Shown here one piece after another: positions 1-51,283 of a stretch of DNA of 51,283 nucleotides (position 1 is its first letter; every line of letters begins with the position of its first letter). The notes under the pieces are model-generated. The model was not told the DNA's origin. It ran no database searches and worked only from the letters and a program-made list of their open reading frames with translations. Position numbers and translations under genes: made by a program. The stretch comes from Candidatus Aenigmatarchaeota archaeon (GTDB lineage: Archaea > Aenigmatarchaeota > Aenigmatarchaeia > CG10238-14): positions 1 through 51,283 of the forward strand of contig JAFCCM010000017.1 in the NCBI GenBank assembly GCA_017610225.1, written 5' to 3'.

Positions 1-1
1 T

Positions 2-64
2 ATTGGAACAGGACAGAGTATAGTAACAAAAGATAACAAAATAAATACATTACTACAAATATAA
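2..64 (+). CDS. 3' end of an upstream gene (partial)
   Basis: The first bases read open in one frame for 20 codons up to a TAA, 13 bases before the next start codon. The fragment begins IGTGQS, which resembles the glycine-rich end segments of sugar epimerases, but it is too short to assign. A second frame is open for only 11 codons. The frame choice rests on its length and on its clean spacing to the next ribosome-binding site. Confidence 0.35.
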   Translation: MGTGQSIVTKDNKINTLLQI

Positions 65-77
65 AGGAATTAATAAA

Positions 78-359
78 ATGCTAATAGCATTAGATTATGA
101 TGGCACATATACATTAGATAAAGAATTTTGGAATAAATTTATTGCTGAGGCGTTCAAAAATAATCATGATGTTATATGTGTAACTATGAGATATGATAAT
201 TTACATGAATCTGCGGATATTAATAATTCAATAGGTAAATATTGTAAAGTTATTTTTACAGAAAGAAAAGCAAAAAAAGATTATTTGAACAGTCTTGATA
301 TTTATCCTGATATATGGATAGATGATAATCCGCAATGGATATATATTAATTCTATCTAA
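78..359 (+). CDS. small HAD-superfamily phosphatase-like protein
   Basis: Residues 6-11 (DYDGTY) match HAD motif I, in which the first Asp is the nucleophile and the second the general acid. WIDDNP near residue 76 fits the C-terminal Asp-Asp Mg2+ motif. At 93 residues it is a minimal HAD core without a cap, so a small phosphorylated substrate is likely. AAAGGAA precedes the ATG. It opens the glycan gene run, and a second small HAD protein (23591-23974) closes it, so a sugar-phosphate role is a reasonable inference. The exact substrate cannot be read. Confidence 0.7.
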   Translation: MLIALDYDGTYTLDKEFWNKFIAEAFKNNHDVICVTMRYDNLHESADINNSIGKYCKVIFTERKAKKDYLNSLDIYPDIWIDDNPQWIYINSI

Positions 360-384
360 ATTAGAAAAGGAACTTGATTATAAT

Positions 385-1293
385 ATGAAAGCAATTTTAT
401 TTGGACCTTTTGTTGGGGAACTATACTGGGAATGTGGAAGATTTGCTCCAATGCTTTCATATTATAAATTTAAAAAATATAAAGACATTAATATTAAATT
501 TATTGTATTTACAAGAGAAGAAAGATTTGATTTATATGGTACATATGCAGATATTTTAGTACCATTAAGAATTAAAGGGGATTATAAAAATAAACAACCC
601 AATTGTTTTATATTAGATGGTTTTAAGAGAGCTGATTATTCAGCATTAGCAAATAAGTTTAATACGAAATATAATAAACAGTATAATATAATTGATCATA
701 TATATCCAAATATAGCTAAAGCTGCATTTGAAAATAAAAATCAATATAACAAAAAAAATATGATTTTTCAATATCAACCAAGACATAAAAATTATGATTT
801 AGTAAATGATTATATACCAAAAGATAAACCTATTGTTATTTTAGCTCCCAGATATAGAAAGGGATTTAGACGAAATTGGAAAAGATGGCCAGATTTTTAT
901 GATAAACTTGCAGCTGATAAAGTTCTAATGGACAATTTCAATTTTATTATTTGTGGAAAAAAAGGTGAATATATACCAGATGAAAAGAAAAGATTTTATG
1001 ATATGACTGATATTGAACTTACAACTAATACATCATTGATTGGTATATTATTGGTTTTAATGGAGAACTCAATTTTTACATTTGGCTCACAAAGCGCCAT
1101 ACCAAATATATCTTTGTTATATAAGGTCGAAGTATTGGAGTTTGGTTGTCAAAAGTCATTGCATACAAAAACATATAATGTGAAAAACACACCAATCACA
1201 TTTATTGATGATAGAAAATATAATATTGAAGTAAATACAATTTATAAATTATTTCAGAAATTGCTTATGAAGAAAAAGGAGAAAAAACGATGA
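385..1293 (+). CDS. glycosyltransferase-like protein (GT-B/GT9-like), paralogue of the gene at 1532
   Basis: The N-terminus carries GPFVGELYWE...FAP and then RFDLYG-YADI-VPL, both shared with the protein at 1532-2281. A second half starting near residue 150 (ILAPRYRKG ... FIICGKKGEY ... TFGSQSAIPN) resembles the nucleotide-sugar half of GT-B enzymes such as heptosyltransferases. An in-frame ATG lies 63 bases upstream, but this start has an AAAAGGAA site and gives the N-terminus that aligns with the paralogue. The C-terminus is lysine-rich and overlaps the next ORF by 4 bases. The glycosyltransferase call is by pattern; donor and acceptor are unknown. Confidence 0.6.
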   Translation: MKAILFGPFVGELYWECGRFAPMLSYYKFKKYKDINIKFIVFTREERFDLYGTYADILVPLRIKGDYKNKQPNCFILDGFKRADYSALANKFNTKYNKQYNIIDHIYPNIAKAAFENKNQYNKKNMIFQYQPRHKNYDLVNDYIPKDKPIVILAPRYRKGFRRNWKRWPDFYDKLAADKVLMDNFNFIICGKKGEYIPDEKKRFYDMTDIELTTNTSLIGILLVLMENSIFTFGSQSAIPNISLLYKVEVLEFGCQKSLHTKTYNVKNTPITFIDDRKYNIEVNTIYKLFQKLLMKKKEKKR

Positions 1294-1526
1294 TTAACAC
1301 ATGGATTAGAGCAAACGCAAACCAACTAGCACAAATTAAAAAGTTTTTAACAGAGTGTGAGTATAAACCTGAATTTGATGAATTTCCTCTGAGACCAATT
1401 CAAAGACTTTTAAATGGATCAGAGGCAGAAATCAATAGACTTCAACATGAATTACAAATGCTTAAAGAAGGATTAAAGAAAGCAGACACTCCTAAAAGTA
1501 AACCAGATACCCCAGCTGGAACATAA
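1290..1526 (+). CDS. small coiled-coil protein of unknown function
   Basis: I do not recognise this family. It is 78 residues, soluble, with a likely coiled coil at residues 45-66 (SEAEINRLQHELQMLKEG) and a Pro/Thr/Lys-rich tail (PKSKPDTPAGT). It starts inside the last codons of the preceding gene with an ATGA overlap, after AAAAAGGAG, so the two are probably translationally coupled. It sits between two paralogous glycosyltransferase-like genes, so it may be an accessory subunit. That is inference only. Confidence 0.6.
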   Translation: MINTWIRANANQLAQIKKFLTECEYKPEFDEFPLRPIQRLLNGSEAEINRLQHELQMLKEGLKKADTPKSKPDTPAGT

Positions 1527-1531
1527 AACAC

Positions 1532-2281
1532 ATGAGGGAAAAGGTTTTTTTAGTAGGTCCTTTTATTGGGGAACTTTCGTGGGAATTTTATCAATTTGCT
1601 CCATATATCATTCATTTGAAAAAGGAGAATCCAAAGGCAAAATTTATTATTTTCACAAGGCCATCTCGATTTGATTTATATGGAATATATGCAGATATTT
1701 TTGTTCCATTAAAATTTTCAGATGATATAAAAGAAAAACAACATTGTTTTGGGGTTAGAGGGTTTAGTCTAGATAAATATAATATATTAGCTAGCTCATA
1801 TAAAAGACAATATAGGGAGAAGTTCAAGATTATTGAACATATTTGTCCTGATACTTCAATATTTTATTACAAATTAAAGTGGCAATATCCACGGGCATCA
1901 ATGGATTATGATTTTGAACCGAGAAAAAATAATCTAGAAATAGCGGAAAAATTTGTAAATTCATCTGACATATTAATTGATATAAATGGAGATTTAGAGA
2001 AGGCAAAAGATGTCAATGATCTAATACTCCAATTTACTGATTTGATAGATAAGAAAAGTTCAATAGTTGGATGTCTTATTGAATCTATAAAGTTATGTAA
2101 GTATGTTATAGGTAATTTAAATTCTAACAGTTCAAGACTTGCACTATTATTGAAAAAACCATTAATTACAATTAATGAATCTTTGACTGATGATGAAATT
2201 AATTTACTTAATCCATATAAAACTCTTGTTATAAGAGCTCCAAATATTGAGGAAGGAGTTAACTTTTATGAGTCTATGTGA
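1532..2281 (+). CDS. glycosyltransferase-like protein, shorter paralogue of the gene at 385
   Basis: It shares the GPF-GEL-WE--FAP and FTR--RFDLYG-YADI-VPL signatures of the gene at 385-1293, but the second half is shorter and divergent. The APRYRKG segment is missing and is replaced by ILIDINGDLEKAKD. The end (RLALLLKKPLITINE) still looks like the acceptor side of a GT-B fold. Either it uses another donor or it has lost activity and pairs with its paralogue. Its stop overlaps the start of a homing endonuclease. Confidence 0.5.
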   Translation: MREKVFLVGPFIGELSWEFYQFAPYIIHLKKENPKAKFIIFTRPSRFDLYGIYADIFVPLKFSDDIKEKQHCFGVRGFSLDKYNILASSYKRQYREKFKIIEHICPDTSIFYYKLKWQYPRASMDYDFEPRKNNLEIAEKFVNSSDILIDINGDLEKAKDVNDLILQFTDLIDKKSSIVGCLIESIKLCKYVIGNLNSNSSRLALLLKKPLITINESLTDDEINLLNPYKTLVIRAPNIEEGVNFYESM

Positions 2282-3155
2282 TTATGGTTGTGGTCAAGAA
2301 GCCAAATATCAATTTAAAAATGGTAAATGGTGTTGTAGTAAAACACATAGATCTTGTCCTGAAATTTGCATAAAAGTAAGTGAAGCACTAAAGGGTAAAA
2401 AACGTTCATCATTTTCTGAAGAAACTCGCGTAAAAATGAGTGAATCAAAAAAGGGCAAAAAACGTTCACCATTTTCTGAAGAAACTCGAAGAATTATGAG
2501 TGAAGCAAAAAAGGGCAAAAATCATCCGATGTATAGAAAACATCATTCTGAAGAAACTAAAAGAAAAATGGGTGAAGCACGAAAAGGTAAAATACTTACA
2601 ATTGAACAAATTAAAGAGCGATATCCATTTTTTTCAAGAATAGAAGAAATGAGATATAATCCAGACAAACCTGGAGAAAAAGAAATTCAAGTACATTGTA
2701 AAAATTCTGAATGTGAAAATTCAAAAGAAAAAGGTGGATGGTTTACACCATCTGGAAGTCAAATGGCAGAAAGAATAAGACAACTTGAAAATAAAGATGG
2801 TAATGGCGGAAGTTATTTTTATTGTTCACAAACATGTAAAGATGAATGTATTTTATATAATTTGCACTCAGATCCATATAAAGAAAATAAAGATCTTCCA
2901 TACACACAAGAAGAATTAGAAATTTGGAAAACGCAAGTTAAAATTTTAGATAAATCAAAATGTCAAATTTGTGGAACAGAAAATGATATACATGTTCATC
3001 ATATTATTCCAAAGAAACTAGAACCATTTTTTGCTTTAGATCCAGTTAATGGTATATGTCTTTGTAAAGAATGTCATTATAAATATGGACATAAAGAGGA
3101 ATGTTCTGCTTGGAATATAGCCAATAGGAAGTGTAAAAATGAAAATTATATTTGA
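2268..3155 (+). CDS. HNH homing endonuclease with NUMOD3 repeats
   Basis: The N-terminus has a Cys-rich module (LCDYGCGQEAKYQF..KWCCSK..SCP) shared with five other genes here. NUMOD3-type DNA-binding repeats follow (SEETR-KMSE-KKGK, about residues 45-115). A middle Cys-containing block (EIQVHCKN-EC ... YCSQTCKDEC) comes next, then an HNH zinc core (CQICG ... HVHHIIP ... CKECH). GGAAGGAG fixes the ATG at 2268; an upstream in-frame codon lacks a site. Both ends overlap neighbouring glycosyltransferase genes, as expected of a mobile endonuclease slotted between genes. Its closest relative in the window is at 31433-32308. Confidence 0.88.
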   Translation: MSLCDYGCGQEAKYQFKNGKWCCSKTHRSCPEICIKVSEALKGKKRSSFSEETRVKMSESKKGKKRSPFSEETRRIMSEAKKGKNHPMYRKHHSEETKRKMGEARKGKILTIEQIKERYPFFSRIEEMRYNPDKPGEKEIQVHCKNSECENSKEKGGWFTPSGSQMAERIRQLENKDGNGGSYFYCSQTCKDECILYNLHSDPYKENKDLPYTQEELEIWKTQVKILDKSKCQICGTENDIHVHHIIPKKLEPFFALDPVNGICLCKECHYKYGHKEECSAWNIANRKCKNENYI

Positions 3156-4134
3156 TTTAAGAGCTACTGGTCTGGGAAATAATGGTGGAAGTAGCACTTT
3201 AATTAAATCAGGAAATACTTTACTTGAGATGGGACATGAAGTTTATTTTATTGATTCTGGCAGAAATCAACATACATGGACTCCTTTAAAAGCTACTCAT
3301 ATTGTTACTAAAAAAAATTCACAAATACCTGATGCAGATGTTATTATAGCAACTGGTTATCAATCTGTTGCTTCAACAGTTAGAGCTCCAGGTAGGTGCG
3401 GACTTAAATCACATTGGTTACGAGCTTGGGAAACTTGGCAAATGCCTGAACCAAGGATTGTTAAACAGGTTTTAGCAGCACCTACATTAAAGTTAGTCAA
3501 CAGTATTTGCCTTCAAAATAAACTTAAACAATATAAGGTTCCTTCTGCTATAATAAGACCTGGTTATGATTTAAAAGATATATATTTTAGAGATCTTAGA
3601 GGTATAAACCCTCCACTTATAATTGGAGGATTATATACGAAAGGAAAACATGAAGGAATTAAAAGACCTTCATGGATATTTAAAACGTATGAATATCTAA
3701 AGAAAAAGGATTATAAAGTTGAACTTTGGATGTTTGGAAATACTTCAAAACCTCTTGAACATGTTGATAAATATTTTAAAACGCCTTCAATGAGCCAAAA
3801 GAATTGGTTATATAATCATGTTGATATATGGTTAGCTCCAGCTATGTTAGAAGGTTTACATATGCCTCCTGCTGAAGCAATGATGGCACGATGTCCTGTT
3901 GTTTCAACAGATGCTCCTATGTCAGGAACTCAAGATTATATGGTGCATGGTGAGACTGGACTGGTTTCACATAATAATCTTGAATCATTTATAAGATCCG
4001 TTAAGATTTTATATACACGAAATATAGAACGAATAGAAATGGGTATCAATGCAAGACGAAAGATTGAAAGTTTGGGTGATAGAAAATATAATATGCAGAA
4101 ATTAGTCGATTATTTTATGGAAAAAATATCATAA
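3139..4134 (+). CDS. GT-B glycosyltransferase, GT4-like
   Basis: This is a complete GT-B enzyme of about 331 residues. The N-terminal domain has a glycine-rich entry (GLGNNGGSS, residues 11-19). The C-terminal domain has the E-x7-E donor-binding motif at E238 and E246 (EGLHMPPAE), followed by PVVSTDAP and HGETGLV, typical of retaining GT4 enzymes. The start codon lies inside the end of the HNH gene, with an AGGAAG site. The acceptor is probably a growing glycan chain; sugar specificity is not readable. Confidence 0.85.
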   Translation: MKIIFDLRATGLGNNGGSSTLIKSGNTLLEMGHEVYFIDSGRNQHTWTPLKATHIVTKKNSQIPDADVIIATGYQSVASTVRAPGRCGLKSHWLRAWETWQMPEPRIVKQVLAAPTLKLVNSICLQNKLKQYKVPSAIIRPGYDLKDIYFRDLRGINPPLIIGGLYTKGKHEGIKRPSWIFKTYEYLKKKDYKVELWMFGNTSKPLEHVDKYFKTPSMSQKNWLYNHVDIWLAPAMLEGLHMPPAEAMMARCPVVSTDAPMSGTQDYMVHGETGLVSHNNLESFIRSVKILYTRNIERIEMGINARRKIESLGDRKYNMQKLVDYFMEKIS

Positions 4135-4145
4135 AGGATTCATCA

Positions 4146-4967
4146 ATGGAAATATATACAGTTGGAGAAATATTAGATCATCTTGATCATTGTATAAAAT
4201 ATAAGAAATCCTTTTCGCATATACGATTCGGAGATGGTGGTATTAAATTTATTCATTCTATGGTTAATAAAGATTTTGAACAACTTAATATTATAATAAA
4301 AAAAGAAGGATTGCCTTTGTATAAAATATTAGATATTTTTATTCTTTGGGGATATTATGCAAGAAGGGCTGATTATATTGATACTCCAGAAGTTTATTTC
4401 ACAGGGGATTTTTGGCCAAGAATAAAGAAACCAGGAAAAACAATTAATGCTGAAACAGAAGACAAAATGAGAAGATGGAGAGATTTTTATTCAAGAGCAG
4501 AATTTGATAATGAACATTATTGTAATCCTGAATCTAATTGCTTAATGCTTATAGATATTCCTGGAAGAACTAATATTTTTGATATAATGAAGAACAGAAA
4601 AATATGTATTATTACAGCGAAACCTCAAATTCGTGAAGCATTGTCAAATTATGATATTGATGTTGTACCTATTGTTGGTCAGTGGGAAAATCAATATAAA
4701 AATTCATTTGTTAATGTAGTTAATCATATTAAGCATAATGCAAGAAAATATGATTTTTGGATTGTATCTGCAGGTGAGTTGGGCCGAATTTACAGTGGTC
4801 TTATTAAAAAGAATGGTGGGAGAACTATAGATTTAGGATTCGTAATTGAATATTGGTTAACCGGATACTTACATCCACGTTTTCATAGATTTATTTGTAA
4901 ATCTATAAATGATAGATTTGCTTTAAAACTTACTAATGAAGGGAAACAGTATGAGAGGTATATTTAA
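4146..4967 (+). CDS. GT-D type glycosyltransferase (DUF1792-like)
   Basis: The motif SHIRFGDGG at residues 24-32 is the hallmark of the GT-D fold (usually RFGDGE). The later stretch WIVSAGELGRIYSGLIKKNG followed by TIDLG matches the family's C-terminal signature, in which a glycine-rich loop precedes an aspartate. In characterised members this fold adds glucose during glycosylation of bacterial serine-rich adhesins. The usual Glu after RFGDG is Gly here, so activity may differ. It abuts the next glycosyltransferase with no gap. Confidence 0.72.
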   Translation: MEIYTVGEILDHLDHCIKYKKSFSHIRFGDGGIKFIHSMVNKDFEQLNIIIKKEGLPLYKILDIFILWGYYARRADYIDTPEVYFTGDFWPRIKKPGKTINAETEDKMRRWRDFYSRAEFDNEHYCNPESNCLMLIDIPGRTNIFDIMKNRKICIITAKPQIREALSNYDIDVVPIVGQWENQYKNSFVNVVNHIKHNARKYDFWIVSAGELGRIYSGLIKKNGGRTIDLGFVIEYWLTGYLHPRFHRFICKSINDRFALKLTNEGKQYERYI

Positions 4968-5702
4968 ATGGATATGATTGATATTACTATGACTGCAACT
5001 TTAAGACAAAAAATATTTCATGAGACAATTGTTGGGATAAGAAAGTATGTTATTGGTAAGAGTAATGTTGACAGATATAGATTAATACTTAATATTGATC
5101 AAATTGGGGAAAACATTGCTCCTAAAGTTATAGTTAAAATAGCAAAAAAACATTTTCCAAGTGTTGTAGTTCATAATGTTTCCAAAACTCCATCGTTTTG
5201 TAAAGCAGTTAAATGGGTATGGAGTCAAGCTACTGCAGATTATATTTTTCATATCGAAGATGACTGGAAGTTTTTTAAAAAAATTGATGTTGATGATATG
5301 ATTAGCATTTTAAATAAACATAAAAATTTAAGTTCATTAAGGTTATATAAATATAACACTCCAAAATCAAAAAGGATTAAAACTTTTGGTTGTATGTGGA
5401 GTTATAATAAAGATGGATTTTATATTGCAGATGATTGGAGAAGACAATTTGGCTTGAATCCAATTTTGATAAAAAAAGAATTTATTGATATGGCATTACC
5501 AAGAATGGTTGATGATGTTAATCCTGAAAAACAATTTAGGAGCAGTCAAAAATATATGATTGATACTATAAAAAAATGGAAATATGGTTTGTATTGCAAA
5601 CCTGGCGAAAAAAAATATATTGATGATACTGGTAGAATTTGGTTAAGGAGACAACAATTAAAAAAAAATAAAGGAAGTTTTATAACATGGGTAAAACGAT
5701 AA
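4968..5702 (+). CDS. GT-A family glycosyltransferase
   Basis: ADYIFHIEDDW near residue 94 is a GT-A metal and donor-binding DxD-type motif (EDDW). It is followed by an acceptor-side region with CMWSYNKDGFYIADDW. The overall length (244) and N-terminal ITMTATLRQKI fit small GT2-like or GT25-like transferases. The first base after the preceding stop is its start, and its stop overlaps the next gene, so it belongs to the same transcription unit. Donor and acceptor are not assigned. Confidence 0.7.
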   Translation: MDMIDITMTATLRQKIFHETIVGIRKYVIGKSNVDRYRLILNIDQIGENIAPKVIVKIAKKHFPSVVVHNVSKTPSFCKAVKWVWSQATADYIFHIEDDWKFFKKIDVDDMISILNKHKNLSSLRLYKYNTPKSKRIKTFGCMWSYNKDGFYIADDWRRQFGLNPILIKKEFIDMALPRMVDDVNPEKQFRSSQKYMIDTIKKWKYGLYCKPGEKKYIDDTGRIWLRRQQLKKNKGSFITWVKR

Positions 5703-6427
5703 TGTTGTGTGATTATGGATGTGGACAAGAAGCAAAATATCAGTTTAAGAATGGTAAGTGGTGTTGTAGTAAGAATCAAAATTCTTGTCCAAAAATTAGA
5801 GAAAAACATAAAGAATCAGCAAAATCAACTTTTAAAAAAGGACACACTCCATGGAATAAGGGAAATGTGGATTATTTAACCGATGAACTTAGATTTAGAA
5901 TGGGAGAAAAAAATATTGGAAGAGATGGGTGGAATAAAGGTAAGACTGAAGTTTATTCAGAAAGATCTTTAAAATTAATGAGTGAATCAAGAAAAGGAAA
6001 ATCTCCATGGAATAAAGGTTTAAAAAATTGTTATTCTGCAGAAAGTATAAAAAGAATGAGTAAGGCACATAAAGGTTATAAAGCAACCCGTAGTCATAAA
6101 AATAAACTTAGAATAGTAGCTATTAAAAGAATCGAAAATAGATATGGTCAATGTATTCCTAATTATAATCCAATTGCTTGTAAATTAATAGATGAATATG
6201 GTAAGCAAAATAATTATAATTTTCAACATGCTGAAAATGGCGGGGAATATTATATAAAAGAATTGGGATACTGGGTTGATGGATATGATAAAGAGAAAAA
6301 TGTTGTTATAGAAATTGATGAAGAATATCATTTTGATGTTTATGGAAATTTAAAGATAAAAGATATTAAAAGACAGAAAGAAATTGAAAATTATTTAAAT
6401 TGTAAATTTATAAGAGCAAGGATATAA
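5687..6427 (+). CDS. homing endonuclease with NUMOD3 repeats and a PD-(D/E)XK/Vsr-like C-terminus
   Basis: It has the same N-terminal Cys module as other family members here (LCDYGCGQEAKYQF..KWCCSK). Several NUMOD3 or WNKG repeats follow (SESRKGKSPWNKG and relatives). Instead of HNH, the C-terminus reads YWVDGYDKEKNVVIEIDEEYHF then DIKRQKEIE, like a Vsr-type restriction-fold nuclease in which the Asp and Glu-x-Asp positions bind metal. The start at 5687 has AAAGGAAG at good spacing; an alternative ATG at 5702 overlaps the previous stop. It interrupts the glycosyltransferase run. Confidence 0.82.
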   Translation: MGKTIMLCDYGCGQEAKYQFKNGKWCCSKNQNSCPKIREKHKESAKSTFKKGHTPWNKGNVDYLTDELRFRMGEKNIGRDGWNKGKTEVYSERSLKLMSESRKGKSPWNKGLKNCYSAESIKRMSKAHKGYKATRSHKNKLRIVAIKRIENRYGQCIPNYNPIACKLIDEYGKQNNYNFQHAENGGEYYIKELGYWVDGYDKEKNVVIEIDEEYHFDVYGNLKIKDIKRQKEIENYLNCKFIRARI

Positions 6428-6428
6428 A

Positions 6429-7343
6429 ATGCTTATTATTTTATATGGGGATATTTCAAACAAGAAAAACGGAAAGCAGCAAAGAATGATTTCTGGTGAA
6501 GTTACATGTGGTTATCGAGAATATGCGAAAAACTTTGGTTGTATTATTTATATGACTCCACAAGATATAAAACAATCATGGGAACGTGTTATGGTTCAGC
6601 CTAAAAATGTTGTAAAATTTATAAATAAACATCCTGATGCTATAGTATGGTCTGTGAAACATTCTCCAAAAAAAGATGAACAAATTTTATCAAAAATAAA
6701 GAACAAAAAAATATATTATTCATGTAATGCAAAAAATATATGGAATAGTAAATGTAATGTTAGTTTAGTTGATACTCCAAAAAGAGTTAAGAAGAATGGT
6801 AAATTGTGGTTTAAGGGAAAGGAACCACATTATTGGAAGTCTCTTAAAGAACAACAAAAAGAATATGATTATGTATTAGTAGGTTTAAGAGGTGATAAAA
6901 ATGAAACATATTTTATTAAGAGGTTAAATGAAATAAAAGAGAAAAGGAAAATTTTATGGATCGGTGGATATAGATTTAAAAGAAAAATTCCTAAAACTCA
7001 CCATGAAGTTCATTTAACAAAAAAGTTAAGTCAAGATGAAGTTCGGAATCATATTCCTAAAGCCAGAGTTGGTATTCTATTTACGGAGTTGAAAGTAGAA
7101 GGATTTCCACAATCATTTTTAGAGATGACTATGTGTGGTGTCCCTGTGGTTTATAATCAGAAAGCACCTGGCAATAAATTTTATTTTCATAAAGAGAATT
7201 CTTTACTTTGTATTAAAAAAGATATTATAAAGAGTGCTGAAACTTTATTGAAAAATAGAGATCCGATCAAATGTAGAGAAATAGCAATTAAAAATTATAG
7301 TTTAGAAAAATCTTATAAAAGGATATTAGAATGTTTAAAGTAA
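6429..7343 (+). CDS. GT-B glycosyltransferase
   Basis: The 304-residue protein ends with a typical GT4 donor-binding domain: EGFPQSFLEMTMCGVPVVYN (E-x7-E-like spacing), then ENSLLCIKKD. The N-terminal half is variable, with an early GKQQRMISGE loop. It starts one base after the homing endonuclease stop and overlaps the next glycosyltransferase by 13 bases. Role: sugar transfer in the same glycan pathway, substrate unknown. Confidence 0.75.
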   Translation: MLIILYGDISNKKNGKQQRMISGEVTCGYREYAKNFGCIIYMTPQDIKQSWERVMVQPKNVVKFINKHPDAIVWSVKHSPKKDEQILSKIKNKKIYYSCNAKNIWNSKCNVSLVDTPKRVKKNGKLWFKGKEPHYWKSLKEQQKEYDYVLVGLRGDKNETYFIKRLNEIKEKRKILWIGGYRFKRKIPKTHHEVHLTKKLSQDEVRNHIPKARVGILFTELKVEGFPQSFLEMTMCGVPVVYNQKAPGNKFYFHKENSLLCIKKDIIKSAETLLKNRDPIKCREIAIKNYSLEKSYKRILECLK

Positions 7344-8149
7344 TAACGCTAAGCGATTCAAATTATTTTGATTCCGGTAAATTGTTTCTTCAAACAAGAA
7401 ATATTATTAAGAATCATGATATTGTTTTATATGGTCCTGATTTAAATAAACAACAATTAAAACAATTGAAAAAACATAATATTTCATATGAGAAACTTGA
7501 TAAAAAAGAATGGGATATGAAGATGCAGTTTTTGAAGTTTGATATGATTCTTAATGAATTAAAGAAAGATGTAGATAAGAAATATAAAGGATTTCTTCTA
7601 ATAGATTGGGATGTCTTTTTTGTAAATGATTGGTCTCATCTATATAATTATGATTTTGATCTTTGTATTACTGTTAGACCTGATGAAATAAAGAGAAGAA
7701 TATTAAGGGCTTATGGTTGTGGTGGTGGTTTCTTTTTTAAACATAGGGCGAAAGGTTTATTTGAATATATACAGAAAGTTATTTTGAATGGTGGGGATGA
7801 GGGTATACCAGAATATAACCGTATATGGAGAACATTGGAAAGTGGGAGACCAGCTCATAAAACACATTATAGAACAGAACATCGCTGGTGGATAGACCAG
7901 ATTACGATCTCCAGTATCGTGCTAAGATTTTTAGAGAAAAAGAATTATAAACAAAAATTTGGATTAGAACCATTATTTTCAACTTTTAATGGATATAAAA
8001 TTGCGTTTGTTAGCGAAAAAAATTATAACGTTATTAAGTCAAATGCAGTAATTAAAAAAGAAAAGGATATATATATTCGACATTTGCAGGAGCATGGAAG
8101 AAGGCAAATAGTTGGATCAGAAAAAGCTAAAATTAAGGAAAAATTATAA
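7331..8149 (+). CDS. GT-A glycosyltransferase-like protein
   Basis: LLIDWDVFFVNDW near residue 91 carries a DxD motif (DWD) as in GT-A nucleotide-sugar transferases. YGCGGGFFFK, then RWWIDQITIS, resemble the acceptor and catalytic regions of glycogenin-like or GT8-like folds. The C-terminus is lysine-rich. It is translated from inside the end of the preceding gene. It is a likely retaining or inverting sugar transferase; no closer family can be read. Confidence 0.65.
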   Translation: MFKVITLSDSNYFDSGKLFLQTRNIIKNHDIVLYGPDLNKQQLKQLKKHNISYEKLDKKEWDMKMQFLKFDMILNELKKDVDKKYKGFLLIDWDVFFVNDWSHLYNYDFDLCITVRPDEIKRRILRAYGCGGGFFFKHRAKGLFEYIQKVILNGGDEGIPEYNRIWRTLESGRPAHKTHYRTEHRWWIDQITISSIVLRFLEKKNYKQKFGLEPLFSTFNGYKIAFVSEKNYNVIKSNAVIKKEKDIYIRHLQEHGRRQIVGSEKAKIKEKL

Positions 8150-8161
8150 AGGAGAAACGTA

Positions 8162-8341
8162 ATGGCAAAATTTAAAGTAATAGATTCAAATTCAAATACA
8201 CATATAATTAATGCTTTGTTTATGAAGGTCGATATTAATGGTGTGTTGTGTTTGTATGGAAGACCATTTTCCGGCAGTTACAAACCTGTAGCATCATTCC
8301 AAAAGTGGATCAGTGCGGTTCCGCATGACGAACATAATTAG
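8162..8341 (+). CDS. 59-residue protein of unknown function
   Basis: A short ORF starts at an ATG with a strong AAAGGAG site and ideal spacing, and ends at tandem TAG codons. The protein begins MAKFKVIDSN and includes GVLCLYGRPFSG and ASFQKWISAV. It looks soluble and has no recognised domain. Codon use is less AT-extreme near its end (ccg, gcg, gac), unlike its neighbours, so it may have been acquired separately. It separates a glycosyltransferase from a methyltransferase gene. Confidence 0.6.
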   Translation: MAKFKVIDSNSNTHIINALFMKVDINGVLCLYGRPFSGSYKPVASFQKWISAVPHDEHN

Positions 8342-8378
8342 TAGGAAAAGAAAAAGGTAAAGTTAAGGAAAAATTATA

Positions 8379-9014
8379 ATGGCAGATATACTAACAAAAT
8401 TATCGAATAAGCATGGGTGTGATAAATCTGATAAAAACCATAATTATACAAGAAGATATCATACTTATTTTGAAAAAGATAGACATAGTAAATTTACTAT
8501 GCTCGAACTCGGATTCGGTCAAGGAAAATCAGTTAAAATGTGGTTAGAATATTTTACTAAAGCTAATTTAGTATCTGTTGATATAAGGAAGACATTACCA
8601 CAAGATAAATTGATTCAAAATTATGTTAAAGATAATAGATTTGAATTTGTTAGTGCTGATCAAATAGATATGTCTAAAATTTTGAAGATTGTTAATACTT
8701 ATAAAAACTTTTATATTATCATAGATGATGCATCTCATATTGAAGAAGATCAACAATACACATTAGGACATTTATTTCAGTTTGTTATTCCTGGTGGGTG
8801 GTATATAGTAGAAGATTTGAAATGTAAAAGAAGTCATAATGAAAAGTTTGAAGTTAAAGCAGATAAAACATTACAAGTATTAAATAGGTATTTAAAGAGT
8901 AAGAATTTTAATAGTAAAGTTTTAACTTCAGAGCAAAATTTATATTTAAATAACAATATAGAAAGTGTAGCGATATATGATAAAATAGCATTTATAAAAA
9001 AGGGGTTAAATTGA
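8379..9014 (+). CDS. SAM-dependent methyltransferase, demethylmacrocin/MycE-like
   Basis: The start HGCDKSDKNHNYTRRYHTYF matches the N-terminus of the macrocin-type sugar O-methyltransferase family. MLELGFGQGKS (about residues 41-51) is SAM motif I, and IIIDDASHIEEDQ is the conserved DDASH metal and acceptor motif. Characterised members methylate sugar hydroxyls on glycosides. Sitting among glycosyltransferases, it probably O-methylates a sugar of the phage-made glycan. Its stop overlaps the next start (TGATG). Confidence 0.8.
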   Translation: MADILTKLSNKHGCDKSDKNHNYTRRYHTYFEKDRHSKFTMLELGFGQGKSVKMWLEYFTKANLVSVDIRKTLPQDKLIQNYVKDNRFEFVSADQIDMSKILKIVNTYKNFYIIIDDASHIEEDQQYTLGHLFQFVIPGGWYIVEDLKCKRSHNEKFEVKADKTLQVLNRYLKSKNFNSKVLTSEQNLYLNNNIESVAIYDKIAFIKKGLN

Positions 9015-10000
9015 TGAAAATAATGATAACGGGTTCAAATGGTTTTATAGGTCATCATTTTGTAGAGCATTTTCTGAAGAATACAGATTGGGAAATTTAT
9101 GCTGTTGATAAATTAACATATGCTGCTTCTGGTTTTGATAGAGTTAAAGATATAAAAGCATTTGATAATAAAAGAGTGAGGTTTTTTACTTTAGATATAA
9201 CTTTGCCTATTTCAGATGGAATTTATAAAGAGTGTAATGGTGTAGATTATATTTTACATCTTGCTGCTGAAACGCATGTAGATAGATCAATAGAAGACCC
9301 TGAACCATTTGTAATGTCTAATGTAGTGGGAACAATGCATATGTTAAATTTTGCTAGAAAATGTAAAAATTTAAAGGCATTTTGCTATTTTGGAACAGAT
9401 GAAGTTTTTGGTCCAGCTCCACAGGGAATAGCATATAAGGAATGGGATAGATACAATTGTACAAATCCATATTCAGCAACAAAAGCTGGAGCAGAACAAT
9501 TATGTTTATCTTATATGAATACTTATAATTTACCTGGTTTTATTATTCATTGTATGAATGTATTTGGAGAAAGACAACACCCAGAAAAATTCATTCCTAT
9601 TTGTATTAGAAAAATTAGAGATAATGATAAGATAATTATACACGGAACGTCTGATAAAAAACAGGCAGGATCTCGTTTTTATATTCACGCTAGAAATGTA
9701 GCTAATGCAATATATTGGTTATTGGATAAACATAAACAGCGAGATATTTATAATATAGTTGGTGAAAAAGAACTTTCTAATTTAGAAGTTGCTCAACTTA
9801 TATCTAAATATATGAATAAAAGTCTTAAATATGAAATTGTTGATTTTCATTCTAGTCGTCCTGGACATGATTTAAGATATGCTTTAGATGGTGAAAAGTT
9901 AGGAAGTATGGGTTATACAATTCCTATGACTGTTTATGATTCTTTAAGGAGCACTGTTAAGTGGACATTAAGACATGAAAAATGGTTGGGGGTAGTATAA
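9014..10000 (+). CDS. NAD-dependent nucleotide-sugar 4,6-dehydratase/epimerase, RmlB-like
   Basis: This is an extended short-chain dehydrogenase. The Rossmann motif TGSNGFIG is at residues 6-13, LAAETHVDRS at 84-92, TDEVFG at 128-133, and the catalytic Tyr and Lys are in YSATK (Y153, K157). ETHVDRSI and TDEVFG are typical of dTDP-glucose 4,6-dehydratase. It would convert an NDP-hexose to the 4-keto-6-deoxy sugar. The ATG at 9014 overlaps the previous stop and follows AGGGG; a TTG one codon upstream is less likely. No RmlA, C or D partner is in this window. Confidence 0.85.
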   Translation: MKIMITGSNGFIGHHFVEHFLKNTDWEIYAVDKLTYAASGFDRVKDIKAFDNKRVRFFTLDITLPISDGIYKECNGVDYILHLAAETHVDRSIEDPEPFVMSNVVGTMHMLNFARKCKNLKAFCYFGTDEVFGPAPQGIAYKEWDRYNCTNPYSATKAGAEQLCLSYMNTYNLPGFIIHCMNVFGERQHPEKFIPICIRKIRDNDKIIIHGTSDKKQAGSRFYIHARNVANAIYWLLDKHKQRDIYNIVGEKELSNLEVAQLISKYMNKSLKYEIVDFHSSRPGHDLRYALDGEKLGSMGYTIPMTVYDSLRSTVKWTLRHEKWLGVV

Positions 10001-10822
10001 ATGAAAATAGACTTTTTTACTTTTGTAGGGCCAAATTCTGCAGATTATGCGGAGTATTTAAAATATACATGTGAAACTTTTTTGAGTGGAAAACATGAAA
10101 TTAATTGGAAATGTATTGAGTCAGTTGGTTCTGATAGATTGCCTAAAGGGTATAAATGTGTTGCAAAGGCTGGAAATATGAACCACAATTCTCTCAATCA
10201 TGGAACTGCTATGAATTTAGCTTTGGAATATATAGAGTCTGATTATGTTGTATTTATAGATTCTGATATGGCTATTGTTTATCCAAATTGGGATGATATT
10301 ATTGTAAAAGAATTGAATGAAAATGATTGCTTTGGTGTTAGTTATGGTCATGCCAAAAAATATAGAGATTTTCCAACGGTTTATTTATTTATGTTTAGAT
10401 CACATATTTTAGATAAGGTAAAATTAGATTTTAGACCAAAAATAAAGAAAGGTGTAGATTCTCCTATCAGATATAATATTGATGAAAGTGAAGCAAAATT
10501 ATTCGGAATGAAAACAGGCAATATAATTAAATGTGATACAGGATGGGAGCTTCCTTTAATTGTTAAGGGGGCTGGGTTTACTAGCAAGTCTATGTCAATG
10601 ATTATGATGGCTTCTAAAAAAGCTCAATTACCTTTTGAAAATGGTAAACATAAAAAATTATGTATGCAAAAACCTGGTCATATGTATGAGTGGCATTATA
10701 ATGGAAAAGTGTTTACTACACACAAACAAGCTAGTCGTGTGCATCCCTTGAAAGGAACTTGGGGAAATGCTTGGAAAAGACGGATTGATTTATATATTAA
10801 GGAGAACATTAATGGCTCATAA
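10001..10822 (+). CDS. GT2-like glycosyltransferase, paralogue of the gene at 11338
   Basis: VVFIDSDMAIV near residue 85 is the GT-A DxD motif, and CDTGWELPLI later resembles the acceptor-binding region. The opening DFFTFVGPNSADYAEYLKYT is shared with the protein at 11338-12153, as is the closing KRRIDLYIKEN. The two paralogues are each followed by a methyltransferase, indicating duplication of a transferase-methylase module. It starts directly after the dehydratase stop. Confidence 0.75.
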   Translation: MKIDFFTFVGPNSADYAEYLKYTCETFLSGKHEINWKCIESVGSDRLPKGYKCVAKAGNMNHNSLNHGTAMNLALEYIESDYVVFIDSDMAIVYPNWDDIIVKELNENDCFGVSYGHAKKYRDFPTVYLFMFRSHILDKVKLDFRPKIKKGVDSPIRYNIDESEAKLFGMKTGNIIKCDTGWELPLIVKGAGFTSKSMSMIMMASKKAQLPFENGKHKKLCMQKPGHMYEWHYNGKVFTTHKQASRVHPLKGTWGNAWKRRIDLYIKENINGS

Positions 10823-11348
10823 AACACAAATAGATTGGTGTTTAAAAATTAAAAAAGAATATCCTGAATATTTTTTTAAAAAAAGAGTATTAGATATTGG
10901 ATCACTTGATATAAATGGAAATAATCGAGATTTATTTAGAAAGTGTGAATATATAGGAATAGATGTTATCGAAGGAAAAAATGTTGATGTTGTATCTATT
11001 GCTCATAAATATGAAAGCGATAAATTATTTGATGTAGTAATGTCAACTAATTCTTTAGAGCATGATATGCATTTTAAATTGACATTAAAAAAAATGGTAG
11101 AATTATTAAAACCAAAAGGATTAATGTTTACTACTTCACCACATATATGGCATGAACATGGAACAAAGAAACTTAAATCCGAAAGCTCTGGAACATCTCA
11201 AATGGAAGGTGAATGGGCAAATTATTATAAGAATATTAATATAGCAGATATTACTGAAACATTAAATATTGAAAAAATATTTTATGAATGTTATGTAGGC
11301 ATTAGTGGCAGAGATTTCAGATTTTGGGGTATTAAAAATGGAACTTGA
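10812..11348 (+). CDS. class I SAM methyltransferase (Methyltransf_11-like), paralogue of the gene at 12707
   Basis: RVLDIGSLDINGNN (about residues 22-35) is SAM motif I. YIGIDVIEGKNVD is the motif II acidic loop, and FDVVMSTNSLEHD the post-II motif. The ATG at 10812 has an AAGGAG site; an in-frame codon 45 bases upstream would lie inside the previous gene and has no site. It is close to the protein at 12707-13240, with 72 bases identical between them. It is likely a sugar or glycan methylase; the acceptor atom is unknown. Confidence 0.8.
   Translation: MAHKTQIDWCLKIKKEYPEYFFKKRVLDIGSLDINGNNRDLFRKCEYIGIDVIEGKNVDVVSIAHKYESDKLFDVVMSTNSLEHDMHFKLTLKKMVELLKPKGLMFTTSPHIWHEHGTKKLKSESSGTSQMEGEWANYYKNINIADITETLNIEKIFYECYVGISGRDFRFWGIKNGT
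10931..11002 (+). repeat. 72-base direct repeat, copy 1 (methyltransferase paralogues)
   Basis: These 72 bases, from the Leu-Phe-Arg codons through the SAM-binding loop, are identical to 12826-12897, while the flanking codons differ at many positions. Exact identity inside otherwise diverged genes suggests recent duplication followed by drift, or gene conversion. Confidence 0.85.
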
Positions 11349-12153
11349 TCTTTTTACTTTTATAACTAGAAATGGGGCTGATTATGCTGAGTATTTAAAA
11401 TATACTTGTGAAAAAAATTTGAGTGGACAACATAAAATAAACTGGAAATATGTTGAATCACTTGATTTAAAAAGACCGCCCAGTGGTTATACCTGTGTGG
11501 GTAAATCTTATGGAGATGGTGAACATAGTTCTATGAAACATGCAATTGCGATAGAAAAAGCATTAGAGTGTATAGAAAGTGATTATGTTCTTTTTGTTGA
11601 TTGTGATGTTGCAGTTCTTTATAAAGGATGGGATAATGTTATTATTAATGAATTAAATAAGAATGATTGTTTTGGTGGAGCAACTTCAGAAAGTAAAAAT
11701 GAATTTGACATTAGTAGATATAAAAAATTTCCAAAGATTAATTTTTTTTCATTTAGATCTGATGTGCTTGATAAGGTTGAGTTAAATTTTAGACCATTTA
11801 GAGAAGGAGTATTTAAAGAAAAAATTCCTCCAAAATATTCAAAATATTTAAATATTAAAAATGAGTATGATATTAGTTATGATATTGGATGGAGATTGCC
11901 TATTATTTTTAAAAGAAATAATTTAAAATATAGTTATATGCCATGTTATTTATGGGAGTCTAAGGAATCAATATTACCACATATGACTGACGAAAAGATT
12001 AAATTAAAAAAAAATAAAAGATCAGAGGAATGGCATTATAAAGGACAATTATTTGCTGCTCATAAAAAGTTCGGGAGAGCCCATGATCTAAATGGAGTTT
12101 GGGGAGATGTTTGGAAAAGAAGGATTGATTCATATATTAAGGAGAATAAGTAA
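11338..12153 (+). CDS. GT2-like glycosyltransferase, paralogue of the gene at 10001
   Basis: It aligns with the gene at 10001 throughout: DLFTFITRNGADYAEYLKYT at the start, VLFVDCDVAVL (DxD) near residue 84, and KRRIDSYIKEN at the end. It lacks the 204-base-spaced insertion pattern of its paralogue and has its own middle segment (KIPPKYSKYLNIK). The chosen ATG overlaps the methyltransferase end by 11 bases; an earlier in-frame ATG gives an N-terminus absent from the paralogue. It probably transfers a related sugar to a different position. Confidence 0.75.
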   Translation: MELDLFTFITRNGADYAEYLKYTCEKNLSGQHKINWKYVESLDLKRPPSGYTCVGKSYGDGEHSSMKHAIAIEKALECIESDYVLFVDCDVAVLYKGWDNVIINELNKNDCFGGATSESKNEFDISRYKKFPKINFFSFRSDVLDKVELNFRPFREGVFKEKIPPKYSKYLNIKNEYDISYDIGWRLPIIFKRNNLKYSYMPCYLWESKESILPHMTDEKIKLKKNKRSEEWHYKGQLFAAHKKFGRAHDLNGVWGDVWKRRIDSYIKENK

Positions 12154-12696
12154 ATGAAAATACCGTTTGGAAAGGATTCTCATGTAAGAATTATTAAAGA
12201 AATAGCATGTGGTTTAAATAGGGCGGGTGTTTTAAACAGATACTTAGAACTTGGTTTTAGTAAGGGAGTTTGTTTTAATGCAGTTAGTCCATTAGCTAAA
12301 GAATCATATGCTGTAGATATTAATAGTAGTTATTTTGGAAAGGATACTGAAAATATTTTTTATTATAGTGGAACTACTACTAATTTTTTAGAAAATCATA
12401 ATAAAAATAAGAAATTTGATTTGGTTTTTATAGATGCAGATCACAAACATGAATCTAGTTTAAATGACTTTAAATTGGTTTTACCTCTTGTAAATGATAA
12501 TGGAATGGTTCTTTTACATGATACATATCCAACATCTGAACTATTAACTACTAAAAGTTACTGTTATAATACTTATAAAACTGCCGATTATATAAGGAGA
12601 AATTATTCTGATGTATGTGAGATATGTACATTACCATTTTATTTTGGTATATCAATTGTGAGAAAATTAAACAGACAATTATTATGGAAGGAATAG
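12154..12696 (+). CDS. class I SAM methyltransferase, Methyltransf_24-like
   Basis: YLELGFSKGVCF near residue 31 is SAM motif I, and DLVFIDADHKHE is the signature of the Methyltransf_24 or catechol-O-methyltransferase-like group (FIDADH, metal-binding Asp). MVLLHDTYP follows as the second acidic site. Related enzymes act in polysaccharide and lipopolysaccharide clusters. It starts right at the previous stop. The protein is unlike the two flanking methyltransferases, so this module brings a second methylation chemistry. Confidence 0.78.
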   Translation: MKIPFGKDSHVRIIKEIACGLNRAGVLNRYLELGFSKGVCFNAVSPLAKESYAVDINSSYFGKDTENIFYYSGTTTNFLENHNKNKKFDLVFIDADHKHESSLNDFKLVLPLVNDNGMVLLHDTYPTSELLTTKSYCYNTYKTADYIRRNYSDVCEICTLPFYFGISIVRKLNRQLLWKE

Positions 12697-12706
12697 GAGT
12701 TAAATT

Positions 12707-13240
12707 ATGTCACATAAAGCACAAAAAGAATGGTGTAAAAAAATTAAAAATGAATATCCAGAATATTTTTTAAAAAAAAGAGTATTAGATATTGGATCTT
12801 TAGATATAAATGGTAATAATAAAGGTTTATTTAGAAAGTGTGAATATATAGGAATAGATGTTATCGAAGGAAAAAATGTTGATGTTGTATCTATTGCACA
12901 TGAATATAAAACAAAAAAATTATTTGATGTGATACTATCAACTAATTCTTTAGAACATGATATGTATTTTAAATTAACATTGAAAAAAATGGTTAATTTA
13001 TTGAACCCGTCAGGATTTATGTTTTTCTCAGCTGGTCATAAATTTAAAGACCATGGAACTTTAGAAAAGAATCCGGGAGATTCTGGAACAACTCAAATGG
13101 GAGATGAATGGGCAAATTATTATAAAAATTTTAATATAAAAGATGTTACTGATTCATTAAATCTTGAAAAAATATTTGTCGAATTTTATTTAGGAATTAA
13201 AGACAAAGATTTAATATTTTGGGGAATAAAAAATAAATGA
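12707..13240 (+). CDS. class I SAM methyltransferase, paralogue of the gene at 10812
   Basis: It shows the same architecture and motifs as the gene at 10812: RVLDIGSLDINGNN, YIGIDVIEGKNVD, STNSLEHDM and GDEWANYYKN. AGGAG precedes the ATG. The two proteins diverge most around residues 100-125 (AGHKFKDHG versus SPHIWHEHG), which is where substrate contacts are expected in this fold. They therefore probably methylate different sugars or positions. Confidence 0.8.
   Translation: MSHKAQKEWCKKIKNEYPEYFLKKRVLDIGSLDINGNNKGLFRKCEYIGIDVIEGKNVDVVSIAHEYKTKKLFDVILSTNSLEHDMYFKLTLKKMVNLLNPSGFMFFSAGHKFKDHGTLEKNPGDSGTTQMGDEWANYYKNFNIKDVTDSLNLEKIFVEFYLGIKDKDLIFWGIKNK
12826..12897 (+). repeat. 72-base direct repeat, copy 2 (methyltransferase paralogues)
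   Basis: Identical to 10931-11002; see that entry. The copies are 1895 bases apart, which approximates one transferase-methylase module. Confidence 0.85.
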
Positions 13241-13857
13241 AAAAAGTTATATACACAGTTATGTTAGGGAAAAAGTATAAACTTAACGAACCAAGATATG
13301 TTAATAAAAATTGGTCTTTTATTTGTTTTACCGATAGAGAAAATCTTGTTAGTAAAAATTGGTCTATTATAAAAGTTAAACATAATGATGCAAAGAAAAA
13401 ATCAAGAGAGATAAAAATAAGATGTGATAAATTTTTAGATTTTGATATTTGTTTATATTTAGATTCCAAGTTTGTAGTTAAATGTGATCTTGATGATTTT
13501 GTAAAAAAATATCTTAAAAATGACATTGCTGTGATGGATCATAACAAATTGAATTGTCCATATAAAGCAATTAAAAAATGTGTTGACCTTAAAATAGATA
13601 AGAAAGATATACTTATGAAGCAATATCGTGCTTATAAAGATGCTGGCCTTCCTGAAAATTTTAGAGTTTGTTCACCTGGAATTATGTTAAGAAAAAATAC
13701 TGATGAAGTTATAAATTTTATGAAAATGTGGTATGAAGAAATTGTAAAATATAGCTATAGAGATATTCCAAGTTTTTCATATATTTTATGGAAAAATCCA
13801 ATCAAATTAAGTTTAATGCCATTTAGAGAGACTTATTTTCAATTTAGGGTCAGTTAG
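13237..13857 (+). CDS. DUF616/TOD1-like glycosyltransferase domain protein
   Basis: KVIYTVMLGKKYKL at the start, WSFICFTDRENL, REIKIRCDKFLDFDICLYLDSKFVV and the later CSPGIMLRKNTDE follow the order of the DUF616 (MUCI70/TOD1) family. That family is classed as GT-A-like, with a YLDSK metal motif standing in for DxD. It is 206 residues, near the minimal domain size. It overlaps the methyltransferase stop by 4 bases. It is likely one more transferase in the same glycan; donor unknown. Confidence 0.65.
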   Translation: MKKVIYTVMLGKKYKLNEPRYVNKNWSFICFTDRENLVSKNWSIIKVKHNDAKKKSREIKIRCDKFLDFDICLYLDSKFVVKCDLDDFVKKYLKNDIAVMDHNKLNCPYKAIKKCVDLKIDKKDILMKQYRAYKDAGLPENFRVCSPGIMLRKNTDEVINFMKMWYEEIVKYSYRDIPSFSYILWKNPIKLSLMPFRETYFQFRVS

Positions 13858-13871
13858 TGGGGGATTAAATA

Positions 13872-14747
13872 ATGTCTAAAATTAGACGAACGTGTAGATC
13901 ATTAAGTGAAGATTTAAACAATAATCCTATTACAATAAAAGAGCAAAAGATTATTAATAAAAAAACAAAAATTTTTACAATTGGAAGTTGTTTTGCTTTA
14001 GAAATTTCAAAGTTTTTGTACCAAGAAAAATATAATATTTGTAATATTGAGTTAGATAAAATAGATAAGCATAGACCACCTAATTTGATTTGGTATAATA
14101 CATACTCTATACTTTATGAATTTGAAAAATTGATCGGTGAATTTAATTATGAAGATATATGGAAAGTTTCTGATGGAAGATATCAAGATCCTTATAGAAA
14201 ATGTATTTTTTCTAAATCAAAAGATAAATTATTATTAATGTTGAAAGAGTTAGATAACTCAATAAGGAACTGTATTATTAATTCAGATGTTCTAATAATT
14301 ACTTTGGGATTAGTTGAGGTTTGGTTTCAATCAAATGGAAAAGCTATATGTGCAGTACCTGGACATCCAAATGGGAAAGGAGGCGGACAAAATTCTAAAT
14401 TTAAATTTACAAATTATGATGATAATTTAGATAACATGAGAAAATGTATGAGTATATTACAAACTATAAATAATAAATGTAAAGTAATCTTAACAACATC
14501 TCCTGTTCCTTTATACTTAACTTTTAGAGATCTTGACCAGTTAGTTGCTAATACAGAAAGTAAGAGTATTTTGAGATCTGTTTGTGGGCAGATTTCTAGA
14601 GAATATGATAATGTAATATATTATCCAGCTTATGAAATGGCTTTAAATTCTAGCAAAAAAGACGTTTTTAAGAAAGACGCTAGACATATTCGATCTACAT
14701 TTGTGTCTAAAATAATGAAACATTTTGAAAAATATTTTATGGAGTAA
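13872..14747 (+). CDS. GSCFA-domain protein (SGNH-like hydrolase/esterase family)
   Basis: FTIGSCFALEISKFL near residues 36-50 contains the family-naming GSCFA motif. ITLGLVEVWF and the later KDARHIRS fit the conserved blocks of the family, which adopts an SGNH/GDSL-like fold with Ser in the first block and Asp-His near the end. GSCFA proteins occur in bacterial polysaccharide loci and are suspected acyl esterases or transferases. Here it may add or remove an acyl group on the glycan. It has no signal peptide, so it is cytoplasmic. Confidence 0.8.
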   Translation: MSKIRRTCRSLSEDLNNNPITIKEQKIINKKTKIFTIGSCFALEISKFLYQEKYNICNIELDKIDKHRPPNLIWYNTYSILYEFEKLIGEFNYEDIWKVSDGRYQDPYRKCIFSKSKDKLLLMLKELDNSIRNCIINSDVLIITLGLVEVWFQSNGKAICAVPGHPNGKGGGQNSKFKFTNYDDNLDNMRKCMSILQTINNKCKVILTTSPVPLYLTFRDLDQLVANTESKSILRSVCGQISREYDNVIYYPAYEMALNSSKKDVFKKDARHIRSTFVSKIMKHFEKYFME

Positions 14748-14753
14748 TAAATA

Positions 14754-15518
14754 ATGAAGGAATTTCAAGAACTATATAAAATAAAAGGATCTGATATAGC
14801 TGTATTTTTGGGGAGCGGTTCATCAATTAATAGAATAACCAATGAACAGTGGGAAAAAATTAGTGAGGTCGATACATGGACAGTTAACAATTGGGTATAT
14901 CATCCCTTCGTACCAAAATTTTATAATCTTGAAGTTAAGGGTATTGATAAAAAGATTATAACAGAAAGATTTTTAGAAAAAGAAGAAGAATATAACAATA
15001 CTCATTTTATTATTGATAAAAGTAAAAAACTTGCGTTGAACAGTATTAGTACACAAAAAAATGTTTATTTATATAATTTAGATATAATGGATGATGTGGA
15101 TACATCTAAACATAATCCTAAAATTAAATATGAGTATAAAGTTAGTAGCGACCCAAACACATTAATTGCACATAATTTATGCTCATCTCTTACATTAATA
15201 TTAGATTTTTTGTGGAGATTTGGATATGAAAAAGTAATTTTCTTTGGTGTAGATATGCATGATTCTAGGTATTTTTGGACCAATCGACCGGAATATGGAA
15301 AAACCCATTGTCAATATAATCACGATCATAAAAAAAATAAAAAAATAGAACAACCTCATACTACTTTTCGCATTAAGGATTTTGTAATATGGTTTTCTGA
15401 AGAATGGATGAGTAAGATTGACTGCAAACTTTTTGTCGGTCATAAAGATACTAAATTATATCCTGATTTAAAATATTTTGATATAGAGAATTTGAAAGGG
15501 GGTAAGTTACATGGATAA
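14754..15518 (+). CDS. DUF115/GT42-like glycosyltransferase
   Basis: AVFLGSGSSINRI at residues 16-28 matches the N-terminal G-x-G-x-S nucleotide loop of GT42/DUF115-type folds. YEKVIFFGVDMHDSRYFW near residue 160 matches the G-[LIV]-D-[FM] motif. The pattern recurs in the next gene and at 20396. GT42 enzymes use CMP-sialic acid, and the CMP-sugar genes start about 1.2 kb downstream, so a CMP-sugar donor is an attractive but unproven inference. Confidence 0.58.
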   Translation: MKEFQELYKIKGSDIAVFLGSGSSINRITNEQWEKISEVDTWTVNNWVYHPFVPKFYNLEVKGIDKKIITERFLEKEEEYNNTHFIIDKSKKLALNSISTQKNVYLYNLDIMDDVDTSKHNPKIKYEYKVSSDPNTLIAHNLCSSLTLILDFLWRFGYEKVIFFGVDMHDSRYFWTNRPEYGKTHCQYNHDHKKNKKIEQPHTTFRIKDFVIWFSEEWMSKIDCKLFVGHKDTKLYPDLKYFDIENLKGGKLHG

Positions 15519-16158
15519 GAGCGAACCTATTGGTATTTTGTTAAAAGGTCCGTCGTTAGAAAAACTTCCAAAAATATACAAAAATTTTAATAATTGTGTT
15601 TTAGTTAATTGGTGGGATAAAGAATTTGAATTATTTGATAATTATATAATTGATAAAAATATTATATTGTACTCTAATGCAGCTAATTTATGGGCAAAGT
15701 ATTCAGAATCTTACACATATACAAATCCAGAGACTTACAAAAGATATAAGGTAGACTCTTTTGGATTTCCTTTTTCTACTACTTATTTTAAAGAAAAACC
15801 GGTAGCAAAGTTTTTAAAGACTATTGAAAAATATGGGGTGACTGATATTCATTCAATACCAAATAAGTATGAAGATGAAACAATGAAAAGACCAAGAAAC
15901 TGTGGAATGAATGCCATACTATATTTTGCTATAGTAATGAAATTTAAAGAAATTTGGATATGTGGTTTAGATTTTTATTCAGGTAAGATCAAGTATGCAA
16001 CTGGTGGGAAAAAAGATAGAGTTATGAAACCTGAGAGAGATAGAATGTTAAGTAGATTTAGCAACTATATGGATAAGTGTAAAGATACTAAATTTAATAT
16101 TGTATCAAATTATGATGATGAATTTTTTACTCAATTCTCAAACGTACATAAATTTTGA
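15511..16158 (+). CDS. GT42-like sialyltransferase-family protein
   Basis: IGILLKGPSLEKLP (residues 7-20) parallels the GNGPSLK loop of Campylobacter Cst-type sialyltransferases. RPRNCGMNAILYFAIVMKF followed by EIWICGLDFYSGKIKYA parallels their TSG-helix and SGIDFY motif. It is the best sialyltransferase-like match of the three related proteins here. GGGGG precedes the ATG, with an 8-base overlap on the previous gene. It would transfer a CMP-activated keto-sugar to a glycan acceptor. The family call is from motif order, not a search. Confidence 0.68.
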   Translation: MDKSEPIGILLKGPSLEKLPKIYKNFNNCVLVNWWDKEFELFDNYIIDKNIILYSNAANLWAKYSESYTYTNPETYKRYKVDSFGFPFSTTYFKEKPVAKFLKTIEKYGVTDIHSIPNKYEDETMKRPRNCGMNAILYFAIVMKFKEIWICGLDFYSGKIKYATGGKKDRVMKPERDRMLSRFSNYMDKCKDTKFNIVSNYDDEFFTQFSNVHKF

Positions 16159-16174
16159 AGGAGGATTAATTTTA

Positions 16175-16729
16175 TTGAAAAATAAAATCAGTTTATTAGC
16201 TAAAAGATATCAGAAATTTATGAGTCTTACTAAGATTAAGAGCAATACAAAAATAATAGATTGTGCGTCTGGTAGAGGATTTGGCAGTAACTTTATTTTA
16301 CAAACGTTTACTCCCAAGAAACTTGTTTGTATTGATATTAGTAGTTCTATGATTGAAGAGTGTAGAATGAGGACTAATGGTAAAGCTGATGAATATATAC
16401 AAACCGACCTGAGAAAATTTGAATGTGATGAACAGTTTGATTATTTTTTTTCTTTAGAAACATTAGAACACTTACCCAAAGAAGATAACATGATAATTTC
16501 AAAGAGAATATCTAATTTAATTAAAGTTGGAGGAAAACTTTTTATATCTGTTCCTGGAAACCCAAAAGATTGTATGAAAAATCCTGATCATTTACAAATG
16601 GTTTCAGAAAAAGTTTTAGTGGATATGTTTGATGTTTTTACTTTAGAAAGTAAAGGTAGATTTATTAAGAGGAAGAAAGAACCAGATTCTTATAATTCAC
16701 TTTATGTATTTATTAAGAAATATAATTAA
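16175..16729 (+). CDS. class I SAM methyltransferase (TTG start)
   Basis: KIIDCASGRGFGSNFI is SAM motif I, LVCIDISSSMIEEC motif II, and FDYFFSLETLEHLP the post-II motif, as in Methyltransf_11/25 proteins. The reading frame extends upstream, but a perfect GAAGGAGG lies ten bases before a TTG at 16175. I chose that as the start; an ATG at 16220 is the alternative. It directly follows the sialyltransferase-like gene and precedes the NeuB-like gene, so it may methylate the keto-sugar or its acceptor. Confidence 0.75.
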   Translation: MKNKISLLAKRYQKFMSLTKIKSNTKIIDCASGRGFGSNFILQTFTPKKLVCIDISSSMIEECRMRTNGKADEYIQTDLRKFECDEQFDYFFSLETLEHLPKEDNMIISKRISNLIKVGGKLFISVPGNPKDCMKNPDHLQMVSEKVLVDMFDVFTLESKGRFIKRKKEPDSYNSLYVFIKKYN

Positions 16730-16745
16730 ATAGAGGGGATATATT

Positions 16746-17570
16746 ATGAATAAAATATTACTAGTGGGAGAGATAGGAATTAATCATAATGGTGATATAA
16801 ATATAGCTAAAAAATTAATTGATGTAGCAGGATTAGCAGGATTAGATTATGTTAAATTTCAAAAGAGATATATTAGTAGTTGTTATACTAAAGATTTTTT
16901 AGATTCTTCAAGAGAAAGTCCTTGGGGAACAACTCAATACGATCAAAAAATGGGCATCGAATTTGAGAAAGAAGAATATACCCTTATTAATAAGTATTCT
17001 AGTGATAAAGGTATTGGTTGGTTTGCTTCTCCTTGGGATATAAAATCAGTAAAGTTTCTATCCAAATTTAAAGTTCCATATATGAAAATAGCAAGTGCTA
17101 GTATTACTAACTTTGAAATTTTAGAAGAAGTTAAGAAAGCAAATATTCCTGTTATAATATCAACTGGCATGTCAACTAAAGAAGAGGTTGATAAGTGTGT
17201 TAATTTTTTTGGTGATCAACTAGAATATATTCTTGCTTGCAAGAGTACATATCCAACATTAGACGAAGATATGAATATGAGATTTATTTCTACTTTAAAA
17301 AGAGAGTACCCAAAACATAAGATTGGAATTTCTAATCATAATGCAGGAATTCAGTTTTGTTTAGGTTCTGTTTTTCTGGGAGTAGAAATGATTGAATTTC
17401 ATATAACCATTGATAGATCTATGTATGGAAGTGATCAGGCAGCATCTATTGAAACTAATGGTATTTTAAAAATTGGAGATCATGTAAGATCATTAGAAAA
17501 AGGTGTTGGAACAGGAGAGTGGACTATAACTCCAGAAGAAAAAAAGATAAGATTAAAGTTGAGAGGGTAA
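16746..17570 (+). CDS. NeuB-like nonulosonic (sialic) acid synthase
   Basis: EIGINHNGD (9-17), YVKFQKR (35-41), FASPWD and MKIASASITN, then EFHITIDRSMYGSDQAAS, follow the NeuB barrel. In that family phosphoenolpyruvate condenses with an N-acylated hexosamine to give a C9 keto-acid. The protein stops after the barrel at 274 residues. The C-terminal SAF/antifreeze domain of usual NeuB (about 340 residues), which helps close the partner active site, is absent. The NeuA-like gene follows at once. Product could be sialic, legionaminic, pseudaminic or another keto-sugar. Confidence 0.82.
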   Translation: MNKILLVGEIGINHNGDINIAKKLIDVAGLAGLDYVKFQKRYISSCYTKDFLDSSRESPWGTTQYDQKMGIEFEKEEYTLINKYSSDKGIGWFASPWDIKSVKFLSKFKVPYMKIASASITNFEILEEVKKANIPVIISTGMSTKEEVDKCVNFFGDQLEYILACKSTYPTLDEDMNMRFISTLKREYPKHKIGISNHNAGIQFCLGSVFLGVEMIEFHITIDRSMYGSDQAASIETNGILKIGDHVRSLEKGVGTGEWTITPEEKKIRLKLRG

Positions 17571-17576
17571 AAGAAT

Positions 17577-18257
17577 ATGAAGGTTGTAGCATTAATCCCT
17601 GCCAGAGGGGGGTCTAAAAGAATACCTTATAAAAATATTGTTAAAATAAATGATAAACCATTAATATGTTATGTTATAGAAGAACTTTTGAAAACTCCAG
17701 AAGTTGATGATATTATAATTTCAACTGATGATAATAAAATATCAAATATTGTAACAAGTCATTATGGGAATAAAATTATTGTTTTAAAAAGACCCTCAGA
17801 ATTGGCTACAGATGAATCTACAACAGAGTCAGTTATTACAGATGTAATTGATAAATTAAAAAATAAGTATACTCATATGATGTTAGTTCAATGTACTTCA
17901 CCATTAACAGAATCTTTAGATTTTTCTGTTTTGATATCTAAAGTTAAATTATTTAATAGTGCAACTTTTTACTATGAAACAGATTCTTTTTTCCTTGATT
18001 TTGAGGATGATTTGATAAATTTAACAACTCCGAGATTACCAAGTCAAAATAAGAAATTGCGAAAATTAGAAGCAGGAAATGCTTGGATATTTGAAATTGA
18101 AGGATTTTTGAAATATGGTTCTAGATTATTTGGAGATATAGGCATATGTAAAATAGATTCTCCAAAGGAACTAGAAATAGATGATCCTGAAAATTTAGTA
18201 TTAGTTGAGTGTTTATTAGAAAGGAGAAAAAATGAACAGAAAAGTTTTTTGGAATGA
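17577..18257 (+). CDS. CMP-nonulosonate cytidylyltransferase, NeuA-like
   Basis: ALIPARGGSKRIPYKNI at residues 4-20 is the canonical CTP-binding signature of CMP-sialate synthetases. IIISTDD, LKRPSELATDES, MLVQCTSPLTE and IDDPENLVLVE follow in family order. It would activate the keto-acid made by the gene upstream as a CMP-sugar in the cytoplasm. A second divergent homologue lies at 22017-22691. Overlap with the next gene is 26 bases, so the two are co-translated. Confidence 0.87.
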   Translation: MKVVALIPARGGSKRIPYKNIVKINDKPLICYVIEELLKTPEVDDIIISTDDNKISNIVTSHYGNKIIVLKRPSELATDESTTESVITDVIDKLKNKYTHMMLVQCTSPLTESLDFSVLISKVKLFNSATFYYETDSFFLDFEDDLINLTTPRLPSQNKKLRKLEAGNAWIFEIEGFLKYGSRLFGDIGICKIDSPKELEIDDPENLVLVECLLERRKNEQKSFLE

Positions 18258-19206
18258 TAAGTTTATTGATGAGAAAGATGCCAAAATTTCAATATATGAT
18301 TCATCAATGATGTTTGGAGATGTAGTATTTGAAATGACACGTTCTTTTAATAAAAAGCAATTTAAACTTAAAGAACATATAGATCGTTTATATGAATCAG
18401 CAAAGTGTATTTATATAGATATTCCTTTAAGTAAGTCAGAGATGATTGATGCTGTTTATAAAACTATAGAAAAGAATGAACCTGTATTTGAAAAAGATGA
18501 TGAACATAGAGTAATGATTAATGTAACCAGAGGATTATTATCTATATATCAAAATATTGTAGGAATACCCAATGGACCAAATGTTATAATAGCTGATTTT
18601 CCTTTAAGATGGACAACCAATGGAATGGGTAAACTTTTTGATGATGGGGTAAATGCTATGGTTCCATCTCAACGAGCTATTCCTGCTAGATTATTAGACC
18701 CAAAAATTAAAAATAGAAATAGAATACATTATTTAATGGCTAATATCGAAGCTTCTAAACGAAAAGGAAAAAATATTTGGCCAATTTTATTTGATGAAAA
18801 TGGTTATGCAACTGAAGGTCCTGGTGATAATTTTTTTATAGTTAAAGATGGGATAGTTATATCTCCAGAGGGAAGAAATATTCTTAGAGGTATTAGTCGT
18901 CAGTTTATATTTGATTTATGTAAAGAAAATAAAATAATATATAAAGAAAAAAATATAGAATTATATGATATAATTACCGCAGATGAAGCATTCTTTTCAG
19001 CCACACCATTTTGTATGCTACCATGTGTGTCTATAAATGAAATTTTAATAAGTGATGGTAAACCAGGTCCTATATATAACTTACTGCTTAAATTATGGAG
19101 TAAATATGTTGGAGTAATTATAAAAAAGCAAATTCAAGAGTGGGATGAAAGTAATAATAAACTAAGAGGAACATCCCCTTATCAATTTGGAGAGAGTGAT
19201 GAGTAA
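18232..19206 (+). CDS. class IV PLP aminotransferase (BCAT/D-amino-acid-type)
   Basis: Fold-type IV PLP enzyme: SMMFGDVVFEMTRSF near residue 25 (cofactor and substrate loop), DPKIKNRNRIHYLMA at 156-170 containing the likely Schiff-base Lys (K160), and ATEGPGDNFFIV at 193-204 with the conserved Glu. Length (324) fits the family. It lies between CMP-sugar and radical SAM genes. It could supply an amino group or a D-amino acid to decorate the sugar. GAAAGGAG precedes the ATG. Exact amino donor unknown. Confidence 0.85.
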   Translation: MNRKVFWNDKFIDEKDAKISIYDSSMMFGDVVFEMTRSFNKKQFKLKEHIDRLYESAKCIYIDIPLSKSEMIDAVYKTIEKNEPVFEKDDEHRVMINVTRGLLSIYQNIVGIPNGPNVIIADFPLRWTTNGMGKLFDDGVNAMVPSQRAIPARLLDPKIKNRNRIHYLMANIEASKRKGKNIWPILFDENGYATEGPGDNFFIVKDGIVISPEGRNILRGISRQFIFDLCKENKIIYKEKNIELYDIITADEAFFSATPFCMLPCVSINEILISDGKPGPIYNLLLKLWSKYVGVIIKKQIQEWDESNNKLRGTSPYQFGESDE

Positions 19207-19999
19207 ACAATTTTATGGTCTTACAACAGTAAATATAGAGTTAAGTTCAAGATGTAATAAAAATTGCTGGATGTGTGGAAGGAGGAAAATTGATAAAAAT
19301 TATCCGGAAGTTGCTATGAACTATGGAGACATGGAAATGTACTTGGTTAAAAAAATTGCTGAACAACTTCCATCAAAAATAATTTGTCAATTTCATTCAA
19401 ATGGGGAAAGTTTACTACATCCAAATTTTGGTGATGCAGTGAGTTTGTTTAATAGACAAATTAAGTGTATGAATACAAATGGAAAATTAATAATTGAGAA
19501 GCATGATGAAATTATTGATAATTTAGATACTATTACAATTTCAGTTATTGAAAAAGATTCTGAGGGTGATGAACAATTTGAGTTAGTTAAAGAGTTTTTA
19601 GATATTAAAAAAAATAGAAAACCATTTATGATTTATCGTCTTTTGGGAAATATAGAAAATAGACATAAGTGGGAAAGTTTGCCTGGTATTATTGTAGATA
19701 GAATATTACATAGCCCAATGGGAAGTTTTAAATATACAAAGAAAGTAACTAAACCTGAAATTGGAATATGTCTTGACCTTCTTAATCATTTGGTAATTAA
19801 TAGATTTGGGGACGTAAGTATATGTGTTCGTTTTGATGTAAATAAGTTGGGTGTAATTGGAAATATAAATTCTGATAAATTAATAGATATTTGGAATGGA
19901 AATTTAAGATCAGAGTGGATACAGTATCATATTGAAGGAAAAAGACAAAAGGCTCCTCTTTGTAAAACATGCGAATTTTGGGGAATACCTAGAGGATAA
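19199..19999 (+). CDS. radical SAM/SPASM-like protein
   Basis: SSRCNKNCWMCGRR gives the CX3CX2C [4Fe-4S] motif (C19, C23, C26). The C-terminal part has GICLDLLNHLVINRFGDVSIC and then CKTCEFWG, fitting a reduced SPASM-type auxiliary cluster. Such proteins carry out radical dehydrogenation, epimerisation or carbon rearrangement; the substrate is not readable. GGAGA precedes the ATG at 19199; a TTG four codons earlier is less likely. It overlaps the aminotransferase by 8 bases, implying a shared pathway. Confidence 0.82.
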   Translation: MSKQFYGLTTVNIELSSRCNKNCWMCGRRKIDKNYPEVAMNYGDMEMYLVKKIAEQLPSKIICQFHSNGESLLHPNFGDAVSLFNRQIKCMNTNGKLIIEKHDEIIDNLDTITISVIEKDSEGDEQFELVKEFLDIKKNRKPFMIYRLLGNIENRHKWESLPGIIVDRILHSPMGSFKYTKKVTKPEIGICLDLLNHLVINRFGDVSICVRFDVNKLGVIGNINSDKLIDIWNGNLRSEWIQYHIEGKRQKAPLCKTCEFWGIPRG

Positions 20000-20001
20000 A
20001 T

Positions 20002-20409
20002 ATGAAATATCGCCAATTAGTTAAAACTGTTGATACAAGTGATTATCATGAGGGGATTATATCGCTAGGTCAAGTTAAAGCACAATATAATCCCGAGAGA
20101 TTTCATTTGTGGAAATCATTACATAAAGAAAACAGAAAAGATAAGTCTTATCGTCAATTACAAAGATTATATGGAAGGAATAATAGATGGATTGATGATA
20201 AAATTAAGAAGTTTCTTGATGTTTTTGAAAGTATAAAAAATGAGGGATTTAAAGAAAGTATAATGATAGTTGAAAGATCATTAGTAACAAATAAATACAA
20301 TGATGGTTTTGAGATATTTGAAGGTCATCATAGAGTTGGTTGTGCATTAGTTTTAAATATGAAAGAAATTCCTTGTCAAATAATAAGGAGAAAAAATGAA
20401 AACGATTGA
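20002..20409 (+). CDS. ParB/sulfiredoxin-like fold protein
   Basis: FEIFEGHHRVGCALVLNMKE near residue 105 is the GHHR signature of the ParB/Srx superfamily, followed by IPCQII. There is no helix-turn-helix, so it is not a partition ParB. At 135 residues it is essentially the domain alone. Members of this fold can be kinases, nucleases or CTP-binding switches, and some sit in polysaccharide islands as modifying enzymes. CTP binding would be notable beside two CTP-using NeuA-like genes. Function not assigned. Confidence 0.65.
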   Translation: MKYRQLVKTVDTSDYHEGIISLGQVKAQYNPERFHLWKSLHKENRKDKSYRQLQRLYGRNNRWIDDKIKKFLDVFESIKNEGFKESIMIVERSLVTNKYNDGFEIFEGHHRVGCALVLNMKEIPCQIIRRKNEND

Positions 20410-21061
20410 AAGTTTGATTGATAAATGTAAAGGAAGGCGAGCTGTTATTATTTGTACTGGTTCGTCTATAAAAGAATATGAAAGTAAGATAGATACTTTT
20501 ATTTTTGAAGAAAAAGCATTTACAATTGGAATAAATAATATAACAAAATTCTTTATGCCTGATTATCATTTATGGACAAATACTAAAAGATTCAGAACTT
20601 TTGGTAAAAATATTTATCCTGAATCTGAACTTTTATTGGGAGCTGGCATTCATTTAAAAACTATAATAGAAGTGCTTGGTCCTGTGGGATATACTTTAAT
20701 AAATTTTACAGATATGAAAGAGGGCGTTCCGATTGGATATAGCAAAGGAAAAATTTTAGGATTTTTTAGAACAGCTGGATGTCTTGCTATTATGATTGCT
20801 CATTTAATGGGAGCCAAAGATGTTTCAATTGTTGGTATGGATGGTCATACATTTTATAATTATGAAGATATAAAATCTGGAGAAAAATCACACCATTGTT
20901 ACGAAGAAGACTATAAACCATTTACAAAAGAAATATGTATTAAAAAAGATCAAGTTGTTACAGGAGTTTTGAGCAGTTTAAAAAATTATGGGATAGATTT
21001 GAAAATATTAACTCCAACAATTTATGAAGAATTTTATGGAGGTGCTAAATGGTTGTATTAG
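20396..21061 (+). CDS. DUF115/GT42-like glycosyltransferase
   Basis: AVIICTGSSIKEYESKI near residues 16-32 and TAGCLAIMIAHLMGAKDVSIVGMDGHTF near 130-157 repeat the two motifs of the proteins at 14754 and 15511: an N-terminal glycine-serine loop and an Asp after a hydrophobic strand. AAGGAG lies just inside the end of the previous gene. Placed within the CMP-sugar cassette, it is a plausible transferase for the product, though it is more divergent from known sialyltransferases than the protein at 15511. Confidence 0.58.
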   Translation: MKTIESLIDKCKGRRAVIICTGSSIKEYESKIDTFIFEEKAFTIGINNITKFFMPDYHLWTNTKRFRTFGKNIYPESELLLGAGIHLKTIIEVLGPVGYTLINFTDMKEGVPIGYSKGKILGFFRTAGCLAIMIAHLMGAKDVSIVGMDGHTFYNYEDIKSGEKSHHCYEEDYKPFTKEICIKKDQVVTGVLSSLKNYGIDLKILTPTIYEEFYGGAKWLY

Positions 21062-22020
21062 ACTGCACATTCCGTGATGGGGGTTATAATAATAATTGGG
21101 ATTTTGATATATCCTTAGCGAATATTTATCTTGAAACAATGGAACAGGCAAAGGTTGATGCAGTTGAAATAGGATTTAGATCTTCACCAAAAAAAGATGT
21201 GGGTAGATTTGCAAAAGTTACAGACTATTTTATTGAAGATAATTTACATATTCCAAAAATTGAATATTTTGGGGTTATGATAAACTCCGGTGAATATGAT
21301 TATCATTTAGTAAAGAAATTATTTTGTTATGCAGATGAATCGCCAATTAATTTGGTTAGATCAGCTACTCATTTTCATAAACTTGATGAAGCAGAAATTG
21401 TTTTAAAGCAGTTAAAATCAATGGGATATACTGTTACACTGAATCTAATGCAAGCTGCTGATAAGAGTTATGACGAAATTAGAGATGCCGCCAAAAAAAT
21501 AAGTGAATGGAAATGTGTTGATATTTTATATTTGGCAGATTCTTTTGGTGGAATGAATCATGATACTGTTAATTATGCATTTAAAGCATTAAGAGAAGGA
21601 TGGAATGGTTTGTTTGGATTTCATGGACATAATAATAAAGGACAGGCATTAAATAATACACTTGAAGCTATTGATATAGGAGTTGAATGGGTAGATTCAA
21701 CAATCCTTGGTATGGGTAGAGGCCCTGGTAATACAGAAACAGAATACTTACTTAATGAATTAAATAAGAGAAATTTTGAATTTGAACTTGAAAGTGTCTA
21801 TGAGTTAGCAATGGGTGATTTTCATTTGCTAAAAGAAAAATATAATTGGGGTCCATCATTGCCGTATTATTTATCGGCGGAATACAATATTCATCCTACA
21901 TATGTACAAGAACTTTTAAATAATTATTCTAAAGATATAGTTTTAAAAGCCATTAATTATTTAAAGGATAAAAAATGTAAGTCGTTTGATAAACAATTAT
22001 TGAGGAGATCTATTCAATGA
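21049..22020 (+). CDS. DRE-TIM metallolyase (HMGL-like aldolase)
   Basis: LDCTFRDGGYNNNWDF at residues 4-19 is the DRE-TIM entry motif with catalytic Arg and metal Asp. FGFHGHNNKGQALNN near residue 195 supplies the HxH metal ligands, and GMGRGPGNTETEYL is the glycine loop. It resembles 4-hydroxy-2-oxovalerate aldolase-type proteins found in polysaccharide clusters. It would make or cleave a keto-acid C-C bond with pyruvate or acetyl-CoA. It lies between a GT42-like and a CMP-sugar gene, so it may build the carbon skeleton or a side chain of the sugar. Confidence 0.83.
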   Translation: MVVLDCTFRDGGYNNNWDFDISLANIYLETMEQAKVDAVEIGFRSSPKKDVGRFAKVTDYFIEDNLHIPKIEYFGVMINSGEYDYHLVKKLFCYADESPINLVRSATHFHKLDEAEIVLKQLKSMGYTVTLNLMQAADKSYDEIRDAAKKISEWKCVDILYLADSFGGMNHDTVNYAFKALREGWNGLFGFHGHNNKGQALNNTLEAIDIGVEWVDSTILGMGRGPGNTETEYLLNELNKRNFEFELESVYELAMGDFHLLKEKYNWGPSLPYYLSAEYNIHPTYVQELLNNYSKDIVLKAINYLKDKKCKSFDKQLLRRSIQ

Positions 22021-22691
22021 ACATTTGTTTTATACCAGCAAGAAGTACATCAACTAGATTTAAAAATAAGAACATTTCATCATTTGCAAATGGAAATCTT
22101 ATTACACATACTATTAAGCAAGCGTTAAATTGTAATATTTTTGATAGAATAATTTTATCTTCTAATGATAAAAGCATTTTAGATATGGCAAATAATTACG
22201 ACATTGAAACTCATTTAAGAGATGATAAATTTGATCAAATTATTGGAGTCATTCAAAATGCAATACCTGTTTTGAATATAAAAGATGAAGATACATTTGG
22301 ATTATTACTAGTTACATGTCCTTTAAGAATAGTTGATGATATAGTGAAAGCTTATGATTTATTTATTGAAAATGATAAACATCATCCTGTTATAAGTGTT
22401 AAGCAAAATGAAAATCCAATTCAAATGGCATTTAAAATAGATTTTTGTGGACATTTAGAACCTGTTATGCCAGATGACTTTTATAGAAGCACAAGGAAAC
22501 AAGATCATTATGATACATTTTTTTATAATGATGCAATCATATTTGATACAGCAAAAAAATTTATGATGAATGGAAGAACTTTATATGGAGATAATCCAAT
22601 ACCATATTTGATGCCTTGGGAAAGATCAATATCAATTGATTATGAATTTCAATTAAAAATGGCTGATTGCTTATATGAAAAGGAAAAATGA
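22017..22691 (+). CDS. second CMP-sugar cytidylyltransferase, NeuA-like (divergent)
   Basis: It keeps the family order, CFIPARSTSTRFKNKNI, IILSSND, LLLVTCPLR and FYNDAIIFD, but the CTP loop reads ARSTSTRF rather than ARGGSKRI. CTP binding may therefore differ, or another sugar may be used. It overlaps the aldolase by 4 bases. Together with the homologue at 17577 the phage carries two CMP-sugar synthetases, implying two different activated sugars. Confidence 0.8.
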   Translation: MNICFIPARSTSTRFKNKNISSFANGNLITHTIKQALNCNIFDRIILSSNDKSILDMANNYDIETHLRDDKFDQIIGVIQNAIPVLNIKDEDTFGLLLVTCPLRIVDDIVKAYDLFIENDKHHPVISVKQNENPIQMAFKIDFCGHLEPVMPDDFYRSTRKQDHYDTFFYNDAIIFDTAKKFMMNGRTLYGDNPIPYLMPWERSISIDYEFQLKMADCLYEKEK

Positions 22692-22692
22692 T

Positions 22693-23598
22693 ATGCAAAA
22701 ATTTATAGGAATTATAGTAGCTTTAATTACACCATTTAAAGAAGATGGGTCCGTGTATATAGATGGCATAAAAAATGAAATAGAGTATTTAGCTAGTTAT
22801 GGTTATAAAAATTTATTTATTTGTGGATCATATGGTTCTTTTCCGATAATGACAACTGAAGAAAGAAAACTCGTTTCTAAGCATGCAGTTTTATTTGGCA
22901 AACAATGTGGAATGAAAAGCATTGTTCATATTGGGTCTCCTTCAACTAAGATTGCTATGGACTTATCTAAGTATGCAGAAGATATAGGCGCTGATGCAAT
23001 TTCCGCAGTTGTGCCATTTTATTATTCCCGAACAATTTATAATGATAAAACATATTTAAAATATTTTGAACGAATTATTAATAATGTTTCAATTGATGTT
23101 CATTGTTATAATAATCCGAATACAACTGGTTTTAATGTTAGTGTTGAACTTTTAAAACAACTCATGAATATTGGTTTGAAAGGAATAAAAGATGGAGGTA
23201 ATGATTTAGAACGAACTATAAATATATTAAATTTTATTGATGATGATTTTGATTATTATCCATCATCTACATCTGCTATGGTATCTAATTTTATATTTGG
23301 AGTTAAATCATGTATTTCTGGAGTTGCGTTAACAATGCCTGGCGAGATTATGCAGTTATATAATAAGCTAAATAATACAATGCTTAACTCTTTGGATATT
23401 ACTAATTCATTCAAATTGATTATGAAAGTTAGAAGTATATTAGGACAAAGATGTGGAAGAGCTATTTCTGCATATGATATTCTAAATTATAAAGGGATTG
23501 ATGTTGGAATATGTAGAGAACCATGGTTAAGTTTAAATAAAGAAGATTCATTATGGTTGATAAATGAATTAAAAGCATTAGGAGTAATAAATGATTGA
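22693..23598 (+). CDS. DapA/NanA-family class I aldolase
   Basis: This is a DHDPS/NAL-type TIM barrel. GIIVALITPFKEDGSV is at 6-21, FICGSYGSFPIMTTEER at 42-57, the catalytic Tyr is in HCYNNPNTTG (Y139), and the Schiff-base Lys is in KGIKDGGND (K166). These enzymes add pyruvate to an aldehyde, or split keto-acids such as sialic acid. Next to two CMP-sugar genes it most likely handles a keto-sugar rather than lysine synthesis. The ATG at 22693 has AAAAGGAA; an in-frame ATG six codons upstream would extend the overlap. Confidence 0.84.
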   Translation: MQKFIGIIVALITPFKEDGSVYIDGIKNEIEYLASYGYKNLFICGSYGSFPIMTTEERKLVSKHAVLFGKQCGMKSIVHIGSPSTKIAMDLSKYAEDIGADAISAVVPFYYSRTIYNDKTYLKYFERIINNVSIDVHCYNNPNTTGFNVSVELLKQLMNIGLKGIKDGGNDLERTINILNFIDDDFDYYPSSTSAMVSNFIFGVKSCISGVALTMPGEIMQLYNKLNNTMLNSLDITNSFKLIMKVRSILGQRCGRAISAYDILNYKGIDVGICREPWLSLNKEDSLWLINELKALGVIND

Positions 23599-23974
23599 TT
23601 TCATAGACACATTAAATGAACAAACAAGCAACACTATTGGGGTAGATTTTGATGGAGTTATACATAAAAATTCAAAAGGATTTTATGATGGTACTATTTA
23701 TGATGAACCTGTGGATGGAACCAAAGAAGCATTAGAGATATTATCAAAAAAGTTTAATTTGGTTATATATACATGTAAAGGTAATATTAATAGACCATTG
23801 ATAAATGGAAAAACTGGCATTCAATTAATTTGGCAATGGTTAAAAAAATATAATTTTGATATATATATTTCTGAAGTTACAGATAAAAAACCAAGAGCTT
23901 TGTTTTATATTGATGATAAAGCAATTACATTTACAACATGGAAAGATGTATTAGATACAATAGAAATGATTTAA
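23591..23974 (+). CDS. HAD-superfamily phosphatase-like protein
   Basis: IGVDFDGVIH at about 17-26 is HAD motif I (D-x-D), VIYTCKGN motif II, and KPRALFYIDDKAITF the C-terminal K...DD motifs. The 127-residue protein is a capless HAD core, larger than the one at 78-359. It is the last gene of the + strand run before a hairpin terminator. Dephosphorylation of a keto-sugar 9-phosphate, or a similar intermediate, is a plausible but unproven role. Confidence 0.75.
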   Translation: MIDFIDTLNEQTSNTIGVDFDGVIHKNSKGFYDGTIYDEPVDGTKEALEILSKKFNLVIYTCKGNINRPLINGKTGIQLIWQWLKKYNFDIYISEVTDKKPRALFYIDDKAITFTTWKDVLDTIEMI

Positions 23975-23991
23975 TAAATAAAATTAACCAA

Positions 23992-24020
23992 AAAAAGAGG
24001 AAGGAAATTTTCCTCTTTTT
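23992..24020. terminator. bidirectional intrinsic terminator
   Basis: An 11-base stem, AAAAAGAGGAA and TTCCTCTTTTT, closes a 7-base loop. It has A-rich and T-rich outer ends on both strands, between converging genes. It should end the glycan operon and the opposite small gene. Confidence 0.85.
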
Positions 24021-24036
24021 AAATATATGTTAAAGT

Positions 24037-24282
24037 TTACAATTCGAGAAATCTTACTTTTGGAAAGAATAGTTTACAAAGGTCTTCTTCCCGCTTCTTT
24101 GTAAAATTATATTTCTTTAGCAGATCAAGTGCTGCTTCTTTCATGTTATTCTTTAGTAGAGAATGAAATTCTTCGGCAAACATTTCTAAAGGGGTTTTTG
24201 TATTCTTAATTGGTTTAAGTTTGGAAGTTGGAATACCACCAGTATTACGACAACCACAATAACCATACCGTCCAGTTTTCAT
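24037..24282 (-). CDS. 81-residue protein of unknown function
   Basis: It is an isolated opposite-strand gene with a strong AAAAGGAG site before its ATG. The N-terminus has two close cysteines (YCGCRNTGG). The rest is helical (PLEMFAEEFHSLLKNNMKEAALDLLKKYNF). There is no recognised domain. It is flanked by the terminator and by the divergent start of the primase-polymerase gene. Confidence 0.7.
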   Translation of the reverse strand: MKTGRYGYCGCRNTGGIPTSKLKPIKNTKTPLEMFAEEFHSLLKNNMKEAALDLLKKYNFTKKREEDLCKLFFPKVRFLEL

Positions 24283-24385
24283 GTTTTTCTCCTTTTATAA
24301 ATTAGAAAATTAATATAATAGATCTCTTTACAATTTATATATATAATAGAACAAAATATAAATGACTTTAGTATAGGAGCTTACA
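24283..24385. promoter_or_regulatory. divergent intergenic promoter region
   Basis: These 103 bases separate divergently transcribed genes, so promoters for both strands should lie here. A TATAAAT element at 24357-24363, 29 bases before the + strand ATG, resembles a T4-type late-promoter core, and TATAAT occurs at 24342. Such words are expected by chance in AT-rich DNA. Confidence 0.3.
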
Positions 24386-25081
24386 ATGTATCCAAAGAAT
24401 CCAGAAACTGTAATTTTGAAAAATAAATATTATCCAAAAGGTTTAACAGAGCTGGACCTTTGGAATTATTACCAAAAAGTTAAACCTATATTATTAAAGC
24501 AAACTCAAAATAGAGACGTTATGTTTGAAATTATGGTTGATGTTAATAAACCAATAATTAGAAGAAAAGGAAAAGGTGGAGGATTTATAAGATTAACTCC
24601 CAAAAATTATGATGAAATGATTACTGGTCGAACTATTAGTATACATTCTGCTATGGGATCATATGAGAATATCGGCATTATTGATATTGATATTTCTCCA
24701 TCTGATGGTTTTGCTTGGGCAAGAAAAACGACACTAGATGTATATGATTTTGTTATGGATAAAATTCCGATTGTTACTACTGCATCAATAAGATTCACTG
24801 GAAAAACTTCATTTCATATTGTTTGTGAATTTAGAAACAAATTAAAAATTGATTCAATCAGATTTTTGCTTGAAAAATTTTTAAGACAATCTGATCTTTC
24901 AAAAATTTATACTATTGAGGCAAAAAGACGACCAGGAATCCCTAATTTAGATCTAGCTCCAAATAAATATCGTGGTAATTTTATCACATTAAATTCTCTT
25001 TCTATTTTAGGATTGAGATGTATGGAAGTCCCTTATACTGCTTTAATGAGGTTTGATCCAAGACAAGCGAAGATTAAGTAA
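24386..25081 (+). CDS. primase-polymerase (AEP) domain protein, LigD-PolDom-like
   Basis: KGLTELDLWNYYQKVKPILL opens like the LigD polymerase domain. IGIIDIDISPSDG has the metal-binding D-x-D (D100, D102), and FTGKTSFHIVCEF matches the primase nucleotide-binding strand that ends in His. No ligase or phosphoesterase domain is fused, and no Ku is present. It may prime replication or fill DNA ends. GGAGC precedes the ATG. The archaeo-eukaryotic primase assignment is by motif order. Confidence 0.65.
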   Translation: MYPKNPETVILKNKYYPKGLTELDLWNYYQKVKPILLKQTQNRDVMFEIMVDVNKPIIRRKGKGGGFIRLTPKNYDEMITGRTISIHSAMGSYENIGIIDIDISPSDGFAWARKTTLDVYDFVMDKIPIVTTASIRFTGKTSFHIVCEFRNKLKIDSIRFLLEKFLRQSDLSKIYTIEAKRRPGIPNLDLAPNKYRGNFITLNSLSILGLRCMEVPYTALMRFDPRQAKIK

Positions 25082-25105
25082 TTATTTAAATTAAGGAGTA
25101 TTAAA

Positions 25106-26125
25106 ATGCGAAGATTTTATATGTTTCGTTCGAATATTAGAAACCTTGAATATTATCATAAGTATAAAGATTTAAAAACATTCAAAGAAAAATGCCATGA
25201 TTATTATATGTTATTTCCATTGTGGCTTCTTGAAAAGGATTTTTTTGATGAAATTATAATATGGAGACTTACTAACAAATCCATTAAAGATATAGTATTT
25301 GATATAAATGGAAAGAAATATATTCAGAAATGGGTAACAAATTTTAAAGAAACATTTAAGGATCCGTCACCAGATATTTCTTTTTTTAGAGGCGGGTTCC
25401 CTGAGTATGACGAAGTAACAAGGAGAAAACCAAAACATTTTGGGAAAAAAATATACTTGGGTGCTGGTAGAAGAATCTTCCCTCAATGGCAAGGAAAATA
25501 TGATGCTTATCTAATTGAGGATGAAAGAGATTTTGTCAAGAATGCCGATTGTTTTCCATTCTATAAAACTGCATCTCCAGAAGTTTTTCATGCCATCGAA
25601 GATACACAAATAAAGTGGGATATATGTTGGCCATGTAATTTTACTCAGATCAGATATAAAGGGCAGAAGTTTTTTATTTCATTAATAGCACAAAATCCTA
25701 TATTACAAAAATTAAAAATTGTACATTGTGGCAATAAACCAGAAGTGGGAAAACAATTATGTAAAAGATTTGATGTTCATAATATTAAGTTTTTGGGACA
25801 TATTGAAAGACCTGAGTTGAATAAAATTTTAAATATGAGTCGATTCGGTTTGAATTTAAGTAATTTAACTGATGGATGTCCGAGAATTTCAACTGAAATA
25901 TTAATGTCTGGAACACCATTGATGCTTAGAGATACTGTGAGATTATTACAATATTTTAGAAAAAAAGGAGTTGTTAATATAGATAAAAATAATATTGTAA
26001 ATAAGATCTCTTGGGCAATTAACAATTATTCTATACTGAAAGATGAATTAATAAATACAATTAAAAATGAATTATCTTTTGATAATATTAACCAAAAAAA
26101 TATTGACCTTTGGAAAAAAATATGA
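25106..26125 (+). CDS. GT-B glycosyltransferase-like protein
   Basis: The C-terminal half has VHCGNKPEVG, IKFLGHIERPELNKILNMSRFGLNLS and then GCPRISTEILMSGTPLMLRD, the layout of GT4-type donor domains. The N-terminal 130 residues do not resemble the other transferases here. It lies outside the main glycan run, after the primase-like gene, and its stop codon falls inside a terminator hairpin. Substrate unknown. Confidence 0.68.
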   Translation: MRRFYMFRSNIRNLEYYHKYKDLKTFKEKCHDYYMLFPLWLLEKDFFDEIIIWRLTNKSIKDIVFDINGKKYIQKWVTNFKETFKDPSPDISFFRGGFPEYDEVTRRKPKHFGKKIYLGAGRRIFPQWQGKYDAYLIEDERDFVKNADCFPFYKTASPEVFHAIEDTQIKWDICWPCNFTQIRYKGQKFFISLIAQNPILQKLKIVHCGNKPEVGKQLCKRFDVHNIKFLGHIERPELNKILNMSRFGLNLSNLTDGCPRISTEILMSGTPLMLRDTVRLLQYFRKKGVVNIDKNNIVNKISWAINNYSILKDELINTIKNELSFDNINQKNIDLWKKI

Positions 26126-26151
26126 ACACGCAATTAAGCGAGTCCATATTT
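26118..26151. terminator. probable intrinsic terminator between converging genes
   Basis: AAATATG (26118-26124) pairs with CATATTT (26145-26151). An inner CGC-AATTAA-GCG hairpin adds three pairs, and two further pairs lie between. T residues follow on the + strand. It overlaps the stop codon of the upstream gene. Confidence 0.6.
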
Positions 26152-26173
26152 TTAAATTACACATCACATCACA

Positions 26174-26389
26174 TTACATCAGAAATGGGAATAACCGCAC
26201 ATACCAAGGTTCCGGAGTTATCAAGTTATAGATTTGATAACTCATTTGTGCGAATAAAACCAGGATGAGTCCAGAACACAATATGATTATAAGGTTTAGT
26301 CTTTTGTTGTTTTGAAAATGAACTTCATTGTCTTCAGTGTCTTTACGATAACCTTCCACCAATGCTTGTTTCATCCATGTATCTGTCAT
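26174..26389 (-). CDS. small single-pass membrane protein
   Basis: The 71-residue protein has a charged N-terminal half (EGYRKDTEDNEVHFQNNKR), then a hydrophobic helix (LNLIIILCSGLILVLFAQM) and a short tail ending WYVRLFPFLM. AAAAGGAG precedes the ATG. It forms an opposite-strand trio with the next two genes. A role at the membrane, such as holin regulation or superinfection exclusion, is possible, but nothing specific is visible. Confidence 0.65.
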   Translation of the reverse strand: MTDTWMKQALVEGYRKDTEDNEVHFQNNKRLNLIIILCSGLILVLFAQMSYQIYNLITPEPWYVRLFPFLM

Positions 26390-26418
26390 TGTAAAAATCT
26401 CCTTTTATTAATGTTGGT

Positions 26419-26829
26419 TTATAAGTTTCTCCACGTGTTATCGGCAACCCAGTCATATGCATAAATAATACCATCTCTGGTAGATATCCATGTTTCTTCT
26501 GCCCTACCTGATTCTTCGGGCTCATATCGACCGGTTAAGATCATGGTCGACTCTTTTGAGGCAATGTAAACTACCTCACGTTGTTCTGTGATCTCCTGCC
26601 AGAAACACGCTTTTTCAAATAGGGAACGTTCAGGAATGATTACCACAATTGGTTGCTCTTTGGTTGATTTTATGGCATTGTCGATTAATTTAAAGATTAC
26701 AGTTTTTGGGTTTGCTTCAGCATCCAGACTTGTAGCTACATGTATCCCGCTATAGAATGAAAAACCAAACGCGCCAATGGTTAAGGGAATGATTAAAAGA
26801 CCGAGAAACTTTTTTAATACCTTTTTCAT
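26419..26829 (-). CDS. membrane-anchored or secreted protein of unknown function
   Basis: The N-terminus is basic then hydrophobic (MKKVLKKF LGLLIIPLTIGAFGFSF), a signal anchor or signal peptide. It is followed by about 105 soluble residues with VVIIPERSLFEKACFW and REVVYIASKEST. No family is recognised. AAAGGAG lies upstream. It is the central gene of a three-gene opposite-strand unit, and its soluble part probably faces the periplasm or cell exterior. Confidence 0.65.
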   Translation of the reverse strand: MKKVLKKFLGLLIIPLTIGAFGFSFYSGIHVATSLDAEANPKTVIFKLIDNAIKSTKEQPIVVIIPERSLFEKACFWQEITEQREVVYIASKESTMILTGRYEPEESGRAEETWISTRDGIIYAYDWVADNTWRNL

Positions 26830-26841
26830 AATGTAACTCCT

Positions 26842-27024
26842 TTAAATATGATCCGTATTAGTTGGATCTGTGGATAATATAGACTTAACATCTGAAAAGT
26901 CAAGTCTCCCCTCTAGAACTCTCATTGGTAATATTATTGCGCCAATAAACATTCCTACAAAGGCACCAATCATTGATAGGATCATTACTCCAATTATGCT
27001 TATTAAAAGACCCATTTGTCTCAC
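26842..27024 (-). CDS. small hydrophobic membrane protein (GTG start)
   Basis: It is 60 residues with a glycine-rich hydrophobic stretch (LLISIIGVMILSMIGAFVG) containing GxxxG spacing, and an acidic tail. A GGAGG site lies seven bases before the GTG; the nearby ATG at 27015 is too far from it. It is the first gene of the opposite-strand unit. Size and glycine zipper fit a small pore or helper protein, but the function is unknown. Confidence 0.6.
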   Translation of the reverse strand: MRQMGLLISIIGVMILSMIGAFVGMFIGAIILPMRVLEGRLDFSDVKSILSTDPTNTDHI

Positions 27025-27172
27025 GCTATTACCTCCAAGATTAAAACCAAATTACTTCTTTCACTAATTAATATATATAGATATCAAAAATATAAATGGA
27101 ATATTTCAATAAGAAACTATTTTTTTTATTAGTAACAAATATTTAAATATATAAAAGGAAGGAATATTTAAT
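27025..27172. promoter_or_regulatory. divergent intergenic promoter region
   Basis: 148 bases separate the opposite-strand unit from the nucleotide-gene operon. The stretch is almost pure A/T, with TATATATAGATAT at 27073-27085 and a TATAAAT at 27091-27097. No clear -35 and -10 pair is seen. GGAAGGAA near 27156 is the ribosome-binding site of the next gene. Confidence 0.3.
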
Positions 27173-27754
27173 ATGGACGAATATGATATTGTAATGTTGT
27201 ATAGTGGCGGTGCTGATAGTCGATTAATGATTGAAATGGCACTAAGAGCAGGGAAGAACCCTTATTGTATTTTGATTGATTATGGTCAAAAACATATTGA
27301 AGAATTAGATTTTGCAATTGTACAACTTAAGGCACTTGATGTTAAGAATCAAATTATTAAAGTTAGTGGGTTGAATATACAAAGTGGTTTGACTGGAGAT
27401 TTAATTGAAGGAAGATGGGAGACTGTCAATGAAATGAATGTTCCTGGACGAAATACAATTTTTATTGCTTTAGCTATCAGTGTTGCAGAGAATAAGGGAA
27501 TAAACGAAGTATGGTATGGAGCTGATTACTCAGATAGAATAAATTTATTTCCAGATTGTTATCAGGAATATGTTGTAAAGATGAATGAATTGTTAGCAAT
27601 ATGTGGAGTTCAACCAATTAAGCTTGTTGCTCCATTATTGGGAATGACCAAAGAATTAATTTATGAAATTTTGGGTCAATATGGTATTGAAGAAGATGAT
27701 ATGTATAGTGGTTATGAAGAACCAAAAATACAAAGTACGGAGGTAGGTTGTTAA
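27173..27754 (+). CDS. queC: QueC-like 7-cyano-7-deazaguanine synthase, lacking the zinc tail
   Basis: PP-loop ATPase: LYSGGADSR (residues 9-17), IDYGQKH, VPGRNTIFIALAIS and GADYSD follow QueC order. QueC turns carboxy-deazaguanine into preQ0 using ATP and ammonia. The usual C-terminal zinc site (C-x-C-G-x-C-x2-C) is missing; the protein ends QSTEVGC, one cysteine from the stop. No QueD, QueE, FolE or DNA transglycosylase is seen in the window. It could act on scavenged precursor for base modification, or on another substrate. Confidence 0.75.
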   Translation: MDEYDIVMLYSGGADSRLMIEMALRAGKNPYCILIDYGQKHIEELDFAIVQLKALDVKNQIIKVSGLNIQSGLTGDLIEGRWETVNEMNVPGRNTIFIALAISVAENKGINEVWYGADYSDRINLFPDCYQEYVVKMNELLAICGVQPIKLVAPLLGMTKELIYEILGQYGIEEDDMYSGYEEPKIQSTEVGC

Positions 27755-28095
27755 TGGATTTTAATGAGTATCAAAAAGAAACAAGAAAAACTGATTTGGG
27801 AACATCAGCACAAGATTGCTTAGAACCAGGCTGGTTATATTATGCTTTGGGAATAGCGGGAGAAACTGGAGAGCTAATTGAAAAAATTAAAAAACTATTT
27901 AGAGATACAGGCGGAACTATTACCGAAGGATTCAAAAAACAAATTATAAAAGAGATGGGAGATTGTTTGTGGTATCATGCAAGATTAGCTGATACTCTTG
28001 GAATTAGATTTAATGATGTCGCTGAACAGAACATTGAAAAACTATTAGATCGTCTTGAACGAGGAAAATTACATGGTGAAGGAGATGAGAGATAG
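27754..28095 (+). CDS. MazG-like nucleoside triphosphate pyrophosphohydrolase
   Basis: YYALGIAGETGELIEKIKKLFRD carries the first helix acid pair (GE-GEL-EK), and KEMGDCLWYHARLAD the second (E--D), which bind Mg2+ in the all-alpha NTP pyrophosphohydrolase fold. Such enzymes clean non-canonical NTPs or lower ppGpp. The ATG overlaps the stop of the QueC-like gene (TAATG), with GGAGG just upstream. 113 residues, a single domain. Confidence 0.82.
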   Translation: MDFNEYQKETRKTDLGTSAQDCLEPGWLYYALGIAGETGELIEKIKKLFRDTGGTITEGFKKQIIKEMGDCLWYHARLADTLGIRFNDVAEQNIEKLLDRLERGKLHGEGDER

Positions 28096-28096
28096 T

Positions 28097-28630
28097 ATGG
28101 ATTGGGATGAATGGTATCATGAATTATGTGTGACAGTTTCAAAAAAGAGTCAATGTTTATCAAGACATATTGGAGCTATATTAGTTCGTGATAAAGCAGT
28201 TATATGCCAAGGATACAATGGCCCTCCTAGAAATATTCCACACTGTGGTATAAGGCATCAAATAGATCCTTTATTAATGTCTAAATATGAAAAGTTAGAT
28301 AAAGATTTGGCTATTGTAAAAGATATGGAAATGAAAATATGTCCTCGTTATTTATTGGGATATAAATCTGGAGAAGGACTTGATTTGTGTGTAGCTGGAC
28401 ATGGTGAGGAAAATGTGATACTTAACGCTGCAAGAATGGGAATTTGTACAAAAGGTACAAAGATGTATATGAATTGTCAAATACCATGCAAGAACTGTCT
28501 TATTAAAATTATAAATGCTGGAGTAGAAGAAATAATTGTTACAGGTTTTAAATTTTATGATATATCATCAGAATATCTATTAAAAAATAGCAATTTAAAA
28601 TATAGAGTATATGATCATTTAAGAAATTAA
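28097..28630 (+). CDS. dCMP deaminase-family protein
   Basis: Zinc ligands are seen in GHGEEN (H102 with catalytic Glu104; usually HAE) and IPCKNC (C131, C134). CLSRHIGAILVRDKAVICQGYNG is the typical N-terminal block. It converts dCMP to dUMP for thymidylate supply. An insert of about 30 residues between the block and the zinc site contains extra Cys and His. The ATG follows the MazG stop; GAAGGAG is a little far (12 bases), and earlier in-frame starts exist at 28073 and 28085. Confidence 0.85.
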   Translation: MDWDEWYHELCVTVSKKSQCLSRHIGAILVRDKAVICQGYNGPPRNIPHCGIRHQIDPLLMSKYEKLDKDLAIVKDMEMKICPRYLLGYKSGEGLDLCVAGHGEENVILNAARMGICTKGTKMYMNCQIPCKNCLIKIINAGVEEIIVTGFKFYDISSEYLLKNSNLKYRVYDHLRN

Positions 28631-28649
28631 TAAGTGGAGATTATATAAA

Positions 28650-29320
28650 ATGTTATGTGATTATGGTTGTGGACAAAAAGCAAATTATGAACTTCAAAAT
28701 GGCAAAAAATGTTGTTGTAAAAGTCATAATTCTTGTCCAAAAGTATGTGAAAAAAGAAGTAATTCTTTAAAAGGGACTAGGTTAGGTAAAGATAATCCAT
28801 TTTATGGAAAAACACATTCTAAACGGGGAAAAGAAATCTTAAGAAATAATATGTTAGGTTCTAATAATCCATGTTATAAAAAAAGATATAGCAAAGAAGA
28901 ACGAAATGAAATGAGTAGAATTGTAAAAAAAGCATGGGTAGATAATAGTGAGTTAAAAGATAAAGCAAGAAAACGAGGTTTAGATAATTTTAAAAATGAA
29001 GAATATTTACGAAAATTCATTAAAGGATGTAGTAGCAAACCCAATAATCATGAAAAATTTTTAATTAAACATTTCAAAAATTTGGGCTTAAATTTTAAAT
29101 ATGTTGGAAATTATAAAAAATGGATTGGAGGAAAAACCCAGATTTTATTATGGGCAATTTGATTATTGAATATTTTGGAAAATATTGGCATGAGAAGGCT
29201 GATGTTGAAATAAGAACAAATCATTTTAAAATGTATGGTTATGAAACGCTAGTAATATGGGAAGATGAACTGAAAGATTTATGTAAACTAAAATCAAAAC
29301 TATTTCAGTTTGTTATTTAG
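28650..29320 (+). pseudogene. homing endonuclease, Cys-module/Vsr-like, split by a frameshift
   Basis: The first frame gives the shared module (LCDYGCGQKANYEL..KKCCCK), a basic linker and a start of the nuclease fold (FKYVGNYKKWIGGK), then runs off at 29162. One frame back, the protein continues as PDFIMGNLIIEYFG, KYWHEKAD and LVIWEDEL, completing a Vsr-like core. One extra A in the AAAAA run near 29132 would join them. It may be a real mutation, a sequencing error in a homopolymer, or a -1 ribosomal frameshift. Confidence 0.75.
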
Positions 29321-29330
29321 GAGAAATATA

Positions 29331-29915
29331 ATGTCTGAAAAATATCTTGATGTAAATACAGTAAGCAAACATCCAACTCATTTTTTAAGAGCAGTTGAGT
29401 TGATTTATAAAGCAAGAAAAAAATATAAGGTTCCGTCTGAAAATTGGCCACATCCAACCGAATATAAATTCGGTATTCCAAACGATCATTATTACGCAGA
29501 GATTTTTACTGACGGGATGGACTGGCAACCTTCATATTGGGTTATTGAAGAACATTCTTTGAGGGAACCGGAAATCCAACCGCTTATTATTTTTAATCAA
29601 AATGAAGCAAGAAATAAATTTAATTCTTGTTATTTTGGGGAATTAATTCATGCTATGCTTTATTATAGACGAGATATATTATGGGCGATGAAATGTGATT
29701 ATGGATACTTTACAGATAGTATATGGCCATTTTTAACATTATTTAAAGATGAAACAAGGTACCAAAACATGAAGTTATATGCTTTTGAACATGCATCACA
29801 AACACGAGTTGTTTTTTGGTTGAATACATATTTTATACCGGAGGTATATCGTGATAAAAGAAAAAGTAATTGGGATAATAGGGACCAGGAAGAGGGACAC
29901 CTCGGCGGCATTTAA
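29331..29915 (+). CDS. protein of unknown function (194 residues)
   Basis: I do not recognise the family. It is rich in aromatic residues (HYYAEIFTDGMDWQPSYWVI, LIHAMLYYRRDILWAMKCDY) and has no signal or membrane segment. AGGAG precedes the ATG at 29331; the frame extends 21 bases upstream without a site. The last 22 codons overlap the next gene, whose start lies inside this frame. Conserved Trp, Tyr and acidic residues suggest a folded enzyme or binding domain. Confidence 0.6.
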   Translation: MSEKYLDVNTVSKHPTHFLRAVELIYKARKKYKVPSENWPHPTEYKFGIPNDHYYAEIFTDGMDWQPSYWVIEEHSLREPEIQPLIIFNQNEARNKFNSCYFGELIHAMLYYRRDILWAMKCDYGYFTDSIWPFLTLFKDETRYQNMKLYAFEHASQTRVVFWLNTYFIPEVYRDKRKSNWDNRDQEEGHLGGI

Positions 29916-30252
29916 AAAAATAAAAGAAGCGTTTAATGAAATATATGAAGAAGGAAATATCATATGTTCAGGCGGATGTCCAAAGGGTGCAGATCGTTAT
30001 GCTGAACAACTTGCTAAATCAATTGGAGCACCAATTCTCATATATTATCCGAATTATAAAAGATATGGTCGTGGTGCACCAATTGTAAGAAATGATGATG
30101 TGGCAAAAAATAGCGATCTTATTATTGCATGTGTTATGAAACCAGAGGATGGAATTACAGAAGTCCTTAAACGAAAAACTGGTGGAACAGAAGATACATT
30201 GAGAAAGTTTATTAAATATAATATAGATAAATCGAAAATCTTTTTAGTGTGA
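29851..30252 (+). CDS. SLOG-fold protein (DUF2493/YspA-like)
   Basis: VIGIIGTRKRD opens a Rossmann-like fold. CSGGCPKGADRYAEQLA near residues 39-55 is the nucleotide-binding signature of the SLOG group, followed by GAPIVRNDDVAKNSDLIIACV and KTGGTEDTLR. SLOG proteins bind or hydrolyse nucleotides and sense nucleotide-derived signals. Start is GTG with CGGAGG; the overlap with the previous gene is 65 bases. The neighbours also handle nucleotides. Specific ligand unknown. Confidence 0.78.
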   Translation: MIKEKVIGIIGTRKRDTSAAFKKIKEAFNEIYEEGNIICSGGCPKGADRYAEQLAKSIGAPILIYYPNYKRYGRGAPIVRNDDVAKNSDLIIACVMKPEDGITEVLKRKTGGTEDTLRKFIKYNIDKSKIFLV

Positions 30253-30266
30253 AAGGAATGAATAAA

Positions 30267-30959
30267 ATGACTAAAGTTGTACATTGTAAAAAGGAATCTT
30301 ATGATATTTATATAGGAAGACCAAGCAAATGGGGCAATCCATATTCAATAGGAAAAGACGGAAGCAGAGAAGATGTTATCAAAAAATATAAAAAATATAT
30401 ATTATCCAATAAAAAACTTTTGAATAGTCTTTGTGAACTACAAGGAAAAGTGCTTGGTTGTTGGTGTAAACCAAAAGAATGTCATGGTGATGTTCTAGTT
30501 AGATTAATAAATGAAAGGAGACAGAAAAAAATGAAACGAGTTATAATTGAATCACCATATGCTGGAGATATTCCTATGAACGAAATATATGGTGAATTAT
30601 GTATGAATGATTGTTTAGTTAATCATAATGAATCCCCATATGCATCTCATTTACTTTATACTAGAACATGGGTATTGAGAGATGATCATCCAGAAGAACG
30701 TAAGCTTGGAATTGATGCTGGTTTTTATTGGCGTGAAGTTGCTGAGCAAAGTAATTTTTATGTTGATCTTGGGCTGACAGATGGCATGAAATTGGGTATG
30801 AAAGATTGTGCAGAGAAATTAAAACCATTTGCAGCAAGACATCTTCCAAATGATTTATGGGAACGATTTCTTGAGATTTGTAAAAGTGAAGGTTTATACC
30901 CACCTGAAAGATCAGAGTATTTAAGAAAGTATTTTGAAGTAAAGGAGAATAGTGAATAA
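30267..30959 (+). CDS. DUF4326 plus DUF7768 two-domain protein
   Basis: The first domain has IGRPSKWGNPYSIG and VLGCWCKPKECHGDVL, the DUF4326 signature. The second begins at an internal Met (residue 89) with IIESPYAGDI, YGELCMNDCLVNHNESPYASHLLYTR and KLGIDAG, a DUF7768-type domain. Both are small phage-associated domains of unknown biochemistry; the second resembles nucleoside deoxyribosyltransferase-like folds. The ATG at 30267 has AAAGGAA; the GTG at 30249 is an alternative. They are usually separate proteins, so this is a fusion or two products from one frame. Confidence 0.75.
   Translation: MTKVVHCKKESYDIYIGRPSKWGNPYSIGKDGSREDVIKKYKKYILSNKKLLNSLCELQGKVLGCWCKPKECHGDVLVRLINERRQKKMKRVIIESPYAGDIPMNEIYGELCMNDCLVNHNESPYASHLLYTRTWVLRDDHPEERKLGIDAGFYWREVAEQSNFYVDLGLTDGMKLGMKDCAEKLKPFAARHLPNDLWERFLEICKSEGLYPPERSEYLRKYFEVKENSE
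30516..30533 (+). promoter_or_regulatory. internal ribosome-binding site and start codon
   Basis: AAAGGAG sits before an in-frame ATG at 30531, exactly where DUF7768-like sequence begins. It could yield the second domain alone in addition to the full protein. Spacing is about 10 bases, at the long end of the normal range. Confidence 0.5.
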
Positions 30960-31420
30960 TGCAAACTATATATCTAGTAGGGCAAATTTCACCGAAGTTT
31001 GAAATTACATATCAATGGAGAAAGTATGTAAGAGATTATTTTAAAGATGATGAAGATAAATATATTATAGATCCATGCGCAAATCTATTTAATAAAAAAG
31101 TTCTAGCAGAAAACCGATATGCTATTTCTGACAACCATAGAGAGAGTGGAATGGATGTGATTGTTCCAAAAGATTTAACATTTGTATTAAGATCAGATAT
31201 AGCTATTATAAATTTAAATCAATATGATCCTGATAAAGAACTTTTAGGTAGCTATTATGAAATGGCATGGCTATATTTGCATCCTGAGAAAACAGTTATT
31301 GCATTTGCAGATAATTTGGAAAGATATAACTGTAAACATCCTTTTGTTACACAAACAGTTAATACTTGGTGTGATAATGAAGAAGAAGCATGTAATATAA
31401 TTGAAACATATTTTAATTAA
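30959..31420 (+). CDS. nucleoside 2-deoxyribosyltransferase-like protein
   Basis: IYLVGQISPKFEITYQWR at the start is the phosphate and base-binding strand-loop. FVLRSDIAIINLNQYDP followed by LLGSYYEMAWLY places the catalytic Glu (E101) as in PF05014 enzymes. The fold exchanges or hydrolyses N-glycosidic bonds of deoxynucleosides and is related to TIR-type NAD-cleaving folds. The start overlaps the preceding stop. Substrate could be a modified or salvage nucleoside; a counter-defence role is possible but not shown. Confidence 0.7.
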   Translation: MQTIYLVGQISPKFEITYQWRKYVRDYFKDDEDKYIIDPCANLFNKKVLAENRYAISDNHRESGMDVIVPKDLTFVLRSDIAIINLNQYDPDKELLGSYYEMAWLYLHPEKTVIAFADNLERYNCKHPFVTQTVNTWCDNEEEACNIIETYFN

Positions 31421-31432
31421 AGAGGAATGAAA

Positions 31433-32308
31433 ATGAAAGTATGTAGTTATGGTTGTGGTCAAGAAGCTAAATATTATCTAAGATTTAAACATACAACCAA
31501 TAAATGGTGTTGTAGCAAAAACTACAATGCCTGTCCAGTGAAACGAATACATTCAGGTAAGTCACAGAAAGGCAAAGAATGTTCAGAACAACGTAAACAA
31601 AAAATAAGTAAAGCACAAAAAGGCAGAACATGGGAAGAAATTCATGGCAAGGAAAAAAGCAAAATATTAAAGTATAAAAAAAGCATGGAAAGAAAAGGAA
31701 AAAGCTACGAAGAACTTTATGGCAAAGAAAAAGCTAAAGCACTTAGAGAAGAGAGAAAAATAAGAATTTCTAAAATACATAAAAAATATCCATTCTTTTC
31801 AAAGATAGAAGAGATGAGGTATAATCCATGTAAACCAAACGAAAAAGAAATTCAAGTTCATTGTAAAAATCATGAATGTAATAATTCAAAAGAAAAAGGT
31901 GGATGGTTTACATCGACATTGATACAAATACAAGAAAGAATAAGACAACTTGAAGATGGAAATGGAGGATGCTATTTATATTGTTCACAAAAATGTAAAG
32001 ATGAATGTATATTATATAATGTTCATTCAGATCCATATAAAGAAAAAACTGAAAAAACATATACACAAGAAGAATATCAAACATTCAGAGAATATGTTTT
32101 AGAGCGTGATAATAATACATGCCAATATTGTGGTAAAATAGCAGATCATGTTCACCACGAACGACCACAAAAACTTGAACCATTTTTTGCATTAGATCCA
32201 GACCTAGCATGGTCTGTGTGTAAAAAATGTCACTACGAAAAAGGACATAAAGATGAGTGTAATACTTGGAATCTAGCAAATAAAATATGTAATCAGGAGG
32301 GGATTTAA
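31433..32308 (+). CDS. HNH homing endonuclease, paralogue of the gene at 2268
   Basis: The N-terminal Cys module is slightly altered (VCSYGCGQEAKYYL ... KWCCSK). A basic linker with KGRTWEEIHGKEK and GKSYEELYGKEK repeats replaces most NUMOD3 units. The middle block (EIQVHCKN-EC) and the C-terminal HNH (CQYCGKIADHVHHERP ... CKKCHYEKGHK) are very like the gene at 2268. AGAGG sits seven bases before the ATG at 31433; an ATG two codons earlier is possible. Confidence 0.87.
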   Translation: MKVCSYGCGQEAKYYLRFKHTTNKWCCSKNYNACPVKRIHSGKSQKGKECSEQRKQKISKAQKGRTWEEIHGKEKSKILKYKKSMERKGKSYEELYGKEKAKALREERKIRISKIHKKYPFFSKIEEMRYNPCKPNEKEIQVHCKNHECNNSKEKGGWFTSTLIQIQERIRQLEDGNGGCYLYCSQKCKDECILYNVHSDPYKEKTEKTYTQEEYQTFREYVLERDNNTCQYCGKIADHVHHERPQKLEPFFALDPDLAWSVCKKCHYEKGHKDECNTWNLANKICNQEGI

Positions 32309-32310
32309 CA

Positions 32311-32769
32311 ATGAAGAATTATGAACGAAGCGAAGAAGAAGAAAAACAAATGAATAAAAAAACAGCAGGAAGATTCAGCGAAGGAAAAATTCGTTATGAT
32401 TTAATTGCTCCTTGGGCATTAGAACAAATTGCCATAGTTTATACTTACGGCACAATCAAATATAATGATGATAACTGGTGGAAAGGTTTGCGGTGGAAAA
32501 AAGATGTTTTTGGATGTATTCTAAGACATGTATGGAAATGGTTTCGTGGTGAAAAAAATGACGACGAAAGCGGTTTACATCATTTAGCTCATGCAGCATG
32601 GAACTGTATGGCATTGATGGAATATGAAAGAAATGGAGTTGGCATTGATGATCGAGTTCCTTATGTATTGGATTTAATGGATGATGAACAACGAGAAAAA
32701 CGAATTAAGGTATGGAGAGATTTAGCTTCTCAAGGCAAAGAAGAAGAGTATAATGGCTTAGAAGTATAA
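32311..32769 (+). CDS. DUF5664/dATP-dGTP diphosphohydrolase-family protein
   Basis: GKIRYDLIAPWALEQIAIVYTYGTIKY, then NWWKGLRW, HVWKWFRGE and LHHLAHAAWNCMAL, match the phage DUF5664 family. Some members are annotated as dATP/dGTP diphosphohydrolases, using an all-alpha MazG-like metal site. It would tune the dNTP pool. AGGAGG precedes the ATG. It sits in the nucleotide gene run immediately after a homing endonuclease. Purine preference is not readable. Confidence 0.75.
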   Translation: MKNYERSEEEEKQMNKKTAGRFSEGKIRYDLIAPWALEQIAIVYTYGTIKYNDDNWWKGLRWKKDVFGCILRHVWKWFRGEKNDDESGLHHLAHAAWNCMALMEYERNGVGIDDRVPYVLDLMDDEQREKRIKVWRDLASQGKEEEYNGLEV

Positions 32770-32815
32770 AAAAATATAAGGAACATAATATAAATGAATA
32801 ATTAAAAGGAGTAAA

Positions 32816-33424
32816 ATGGCAGAAAAAAAGAAGTTTGAAGAAACAAGAAAACGTGATAAAGAAGACGAAGACAAAATTATTTTCGATTCAAAGGGTATAG
32901 ATGAAAGAATGGAGAAACACTTTTCAGAAATTAACATTATAGGTGAACACCCTCCAGGAACAATTATGCGTGTAGGTGAAAACCTTGATAGTCAAAATAT
33001 GGGAAAAGTTGCGAATGCTGGTATGACTGGGGATGATAGCAAAACATCTACTCGTTTACTAGAAAAGAACTGGAGCCCATTAATAGTTAGAAAATATTAT
33101 GTTGCAAACTGGCCTTTATATGTCGGGATAATATGTGATTGCAATTTAAATGATTTGGATCAAGTAGTTTTGAATACAGTTGATGAAGCTAGAGATTTAG
33201 GATTTTTAAATGGAAATATTCAAGATGTTAGAAATTTTTGTGGTTTCCTAAGTGATCAATTAGATAATTATTATAATTCTATAAAGAAAGGTTCTGTTGA
33301 GGGATTGGGTATTGCTTGGTATGTGGACAAAATGTTTTGTTCTTCATTGAGTAAAGACATGATGGTTCATAAATCTTGTCGAGACGAATTTTATTCAATT
33401 TTAAGAATTCTTCCTCATATATAA
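32816..33424 (+). CDS. protein of unknown function (202 residues)
   Basis: No family is recognised. The N-terminal 60 residues are highly charged and probably disordered (KKKFEETRKRDKEDEDK). The C-terminal part is a folded, mostly helical domain with VRKYYVANWPLYVGIICDCNLNDLD separated by loops from VEGLGIAWYVDKMFC. AAAAGGAG fixes the ATG. Nothing in the context points to one function. Confidence 0.65.
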   Translation: MAEKKKFEETRKRDKEDEDKIIFDSKGIDERMEKHFSEINIIGEHPPGTIMRVGENLDSQNMGKVANAGMTGDDSKTSTRLLEKNWSPLIVRKYYVANWPLYVGIICDCNLNDLDQVVLNTVDEARDLGFLNGNIQDVRNFCGFLSDQLDNYYNSIKKGSVEGLGIAWYVDKMFCSSLSKDMMVHKSCRDEFYSILRILPHI

Positions 33425-33439
33425 TTATAGGAGACGAAT

Positions 33440-33790
33440 ATGCTATTGAGAAATAAATATATAAAAAAAAGTTGGGGTTGGGAATTATGGTTTGATAATA
33501 ATGAGTTATATTGTGGTAAAGTCCTTTTTATTGAAAAAGATAAATGGTCATCTAAAAGAAAGTATCATTATCATAAATTGAAAACTGAAACTTTTTTAAT
33601 TATTGAAGGTACATTGATTCTTGATTGGATCGATGAAAATAATAGAGTACATACAGAAACATTAAAAAACTATAATTCATTTAGAATCGAATCACATGTT
33701 AAACATAGATTTACAACTCAGTCAAAAAATGGATGTAAATTTATTGAAGTTTCAACTACACATAGTGATAATGATTCATATCGTTGTTAA
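33440..33790 (+). CDS. cupin-domain protein, sugar-isomerase-like
   Basis: Single cupin barrel: KYHYHKLKTETFLIIEGTLIL holds the HxH and Glu metal ligands, and FRIESHVKHRFTT the second-motif His. KSWGWELWFDNNELYCGKVL resembles the entry of phosphomannose or lyxose isomerase-type cupins. It may isomerise or bind a sugar, which would fit the glycan genes although it is 10 kb away. TAGGAG lies before the ATG. Confidence 0.75.
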   Translation: MLLRNKYIKKSWGWELWFDNNELYCGKVLFIEKDKWSSKRKYHYHKLKTETFLIIEGTLILDWIDENNRVHTETLKNYNSFRIESHVKHRFTTQSKNGCKFIEVSTTHSDNDSYRC

Positions 33791-33792
33791 AA

Positions 33793-34011
33793 ATGGTAAA
33801 AGAATACAAAAGAATCATTTATTGGGTAAACACAAAAAAGTTCTGTGGCGCTATTGCTGTAGATCAAAATGGTGAAGTATATAAATATGATACGGCGCCA
33901 TGTTATAGATGGATGAGCGGTAAAAAATTTAGCAAGATGTTAAACTATTTAAAGTATAAAAAATATTTATTATCTTGTAAACAAATAGGGAAGGATGTAG
34001 ATCCCTTTTGA
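33793..34011 (+). CDS. 72-residue protein of unknown function
   Basis: It is a basic, aromatic-rich soluble protein (IIYWVNTKKFCGAIAVDQNGEVYKYD ... CYRWMSGKKF), possibly a small DNA- or RNA-binding fold. The ATG follows the cupin stop by two bases without a good ribosome-binding site, so translation probably relies on coupling. A TTG three codons earlier is less likely. Confidence 0.55.
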   Translation: MVKEYKRIIYWVNTKKFCGAIAVDQNGEVYKYDTAPCYRWMSGKKFSKMLNYLKYKKYLLSCKQIGKDVDPF

Positions 34012-34024
34012 AAGGATTTATAAA

Positions 34025-34240
34025 ATGGAAAAAAAGAAAGAAAAAAAACAAATAAGAATAATTAAGAATGCAGGACAATGTCTGAAATGTAAAGATATTA
34101 TAGAGTCCAGACATCGTCATGATTTTGTAACTTGTTCATGTGGTGCTGTTTCTGTTGATGGGGGTAAAGACTATTTGCGAAGAGTTTATCAAAAGGAAAA
34201 CTTTAAAGATCTTTCAGAAGTAGAAGAAGTAGAAGAATAA
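34025..34240 (+). CDS. small zinc-ribbon-like protein
   Basis: NAGQCLKCKDIIESRHRHDFVTCSCG places two Cys pairs (C-x2-C and C-x-C) around a conserved core, followed by VDGGKDYLRR. The N-terminus is lysine-rich and the C-terminus is acidic (EVEEVEE). This layout is common in phage-encoded DUF7695-type proteins of unknown role. GAAAGGA precedes the ATG. It is the last gene of the + strand operon. Confidence 0.65.
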   Translation: MEKKKEKKQIRIIKNAGQCLKCKDIIESRHRHDFVTCSCGAVSVDGGKDYLRRVYQKENFKDLSEVEEVEE

Positions 34241-34288
34241 CCTTTAATATCTACTTTGTGGGTGTAGATCGAGACGTGGGAAGGTTTT
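34239..34288 (+). terminator. possible structured terminator after the + strand operon
   Basis: An outer AACCTT/AAGGTT pair (34239-34244 with 34281-34286) encloses an inner ATCTAC/GTAGAT hairpin (34249-34254 with 34264-34269), followed by TTTT. It is less convincing than the other terminators but well placed between converging units. Confidence 0.35.
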
Positions 34289-34315
34289 ATCAAATAATAC
34301 ATCCCCTATTAAGGA

Positions 34316-34393
34316 TGGTTCCCCCAGTAGGATTTGAACCTACGTTCCATGGTTAAAAGCCATGTACTCTAAACCAAACTGAGTTATGGGGGA
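34316..34393 (-). tRNA. tRNA-Lys (anticodon TTT), CCA encoded
   Basis: The cloverleaf is complete: acceptor TCCCCCA pairs with TGGGGGA, the anticodon loop is CTTTTAA with anticodon TTT, and the T-loop is TTCAAAT. Discriminator A is followed by an encoded CCA. AAA is a very frequent codon in this AT-rich DNA. Confidence 0.92.
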
Positions 34394-34405
34394 ATATTCC
34401 TTATT

Positions 34406-35053
34406 TTAAACTAATATGATCATAAGAGAAAGTATGGTAATGGCTATTTCTGATATAATCAATGTACATCCAAATACTCGTGCCGGCGACCAGTCAGGTC
34501 CCATATAAGGTTTCCAAGGAAAACGACTTTTCCTTTCATAACCTTCCTTAACTTTCTTTCCTTTATCATTATAATATATTTTATTATAGTATGTTTTGCC
34601 AGAAAAACAATACCATCCTAAAAATAAAATGATACCTGTTGATAGAAACCATAATGGAACCATAATGACAATATCAAGTGCATTATCAAGTAGTTCTTTT
34701 CCTGCAACTTGATACATAATTATGGCCGCAACTCCAATACCAACAGGAGTTTTAACAAAATCATTTACTGTGATACTAAGATCTTCACATATAGATTTAA
34801 TTGTACTTGTAATCAATTTACTCCATGCCTGTAAATTATTTGGGTTAACTCCCTTAACAATCTCGGCAATATTCGAAGATTTTGCTTCCAAACTTTTTTG
34901 TGATGTTTTGATTGCTTGTGTTATTTCATAATTACTTAAGTTATCAATGTTTAATTCCTGACCGTCAGGCAATACAATTGTTTCAGCATATGCAGATGAA
35001 AAGCATATAACCATACCCAATACCATCAAAATTAAAATTATTCGTTTCAACAT
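34406..35053 (-). CDS. signal-peptide-bearing multi-pass membrane protein
   Basis: The N-terminus has a clear signal peptide (MLKRIILILMVLGMVICFSS then AYAE, cleavage near residue 23). About 90 exported residues follow, then two hydrophobic segments (VGIGVAAIIMYQVAG weakly, and IVIMVPLWFLSTGIILFLGW), a basic loop with KTYYNKIYYNDKGKK, and a C-terminal hydrophobic helix (CTLIISEIAITILSLMIIL). GAAAGGAG precedes the ATG. No family is recognised; an envelope-acting protein is likely. Confidence 0.7.
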   Translation of the reverse strand: MLKRIILILMVLGMVICFSSAYAETIVLPDGQELNIDNLSNYEITQAIKTSQKSLEAKSSNIAEIVKGVNPNNLQAWSKLITSTIKSICEDLSITVNDFVKTPVGIGVAAIIMYQVAGKELLDNALDIVIMVPLWFLSTGIILFLGWYCFSGKTYYNKIYYNDKGKKVKEGYERKSRFPWKPYMGPDWSPARVFGCTLIISEIAITILSLMIILV

Positions 35054-35066
35054 GTTTATTCTCCTT

Positions 35067-35627
35067 TCAAAATTCGACTATTAATTTCAAAGAATTTATT
35101 CCAACATCTCCAGAATCTGCTTTATGAAATGGAGATGAAATGTGATCACAAGCCAATCCAAAATTCTTCCAGCGTAAACCAATTTGATAATTTGCATATA
35201 GACTTGAATTTGCTAAACCAGCAACATCACCACCATGATAAATATATGTTGGTCCGCCTGCTACTTTTATACTCCAATCTTCATTTATTAAAAATAGAAG
35301 ACCTAATCTGCTATTAATGGTTGGATTGAAATCACTCATTAAAAATCGAAACCCTAATCTGCTATTAATATCATTATAATAAATCACTCCAACATCAATT
35401 TCTTGATTGCAACCACCAGAATAAATCACTCCAACATCAATTTCTTGATCGAATGCCCAATGTTTAGATATGTTATTGATATGTCTTGTTCCTATATTAA
35501 TAGTATATACGTTTTCATCTATATTAGGTCCAACATTGATGTTATCCGATATACTACCATAGTTTCTATTTGAAGCACAACCAATCATAAATAGTAAAAT
35601 AAATATAGTACATATTAACTTTTTCAT
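35067..35627 (-). CDS. lipoprotein with outer-membrane-barrel-like repeats (PagL-like end)
   Basis: Signal peptide and lipobox: ICTIFILLFMIGC, with Cys17 as lipid site. The middle consists of amphipathic beta-like strands that include two tandem internal duplications (QEIDVGVIY twice, INSRLG twice). The end, IGLRWKNFGLACDHISSPFHK, resembles the lipid-A deacylase PagL strand with its H-x-S motif. It could alter lipopolysaccharide and block re-infection. The catalytic assignment is tentative because the expected Glu is not clear. Confidence 0.55.
   Translation of the reverse strand: MKKLICTIFILLFMIGCASNRNYGSISDNINVGPNIDENVYTINIGTRHINNISKHWAFDQEIDVGVIYSGGCNQEIDVGVIYYNDINSRLGFRFLMSDFNPTINSRLGLLFLINEDWSIKVAGGPTYIYHGGDVAGLANSSLYANYQIGLRWKNFGLACDHISSPFHKADSGDVGINSLKLIVEF
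35302..35369 (-). repeat. 51-base-period internal duplication in the lipoprotein gene
   Basis: A 17-base identical core at 35302-35318 and 35353-35369, within about 32 near-identical bases, encodes INSRLG twice. The 51-base spacing is 17 codons, so the frame is kept. Confidence 0.8.
35378..35449 (-). repeat. 42-base-period internal duplication in the lipoprotein gene
   Basis: 30 bases are identical at 35378-35407 and 35420-35449 and encode QEIDVGVIY twice. The 42-base spacing is 14 codons, so one or two beta-strands were added in frame. Confidence 0.85.
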
Positions 35628-35734
35628 ATTTTTCCCTTTCCCAGTTGACAGTTTTTACAACCAGAATCACAAATATAATTTGGATCTTGTGAATTTACAC
35701 ATGTGAAGTTATCTATTGTATCCTTTCTTTTAAT
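35624..35734 (-). CDS. possible 30-40-residue Cys-rich peptide, start codon unclear
   Basis: An open frame ends in a TGA overlapping the ATG of the lipoprotein gene (ATGA), a classic coupling arrangement. It encodes four Cys in C-x9-C-x3-C-x2-C spacing (CVNSQDPN, CDSGCKNC). AAAGAAAGG precedes it, but no ATG, GTG or TTG is in frame. Removing one A from the A run near 35740 would join it to an upstream ATG. It may be a frameshifted or ATA/ATT-started gene, or a chance ORF. Confidence 0.3.
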   Translation of the reverse strand: MKRKDTIDNFTCVNSQDPNYICDSGCKNCQLGKGKI

Positions 35735-35754
35735 TTTTTACTAACATAAAGACT

Positions 35755-36135
35755 TTAAACAACATATGTGGTTTCAAACTCTTTAGCACTTAATTTATCT
35801 TTTGATCCGATCTGCTTCTGGACATCTTTAGGTATACGTTTCCATGCTAACTCAACAGCTTGCTCTGCTGTTTCTGCTTTTCCACATGACCGACTTCCTC
35901 CATCTATGTACACATCTTTCTTCATTACTCTGTTTAATTTTTTACATTTGTCAGGTTTGATTACCCCATCTTTACAATATAATTGGTTGATATAAAATAA
36001 CGAACAGTGAGGATGTCCGCCTTCACTATCAAAATATTTACAAATTGAACGATTCTCATTGCCCCAACAATAAATACCATCAGGAACTTTTATTGGCATA
36101 TTCACTAGTTTGTACCTTTTATCTTTTGTTTCCAT
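35755..36135 (-). CDS. small Cys-rich protein of unknown function
   Basis: Multiple Cys and His (YCWGNENRSICKYFDSEGG, PHCSLFYINQLYC, KPDKCKKL) suggest a metal-bound N-terminal half. The C-terminal half is helical (ETAEQAVELAWKRIP). AAAGGAA precedes the ATG at 36135; the frame extends ten codons further without a site. No family is recognised. Confidence 0.62.
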   Translation of the reverse strand: METKDKRYKLVNMPIKVPDGIYCWGNENRSICKYFDSEGGHPHCSLFYINQLYCKDGVIKPDKCKKLNRVMKKDVYIDGGSRSCGKAETAEQAVELAWKRIPKDVQKQIGSKDKLSAKEFETTYVV

Positions 36136-36145
36136 ATTAATTCCT

Positions 36146-36574
36146 TTAGAGTGTTTCATCGGCATTAATCAAAATGTTATTTTTATCGAAATATAAAATT
36201 TCTGAACTATTACAAGGTTCACCCCAGCCTTCATCCATATTTTCATCATACTTTTCAGCTTCTTCTGCTGTTTTGAAAAAATGTACAGAAGCGGATCCGT
36301 CGCCACCATTGCTGATTGCATAATGAACTGTTACTTTTGTTACACTTTCATCTTTTATTCTTTTTTTCAATTGAAGATTTTTCAGAGTATGATCCCATAT
36401 TTTATGCCCTTCCTCTTTATGTTTTAAAACATGAGCAATACCATCTTCAATAGTTTGAATAGAAACATCTGTGTTGTTATTTAATTTACATTCATAACAT
36501 ATGTATCTACCTTTTTTTAGTCGAAGGGCAACAGAGTTCCGTTGGCTAAACAATTTTGTTCTGTCAATATCCAT
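36146..36574 (-). CDS. protein of unknown function with a possible zinc site
   Basis: YICYECKLNNN (C-x2-C) followed by GIAHVLKHKEEGH suggests a single zinc finger in the N-terminal half. The C-terminal half (VTVHYAISNGGDGSASVHFFKTAEEAEKYDE) resembles short phage proteins of unknown role. GAAAGGA precedes the ATG. It lies upstream of the Cys-rich gene in the same operon and downstream of an inverted-repeat element. Confidence 0.62.
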   Translation of the reverse strand: MDIDRTKLFSQRNSVALRLKKGRYICYECKLNNNTDVSIQTIEDGIAHVLKHKEEGHKIWDHTLKNLQLKKRIKDESVTKVTVHYAISNGGDGSASVHFFKTAEEAEKYDENMDEGWGEPCNSSEILYFDKNNILINADETL

Positions 36575-36597
36575 TTTTATTCCTTTCGAGAGTTAAA

Positions 36598-36672
36598 GTG
36601 CCAGAAGGCCCTTTTCTGGTAATGTATCATCCATTCAAAGGAACATCCCAGGATTTCAGGTCCTTCTGGCAC
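36598..36672 (-). ncRNA. intergenic RNA element with mutually exclusive hairpins (candidate)
   Basis: GTGCCAGAAGG (36598-36608) is a perfect inverted match of CCTTCTGGCAC (36662-36672), 53 bases apart. CCAGAA inside the first arm can instead pair with TTCTGG at 36614-36619 to make a tight local hairpin. The two structures compete for the same bases, as in attenuators. It lies in the 5' leader of the 36146-36574 gene, after the AAA+ gene. Alternatively it is a protein-binding or processing site. Confidence 0.5.
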
Positions 36673-36686
36673 GATTTGTATATTAG

Positions 36687-37775
36687 TTAACTATTATAAA
36701 TATCAGCAAGGGTATAGGTTTTTTGATCTACAATTTTTTCCTTGCCAAGAATTTTAAATACAACATTTGCTTGCTCTGGTGTTAATTTTTTTGTTTTAAC
36801 TATTGAAAAACATCTTCCTGGTCTTAGTAATGCTTCATCAATATTATTTACATTTGGAAGATTTGATGATAATATTATTTTTTTATCTTTGATGATATTA
36901 GACAATATTCCATTTGATATAGATAGAAGATTATACATAGAAGTATTACCTTCTGTTCTTGGTGTAACATGATAATCTATATCTTCAAGAACTAGTGCAT
37001 CGTGCGAATTAAATACCAAATTAAGATATATTGTACCTTCTTCAATTATATCCCGAGATGCTGTATATATACAATTTATAGAATTATCTATACCTATTTT
37101 TAAGTACATTTGTTTTAATATTTCTCTTATTAATCTAGTTTTTCCTGTTCCGGGAGGGCCTAACATGAAAAGAATTGGTATTTCACTATTTATATAGTTT
37201 TTTACAAGATCATTTATATCTATATATGGATAACATTCTGGAAGAAATTTATCATCTAAATATTCATCTGCATAATATTCAACAGTTCTACCATTAATTT
37301 TTGTGCACCAAGTTATACTTAACTTTGCTATGTCTTTATTTTTTAAAATTGGAGTTATGTATGTTTTAAAATCATCCAATGTTTTATATATATTTTCTAA
37401 TGAATTTGAAAATATTATAACATTCAAAAATAAAATCGTTGTCACATGATTAAGTGTAATCAAGATATAACAATCTTTATATTGTGAAAAATAATGATCA
37501 CCATTTATAGTAATTATATTACCAAAGTTATTTAAGTATTCTTTTACTAAACTTTTTCTTTTTATTGGTTCTATTGGTATAAGAAAACTATCTTCAATTT
37601 TTATATCTTCAATTTTTATATCTTTATAAAAGCGCTCACTTATTTTTTTTAATAATAATGATCTAGTTGTTGACGAGTCGAACTTATCATCATTTAATAT
37701 AAAGCTATCTTGTGTTGATAAAGCAAATTGATGCCTACGTACCTCTGTTTCATCCGGTGCTGGTTCTCGTCCCAT
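36687..37775 (-). CDS. AAA+ ATPase
   Basis: The C-terminal AAA+ domain has Walker A GPPGTGKT (206-213), Walker B LVLEDID (261-267), sensor 1 SSN (303-305) and RPGR (318-321) as the arginine-finger region. BCS1-like or FtsH-like order is seen. The N-terminal 200 residues are not recognised and would be the substrate-recognition part. GGAG precedes the ATG. It lies directly downstream of the HD phosphohydrolase gene and shares its transcription unit. Confidence 0.82.
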   Translation of the reverse strand: MGREPAPDETEVRRHQFALSTQDSFILNDDKFDSSTTRSLLLKKISERFYKDIKIEDIKIEDSFLIPIEPIKRKSLVKEYLNNFGNIITINGDHYFSQYKDCYILITLNHVTTILFLNVIIFSNSLENIYKTLDDFKTYITPILKNKDIAKLSITWCTKINGRTVEYYADEYLDDKFLPECYPYIDINDLVKNYINSEIPILFMLGPPGTGKTRLIREILKQMYLKIGIDNSINCIYTASRDIIEEGTIYLNLVFNSHDALVLEDIDYHVTPRTEGNTSMYNLLSISNGILSNIIKDKKIILSSNLPNVNNIDEALLRPGRCFSIVKTKKLTPEQANVVFKILGKEKIVDQKTYTLADIYNS

Positions 37776-37783
37776 AATTCTCC

Positions 37784-38530
37784 TTATTTTTTATCTTCCT
37801 TTTTAACTTCATTATAGTCAATTCTTTTTTGATAGATACCTTGTAACTCTTTTGCAATAGCCTCTTTTATTTTTTTTAAATCACCCAATTTCATATAAAC
37901 TTCGTCAAGTTGTCCATCGCTTAAAAGATAATTGATGGTATCTTCTATAATTTCTTTTGGATCCATGTGCCCACTTCCAGCTTGCATTTCTGCCCTTGAC
38001 CTTGCCTCAATGCAATCACATATCATAAGAACAGCAGATTCAACGCATTTTGGTTTATCCCCTTTATATCTAAAATTCTCATCAATATCACTTTCTGATT
38101 TATCAAAGAAATACCTCATGACACTTGTTCCATGATGCTGACTGGCAATTTTGATTAAATCTCTTGGAAAATTTTCATCATTTAATAATATCAGTGCAGT
38201 ATCTGAAATATGTCTGCTAATAATTTGATAACTAATAAATGCGTCCAATTTTTCGTGTGGATCTTCATCTTCTAATTGATTTTCAGTAAAATATGTTGGG
38301 TTTAACATCTTACCAACGTCGTGGTATAATGCTATTACTTTCATAAATGTAACATCAATTCCTAATGCGATGCTTACCCCTTCTGCCATGCCTACAACTG
38401 CTTGAGAATGTTTATATGACCCTGGACATAAATCTCTAAATTTGTTTAGTAAAGGATAACTTGAATCCAATAATTCTTTTAAGATTCCATTTTCCTTTGC
38501 ATCACTTGTTTGTGAATTTTCCTCTGTCAT
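37784..38530 (-). CDS. soluble HD-domain phosphohydrolase, PgpH/YqfF-type
   Basis: CPGSYKHSQAVVGMAEGVSIALG (H41), YHDVGKMLNPTYFTENQ (HD at 70-71) and SQHHGTSVMRYFF then CDCIEARSRA (D172) follow the cytoplasmic HD domain of PgpH/7TM-HD proteins. Those proteins hydrolyse cyclic-di-AMP. The membrane and extracellular parts of PgpH are absent, so this is a free cytoplasmic enzyme. It could remove a bacterial cyclic-nucleotide signal, including immune signals. Substrate is inferred from family only. Confidence 0.78.
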   Translation of the reverse strand: MTEENSQTSDAKENGILKELLDSSYPLLNKFRDLCPGSYKHSQAVVGMAEGVSIALGIDVTFMKVIALYHDVGKMLNPTYFTENQLEDEDPHEKLDAFISYQIISRHISDTALILLNDENFPRDLIKIASQHHGTSVMRYFFDKSESDIDENFRYKGDKPKCVESAVLMICDCIEARSRAEMQAGSGHMDPKEIIEDTINYLLSDGQLDEVYMKLGDLKKIKEAIAKELQGIYQKRIDYNEVKKEDKK

Positions 38531-38546
38531 TTTTTACCTCTCTAAA

Positions 38547-38804
38547 TTATAAAGAATATGTATAATCATTTGTGAAAAAGATTTTAGATATTGAATCATG
38601 CATACTTTCATACATTTTGCTTTTGATTTTTTCTTTAGTATCTTTTGGATATAGAAGCTGATCAATATTAGCTTCAGCATCTAATCTTTCTTGATCCTCA
38701 AAAATAATTTCATTATTAATAAACAATGTAAATATCACATCAAAGTTCCATTTTAGAAATCCATTTGTCATTTCTTGAACTTTAATTATAAATTTTATTT
38801 TCAT
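38547..38804 (-). CDS. 85-residue protein of unknown function
   Basis: It is a soluble protein with beta-like (KIKFIIKVQEM, FDVIFTLFINNEIIFEDQ) and helical (KEKIKSKMYESMHDSISK) parts. GGAGG lies just before the ATG at 38804. The frame continues upstream into the adjacent tRNA-Arg gene, so the longer ORF is not real. No family is recognised. Confidence 0.6.
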   Translation of the reverse strand: MKIKFIIKVQEMTNGFLKWNFDVIFTLFINNEIIFEDQERLDAEANIDQLLYPKDTKEKIKSKMYESMHDSISKIFFTNDYTYSL

Positions 38805-38822
38805 TCTGCCTCCATTGTTAAA

Positions 38823-38900
38823 TGGAACCCCCGACTGGATTCGAACCAGCGACACCCTGATTCGTAGTCAGGCGCTCTAAGTCCACTGAGCTACGGGGGC
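38823..38900 (-). tRNA. tRNA-Arg (anticodon ACG), CCA encoded
   Basis: The cloverleaf has acceptor GCCCCCG/CGGGGGT (one wobble pair), anticodon stem CCTGA/TCAGG, loop CTACGAA with anticodon ACG, T-loop TTCGAAT and encoded CCA. Inosine modification of A34 would be needed to read CGC and CGA. Confidence 0.92.
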
Positions 38901-38936
38901 AAATTTTAAAGTTTATAATTTCATAAATTTATGTTC

Positions 38937-39128
38937 TTATCTCATATGTCCGGAATATCCATTGTTTGAATTAAATCCATGAACTATAAAACTGCCACTC
39001 GATATAATTTTGGGTGCTTCAGTTTTACAATCAGGACATTCGACTGACGATTTTTCTCCATCAATTTTCATAGTTACTTCTTCAATGACTTTACCACAAT
39101 TCTGACATCTATATTCATATATAGCCAT
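38937..39128 (-). CDS. FmdB-family zinc-ribbon protein
   Basis: MAIYEYRCQNCGKVIEEV and VECPDCKTEAPKIISSGSF are the two zinc-ribbon halves of FmdB-type proteins (two C-x2-C pairs). Members are tiny and often annotated as putative regulatory proteins without known function. AAAGGAA precedes the ATG. It follows the gene at 39132-39536 within 3 bases. Confidence 0.82.
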   Translation of the reverse strand: MAIYEYRCQNCGKVIEEVTMKIDGEKSSVECPDCKTEAPKIISSGSFIVHGFNSNNGYSGHMR

Positions 39129-39131
39129 ATT

Positions 39132-39536
39132 TTATATTCCTTTATCTTCCATTGGATCTCCTCCAATAATATCAATCGCTTCTTTTGGTATATCATTTGG
39201 GATTGGGATGTAAGGAATGTTAATAATGCCTGACTTATCAGTTTCGGATTTATTAATATCAACTATTTTTTTTAATCCGCCAAGCCAAGAAAAACAATAT
39301 TTATTGTCATTTGTTTTCCATGTTGAAACATCTCCAATATCATCATGACTTCTTTTGATAGTTTTGATTAGTGTTTCAGCTTCTTTACTCATTCCCAAAT
39401 ATTTATCAGTTTGTATTAGAACATTGCCAACACGACCTTTACTAATTGGAATGAAATTTTTATCTTCTTTATCATTTATAGTTTCTATAATTACGTGATT
39501 ATTATATGAAGTAACTTTTACTTTCAATTTTTTCAT
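39132..39536 (-). CDS. protein of unknown function (134 residues)
   Basis: No family is recognised. It is mixed alpha/beta, begins KKLKVKVTSYNNHVII and has a proline-rich region (IPYIPIPNDIPKEA) near the end, with DNKYCFSWLGGL in the middle. AAAGGAA precedes the ATG. It lies directly upstream of the FmdB-like gene, so the two are probably co-translated. Confidence 0.6.
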   Translation of the reverse strand: MKKLKVKVTSYNNHVIIETINDKEDKNFIPISKGRVGNVLIQTDKYLGMSKEAETLIKTIKRSHDDIGDVSTWKTNDNKYCFSWLGGLKKIVDINKSETDKSGIINIPYIPIPNDIPKEAIDIIGGDPMEDKGI

Positions 39537-39621
39537 TTTTATTCCTTTATCCTTTATTGTTTAAGATTTTTTCTTCCATTTCTAATCGAAGCAATTCTGA
39601 ATGGTTATTCATAATTTGACT

Positions 39622-39839
39622 TCATCTTTCTCCATTTATTTCAAAATCTTTTATATTTTGCTCTTGAAGCATAATATATGATTGCGTAAGTTCGAAATGA
39701 GCAATCCAACCCAGATGAGAATCTTCTTCTATATCTGCAACAATAATTAAACCAGAGTAATCATCACTCTGCATATTATATTGAATAGTTTTCCGCTTTC
39801 AAATAATTCATATAATTTTTCATAATCATTATAAGTCAT
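39622..39839 (-). pseudogene. frameshifted small gene in the 39537-39860 gap
   Basis: The gene starts at an ATG with GGAG (MTYNDYEKLYELFESGK) but stops after 30 codons. A second frame continues as QYNMQSDDYSGLIIVADIEED, then SHLGWIAHFEL, to a TGA at 39622. Adding one A to the A run near 39790 joins the two into about 72 residues. It may be a real mutation or a homopolymer read error. A further 21-residue ORF at 39547-39612 (MNNHSELLRLEMEEK) is too weak to call. This is the only stretch over 300 bases without an intact gene. Confidence 0.55.
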
Positions 39840-39860
39840 TATTTTCTCCAATCATTTCAA

Positions 39861-39937
39861 TGGGGTGAGGTACGGGAATCGAACCCGCTCAATCAAGGGG
39901 CCACAACCCTTCGCGTTCCCATTTCGCCAACCTCACC
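39861..39937 (-). tRNA. tRNA-His (anticodon GTG), CCA encoded
   Basis: The loop TTGTGGC gives anticodon GTG between AAGGG and CCCTT. The acceptor GTGAGGT/ACCTCAC is preceded by an encoded extra G (G-1) facing discriminator C73, the known tRNA-His identity pair. CCA is encoded. Confidence 0.92.
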
Positions 39938-39943
39938 ATATCA

Positions 39944-40234
39944 TTAAAAAAAGTTTTCGACTCTATCTTCAATAAGTATAAACCACTTTTTCCAATGTTC
40001 TTTTTCATTTAATAACAAGTGTAATATTATTGTATTCATTTTTTGTGGTATATGTTGTAAGATTTTATAATTACCTGGACCTACTTTTTCTAATATATGT
40101 AATATAGTTAAATCAACACAATAATGGTCAAAACTACTTTTTGTAATATTTTCAGGAGTTTCTTTTCTTGTTATTATAGTATTAATTTTTTTATCGTTAA
40201 TATATATTTTTAGATTAAGCCAATTATTTATCAT
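39944..40234 (-). CDS. protein of unknown function (96 residues)
   Basis: No family is recognised. It is a basic protein rich in Ile, Lys and aromatics (NNWLNLKIYINDKKINTIITRK, HWKKWFILIEDRVENFF). The ATG overlaps the stop of the gene at 40231-40422 (ATGA), with no strong ribosome-binding site, so translation is probably coupled. Confidence 0.6.
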   Translation of the reverse strand: MINNWLNLKIYINDKKINTIITRKETPENITKSSFDHYCVDLTILHILEKVGPGNYKILQHIPQKMNTIILHLLLNEKEHWKKWFILIEDRVENFF

Positions 40235-40422
40235 TCTTCATCATATGTTTCTGGTTTGTCACACTGACATATATCATAATATCCACCATACTTCCCTTCA
40301 ATCATTCCAGCTGTTTTTTCATCTATAACTGGAAAGTCACATTTTTTGCAATAATATTCTGATGGTAAATGTAATGCGCGTAATCTTTCTTGGACCTTTT
40401 TACTTAGTTCTTCACGAGTCAT
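40231..40422 (-). CDS. small zinc-ribbon-like protein
   Basis: YYCKKCDFPVIDE and YYDICQCDKPE supply two Cys pairs around a short core, with an N-terminal helix (REELSKKVQERLRALH). It is 63 residues. GGAGGG precedes the ATG. No family is certain. Confidence 0.62.
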   Translation of the reverse strand: MTREELSKKVQERLRALHLPSEYYCKKCDFPVIDEKTAGMIEGKYGGYYDICQCDKPETYDEE

Positions 40423-40443
40423 TTATCCCTCCAGTTAGATATT

Positions 40444-41346
40444 TTATTTATTCATCATCCTTATGTTCTCAATATATGTAGACATATCATTTAAGATTTT
40501 ATCTATAGATATATTGGTTTGAATCGCATTATCCAATGAACCATAGTGCATCTCAAGACATTCTAAAAGGATGCTTTTTATTTTTTCTTCATCTGGAGAA
40601 TACGGCAAATCGCTTTTTGTATATAATTCCTCAAGCGACTTTTCCTTATCTTCAAAGTATTCTATAATTTGTTTTTGAGTCCAGTTTCCTTTTCTTATTG
40701 ATTTTAGTTGCTCCCTATTCCGCTGTATATCTAAATCTTTTTCAACTAATATTTGTTCTACTTCATTCAGGAGTCTAACTACATGATATGCAAATTTTAA
40801 GTCATAACCGTACTTTTTTACCATTTCATAACGGTTACTTTCTTTATCAGGTTTTTTGATCTTCATCTTGTGAATCTGACTATATGCATATCCTTTAAAT
40901 TTGTACCAGGAACCTTTATGTAAAAAATCTTTTCTGTGTTCTCTTATATGTTCACCAACCTGAGTACTATGTATAATGCATCGTAGTGGCACAAATAAAG
41001 AGTCAATCATATTTGGATTATTTTCCATACACAAATGAAAGTATTTAACTATTGAATATATACTGAAATCATATTCTTTTCCATTTGATAAATCTTTGAC
41101 GTGATGCTTTTGCCATTGCTCGAATCTCTTATGTTGTTTCCCAAACCCAAAAATTTCTCCATTTAAATGTGGAAAAATTATATACTTGGGAGGAATACAA
41201 AATCCATAGATATCTAAGTCGGATGTATCGCTTGAAACTCCGTAGGCAACTGATCCCATTATCACCTCATATTGTATATTGTTTTTTAAAAACGAAGGTG
41301 GTGTTATCAGTTGCCTACTTGTTAATTTGTCTACAATTGATCCCAT
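40444..41346 (-). CDS. nucleotidyltransferase, RlaP-like (PF10127)
   Basis: YEVIMGSVAYGVSSDTSDLDIYG near residues 26-48 has the GS loop and D-x-D metal pair of the polymerase-beta superfamily. The following helices match the RlaP (RNA-ligase-associated) group. It overlaps the CCA-adding enzyme gene by 16 bases, with GGGGAAGG before the ATG, so both are made together. RNA repair or end modification is the natural inference, but no RNA ligase is seen in the window. Confidence 0.72.
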   Translation of the reverse strand: MGSIVDKLTSRQLITPPSFLKNNIQYEVIMGSVAYGVSSDTSDLDIYGFCIPPKYIIFPHLNGEIFGFGKQHKRFEQWQKHHVKDLSNGKEYDFSIYSIVKYFHLCMENNPNMIDSLFVPLRCIIHSTQVGEHIREHRKDFLHKGSWYKFKGYAYSQIHKMKIKKPDKESNRYEMVKKYGYDLKFAYHVVRLLNEVEQILVEKDLDIQRNREQLKSIRKGNWTQKQIIEYFEDKEKSLEELYTKSDLPYSPDEEKIKSILLECLEMHYGSLDNAIQTNISIDKILNDMSTYIENIRMMNK

Positions 41347-42674
41347 GATCCTTCCCCTATGATTTTAGTTAGTTCATCTTTTGTATTCAATTCTGGCGAT
41401 TCTAATACCACTTCCAATAATTGATTTAGGATTTTGCCTACAAGAGGTCCTGGTTCAATGTCTAATAAAGACATAATATCATTACCATTTATTTCCAAAT
41501 CAGTTATTCTAAAACCACCGCTTTTACTTTCATGACTTGCTTTAAATATATTTAAGCAAATTTCTTTGATTTGATCTTTTGTATAATTCTCATTTAATAA
41601 GTTTGCTTTCTTATCTGCAAGTTTAAGATTCAACCAATCTTTCCAGCTAATATTATTTTCTGAAAATTTCTTTAAGAGCTTTCTATACCCCTTCGGTCCT
41701 ATATTTTTAATAGACCTCATGTGATATAGTACTAATGTTGTTGCTCTGCTAATTTCAGAGTTTGAAAACTTATATTTGGTTAAAATATTTTCAACTATAT
41801 CACAACCAAGTTTTTCATGCTCTATGAAACTTTCACCATTATTTAATTTATAAGCAGGAACTTTACCAATATCATGAAAAAACCCAATAAGTCTTAATAA
41901 GGGATCTTTCGGAGATAGCATATCACCTGCTATTTTAGAATGAGTATCCAAAGATTCTCCATGATATGGCCCACCTGAATGTCCATACATTTGTGTAAAC
42001 TCAGGCAAAATAATTTCTAATAGACCTGTCTCATAAAGAACGTCAAAGAATATACTTGGTTTTCTATATTTCATAACCTTAAGAAACTCAATCCTAATTC
42101 TTTCAGGTGAGACTTTCTTAATTAAATGTTTATTGTTTTTTATAGCTTGAAAAGTTTCTCCATCCAGTTTACCTTCAATTAGACATGTAAAACGAGCTGC
42201 ACGCATCATCCTGAGGTAATCTTCATAAATCCTATCTGAGGGATTCCCCACAAATTTGACTACCTTATTTTCTAGATCTGCTCGTCCATTAAAGTAATCA
42301 ACAACTTCTCCGGTATATGGGCAAACGGCCATAGCATTAAAAGTGAAATCTCTACGATATAAGTCTTCCTCAAGAGTTTCACATGCTTTAGTTATACAGT
42401 TAGCTCTATCCGGTCCAAAATTCGTATCAGATCTATATGTTGATACTTCAATGTTATCAACTAAAGTTACCAGAAAATTTGCTCCAACTAAGTTAACTTT
42501 TCTGTCAGGAAAAATACGAGCAAGATCATCGGGGGTTGCGCTAGTTGTGAGATCTATATCATGTGATGTAATACTTAAAAACATATCTCTGACATAACCA
42601 CCACATATATATACTTCAAATCCGTTCTCACATATAGTTTTTGATATATTATATATATTTTTTAGTATATTCAT
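41331..42674 (-). CDS. cca: CCA tRNA nucleotidyltransferase (class II, with HD domain)
   Basis: CGGYVRD (24-30), DIDLTT with catalytic Asp39 and Asp41, RRDFTFNAMA (107-116) and ERIRIE (191-196) mark the class II CCA-adding domain. A C-terminal HD domain follows (FFHDIGK, residues 266-271). It adds or repairs the CCA end of tRNA. All complete tRNAs here already encode CCA, so a repair or turnover role is more likely than de novo synthesis. Confidence 0.9.
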   Translation of the reverse strand: MNILKNIYNISKTICENGFEVYICGGYVRDMFLSITSHDIDLTTSATPDDLARIFPDRKVNLVGANFLVTLVDNIEVSTYRSDTNFGPDRANCITKACETLEEDLYRRDFTFNAMAVCPYTGEVVDYFNGRADLENKVVKFVGNPSDRIYEDYLRMMRAARFTCLIEGKLDGETFQAIKNNKHLIKKVSPERIRIEFLKVMKYRKPSIFFDVLYETGLLEIILPEFTQMYGHSGGPYHGESLDTHSKIAGDMLSPKDPLLRLIGFFHDIGKVPAYKLNNGESFIEHEKLGCDIVENILTKYKFSNSEISRATTLVLYHMRSIKNIGPKGYRKLLKKFSENNISWKDWLNLKLADKKANLLNENYTKDQIKEICLNIFKASHESKSGGFRITDLEINGNDIMSLLDIEPGPLVGKILNQLLEVVLESPELNTKDELTKIIGEGSWDQL

Positions 42675-42675
42675 T

Positions 42676-43326
42676 TTAATTCTCTTTTTTATATCTTATT
42701 ATTATTATTGATTTATACCATTCTTGATGCCATTGTCTATTAAAGTTTGCTATGGTATTGCATGATTTACATAATGTTATTAAATTATTTGGATGACAAT
42801 TCTTTTTATTATAATCAATATGATGAATACAAAGATTTTTACTATTTTTTAAACAAGAAGGATTTAAACATATATGACCATCTCTTTCTTTTATAGATTC
42901 TTTGTATTCTTTATCACGCCATTGCTCACAATATGGTTCACATGAAATACCACCTTTCCAGTTCCAATGATTTTCACCTTTTATTTTTTCTATTCTTGCT
43001 AGCTGACTTTCTCTCTTCATCCAATTTAAAATTCCTTTGTTCCAGCTTGGCTTTCCTTTTTTAGAGTCGCTTAATTTTTTGATATATTCATCAGAATATA
43101 TATTCCTTTTATTCTTATTCCATGTAGGTTTTCCTTTCTTTTTTTGACTTATTAAATCTTTTGAATCTTGAGTATGTTTTTTCTTAAAAAAGTGATTATT
43201 TTTACCCTTCATTTTATTTCTGTAATTTTCACATTTCATATAATGATCACTACAACACCACTTACCATTTTTGAATTGATGTTGCGCATATAAACCACAC
43301 CCAAAATCACATAATTTAATAGACAT
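42676..43326 (-). CDS. HNH homing endonuclease with NUMOD3 repeats
   Basis: The N-terminus has the shared Cys module (LCDFGCGLYAQHQF..KWCCSD). Repeats of the NUMOD3 type follow (SDSKKGKPSWNKG) with HWNWKGG. The HNH core reads GHICLNPSC, LCIHHIDYNKKNC and LCKSCN. It inserts just upstream of the CCA-adding gene on the same strand. It is closer in repeat style to 5687-6427 than to 2268-3155. Confidence 0.86.
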   Translation of the reverse strand: MSIKLCDFGCGLYAQHQFKNGKWCCSDHYMKCENYRNKMKGKNNHFFKKKHTQDSKDLISQKKKGKPTWNKNKRNIYSDEYIKKLSDSKKGKPSWNKGILNWMKRESQLARIEKIKGENHWNWKGGISCEPYCEQWRDKEYKESIKERDGHICLNPSCLKNSKNLCIHHIDYNKKNCHPNNLITLCKSCNTIANFNRQWHQEWYKSIIIIRYKKEN

Positions 43327-43329
43327 AAT

Positions 43330-43566
43330 TTATTTCCATTTTAATCCATAAATCATTCCATTTTCATATTTAAAACTGTGCCATATACTATATAGTCCAG
43401 CAATAGCACGAAGTATAGCTGCATCATAGCTTTTACGTCGGAACTCATAAAACTTACCTGGAAGAGTAAAAACTCCATCTGGCCATATATTTCTAATTCT
43501 TCCAATATATATACCCCATGCCAGTGCAGCACTAATCAAATAAAGTATTATCAATAAATACCACAT
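43330..43566 (-). CDS. small membrane protein of unknown function
   Basis: An N-terminal hydrophobic helix (WYLLIILYLISAALAWGIYI) is followed by a soluble region with basic residues (GKFYEFRRKSYDAAI). It is 78 residues. AAAAGGAG precedes the ATG. No family is recognised; small single-pass proteins like this are common around phage envelope functions. Confidence 0.6.
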   Translation of the reverse strand: MWYLLIILYLISAALAWGIYIGRIRNIWPDGVFTLPGKFYEFRRKSYDAAILRAIAGLYSIWHSFKYENGMIYGLKWK

Positions 43567-43581
43567 AATTATTCTCCTTTT

Positions 43582-44826
43582 CTATTTTAGTAGAGAGCTA
43601 AAATACTTAATATAGCTTGCATCTTCACACATTCCTTTTGCAGGATCATCAGAAATTTTGGCTACAGGATTGCCGTTACATTCTACTAATTTAATAACAA
43701 TTTGTGGAGCAATATAACCAACATCGTTTGTGAATTTTGTACCAACACCAAACGAAGTTTGTATATGATGACTAAACACGTTGAAAAGTTTTACTGCTTT
43801 GTCGAAAGTCAGACCATCACTAAATATAGCTGTTTTGGTCAATGGGGAGATGTTCATTGATTTATAATGATTAATCAACTTACGACCCCATTCATAGGGA
43901 TCACCGGAATCATGTCTGGCTCCATCAAATAGTTTTGAAAAGTATTTATCAAAATCATTAAGAAACTTATCAAAACCAAGAGTGTCTGACAAAGCAATAC
44001 CCAAGTCACCTCTATATTCATCAGTCCAATCTTGAAACATAGCTTTCTGACTATCTATTATACGACACCCTCCCAATTGTTGATAAGCACATATTATTTT
44101 ATGGGCCATAGTACCAATTGGAGTTAAATTATGTTTCATAGCAAAATAAGCATTTGATGTACCCACGAAAGCAGACCAACCTGCTTCATATTTCCATTCC
44201 CTTATAGGTTTTCTCGTATCTTTTCCAGCAAAGGTAGTAATAACTTCTTCTTGCCAAGCATGACTGTGTCTTCTTCGTGTACCGAAATCTGCAATTTTCA
44301 TTTCAAAAGCACTACAGACTGTTTCTATATTTTTTTCTAATTGCTTTCTGCCTATTTCCAAAGCATCTTTATGATAGATAGCTCCTGTTCCATAAATCTC
44401 ACTGATAATTGCAAGAATTGGAACTTCAAACCATATTTGTTGAGTAATGGGACCATTTATAGTAATATCAAATCTCCCATTATCATGACGAACAAGATTT
44501 ATATATCTTCTCTTTGGTCGAAAATCTTCAAGCCAATCAATGAAATCTGGTTTAAAATATTCATGACCAGATAACCATTTCAATTCCTCATTTGTAAATT
44601 TTAGAGTACAGTAATGGTCTATTTCCGATTCTAACCAATCTAAATAATAAGGTGTTGTCATAAATGATGGAGTCTTTGTAGCAAATAAAGTTTCCTTTGG
44701 ATTTCTACATTTAAAAGTATCACGACAAATTGCAGTCGGATGTTTATGTAAAAATAATTGTGCCATTGTAAATATATACCAGTCTGTATCCATTAAACTG
44801 TTTATTATATGATATCCAATATTCAC
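43582..44826 (-). CDS. pncB: nicotinate phosphoribosyltransferase
   Basis: It has the full-length NAPRT order: DTDWYIFTMAQ near residue 13, FGTRRRHSHAWQ (about 181-192), VGTSNAYFA then GTMAHK, ARHDSGDP and FSDGLTFDKA. It makes nicotinate mononucleotide from nicotinate and PRPP, feeding NAD synthesis. At 414 residues it is close to bacterial PncB. Start is GTG with AAAGGAG, overlapping the previous stop (GTGA). No PncA or NadD is in the window. Confidence 0.92.
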   Translation of the reverse strand: MNIGYHIINSLMDTDWYIFTMAQLFLHKHPTAICRDTFKCRNPKETLFATKTPSFMTTPYYLDWLESEIDHYCTLKFTNEELKWLSGHEYFKPDFIDWLEDFRPKRRYINLVRHDNGRFDITINGPITQQIWFEVPILAIISEIYGTGAIYHKDALEIGRKQLEKNIETVCSAFEMKIADFGTRRRHSHAWQEEVITTFAGKDTRKPIREWKYEAGWSAFVGTSNAYFAMKHNLTPIGTMAHKIICAYQQLGGCRIIDSQKAMFQDWTDEYRGDLGIALSDTLGFDKFLNDFDKYFSKLFDGARHDSGDPYEWGRKLINHYKSMNISPLTKTAIFSDGLTFDKAVKLFNVFSHHIQTSFGVGTKFTNDVGYIAPQIVIKLVECNGNPVAKISDDPAKGMCEDASYIKYFSSLLK

Positions 44827-45080
44827 TTTTTCTCCTTTAGCATTAGTTCAAGAATAACTTCTTTTCTCCATTTATTGTTAAGAGGCAACGGTTGATTGAG
44901 CAATACTTTCTTCTTTTCTTTCTTTTCTTTTAAAACAATTTCAATAATAGCTTTTTTCATACCTTTTAATTTCTCTTTCGTTTGTTTTCTCATTGCCTTT
45001 TTCATCAGTTCCCATTCGTCTGGAATATGGTCAGAATAAATAGATATAATTTCCTCTACATGATCATCTTTTTTAGTCAT
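44823..45080 (-). CDS. small basic helical protein
   Basis: It is very lysine-rich with long helices (EWELMKKAMRKQTKEKLKG, KAIIEIVLKEKKEKKK). The start at 45080 follows the preceding stop; an alternative ATG at 45092 overlaps it. No strong ribosome-binding site, so coupled translation is likely. It overlaps the pncB start. Function unknown; nucleic-acid binding is possible from charge alone. Confidence 0.55.
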   Translation of the reverse strand: MTKKDDHVEEIISIYSDHIPDEWELMKKAMRKQTKEKLKGMKKAIIEIVLKEKKEKKKVLLNQPLPLNNKWRKEVILELMLKEKK

Positions 45081-45081
45081 C

Positions 45082-45339
45082 TTAATTATCATATGAGTTA
45101 ATAAATTTCCACACATCTTTGCCAAAAATAGTTTCCATTGCAGACTCAAAAATATAATGATCATAATCTTCATTTATATAGCCGTCTTTTTCGAGTTCAT
45201 CTATATACTCCTGGCAAATCTCCTGTAGTGGTTCAATATTCGGTGATTTGAGTTGTTTTGGTTTCAATAGTTCTTGCTCAGTTTCTCGGCGTTGGTCCAA
45301 TACTTTCTGCAAAACTTCTGTAGATATGTTATCAAGCAT
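45082..45339 (-). CDS. small protein of unknown function (85 residues)
   Basis: It is an acidic, helical protein (TEVLQKVLDQRRETEQELL, LQEICQEYIDELEKDGYINED) with a closing FGKDVWKFINSYDN. GGAGGG precedes the ATG. No family is recognised. It lies at the head of the pncB unit. Confidence 0.62.
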   Translation of the reverse strand: MLDNISTEVLQKVLDQRRETEQELLKPKQLKSPNIEPLQEICQEYIDELEKDGYINEDYDHYIFESAMETIFGKDVWKFINSYDN

Positions 45340-45396
45340 ATTAACCCTCCAAACAAATAAATTGTTATAAGTTATGATCAGAGTAGATATATACTC

Positions 45397-45555
45397 TCAT
45401 CTTTTTCTCCCGACTAATATTCTTAATATATCAATAAATACCCAGACTATAGTAAAGAAGATCGAACAAATTAATTCAATCCAGGTATAAGTCATTTCTT
45501 TTAAGTTAAATTTTTTCATGTTTTTCTCTTTAAAATATTCTTTTTCATCATACAT
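45397..45555 (-). CDS. 52-residue membrane protein
   Basis: A short gene with AAGGAG eight bases before its ATG. The protein has a charged start (MYDEKEYFKEKNMKKF), then one hydrophobic helix (LICSIFFTIVWVFIDILRIL), and a basic end (VGRKR). An inner ATG with a weaker site could also be used. The gene begins directly after the stop of 45556-45771. Confidence 0.6.
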   Translation of the reverse strand: MYDEKEYFKEKNMKKFNLKEMTYTWIELICSIFFTIVWVFIDILRILVGRKR

Positions 45556-45771
45556 TTAATATTCTCCTTGACATTGCCAATCATTGTTATTAAGTTCGTC
45601 AATTGTGCGTCTCGTATTGATTTCTTCTTTTGCTTCTGACAAAGAATCATGTAAATGAGGAAATGTATGCAATGAACCTTTCTTATGTTGAGCAACATCC
45701 ACCCAACAGAAAGGCTGTCTATATTGTATTTTATATTTATTATTCTTATTTTTACATATTCTATATTTCAC
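45556..45771 (-). CDS. small protein of unknown function (GTG start)
   Basis: A 71-residue soluble protein, basic at the start (KYRICKNKNNKYKIQYR) and ending NNNDWQCQGEY. TAGGAGG precedes a GTG start, while a second frame on the same strand (45516-45698) has no site. A WVDVAQHKKG motif near residue 23 gives no family. Confidence 0.62.
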   Translation of the reverse strand: MKYRICKNKNNKYKIQYRQPFCWVDVAQHKKGSLHTFPHLHDSLSEAKEEINTRRTIDELNNNDWQCQGEY

Positions 45772-45787
45772 AACAATACCTCCTATT

Positions 45788-46078
45788 TTATTTAGTTATC
45801 ATTATTTGTATTATGTTTATTTCAATGGTTGGTAGTTCGGTATTTCCAAATTTTTTTGGTTCCTTTTCTTCTTGACGTATAATTGGAGACAGTTGTCCGA
45901 TTTTTGGAGGAGTTTTGTTATATCTCAAATCTTGAAGCACCTCGCGATTATAATCTTTCTCTGTGGTAAGTTCACCATTTATTACTTTTTGTTGAATCCC
46001 TTTTAAAATTTTTTCTCTATCATCATGATGAATTAATGCTAAGTAATCATCAATACTCATTTTTTCGTATTTGTCCAT
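45788..46078 (-). CDS. protein of unknown function (96 residues)
   Basis: The N-terminal half is a charged helix pair (MDKYEKMSIDDYLALIHHDD). The second half is Pro/Lys-rich (NKTPPKIGQLSPIIRQEEK). AAAAGGAG precedes the ATG. A TATAAAT-like word lies at 46097-46103 on this strand, 19 bases upstream. No family is recognised. Confidence 0.6.
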   Translation of the reverse strand: MDKYEKMSIDDYLALIHHDDREKILKGIQQKVINGELTTEKDYNREVLQDLRYNKTPPKIGQLSPIIRQEEKEPKKFGNTELPTIEINIIQIMITK

Positions 46079-46120
46079 GTGTTCTCCTTTTCATTAATTT
46101 ATATATATAGATATATTTTA

Positions 46121-46390
46121 TTAATATACAGATCCCTTAAGAAAAATGTCTTCATTTTTTTCATAGTCAATTAGTTTCTTTGGACGTAAATCTTTTGGAT
46201 CTTTACCAATTACGCTTTCATCTATATAACTATTGGACACAATCCAGTATTTATATTTACAGTGTAAATGTAAACCACATCCAGTACAAACCAAGTAATA
46301 ACCTTCTTGACAATTATTTCTAAAAATTTCAGTAGCTAATTGTTTCTTACAATTTGGACATATTTTTTCATTATCTTCATACCAACCCAT
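46121..46390 (-). CDS. small zinc-ribbon-like protein
   Basis: KICPNCKKQLATEIF and YYLVCTGCGLHLHC provide C-x2-C pairs, with an additional Cys and His; the rest is basic and soluble. AAAGGAG precedes the ATG at 46390, and a longer frame upstream has no site. It resembles generic phage zinc-ribbon proteins; function unknown. Confidence 0.65.
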   Translation of the reverse strand: MGWYEDNEKICPNCKKQLATEIFRNNCQEGYYLVCTGCGLHLHCKYKYWIVSNSYIDESVIGKDPKDLRPKKLIDYEKNEDIFLKGSVY

Positions 46391-46451
46391 ATCATTCTCC
46401 TTTCTCATTTTGTACGTTTGAATACAACCTTCTTGTATTTTGAAATACAAC

Positions 46452-46685
46452 CTATTTCTTGTCAGACCAGCTTGTGAAACCCATATATGCTCCGATTATA
46501 GATGCGGATGCAAAGTAAAACCATGTTATGGGTTCACTTATTACCTTTAATCTTTCATTATCTATTGGAGCAAATAACATCACAAGAGTTACAAAGAGTA
46601 TTGCCGCTAATGATGTCCATGCCATCCTTCTTCTATTTTTCCATCTTACTTTATTGTTACCGTTTGTTGTTACTTCATTTGCCAT
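46452..46685 (-). CDS. small two-pass membrane protein, holin-like in shape
   Basis: The N-terminus is basic (NNKVRWKNRRR), followed by two helices (TSLAAILFVTLVMLFAP and WFYFASASIIGAYMGF) and a short charged end (WSDKK). It is 77 residues, with a strong AAGGAGG. Size and topology match class II holins, but no lysis partner is next to it, so this remains a guess. Confidence 0.6.
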   Translation of the reverse strand: MANEVTTNGNNKVRWKNRRRMAWTSLAAILFVTLVMLFAPIDNERLKVISEPITWFYFASASIIGAYMGFTSWSDKK

Positions 46686-46713
46686 TATGTTGCCTCCTTA
46701 TATAATTGAATTT

Positions 46714-46788
46714 TGGAGCGGACGGCGATGATCGAAATCGCAACCTGAACTTGGAAGGCTCGAATTTTGCCACTTAAACTACGCCCGC
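46714..46788 (-). tRNA. tRNA-Gly (anticodon TCC), CCA encoded
   Basis: Acceptor GCGGGCG/CGTCCGC (one wobble pair), anticodon loop CTTCCAA with anticodon TCC, T-stem GCGAT/ATCGC with loop TTCGATC, discriminator T, encoded CCA. The anticodon stem is weak (one G-T pair). Confidence 0.88.
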
Positions 46789-46792
46789 ATTT

Positions 46793-47287
46793 TTAATCCC
46801 ACCATCCTTCAACATATTTTCTCATATTCTGAAACAACATATCGAGATCTTGTTTTTGTAATTCATTACTATGTTTATATAAATTCATTCTTTCTTTATT
46901 TTCTTTTTCTTTTTCTTCTTTAGTTATAGCTTTTTCTACGCTAAATGATAGCGAGCATAGTTCACTATTCTCTGGAAGTGGTATGAATACCATATTGCAT
47001 TCCCCCCATTTTTTCTCATGGGGTTTCATTACATTTGTTGTATAGTTATCATTTATAAGACGATCTAGCAAGTTAATACATACTTGCATTTGGTTAGCAT
47101 ATCTCTCTGAGTTAACAGAATGACCATATTCTTTTTGAAGTTTTGCCATTTGCTTTAGTTTAAATTGTAGGATTTTATAAAGGAACCAGTGATCCCAATC
47201 TCTATCCTGCCATATGATTGGCAACCATGTTATAAGGTTTTGAATACCATATTTTATAGTTCTAAAAAAATCATTTATTTTATCCAT
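46793..47287 (-). CDS. protein of unknown function (164 residues)
   Basis: The start IKYGIQNLITWLPIIWQDRDWDHWFLY is a tryptophan-rich motif seen in many phage and bacterial hypothetical proteins. The rest is helical with a Glu/Lys-rich C-terminus (ITKEEKEKENKERMNLYKH). AAAGGA precedes the ATG at 47287; earlier in-frame Met codons lack a site. No enzyme motif is seen. Its position next to tRNA genes gives no hint of role. Confidence 0.65.
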   Translation of the reverse strand: MDKINDFFRTIKYGIQNLITWLPIIWQDRDWDHWFLYKILQFKLKQMAKLQKEYGHSVNSERYANQMQVCINLLDRLINDNYTTNVMKPHEKKWGECNMVFIPLPENSELCSLSFSVEKAITKEEKEKENKERMNLYKHSNELQKQDLDMLFQNMRKYVEGWWD

Positions 47288-47329
47288 AATTTTTCCTTTC
47301 AAACAATAAATTTTATTACCTGCACTAAA

Positions 47330-47692
47330 CTATATTGGAGCATATTTATTAATATATTTTTCAAATAAATAAATCATTCCTGCTGTTATCATTATACTTG
47401 GCAGAAACAGAACAATTAATATTTTTTCTGTGTTATTTTCTGCATTTAGATCACTCCAATATGCAAATAATATGAGTGCTGCTACCCATAGAAAGGGAAG
47501 TGAAACCAAACTCAACATTGTTATACCAAACAAAAGAATATATGATAAAATAAGCAATAATGATACCAAAGTTATAATGGAATAACCAAATCTTTTTTCA
47601 TTAAATTGCTTTATATAATCATTTATAATAGAACATTGTCTTTTACACATAGGTTTGACTATACAATATTTACAAGGATGTTTATATTTCAT
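47330..47692 (-). CDS. Cys-motif membrane protein, tandem paralogue of the gene at 47712
   Basis: KHPCKYCIVKPMCKRQCSI opens with four Cys (C-x2-C ... C-x3-C). Three hydrophobic segments follow (IITLVSLLLILSYILLFG, LSLVSLPFLWVAALILF, ILIVLFLPSIMITAGMIY). The N-terminus should bind zinc or iron at the membrane surface. It is closely related to the next gene, so the pair arose by tandem duplication. Confidence 0.65.
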   Translation of the reverse strand: MKYKHPCKYCIVKPMCKRQCSIINDYIKQFNEKRFGYSIITLVSLLLILSYILLFGITMLSLVSLPFLWVAALILFAYWSDLNAENNTEKILIVLFLPSIMITAGMIYLFEKYINKYAPI

Positions 47693-47711
47693 TTTTATTA
47701 CCTTTTAATTT

Positions 47712-48095
47712 TTAAAATTTTTCTGGACTATATTTAGTAACATATTTATTCCAGAAATAAAATATTCCTGCCAGTATCATTAAAACTGGAAGAAAAATAA
47801 CAACTAATATGTTTTCGTAGATACCATTTGTATTTAGACTATTATCCGACTTATTACGATAATATCTATATACTATGAATGCTACTGGCCATATAAATGG
47901 AATTGAAACCAAACTCCACATGGTTATGTAGTACAAAAGAATATATGATAAAATAAGCAATAATGATGCAAGAGCTAAAATGGAATACACCAATCTAATT
48001 GTATCAAATTGATCAATATAATCATTTAGAATAGAACATTCTTTATCACATATAGGTTTAACTATACAATATTTACAAGGATGTTTAAATTTCAT
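47712..48095 (-). CDS. Cys-motif membrane protein, tandem paralogue of the gene at 47330
   Basis: It has the same opening KHPCKYCIVKPICDKECSI and the same three hydrophobic segments, but a longer loop before the last helix (YRNKSDNSLNTNGIYEN). It lies 20 bases from its paralogue. Function unknown; membrane-bound metal sensor or modulator is one reading of the pattern. Confidence 0.65.
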   Translation of the reverse strand: MKFKHPCKYCIVKPICDKECSILNDYIDQFDTIRLVYSILALASLLLILSYILLYYITMWSLVSIPFIWPVAFIVYRYYRNKSDNSLNTNGIYENILVVIFLPVLMILAGIFYFWNKYVTKYSPEKF

Positions 48096-48116
48096 TTTAA
48101 ACCCTTTCTTTAAGTG

Positions 48117-48195
48117 TGGTAGCGGCTCTCGGATTTGAACCGAGGACCACAGAGTTATCGGCTCTGTGCTCTAGACCAGACTGAGCTAAGCCGCT
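48117..48195 (-). tRNA. tRNA-Ile (anticodon GAT), CCA encoded
   Basis: Acceptor AGCGGCT/AGCCGCT, anticodon stem CAGAG/CTCTG, loop CCGATAA with anticodon GAT, T-loop TTCAAAT, discriminator A, encoded CCA. Position 33 is C, not the near-universal T. Confidence 0.9.
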
Positions 48196-48198
48196 ATG

Positions 48199-48486
48199 TT
48201 ATTTATTATTTTGTTCCGCAAGTTCAAGATTGTTCACATCAAACATAACAGGAGCTATTGGTGGTGTCATTTTTATAGGATGTAAATCTTCAGGACAGAA
48301 AGTCCAATAATCTCCTAAACCGTCATCTATATATACCGCATTCAGACCTGTGTCAACATCATCTACTTTATATATTTTTCCTTTCATGTCTTTCATTTTT
48401 TTAGTAACACCCCATCCATTATATGTTTTTGTTAGATCATTTGATATGCGAACCATCATACCATGTTTAAGTCGTGATTTTTTCAT
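48199..48486 (-). CDS. SH3-like small protein with PVMFD tail, paralogue 1 of 6
   Basis: GMMVRISNDLTKT, KDMKGKIYKVDDV and DYWTFCPEDLHPIK define a beta-barrel-like domain seen in six adjacent genes. After it comes a proline linker and PVMFDVNNLE. The AAGGTGAAT ribosome-binding sequence is the same as in its neighbours. Function unknown; SH3-like folds bind peptides or nucleic acid. Confidence 0.65.
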   Translation of the reverse strand: MKKSRLKHGMMVRISNDLTKTYNGWGVTKKMKDMKGKIYKVDDVDTGLNAVYIDDGLGDYWTFCPEDLHPIKMTPPIAPVMFDVNNLELAEQNNK

Positions 48487-48767
48487 TATTCACCTTCATT
48501 TAAAATATTTTCAGGATCAAACATAACAGGAGGTTGTGGAGGTGGAGGTGTTATTCCTATAGGATGTAAATCTGTAAGGTCAAAAATATATTTGTCATTT
48601 TCCATTATTATAAACCCTCCCGTGTTTTGTGAATTAAGACTTTCAAGGGTAAATATTTTTCCTTTCATACGATTCATAACTCGATTACTCGAATATTTTT
48701 TTGTAGTTGCTGATATATTATTAGATACACGAACTTTCATTTCTTTTTTGAATTCTGAAGCTTTCAT
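48486..48767 (-). CDS. SH3-like small protein with PPVMFDP tail, paralogue 2 of 6
   Basis: EMKVRVSNNISAT, NRMKGKIFTLESL and YIFDLTDLHPIG repeat the core, with a polyproline linker (PPPPQPPVMFDPENIL). It overlaps the adjacent paralogue by one base. AAAGGTGAA precedes the ATG. Confidence 0.65.
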   Translation of the reverse strand: MKASEFKKEMKVRVSNNISATTKKYSSNRVMNRMKGKIFTLESLNSQNTGGFIIMENDKYIFDLTDLHPIGITPPPPQPPVMFDPENILNEGE

Positions 48768-48776
48768 TTTTCACCT

Positions 48777-49043
48777 TTAAGTTAAAATGTTTTTTGGATC
48801 AAACATAACAGGAGGTTGTGGAGGTGTTATTTTCGGAGCAATTAAATCTTCAGGACAGAAAGTCCAATAAGCCCTATCACCGGCATGTATATCTACTCCA
48901 TTATCATTTCTGATGTACTCTACCTTATACCTTTTCCCTTTCATTTTTCTCATAGAACCACTAACATTCCACATTCTATTTGTTTTTGTTAGATCATTTG
49001 ATATCTGAACAATCATACCAACTTTAATTTCTGTTATTTTCAT
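48777..49043 (-). CDS. SH3-like small protein with PPVMFDP tail, paralogue 3 of 6
   Basis: GMIVQISNDLTKT, RKMKGKRYKVEYI and AYWTFCPEDLIAPK repeat the core, ending PPQPPVMFDPKNILT. It is close to paralogue 1 in the N-terminal half and to paralogue 2 in the tail, which suggests recombination between copies. The start overlaps the next gene's stop. Confidence 0.65.
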   Translation of the reverse strand: MKITEIKVGMIVQISNDLTKTNRMWNVSGSMRKMKGKRYKVEYIRNDNGVDIHAGDRAYWTFCPEDLIAPKITPPQPPVMFDPKNILT

Positions 49044-49336
49044 TATTCACCTTCATTTACAATGTTTTCTGGATCAAACATAACAGGAGGAAAATTATCT
49101 TTTATTTTTTGATTTAATTCTTCATCACTTATACTAATTTTAACATCCTCACGTAGAAACCACCATGTCCCTATTTCTTGACCATCAAGATGTATACTCA
49201 TTTCACTAGTATTAATAACTTCATATTCTCCACCGGCCATACTCCTCATTCTATCTCCGCCGCCACCCAATTCGTTTATTGACTTTTCTATATCTAATGA
49301 TACACGAACTTTTATTCCGACTTCAATATTTAGCAT
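49043..49336 (-). CDS. SH3-like small protein with PPVMFDP tail, paralogue 4 of 6
   Basis: GIKVRVSLDIEKS, RMRSMAGGEYEVINT and TWWFLREDVKI repeat the core, with a glycine-rich loop (ELGGGGDRM), ending FPPVMFDPENIV. AAAAGGAG precedes the ATG at 49336; the frame upstream runs into the tRNA-Asn gene and is not real. Confidence 0.65.
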   Translation of the reverse strand: MLNIEVGIKVRVSLDIEKSINELGGGGDRMRSMAGGEYEVINTSEMSIHLDGQEIGTWWFLREDVKISISDEELNQKIKDNFPPVMFDPENIVNEGE

Positions 49337-49354
49337 AAAACACTCCTTTTTTAC

Positions 49355-49433
49355 TGGAGGGGATGGAGAGACTCGAACTCTCATACTCCTGGTTAACAGC
49401 CAGGTGCTTATATACCAATTAAGCTACATCCCC
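49355..49433 (-). tRNA. tRNA-Asn (anticodon GTT), CCA encoded
   Basis: Acceptor GGGGATG/CATCCCC, anticodon stem CCTGG/CCAGG, loop CTGTTAA with anticodon GTT, T-loop TTCGAGT, discriminator T, encoded CCA. Its 5' half is repeated at 49791-49819. Confidence 0.92.
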
Positions 49434-49762
49434 ATCATTTAAATATCCAAATTATGTTCATCAAATAAAACTGATTTGTCTTTTACTGTAGGTATTTTAT
49501 CAATTATAATTAGATCTTTATAATGAAGAAAAGTATATTCTGTTTTATTCCTATACCTATATTGAATTTCTATAGCGTCTTTTATTGAATAGTGAAATTT
49601 AGTAATAGTTCCATATTTAACACCGCAATTTTTCATTGTAGTAGATGCCCACCTGTTTTCTCGTGAATATTTAAGATCAGGAGAAAGCTGGACAAGAGTT
49701 CCGCATGTTAAATCTTCTTTTTTAACCATGATTCACCTTTTGTTGAAAGTTATTATTGGTAG
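49405..49762 (-). repeat. 386-base tandem duplication, unit 1
   Basis: The block from inside tRNA-Asn through the 96-residue gene to the 3' end of the hybrid tRNA is repeated at 49791-50148 with a 386-base offset. The outer 35-45 bases are nearly identical; the gene between has diverged. Confidence 0.8.
49439..49729 (-). CDS. SH3-like small protein with VLFDEHNLDI tail, paralogue 5 of 6
   Basis: CGTLVQLSPDLKYSRENRW, KYGTITKFHYS and YTFLHYKDLIII repeat the core more loosely, ending SVLFDEHNLDI, a variant of the PVMFDP tail. It is very like the gene at 49825. CAAAAGGTGAATC precedes the ATG. Confidence 0.65.
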   Translation of the reverse strand: MVKKEDLTCGTLVQLSPDLKYSRENRWASTTMKNCGVKYGTITKFHYSIKDAIEIQYRYRNKTEYTFLHYKDLIIIDKIPTVKDKSVLFDEHNLDI

Positions 49763-49819
49763 TCCGAGCGGGATTCGAATCTTCGTTAAATGCTTATATA
49801 CCAATTAAGCTACATCCCC
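49757..49819 (-). pseudogene. hybrid pseudo-tRNA
   Basis: The 5' part (acceptor GGGGATG and D-arm) equals tRNA-Asn. The anticodon arm is missing, and the 3' part is another tRNA end (T-loop ATTCGAAT, then TCGGACTACCA). The two acceptor strands cannot pair. It lies between the two units of the duplication and marks recombination between tRNA genes. Confidence 0.75.
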
Positions 49820-50148
49820 ATCATTTAAATATCTAAATTGTGTTCATCAAATAAAACTATTTCTTTTTTTAATGTAGGTATTTCATCAATTATAATTAGA
49901 TCTTTATAATGAATATGAGTATATTCTGTTCTATTTATACGCTTATACATAATTTGTATAGCTTCTGTTACTGTATCGTGAAATCTTATAATAGTTCCAT
50001 ATTTGACCTCACCATTCATGACCTCATTATTTGCCCAGCTTTTTTCTCGTGAATATTTAAGATTAGGAGAAATCTGGACAAGAGTTCCGCGTGTTAAATC
50101 TTCTTTTTTAACCATGATTCACCTTTTGTTGAAAGTTATTATTGGTAG
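49791..50148 (-). repeat. 386-base tandem duplication, unit 2
   Basis: See 49405-49762. Both break points fall inside tRNA sequence: the 5' half of a tRNA-Asn copy on one side and the 3' end of tRNA-Ile(TAT) on the other. Confidence 0.8.
49825..50115 (-). CDS. SH3-like small protein with VLFDEHNLDI tail, paralogue 6 of 6
   Basis: RGTLVQISPNLKYSREKSW, KYGTIIRFHDTV and YTHIHYKDLIII repeat the core, ending EIVLFDEHNLDI. It differs from the gene at 49439 mainly in the middle third. It carries the same AAAGGTGAATC leader. The pair is the most recent duplicate of the family. Confidence 0.65.
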   Translation of the reverse strand: MVKKEDLTRGTLVQISPNLKYSREKSWANNEVMNGEVKYGTIIRFHDTVTEAIQIMYKRINRTEYTHIHYKDLIIIDEIPTLKKEIVLFDEHNLDI

Positions 50149-50218
50149 CGACGGAAGGATTTGAACCTTCGTTAAACGATTATAGGTCGTCCGTTCTAGA
50201 CCGCTGAACTACGTCGCT
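50143..50218 (-). tRNA. tRNA-Ile (anticodon TAT), CCA encoded
   Basis: Acceptor AGCGACG/CGTCGCT, anticodon stem GACGA/TCGTT, loop CCTATAA with anticodon TAT, T-loop TTCAAAT, encoded CCA. Its target, ATA, is common in this DNA. Position 33 is C, as in the other Ile gene. The 5' end overlaps the endonuclease stop. Confidence 0.85.
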
Positions 50219-51057
50219 AAATTGGCTGAATATCTTTTATTCCATTTTTCAATTTTATATAATAGTTGTTCTAAAGTTATTGAGCAGTTACCATTTTTAT
50301 TTTGATTTTCTGGATTTTGAAGCAATTTACAATTTGCAGGATGTGATATAATAGATGCATCTATATTATTTTCCCATCCATATTTTATAGATATCATATG
50401 ATCTCGAGATATTCCATTTGGGTTATTTCCATTATTTTTTGCTTTATACCACCCAAATTCTTTTATTAACTCAAAGTGAAATTCATCTGGAAAATCGCTT
50501 AAGTTAAATTTGAATTGACATTCTTCTCTATATCTTTTATGATCTGTCCAATTTTTATGTTTTTCTTTAATCATTTCTTTTCTTATTTTTGATTTTAAAA
50601 GAGATGCACATTTTTTTGAGCAAGTTTTTACACCTTGATATTTATCAAATTTTTTATTACAAATAACACAATTGGAATAATAAGTTACAGGTTGTTTATT
50701 TTGAGTAATAATTTGTTCAAGAACTAACTCATTTATACTATTTGATATTTTTTGTTTTGTTTTTTCAGAATGTTTCTTAGTATTTGCACAAACTCTGCTA
50801 CAAAAATATTTCTCTTTTTTTGGAAATTGTTTTTCTCTTTCGGTAACATTAAAGGACTTTTTGCATTTAAAACATATTACAGAAAATTCTTTAAACTTTC
50901 CATATATTTTATTATAATAATTTTGCATACCTTTGCTTATATTTTCGTTTGAATTAACGTTATCAAATTTAGGATTTTTTTTACACCATCTGACATGATT
51001 AGCATAGATAGCATGTTTGCCTTTAATTATATCTTTACAATGTGGACATTCTTTCAC
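50209..51057 (-). CDS. HNH-type homing endonuclease (GTG start)
   Basis: Zinc-like clusters ECPHCKDIIKGKHAIYANHVRWC (C2H2-like), VICFKCKKSF with YFCSRVCAN, and CVICNKKFDKYQGVKTCSKKC precede an HNH-like core (GISRDHMISIKYGWENN ... HPANCKLL). It lacks the CDYGCG module of the others. GGAGG sits eight bases before the GTG at 51057; a GTG further upstream lies in the site itself. Its stop lies within the tRNA-Ile gene. Confidence 0.8.
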   Translation of the reverse strand: MKECPHCKDIIKGKHAIYANHVRWCKKNPKFDNVNSNENISKGMQNYYNKIYGKFKEFSVICFKCKKSFNVTEREKQFPKKEKYFCSRVCANTKKHSEKTKQKISNSINELVLEQIITQNKQPVTYYSNCVICNKKFDKYQGVKTCSKKCASLLKSKIRKEMIKEKHKNWTDHKRYREECQFKFNLSDFPDEFHFELIKEFGWYKAKNNGNNPNGISRDHMISIKYGWENNIDASIISHPANCKLLQNPENQNKNGNCSITLEQLLYKIEKWNKRYSANLAT

Positions 51058-51126
51058 GATATTATCCTCCACTTTTATTGTTTGTTCTTAATAAAAGTGG
51101 AGCTTGCAAAAATTGAACTTAATACT

Positions 51127-51203
51127 TGGTGGAGCTGACAGGAGTCGAACCTGCGACAACCTTCCGTGCAAGGGAAGTGCTCTCCCAACTGAGCTACAGC
51201 CCC
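51127..51203 (-). tRNA. tRNA-Ala (anticodon TGC), CCA encoded
   Basis: Acceptor GGGGCTG/CAGCTCC (one wobble pair), anticodon stem CTTCC/GGAAG, loop CTTGCAC with anticodon TGC, T-loop TTCGACT, discriminator A, encoded CCA. Confidence 0.92.
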
Positions 51204-51212
51204 AAATGTATA

Positions 51213-51283
51213 TGGCGGAGACGACCGGATTTGAACCGGCGATACAACCGTGACAGGGTTGCGTGCTTAACCGAACTACACTA
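51213..51283 (-). tRNA. tRNA-Asp (anticodon GTC), 5' end cut by the window edge
   Basis: D-stem GTGT/GCAC, anticodon stem CAACC/GGTTG, loop CTGTCAC with anticodon GTC, T-stem GCCGG/CCGGT with loop TTCAAAT, discriminator G, encoded CCA. The seven 5' acceptor bases lie beyond the window. Confidence 0.88.

What the first reader, a model, noticed from the sequence alone, without database searches (positions are those of the whole stretch)
16175..23974. Phage-type cassette for unusual keto-sugars: NeuB, two NeuAs, aminotransferase, radical SAM and two aldolases
The run combines a domain-truncated NeuB-like synthase, a class IV aminotransferase, a radical SAM/SPASM protein, a DRE-TIM lyase, a DapA/NanA-like aldolase and two unlike CMP-sugar synthetases. 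Start/stop overlaps suggest one transcript. Known sialic, pseudaminic and legionaminic pathways need NeuC/PseB-type precursor enzymes, which are absent, and do not use a radical SAM enzyme, so the product may be a new keto-acid sugar. The families are read from motifs; the pathway is inference.
Basis: partly seen in the sequence, partly recalled or inferred. Interest (0 to 1): 0.88.

Follow-up and report, generated by a model that had tools for sequence, protein, structure and literature searches.

The report
Phage cassette, two CMP-keto-sugar acid modules
A stretch of virus-like DNA carries two separate enzyme sets that probably make and attach two unusual acidic keto-sugars related to sialic acid, resembling gene sets of uncultured microbes whose chemistry is not yet known.

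Summary
The genes are present as described, but the run is two modules, not one pathway. Module A (16746-19999): NeuB without SAF domain, NeuA1, class IV aminotransferase, radical SAM; same order in viral contig L036. Of 48 cellular loci found with the radical SAM protein, 45 also hold NeuB; the other 3 lie near contig ends. That protein's closest solved relative is BtrN, an alcohol-oxidising radical SAM enzyme. Module B (20002-23974): ParB-like, Maf-like protein, HMGL aldolase, NeuA2, DapA-like aldolase, HAD; same order in viral L039, with one ORF inserted. Cells carry an HMGL-Maf fusion with a CMP-sugar-synthetase-type gene within 5 kb in 12 of 15 loci, against 0 of 23 unfused HMGL loci. Predicted structures of two DUF115-type proteins rank Maf glycosyltransferase first, but also match the pterin enzyme HPPK. 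Most likely A makes a modified, perhaps amino, CMP-ulosonate by oxidising then aminating a NeuB product; B makes a second CMP-ulosonate from pyruvate by an aldolase; each has its own transferase. Families, gene order and folds were tested; the chemistry is inferred and no product is known. New variant of a known kind.

The parts
14754..15518 (+). DUF115a: Maf/GT42-fold protein, candidate transferase of module A
15511..16158 (+). DUF115b: weakly MptE/Maf_flag10-like protein, candidate transferase
   Evidence: PF01973 E 0.0022, 18.2 bits against a cut-off of 34.6; 27% homolog between NeuA and SDR in L001
16100..16729 (+). SAM methyltransferase just upstream of NeuB; the listed ORF starts at TTG 16100, true start uncertain (searched from 16157, which is not a start codon)
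   Evidence: Methyltransf_25 8e-12; methyltransferases of other clusters lie in several NeuB loci
16746..17570 (+). Module A: NeuB-type PEP ulosonate synthase, 274 aa, no SAF domain
   Evidence: PF03102 5e-60; TIGR03569 2-273/329; PDB 6ncs 1e-35
17577..18257 (+). Module A: NeuA1, CMP-ulosonate synthetase
   Evidence: PF02348 2e-23; PDB 9ftb NeuA 3e-15
18232..19206 (+). Module A: class IV aminotransferase; K160 invariant (PLP lysine by recall)
   Evidence: PF01063 4e-42; invariant columns in 14 sequences; branched-chain aminotransferase relatives 5mqz, 5cm0, 5e25
19199..19999 (+). Module A: radical SAM with one four-Cys C-terminal site, BtrN-like; ATG at 19199, ORF extends to TTG 19187
   Evidence: BtrN 4m7t E 2.7e-14; C19/C23/C26 and C191/C209/C255/C258 invariant in 15 sequences
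20002..20409 (+). Module B: ParB/Srx-like protein, role unknown
   Evidence: phrog_4715 5e-7; homologs in L039, L088, L090
20396..21061 (+). Module B: DUF115c, Maf/GT42-fold candidate CMP-ulosonate transferase
21049..22020 (+). Module B: HMGL/DmpG-type (DRE-TIM) pyruvate aldolase
   Evidence: PF00682 4e-23; PDB 3dxi 9e-46; L039 homolog 61%
22017..22691 (+). Module B: NeuA2, second CMP-ulosonate synthetase
   Evidence: PF02348 5e-16; PDB 1eyr CMP-Neu5Ac synthetase 5e-14; L039 64%
22675..23598 (+). Module B: DapA/KDG-aldolase/NAL-type Schiff-base aldolase
   Evidence: PF00701 5e-41; best NCBIfam Arch_KDGaldase, below cut-off; Y145 and K172; L039 55%
23591..23974 (+). Module B: small HAD-like protein, candidate sugar-acid phosphatase
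   Evidence: L039 60%, whose copy hits Hydrolase_6 at 0.004, below cut-off; no Pfam hit for the window copy at E <= 1
25106..26125 (+). Glycosyltransferase group 1-like gene that recurs beside module B
   Evidence: PF00534 7e-5, below cut-off; 55% in L039, 28% in L088 and L090

Best explanation
A phage glycan cassette made of two independent CMP-ulosonate modules. Module A: NeuB joins PEP to an aldose to give a 3-deoxy-2-ulosonic acid. The BtrN-like radical SAM enzyme oxidises one hydroxyl to a ketone and the class IV aminotransferase aminates it. NeuA1 makes the CMP sugar, and a Maf/GT42-like protein (DUF115a or b) transfers it. Module B: a pyruvate aldolase (HMGL type, with the DapA-like one for a second or preceding step) makes a different, perhaps shorter, 3-deoxy-ulosonic acid. 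The HAD protein may remove a phosphate, NeuA2 makes the CMP sugar, and DUF115c transfers it. Tested here: families, gene order, separate recurrence of the modules, BtrN and Maf similarity, and the association of the HMGL-Maf fusion with CMP-sugar-synthetase-type genes. Inferred: substrates, order of steps, amination, products, acceptor. My odds: two modules about 0.9; CMP-ulosonates as products about 0.75; oxidise-then-aminate about 0.4; aldolase-made ulosonate about 0.5.
For: Module A: order NeuB-NeuA-AT4-rSAM in L036. Of the viral loci not fetched with NeuB itself, 6 of 6 with rSAM and 8 of 9 with AT4 hold NeuB (with the NeuB-fetched ones 9 of 9 and 10 of 11). 45 of 48 cellular loci fetched with rSAM hold NeuB and 42 of 48 NeuA. 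Among 42 cellular loci with a clustered NeuB ORF, class III aminotransferase (20), class IV (9) and SDR (8) within 5 kb never coincide (0 of 20,000 random draws), as if they were alternatives at one step. rSAM best solved match BtrN, with a single four-Cys C-terminal site; BtrN's auxiliary cluster has four Cys ligands and it performs a two-electron alcohol oxidation (PMC9012708 passages). Module B: ParB-like, DUF115c, HMGL, NeuA2, DapA and HAD homologs in the same order in L039, with one HNH-like ORF inserted; L088/L090 carry an HpaI-type aldolase, a D-2-hydroxyacid dehydrogenase and a KdsB-like synthetase after DUF115c; cellular HMGL-DUF115c fusions have a CTP transferase within 5 kb in 12 of 15 loci versus 0 of 23 unfused HMGL loci, Fisher 1.7e-7. 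Transferases: both models rank Maf first; the Maf_flag10 domain is pfam01973 and resembles Cst-II, and Maf enzymes transfer nonulosonic acids (PMC11339370: abstract start, passage).
Confidence: 0.55

Rival explanations
1. One continuous pathway: all these enzymes act in sequence to build a single elaborate nonulosonate.
For: Same strand, overlapping genes and a single larger gap after the HAD gene.
Against: Each half recurs without the other: module A in L036 and many cellular loci, module B in L039 with no NeuB found in the 19.8 kb held. Two CMP synthetases would be redundant.
Confidence: 0.1
2. Module A is a Kdn-like route: NeuB uses mannose-6-phosphate (or another sugar phosphate), a phosphatase removes the phosphate and NeuA activates; the aminotransferase and rSAM decorate something else.
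For: Kdn-9-P synthetase uses PEP and Man-6-P (PMC6200933 passages); a small HAD cluster occurs in 21 of the 39 viral loci.
Against: The rSAM gene has NeuB within the fetched flanks in 45 of 48 cellular loci, which argues that it belongs to the pathway; that HAD cluster is in 0 of the 48 cellular loci.
Confidence: 0.2
3. The aminotransferase and rSAM make an amino acid or amide that decorates a conventional sugar, for example a D-amino acid for N-acylation.
For: Solved relatives of the aminotransferase are branched-chain and D-amino-acid enzymes; NCBIfam hits have those names, below cut-off.
Against: Replacement of class IV by class III plus a VOC protein, or by an SDR, beside the same NeuB-NeuA-rSAM core fits a step on the sugar better. 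No amide-forming family was listed for the 29 window proteins scanned with Pfam.
Confidence: 0.15
4. Module B degrades rather than builds: the aldolases split a host ulosonate scavenged by the phage.
For: The relatives include N-acetylneuraminate lyase and KDG aldolase, usually catabolic (recalled).
Against: The NeuA2 gene overlaps both aldolase genes, and a CTP transferase lies within 5 kb of the HMGL-Maf fusion in 12 of 15 loci.
Confidence: 0.15

Closest known systems
Neu5Ac/legionaminic/pseudaminic acid synthesis (NeuB, NeuA/PseF)
   Same: PEP-type synthase and CMP synthetase families
   Different: No SAF domain, no NeuC/PseB/LegB among the 29 proteins scanned; radical SAM and class IV aminotransferase added; NCBIfam equivalog cut-offs not reached
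Kdn pathway (Kdn-9-P synthetase, phosphatase, CMP-Kdn synthetase)
   Same: Synthase, phosphatase and CMP synthetase starting from Man-6-P and PEP
   Different: Has no radical SAM or aminotransferase step (recalled)
Kdo8N pathway of Shewanella (KdnB Kdo 8-oxidase, then amination)
   Same: Oxidise an ulosonate hydroxyl as first step (KdnB, PMC5125639 passage), then aminate (KdnA, recalled)
   Different: KdnB is an iron alcohol dehydrogenase; here the oxidant would be a radical SAM enzyme
BtrN and aminotransferases of butirosin synthesis
   Same: Radical SAM enzyme with one four-Cys auxiliary cluster in a pathway with aminotransferases (recalled; a reference title names one)
   Different: BtrN acts on an aminocyclitol; here the partners are NeuB and NeuA
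Maf flagellin glycosyltransferases and GT42 Cst-I/Cst-II
   Same: Predicted fold of DUF115a and DUF115c
   Different: Match to the central Maf domain only; 10-18% identity; PF01973 cut-off not reached
DmpG/HMGL, DapA/NanA/KDG and HpaI/GarL pyruvate aldolases
   Same: Families and motifs
   Different: Linked to CMP-sugar-synthetase-type genes and Maf-like proteins

Membership tests
NeuB sialic acid synthase | NeuB catalytic domain PF03102 | tested here: met
   5e-60, profile 1-239/241
NeuB sialic acid synthase | C-terminal SAF/antifreeze domain | tested here: not met
   No second Pfam domain; TIGR03569 match ends at 273/329
NeuB sialic acid synthase | NCBIfam equivalog cut-off (NeuB_NnaB or PseI) | tested here: not met
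   212 vs 399.65 and 154 vs 340.25 bits
Neu5Ac/Leg/Pse pathway | Precursor enzymes NeuC, PseB or LegB in the window | tested here: not met
   None among 29 distinct window proteins scanned with Pfam; 9011-10000 is nearest dTDP-glucose 4,6-dehydratase (269 bits, cut-off 365) rather than LegB (115) or PseB (43). The rest of the genome is not held
BtrN-type radical SAM dehydrogenase | CxxxCxxC plus a single four-Cys auxiliary site | tested here: met
   Invariant in 15 sequences; three of the four C-terminal Cys fall inside the stretch aligned to BtrN. That they bind a cluster is inferred
BtrN-type radical SAM dehydrogenase | Two-electron oxidation of an alcohol | not testable with these tools
   Needs enzyme assay
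Maf/GT42 transferase | Fold | tested here: met
Maf/GT42 transferase | PF01973 gathering score | tested here: not met
   18.2 and 15.1 vs 34.6 bits for DUF115b and c
Maf/GT42 transferase | Use of a CMP-sugar donor | not testable with these tools
   Needs assay
DapA/NAL/KDG aldolase | Schiff-base Lys and catalytic Tyr | tested here: met
   K172 and Y145; assignment by recalled motif
DapA/NAL/KDG aldolase | NCBIfam equivalog cut-off of any one named enzyme | tested here: not met
   127 vs 390, 116 vs 206, 104 vs 281 bits for the best three
Kdo8N pathway | KdnA and KdnB homologs | not tested
   No search made

The most novel reading that the evidence does not exclude
Nature has an aldolase-based route to CMP-activated ulosonic acids: pyruvate is condensed by DmpG-, DapA- or HpaI-type aldolases, the product is activated by a NeuA/KdsB-type synthetase and transferred by a Maf-like domain, sometimes fused to the aldolase. 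In parallel there is a radical-SAM route that aminates NeuB products without any UDP-GlcNAc precursor. Phages have captured both.
Probability: 0.35. Interest if true: 0.85.

Novelty: new variant of a known kind. Interest (0 to 1): 0.7.

Why it matters
If true, sialic-acid-like sugars can be built without the known precursor enzymes, by two routes for which the family libraries used here hold only generic names, in uncultured microbes and in phages. It gives a defined set of small genes to express in a laboratory strain, and it would explain the rSAM/NeuB and HMGL-Maf gene pairs.

Tried and rejected
Own genome: none held. INPHARED blastn: one weak hit, 4% of the query. PHROGs: no family for 8 of the 10 proteins given. 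HMGL and NeuA2 as viral queries found nothing; since these scans also missed L039, which holds both, they say little. HMGL search of 148 genomes of the phylum of G006 at 1e-40 was empty, which by the tool's own note shows nothing. Promoter and terminator scans were uninformative. DUF115c against the fusion C-termini by hhalign is partly circular, because two fusions were in the query set; the case for the fusion rests. DUF115 a, b and c show no significant identity to each other. The gene at 9011-10000 was considered as PseB/LegB and rejected. Unfused cellular HMGL genes (about 31% identity) were considered as module B homologs and set aside as another subfamily with no CTP transferase within 5 kb (0 of 23); 20 of the 23 were picked by me from the listing for room on the contig, the other 3 came. 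One of the 39 loci (L166) had no HMGL call and was left out. Three of the 15 fused loci (L101, L102, L138) supplied the CTP profile; without them the count is 9 of 12. Two fusions (those of L102 and L103) were in the DUF115c profile. In the first look at about 1.5 kb, 0 of 5 fused loci had a CTP transferase and 3 of 5 an HpaI-type gene.
Full report
OBSERVATION. The run is real. All genes lie on the + strand; from the methyltransferase ORF to the HAD gene neighbours overlap or sit at most 16 bases apart, then 411 bases follow. The window as a whole looks viral: 8 tRNA genes, PHROG hits for QueC, dCMP deaminase, tRNA nucleotidyltransferase and a dATP/dGTP pyrophosphohydrolase, and a relative, L039, in the viral collection. 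Of the 20 window proteins given to PHROGs none matched a structural family. The host is unknown. Upstream lies a block with several glycosyltransferase-like and methyltransferase-like genes.

TWO MODULES. NeuB as query found 27 viral loci, the radical SAM protein 2 more, the aminotransferase 9 and the DapA-like protein 1. Mapping the window genes on them gave a clear split. L036 has NeuB-NeuA-AT4-rSAM in window order (47, 34, 55 and 56% identity). L039 has ParB-like, DUF115c, HMGL, NeuA2, DapA and HAD in window order (41, 59, 61, 64, 55 and 60%), with one HNH-like ORF between DUF115c and HMGL, and no NeuB was found in the stretch held. The boundary is between 19999 and 20002. Of the 39 viral loci, 9 hold the rSAM gene, all 9 with NeuB; 11 hold AT4, 10 of them with NeuB; DUF115a is in 8, all with NeuB. 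Some of these were fetched with NeuB, so the fair counts are 6 of 6, 8 of 9 and 5 of 5. Some loci look like near-duplicates (L032/L033, L037/L038, L088/L089), and NeuB in L028 matches over 187 residues only.

MODULE A IN CELLS. A profile of 15 rSAM sequences found 48 loci in bacterial and archaeal genomes of many phyla. NeuB lies within the flanks (up to 8 kb) in 45, NeuA in 42 and AT4 in 12; the three without NeuB have the rSAM gene near a contig end. ORF clustering shows that NeuB-NeuA-rSAM is joined by one of three alternatives: a class III aminotransferase with a VOC/glyoxalase-like protein, the class IV aminotransferase, or an SDR. In the 42 of 48 loci with a clustered NeuB ORF the counts within 5 kb are 20, 9, 8 and none 5, with no coincidence. 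Chance of disjointness is 0.001 (III with IV), 0.003 (III with SDR) and 0.12 (IV with SDR), and 0 of 20,000 draws for all three. These figures ignore relatedness. Against this: in the 35 viral loci with a clustered NeuB, SDR coincides with an aminotransferase in 8, and L046, not among the 42, holds both aminotransferase classes. The SDR of L084 is nearest gluconate 5-dehydrogenase, with KduD-type models further down, all below cut-off.

WHAT THE RADICAL SAM PROTEIN IS. The profile's best solved relative is BtrN (E 2.7e-14), ahead of NifB. Both the radical SAM motif and the C-terminal region align. Only four C-terminal cysteines (191, 209, 255, 258) are invariant, which fits one auxiliary cluster bound by four cysteines as in BtrN, rather than a full SPASM with two (recalled). 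[quoted passage not shown] A radical SAM dehydrogenase followed by amination (class III or IV) or reduction (SDR) would explain the alternatives. This is inference.

MODULE B. DUF115c as query found L088, L089 (apparently the same DNA as L088) and L090. There the gene after DUF115c is an HpcH/HpaI aldolase, then a D-2-hydroxyacid dehydrogenase, a KdsB-like cytidylyltransferase and a homolog of the glycosyltransferase at 25106. So the slot again holds a pyruvate-type aldolase (named families; chemistry recalled) and a CMP-ulosonate-type synthetase, from other families. Of the 120 listed HMGL relatives (of 3749 found) 17 are 521-548 aa; the three that I read (P0102, P0112, P0120) are HMGL followed by a DUF115-like domain. 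Cellular fusions of about 540-600 aa carry both domains. In cells the fusion often sits with an HpaI/GarL-type aldolase, an LdpA-like Fe-S protein, a HAD phosphatase and a KdsB-like synthetase. Within 5 kb a CTP transferase occurs in 12 of 15 fused loci and 0 of 23 unfused HMGL loci (Fisher 1.7e-7), HpaI in 10 of 15 against 0 of 23. Some loci supplied the profiles (CTP without them 9 of 12); in the six fused loci from the second phylum (L160-L165), not used to build them, the counts are CTP 6 of 6 and HpaI 5 of 6. At about 1.5 kb, 0 of the first 5 fused loci showed a CTP transferase. The unfused set is another subfamily, 20 of 23 from one phylum and partly hand-picked, so this is a contrast, not a matched control.

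LITERATURE. 'nonulosonic acid' with 'radical SAM' gave 0 papers; 'N-acetylneuraminate synthase' with 'radical SAM' and 'phage' gave one on a Geobacter regulator, seen as a listing; 'nonulosonic', 'phage genomes', 'neuB' (2 of 3) gave 179, of which 15 were listed, and passages of one phage paper (PMC6292376) held nothing to the point; 'cytidylyltransferase', 'radical SAM', 'SPASM', 'aldolase', 'phage' (4 of 5) gave 2, seen as listings; 'pseudaminic' with 'auxiliary metabolic genes' and 'phage' gave one review, listing only; 'aldolase', 'CMP-activated', 'ulosonic acid', 'biosynthesis', 'pyruvate' (4 of 5) gave 23, of which 10 were listed. None of the titles and abstract starts seen describes either module. 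Only this open-licence library was searched, so absence from print is not shown.

VERDICT. A true and unusual cassette: two CMP-ulosonate-type modules joined in one viral gene run, each with cellular relatives. The assignment of families and modules is firm; the products are not known.

Noticed in passing
L084 (179-kb contig of a Candidatus Borrarchaeum weybense MAG): Gene order around DUF115a, glycosyltransferases, NeuA, SDR, rSAM, NeuB closely resembles viral contigs L003 and L029, so the contig may be viral DNA binned into an archaeal MAG.
   Followed up: partly
L101, L135, L138, L160-L164: Recurring gene set that I found no name for: HpaI-type aldolase, HMGL-Maf fusion, LdpA-like Fe-S protein, HAD phosphatase, KdsB-like synthetase.
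   Followed up: partly
window 20002-20409; L039, L088, L090: A small ParB/Srx-like protein travels with DUF115c in viral loci; only a weak hit to the L-serine kinase SerK (E 0.004). Role unknown.
   Followed up: no
L085 8001-8803: The rSAM gene is split over two ORFs in this Desulfobacterales contig: a broken gene or a sequencing error.
   Followed up: no
window 2247-3155, 5687-6427, 28650-29162, 31427-32308, 42676-43326: Several ORFs with similar repeated motifs look like HNH/NUMOD homing endonucleases (read by eye); one HNH-like ORF sits inside module B in L039 (6926-7276).
   Followed up: no
window 27173-27754 and 34316-51203: A QueC-like gene and eight tRNA genes among nucleotide-metabolism genes, as in large phages (the comparison is recalled).
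   Followed up: no
cellular loci L040-L087: A cobalamin-binding radical SAM cluster (median 476 aa) occurs in 23 of the 48 cellular loci and none of the 39 viral ones.
   Followed up: no
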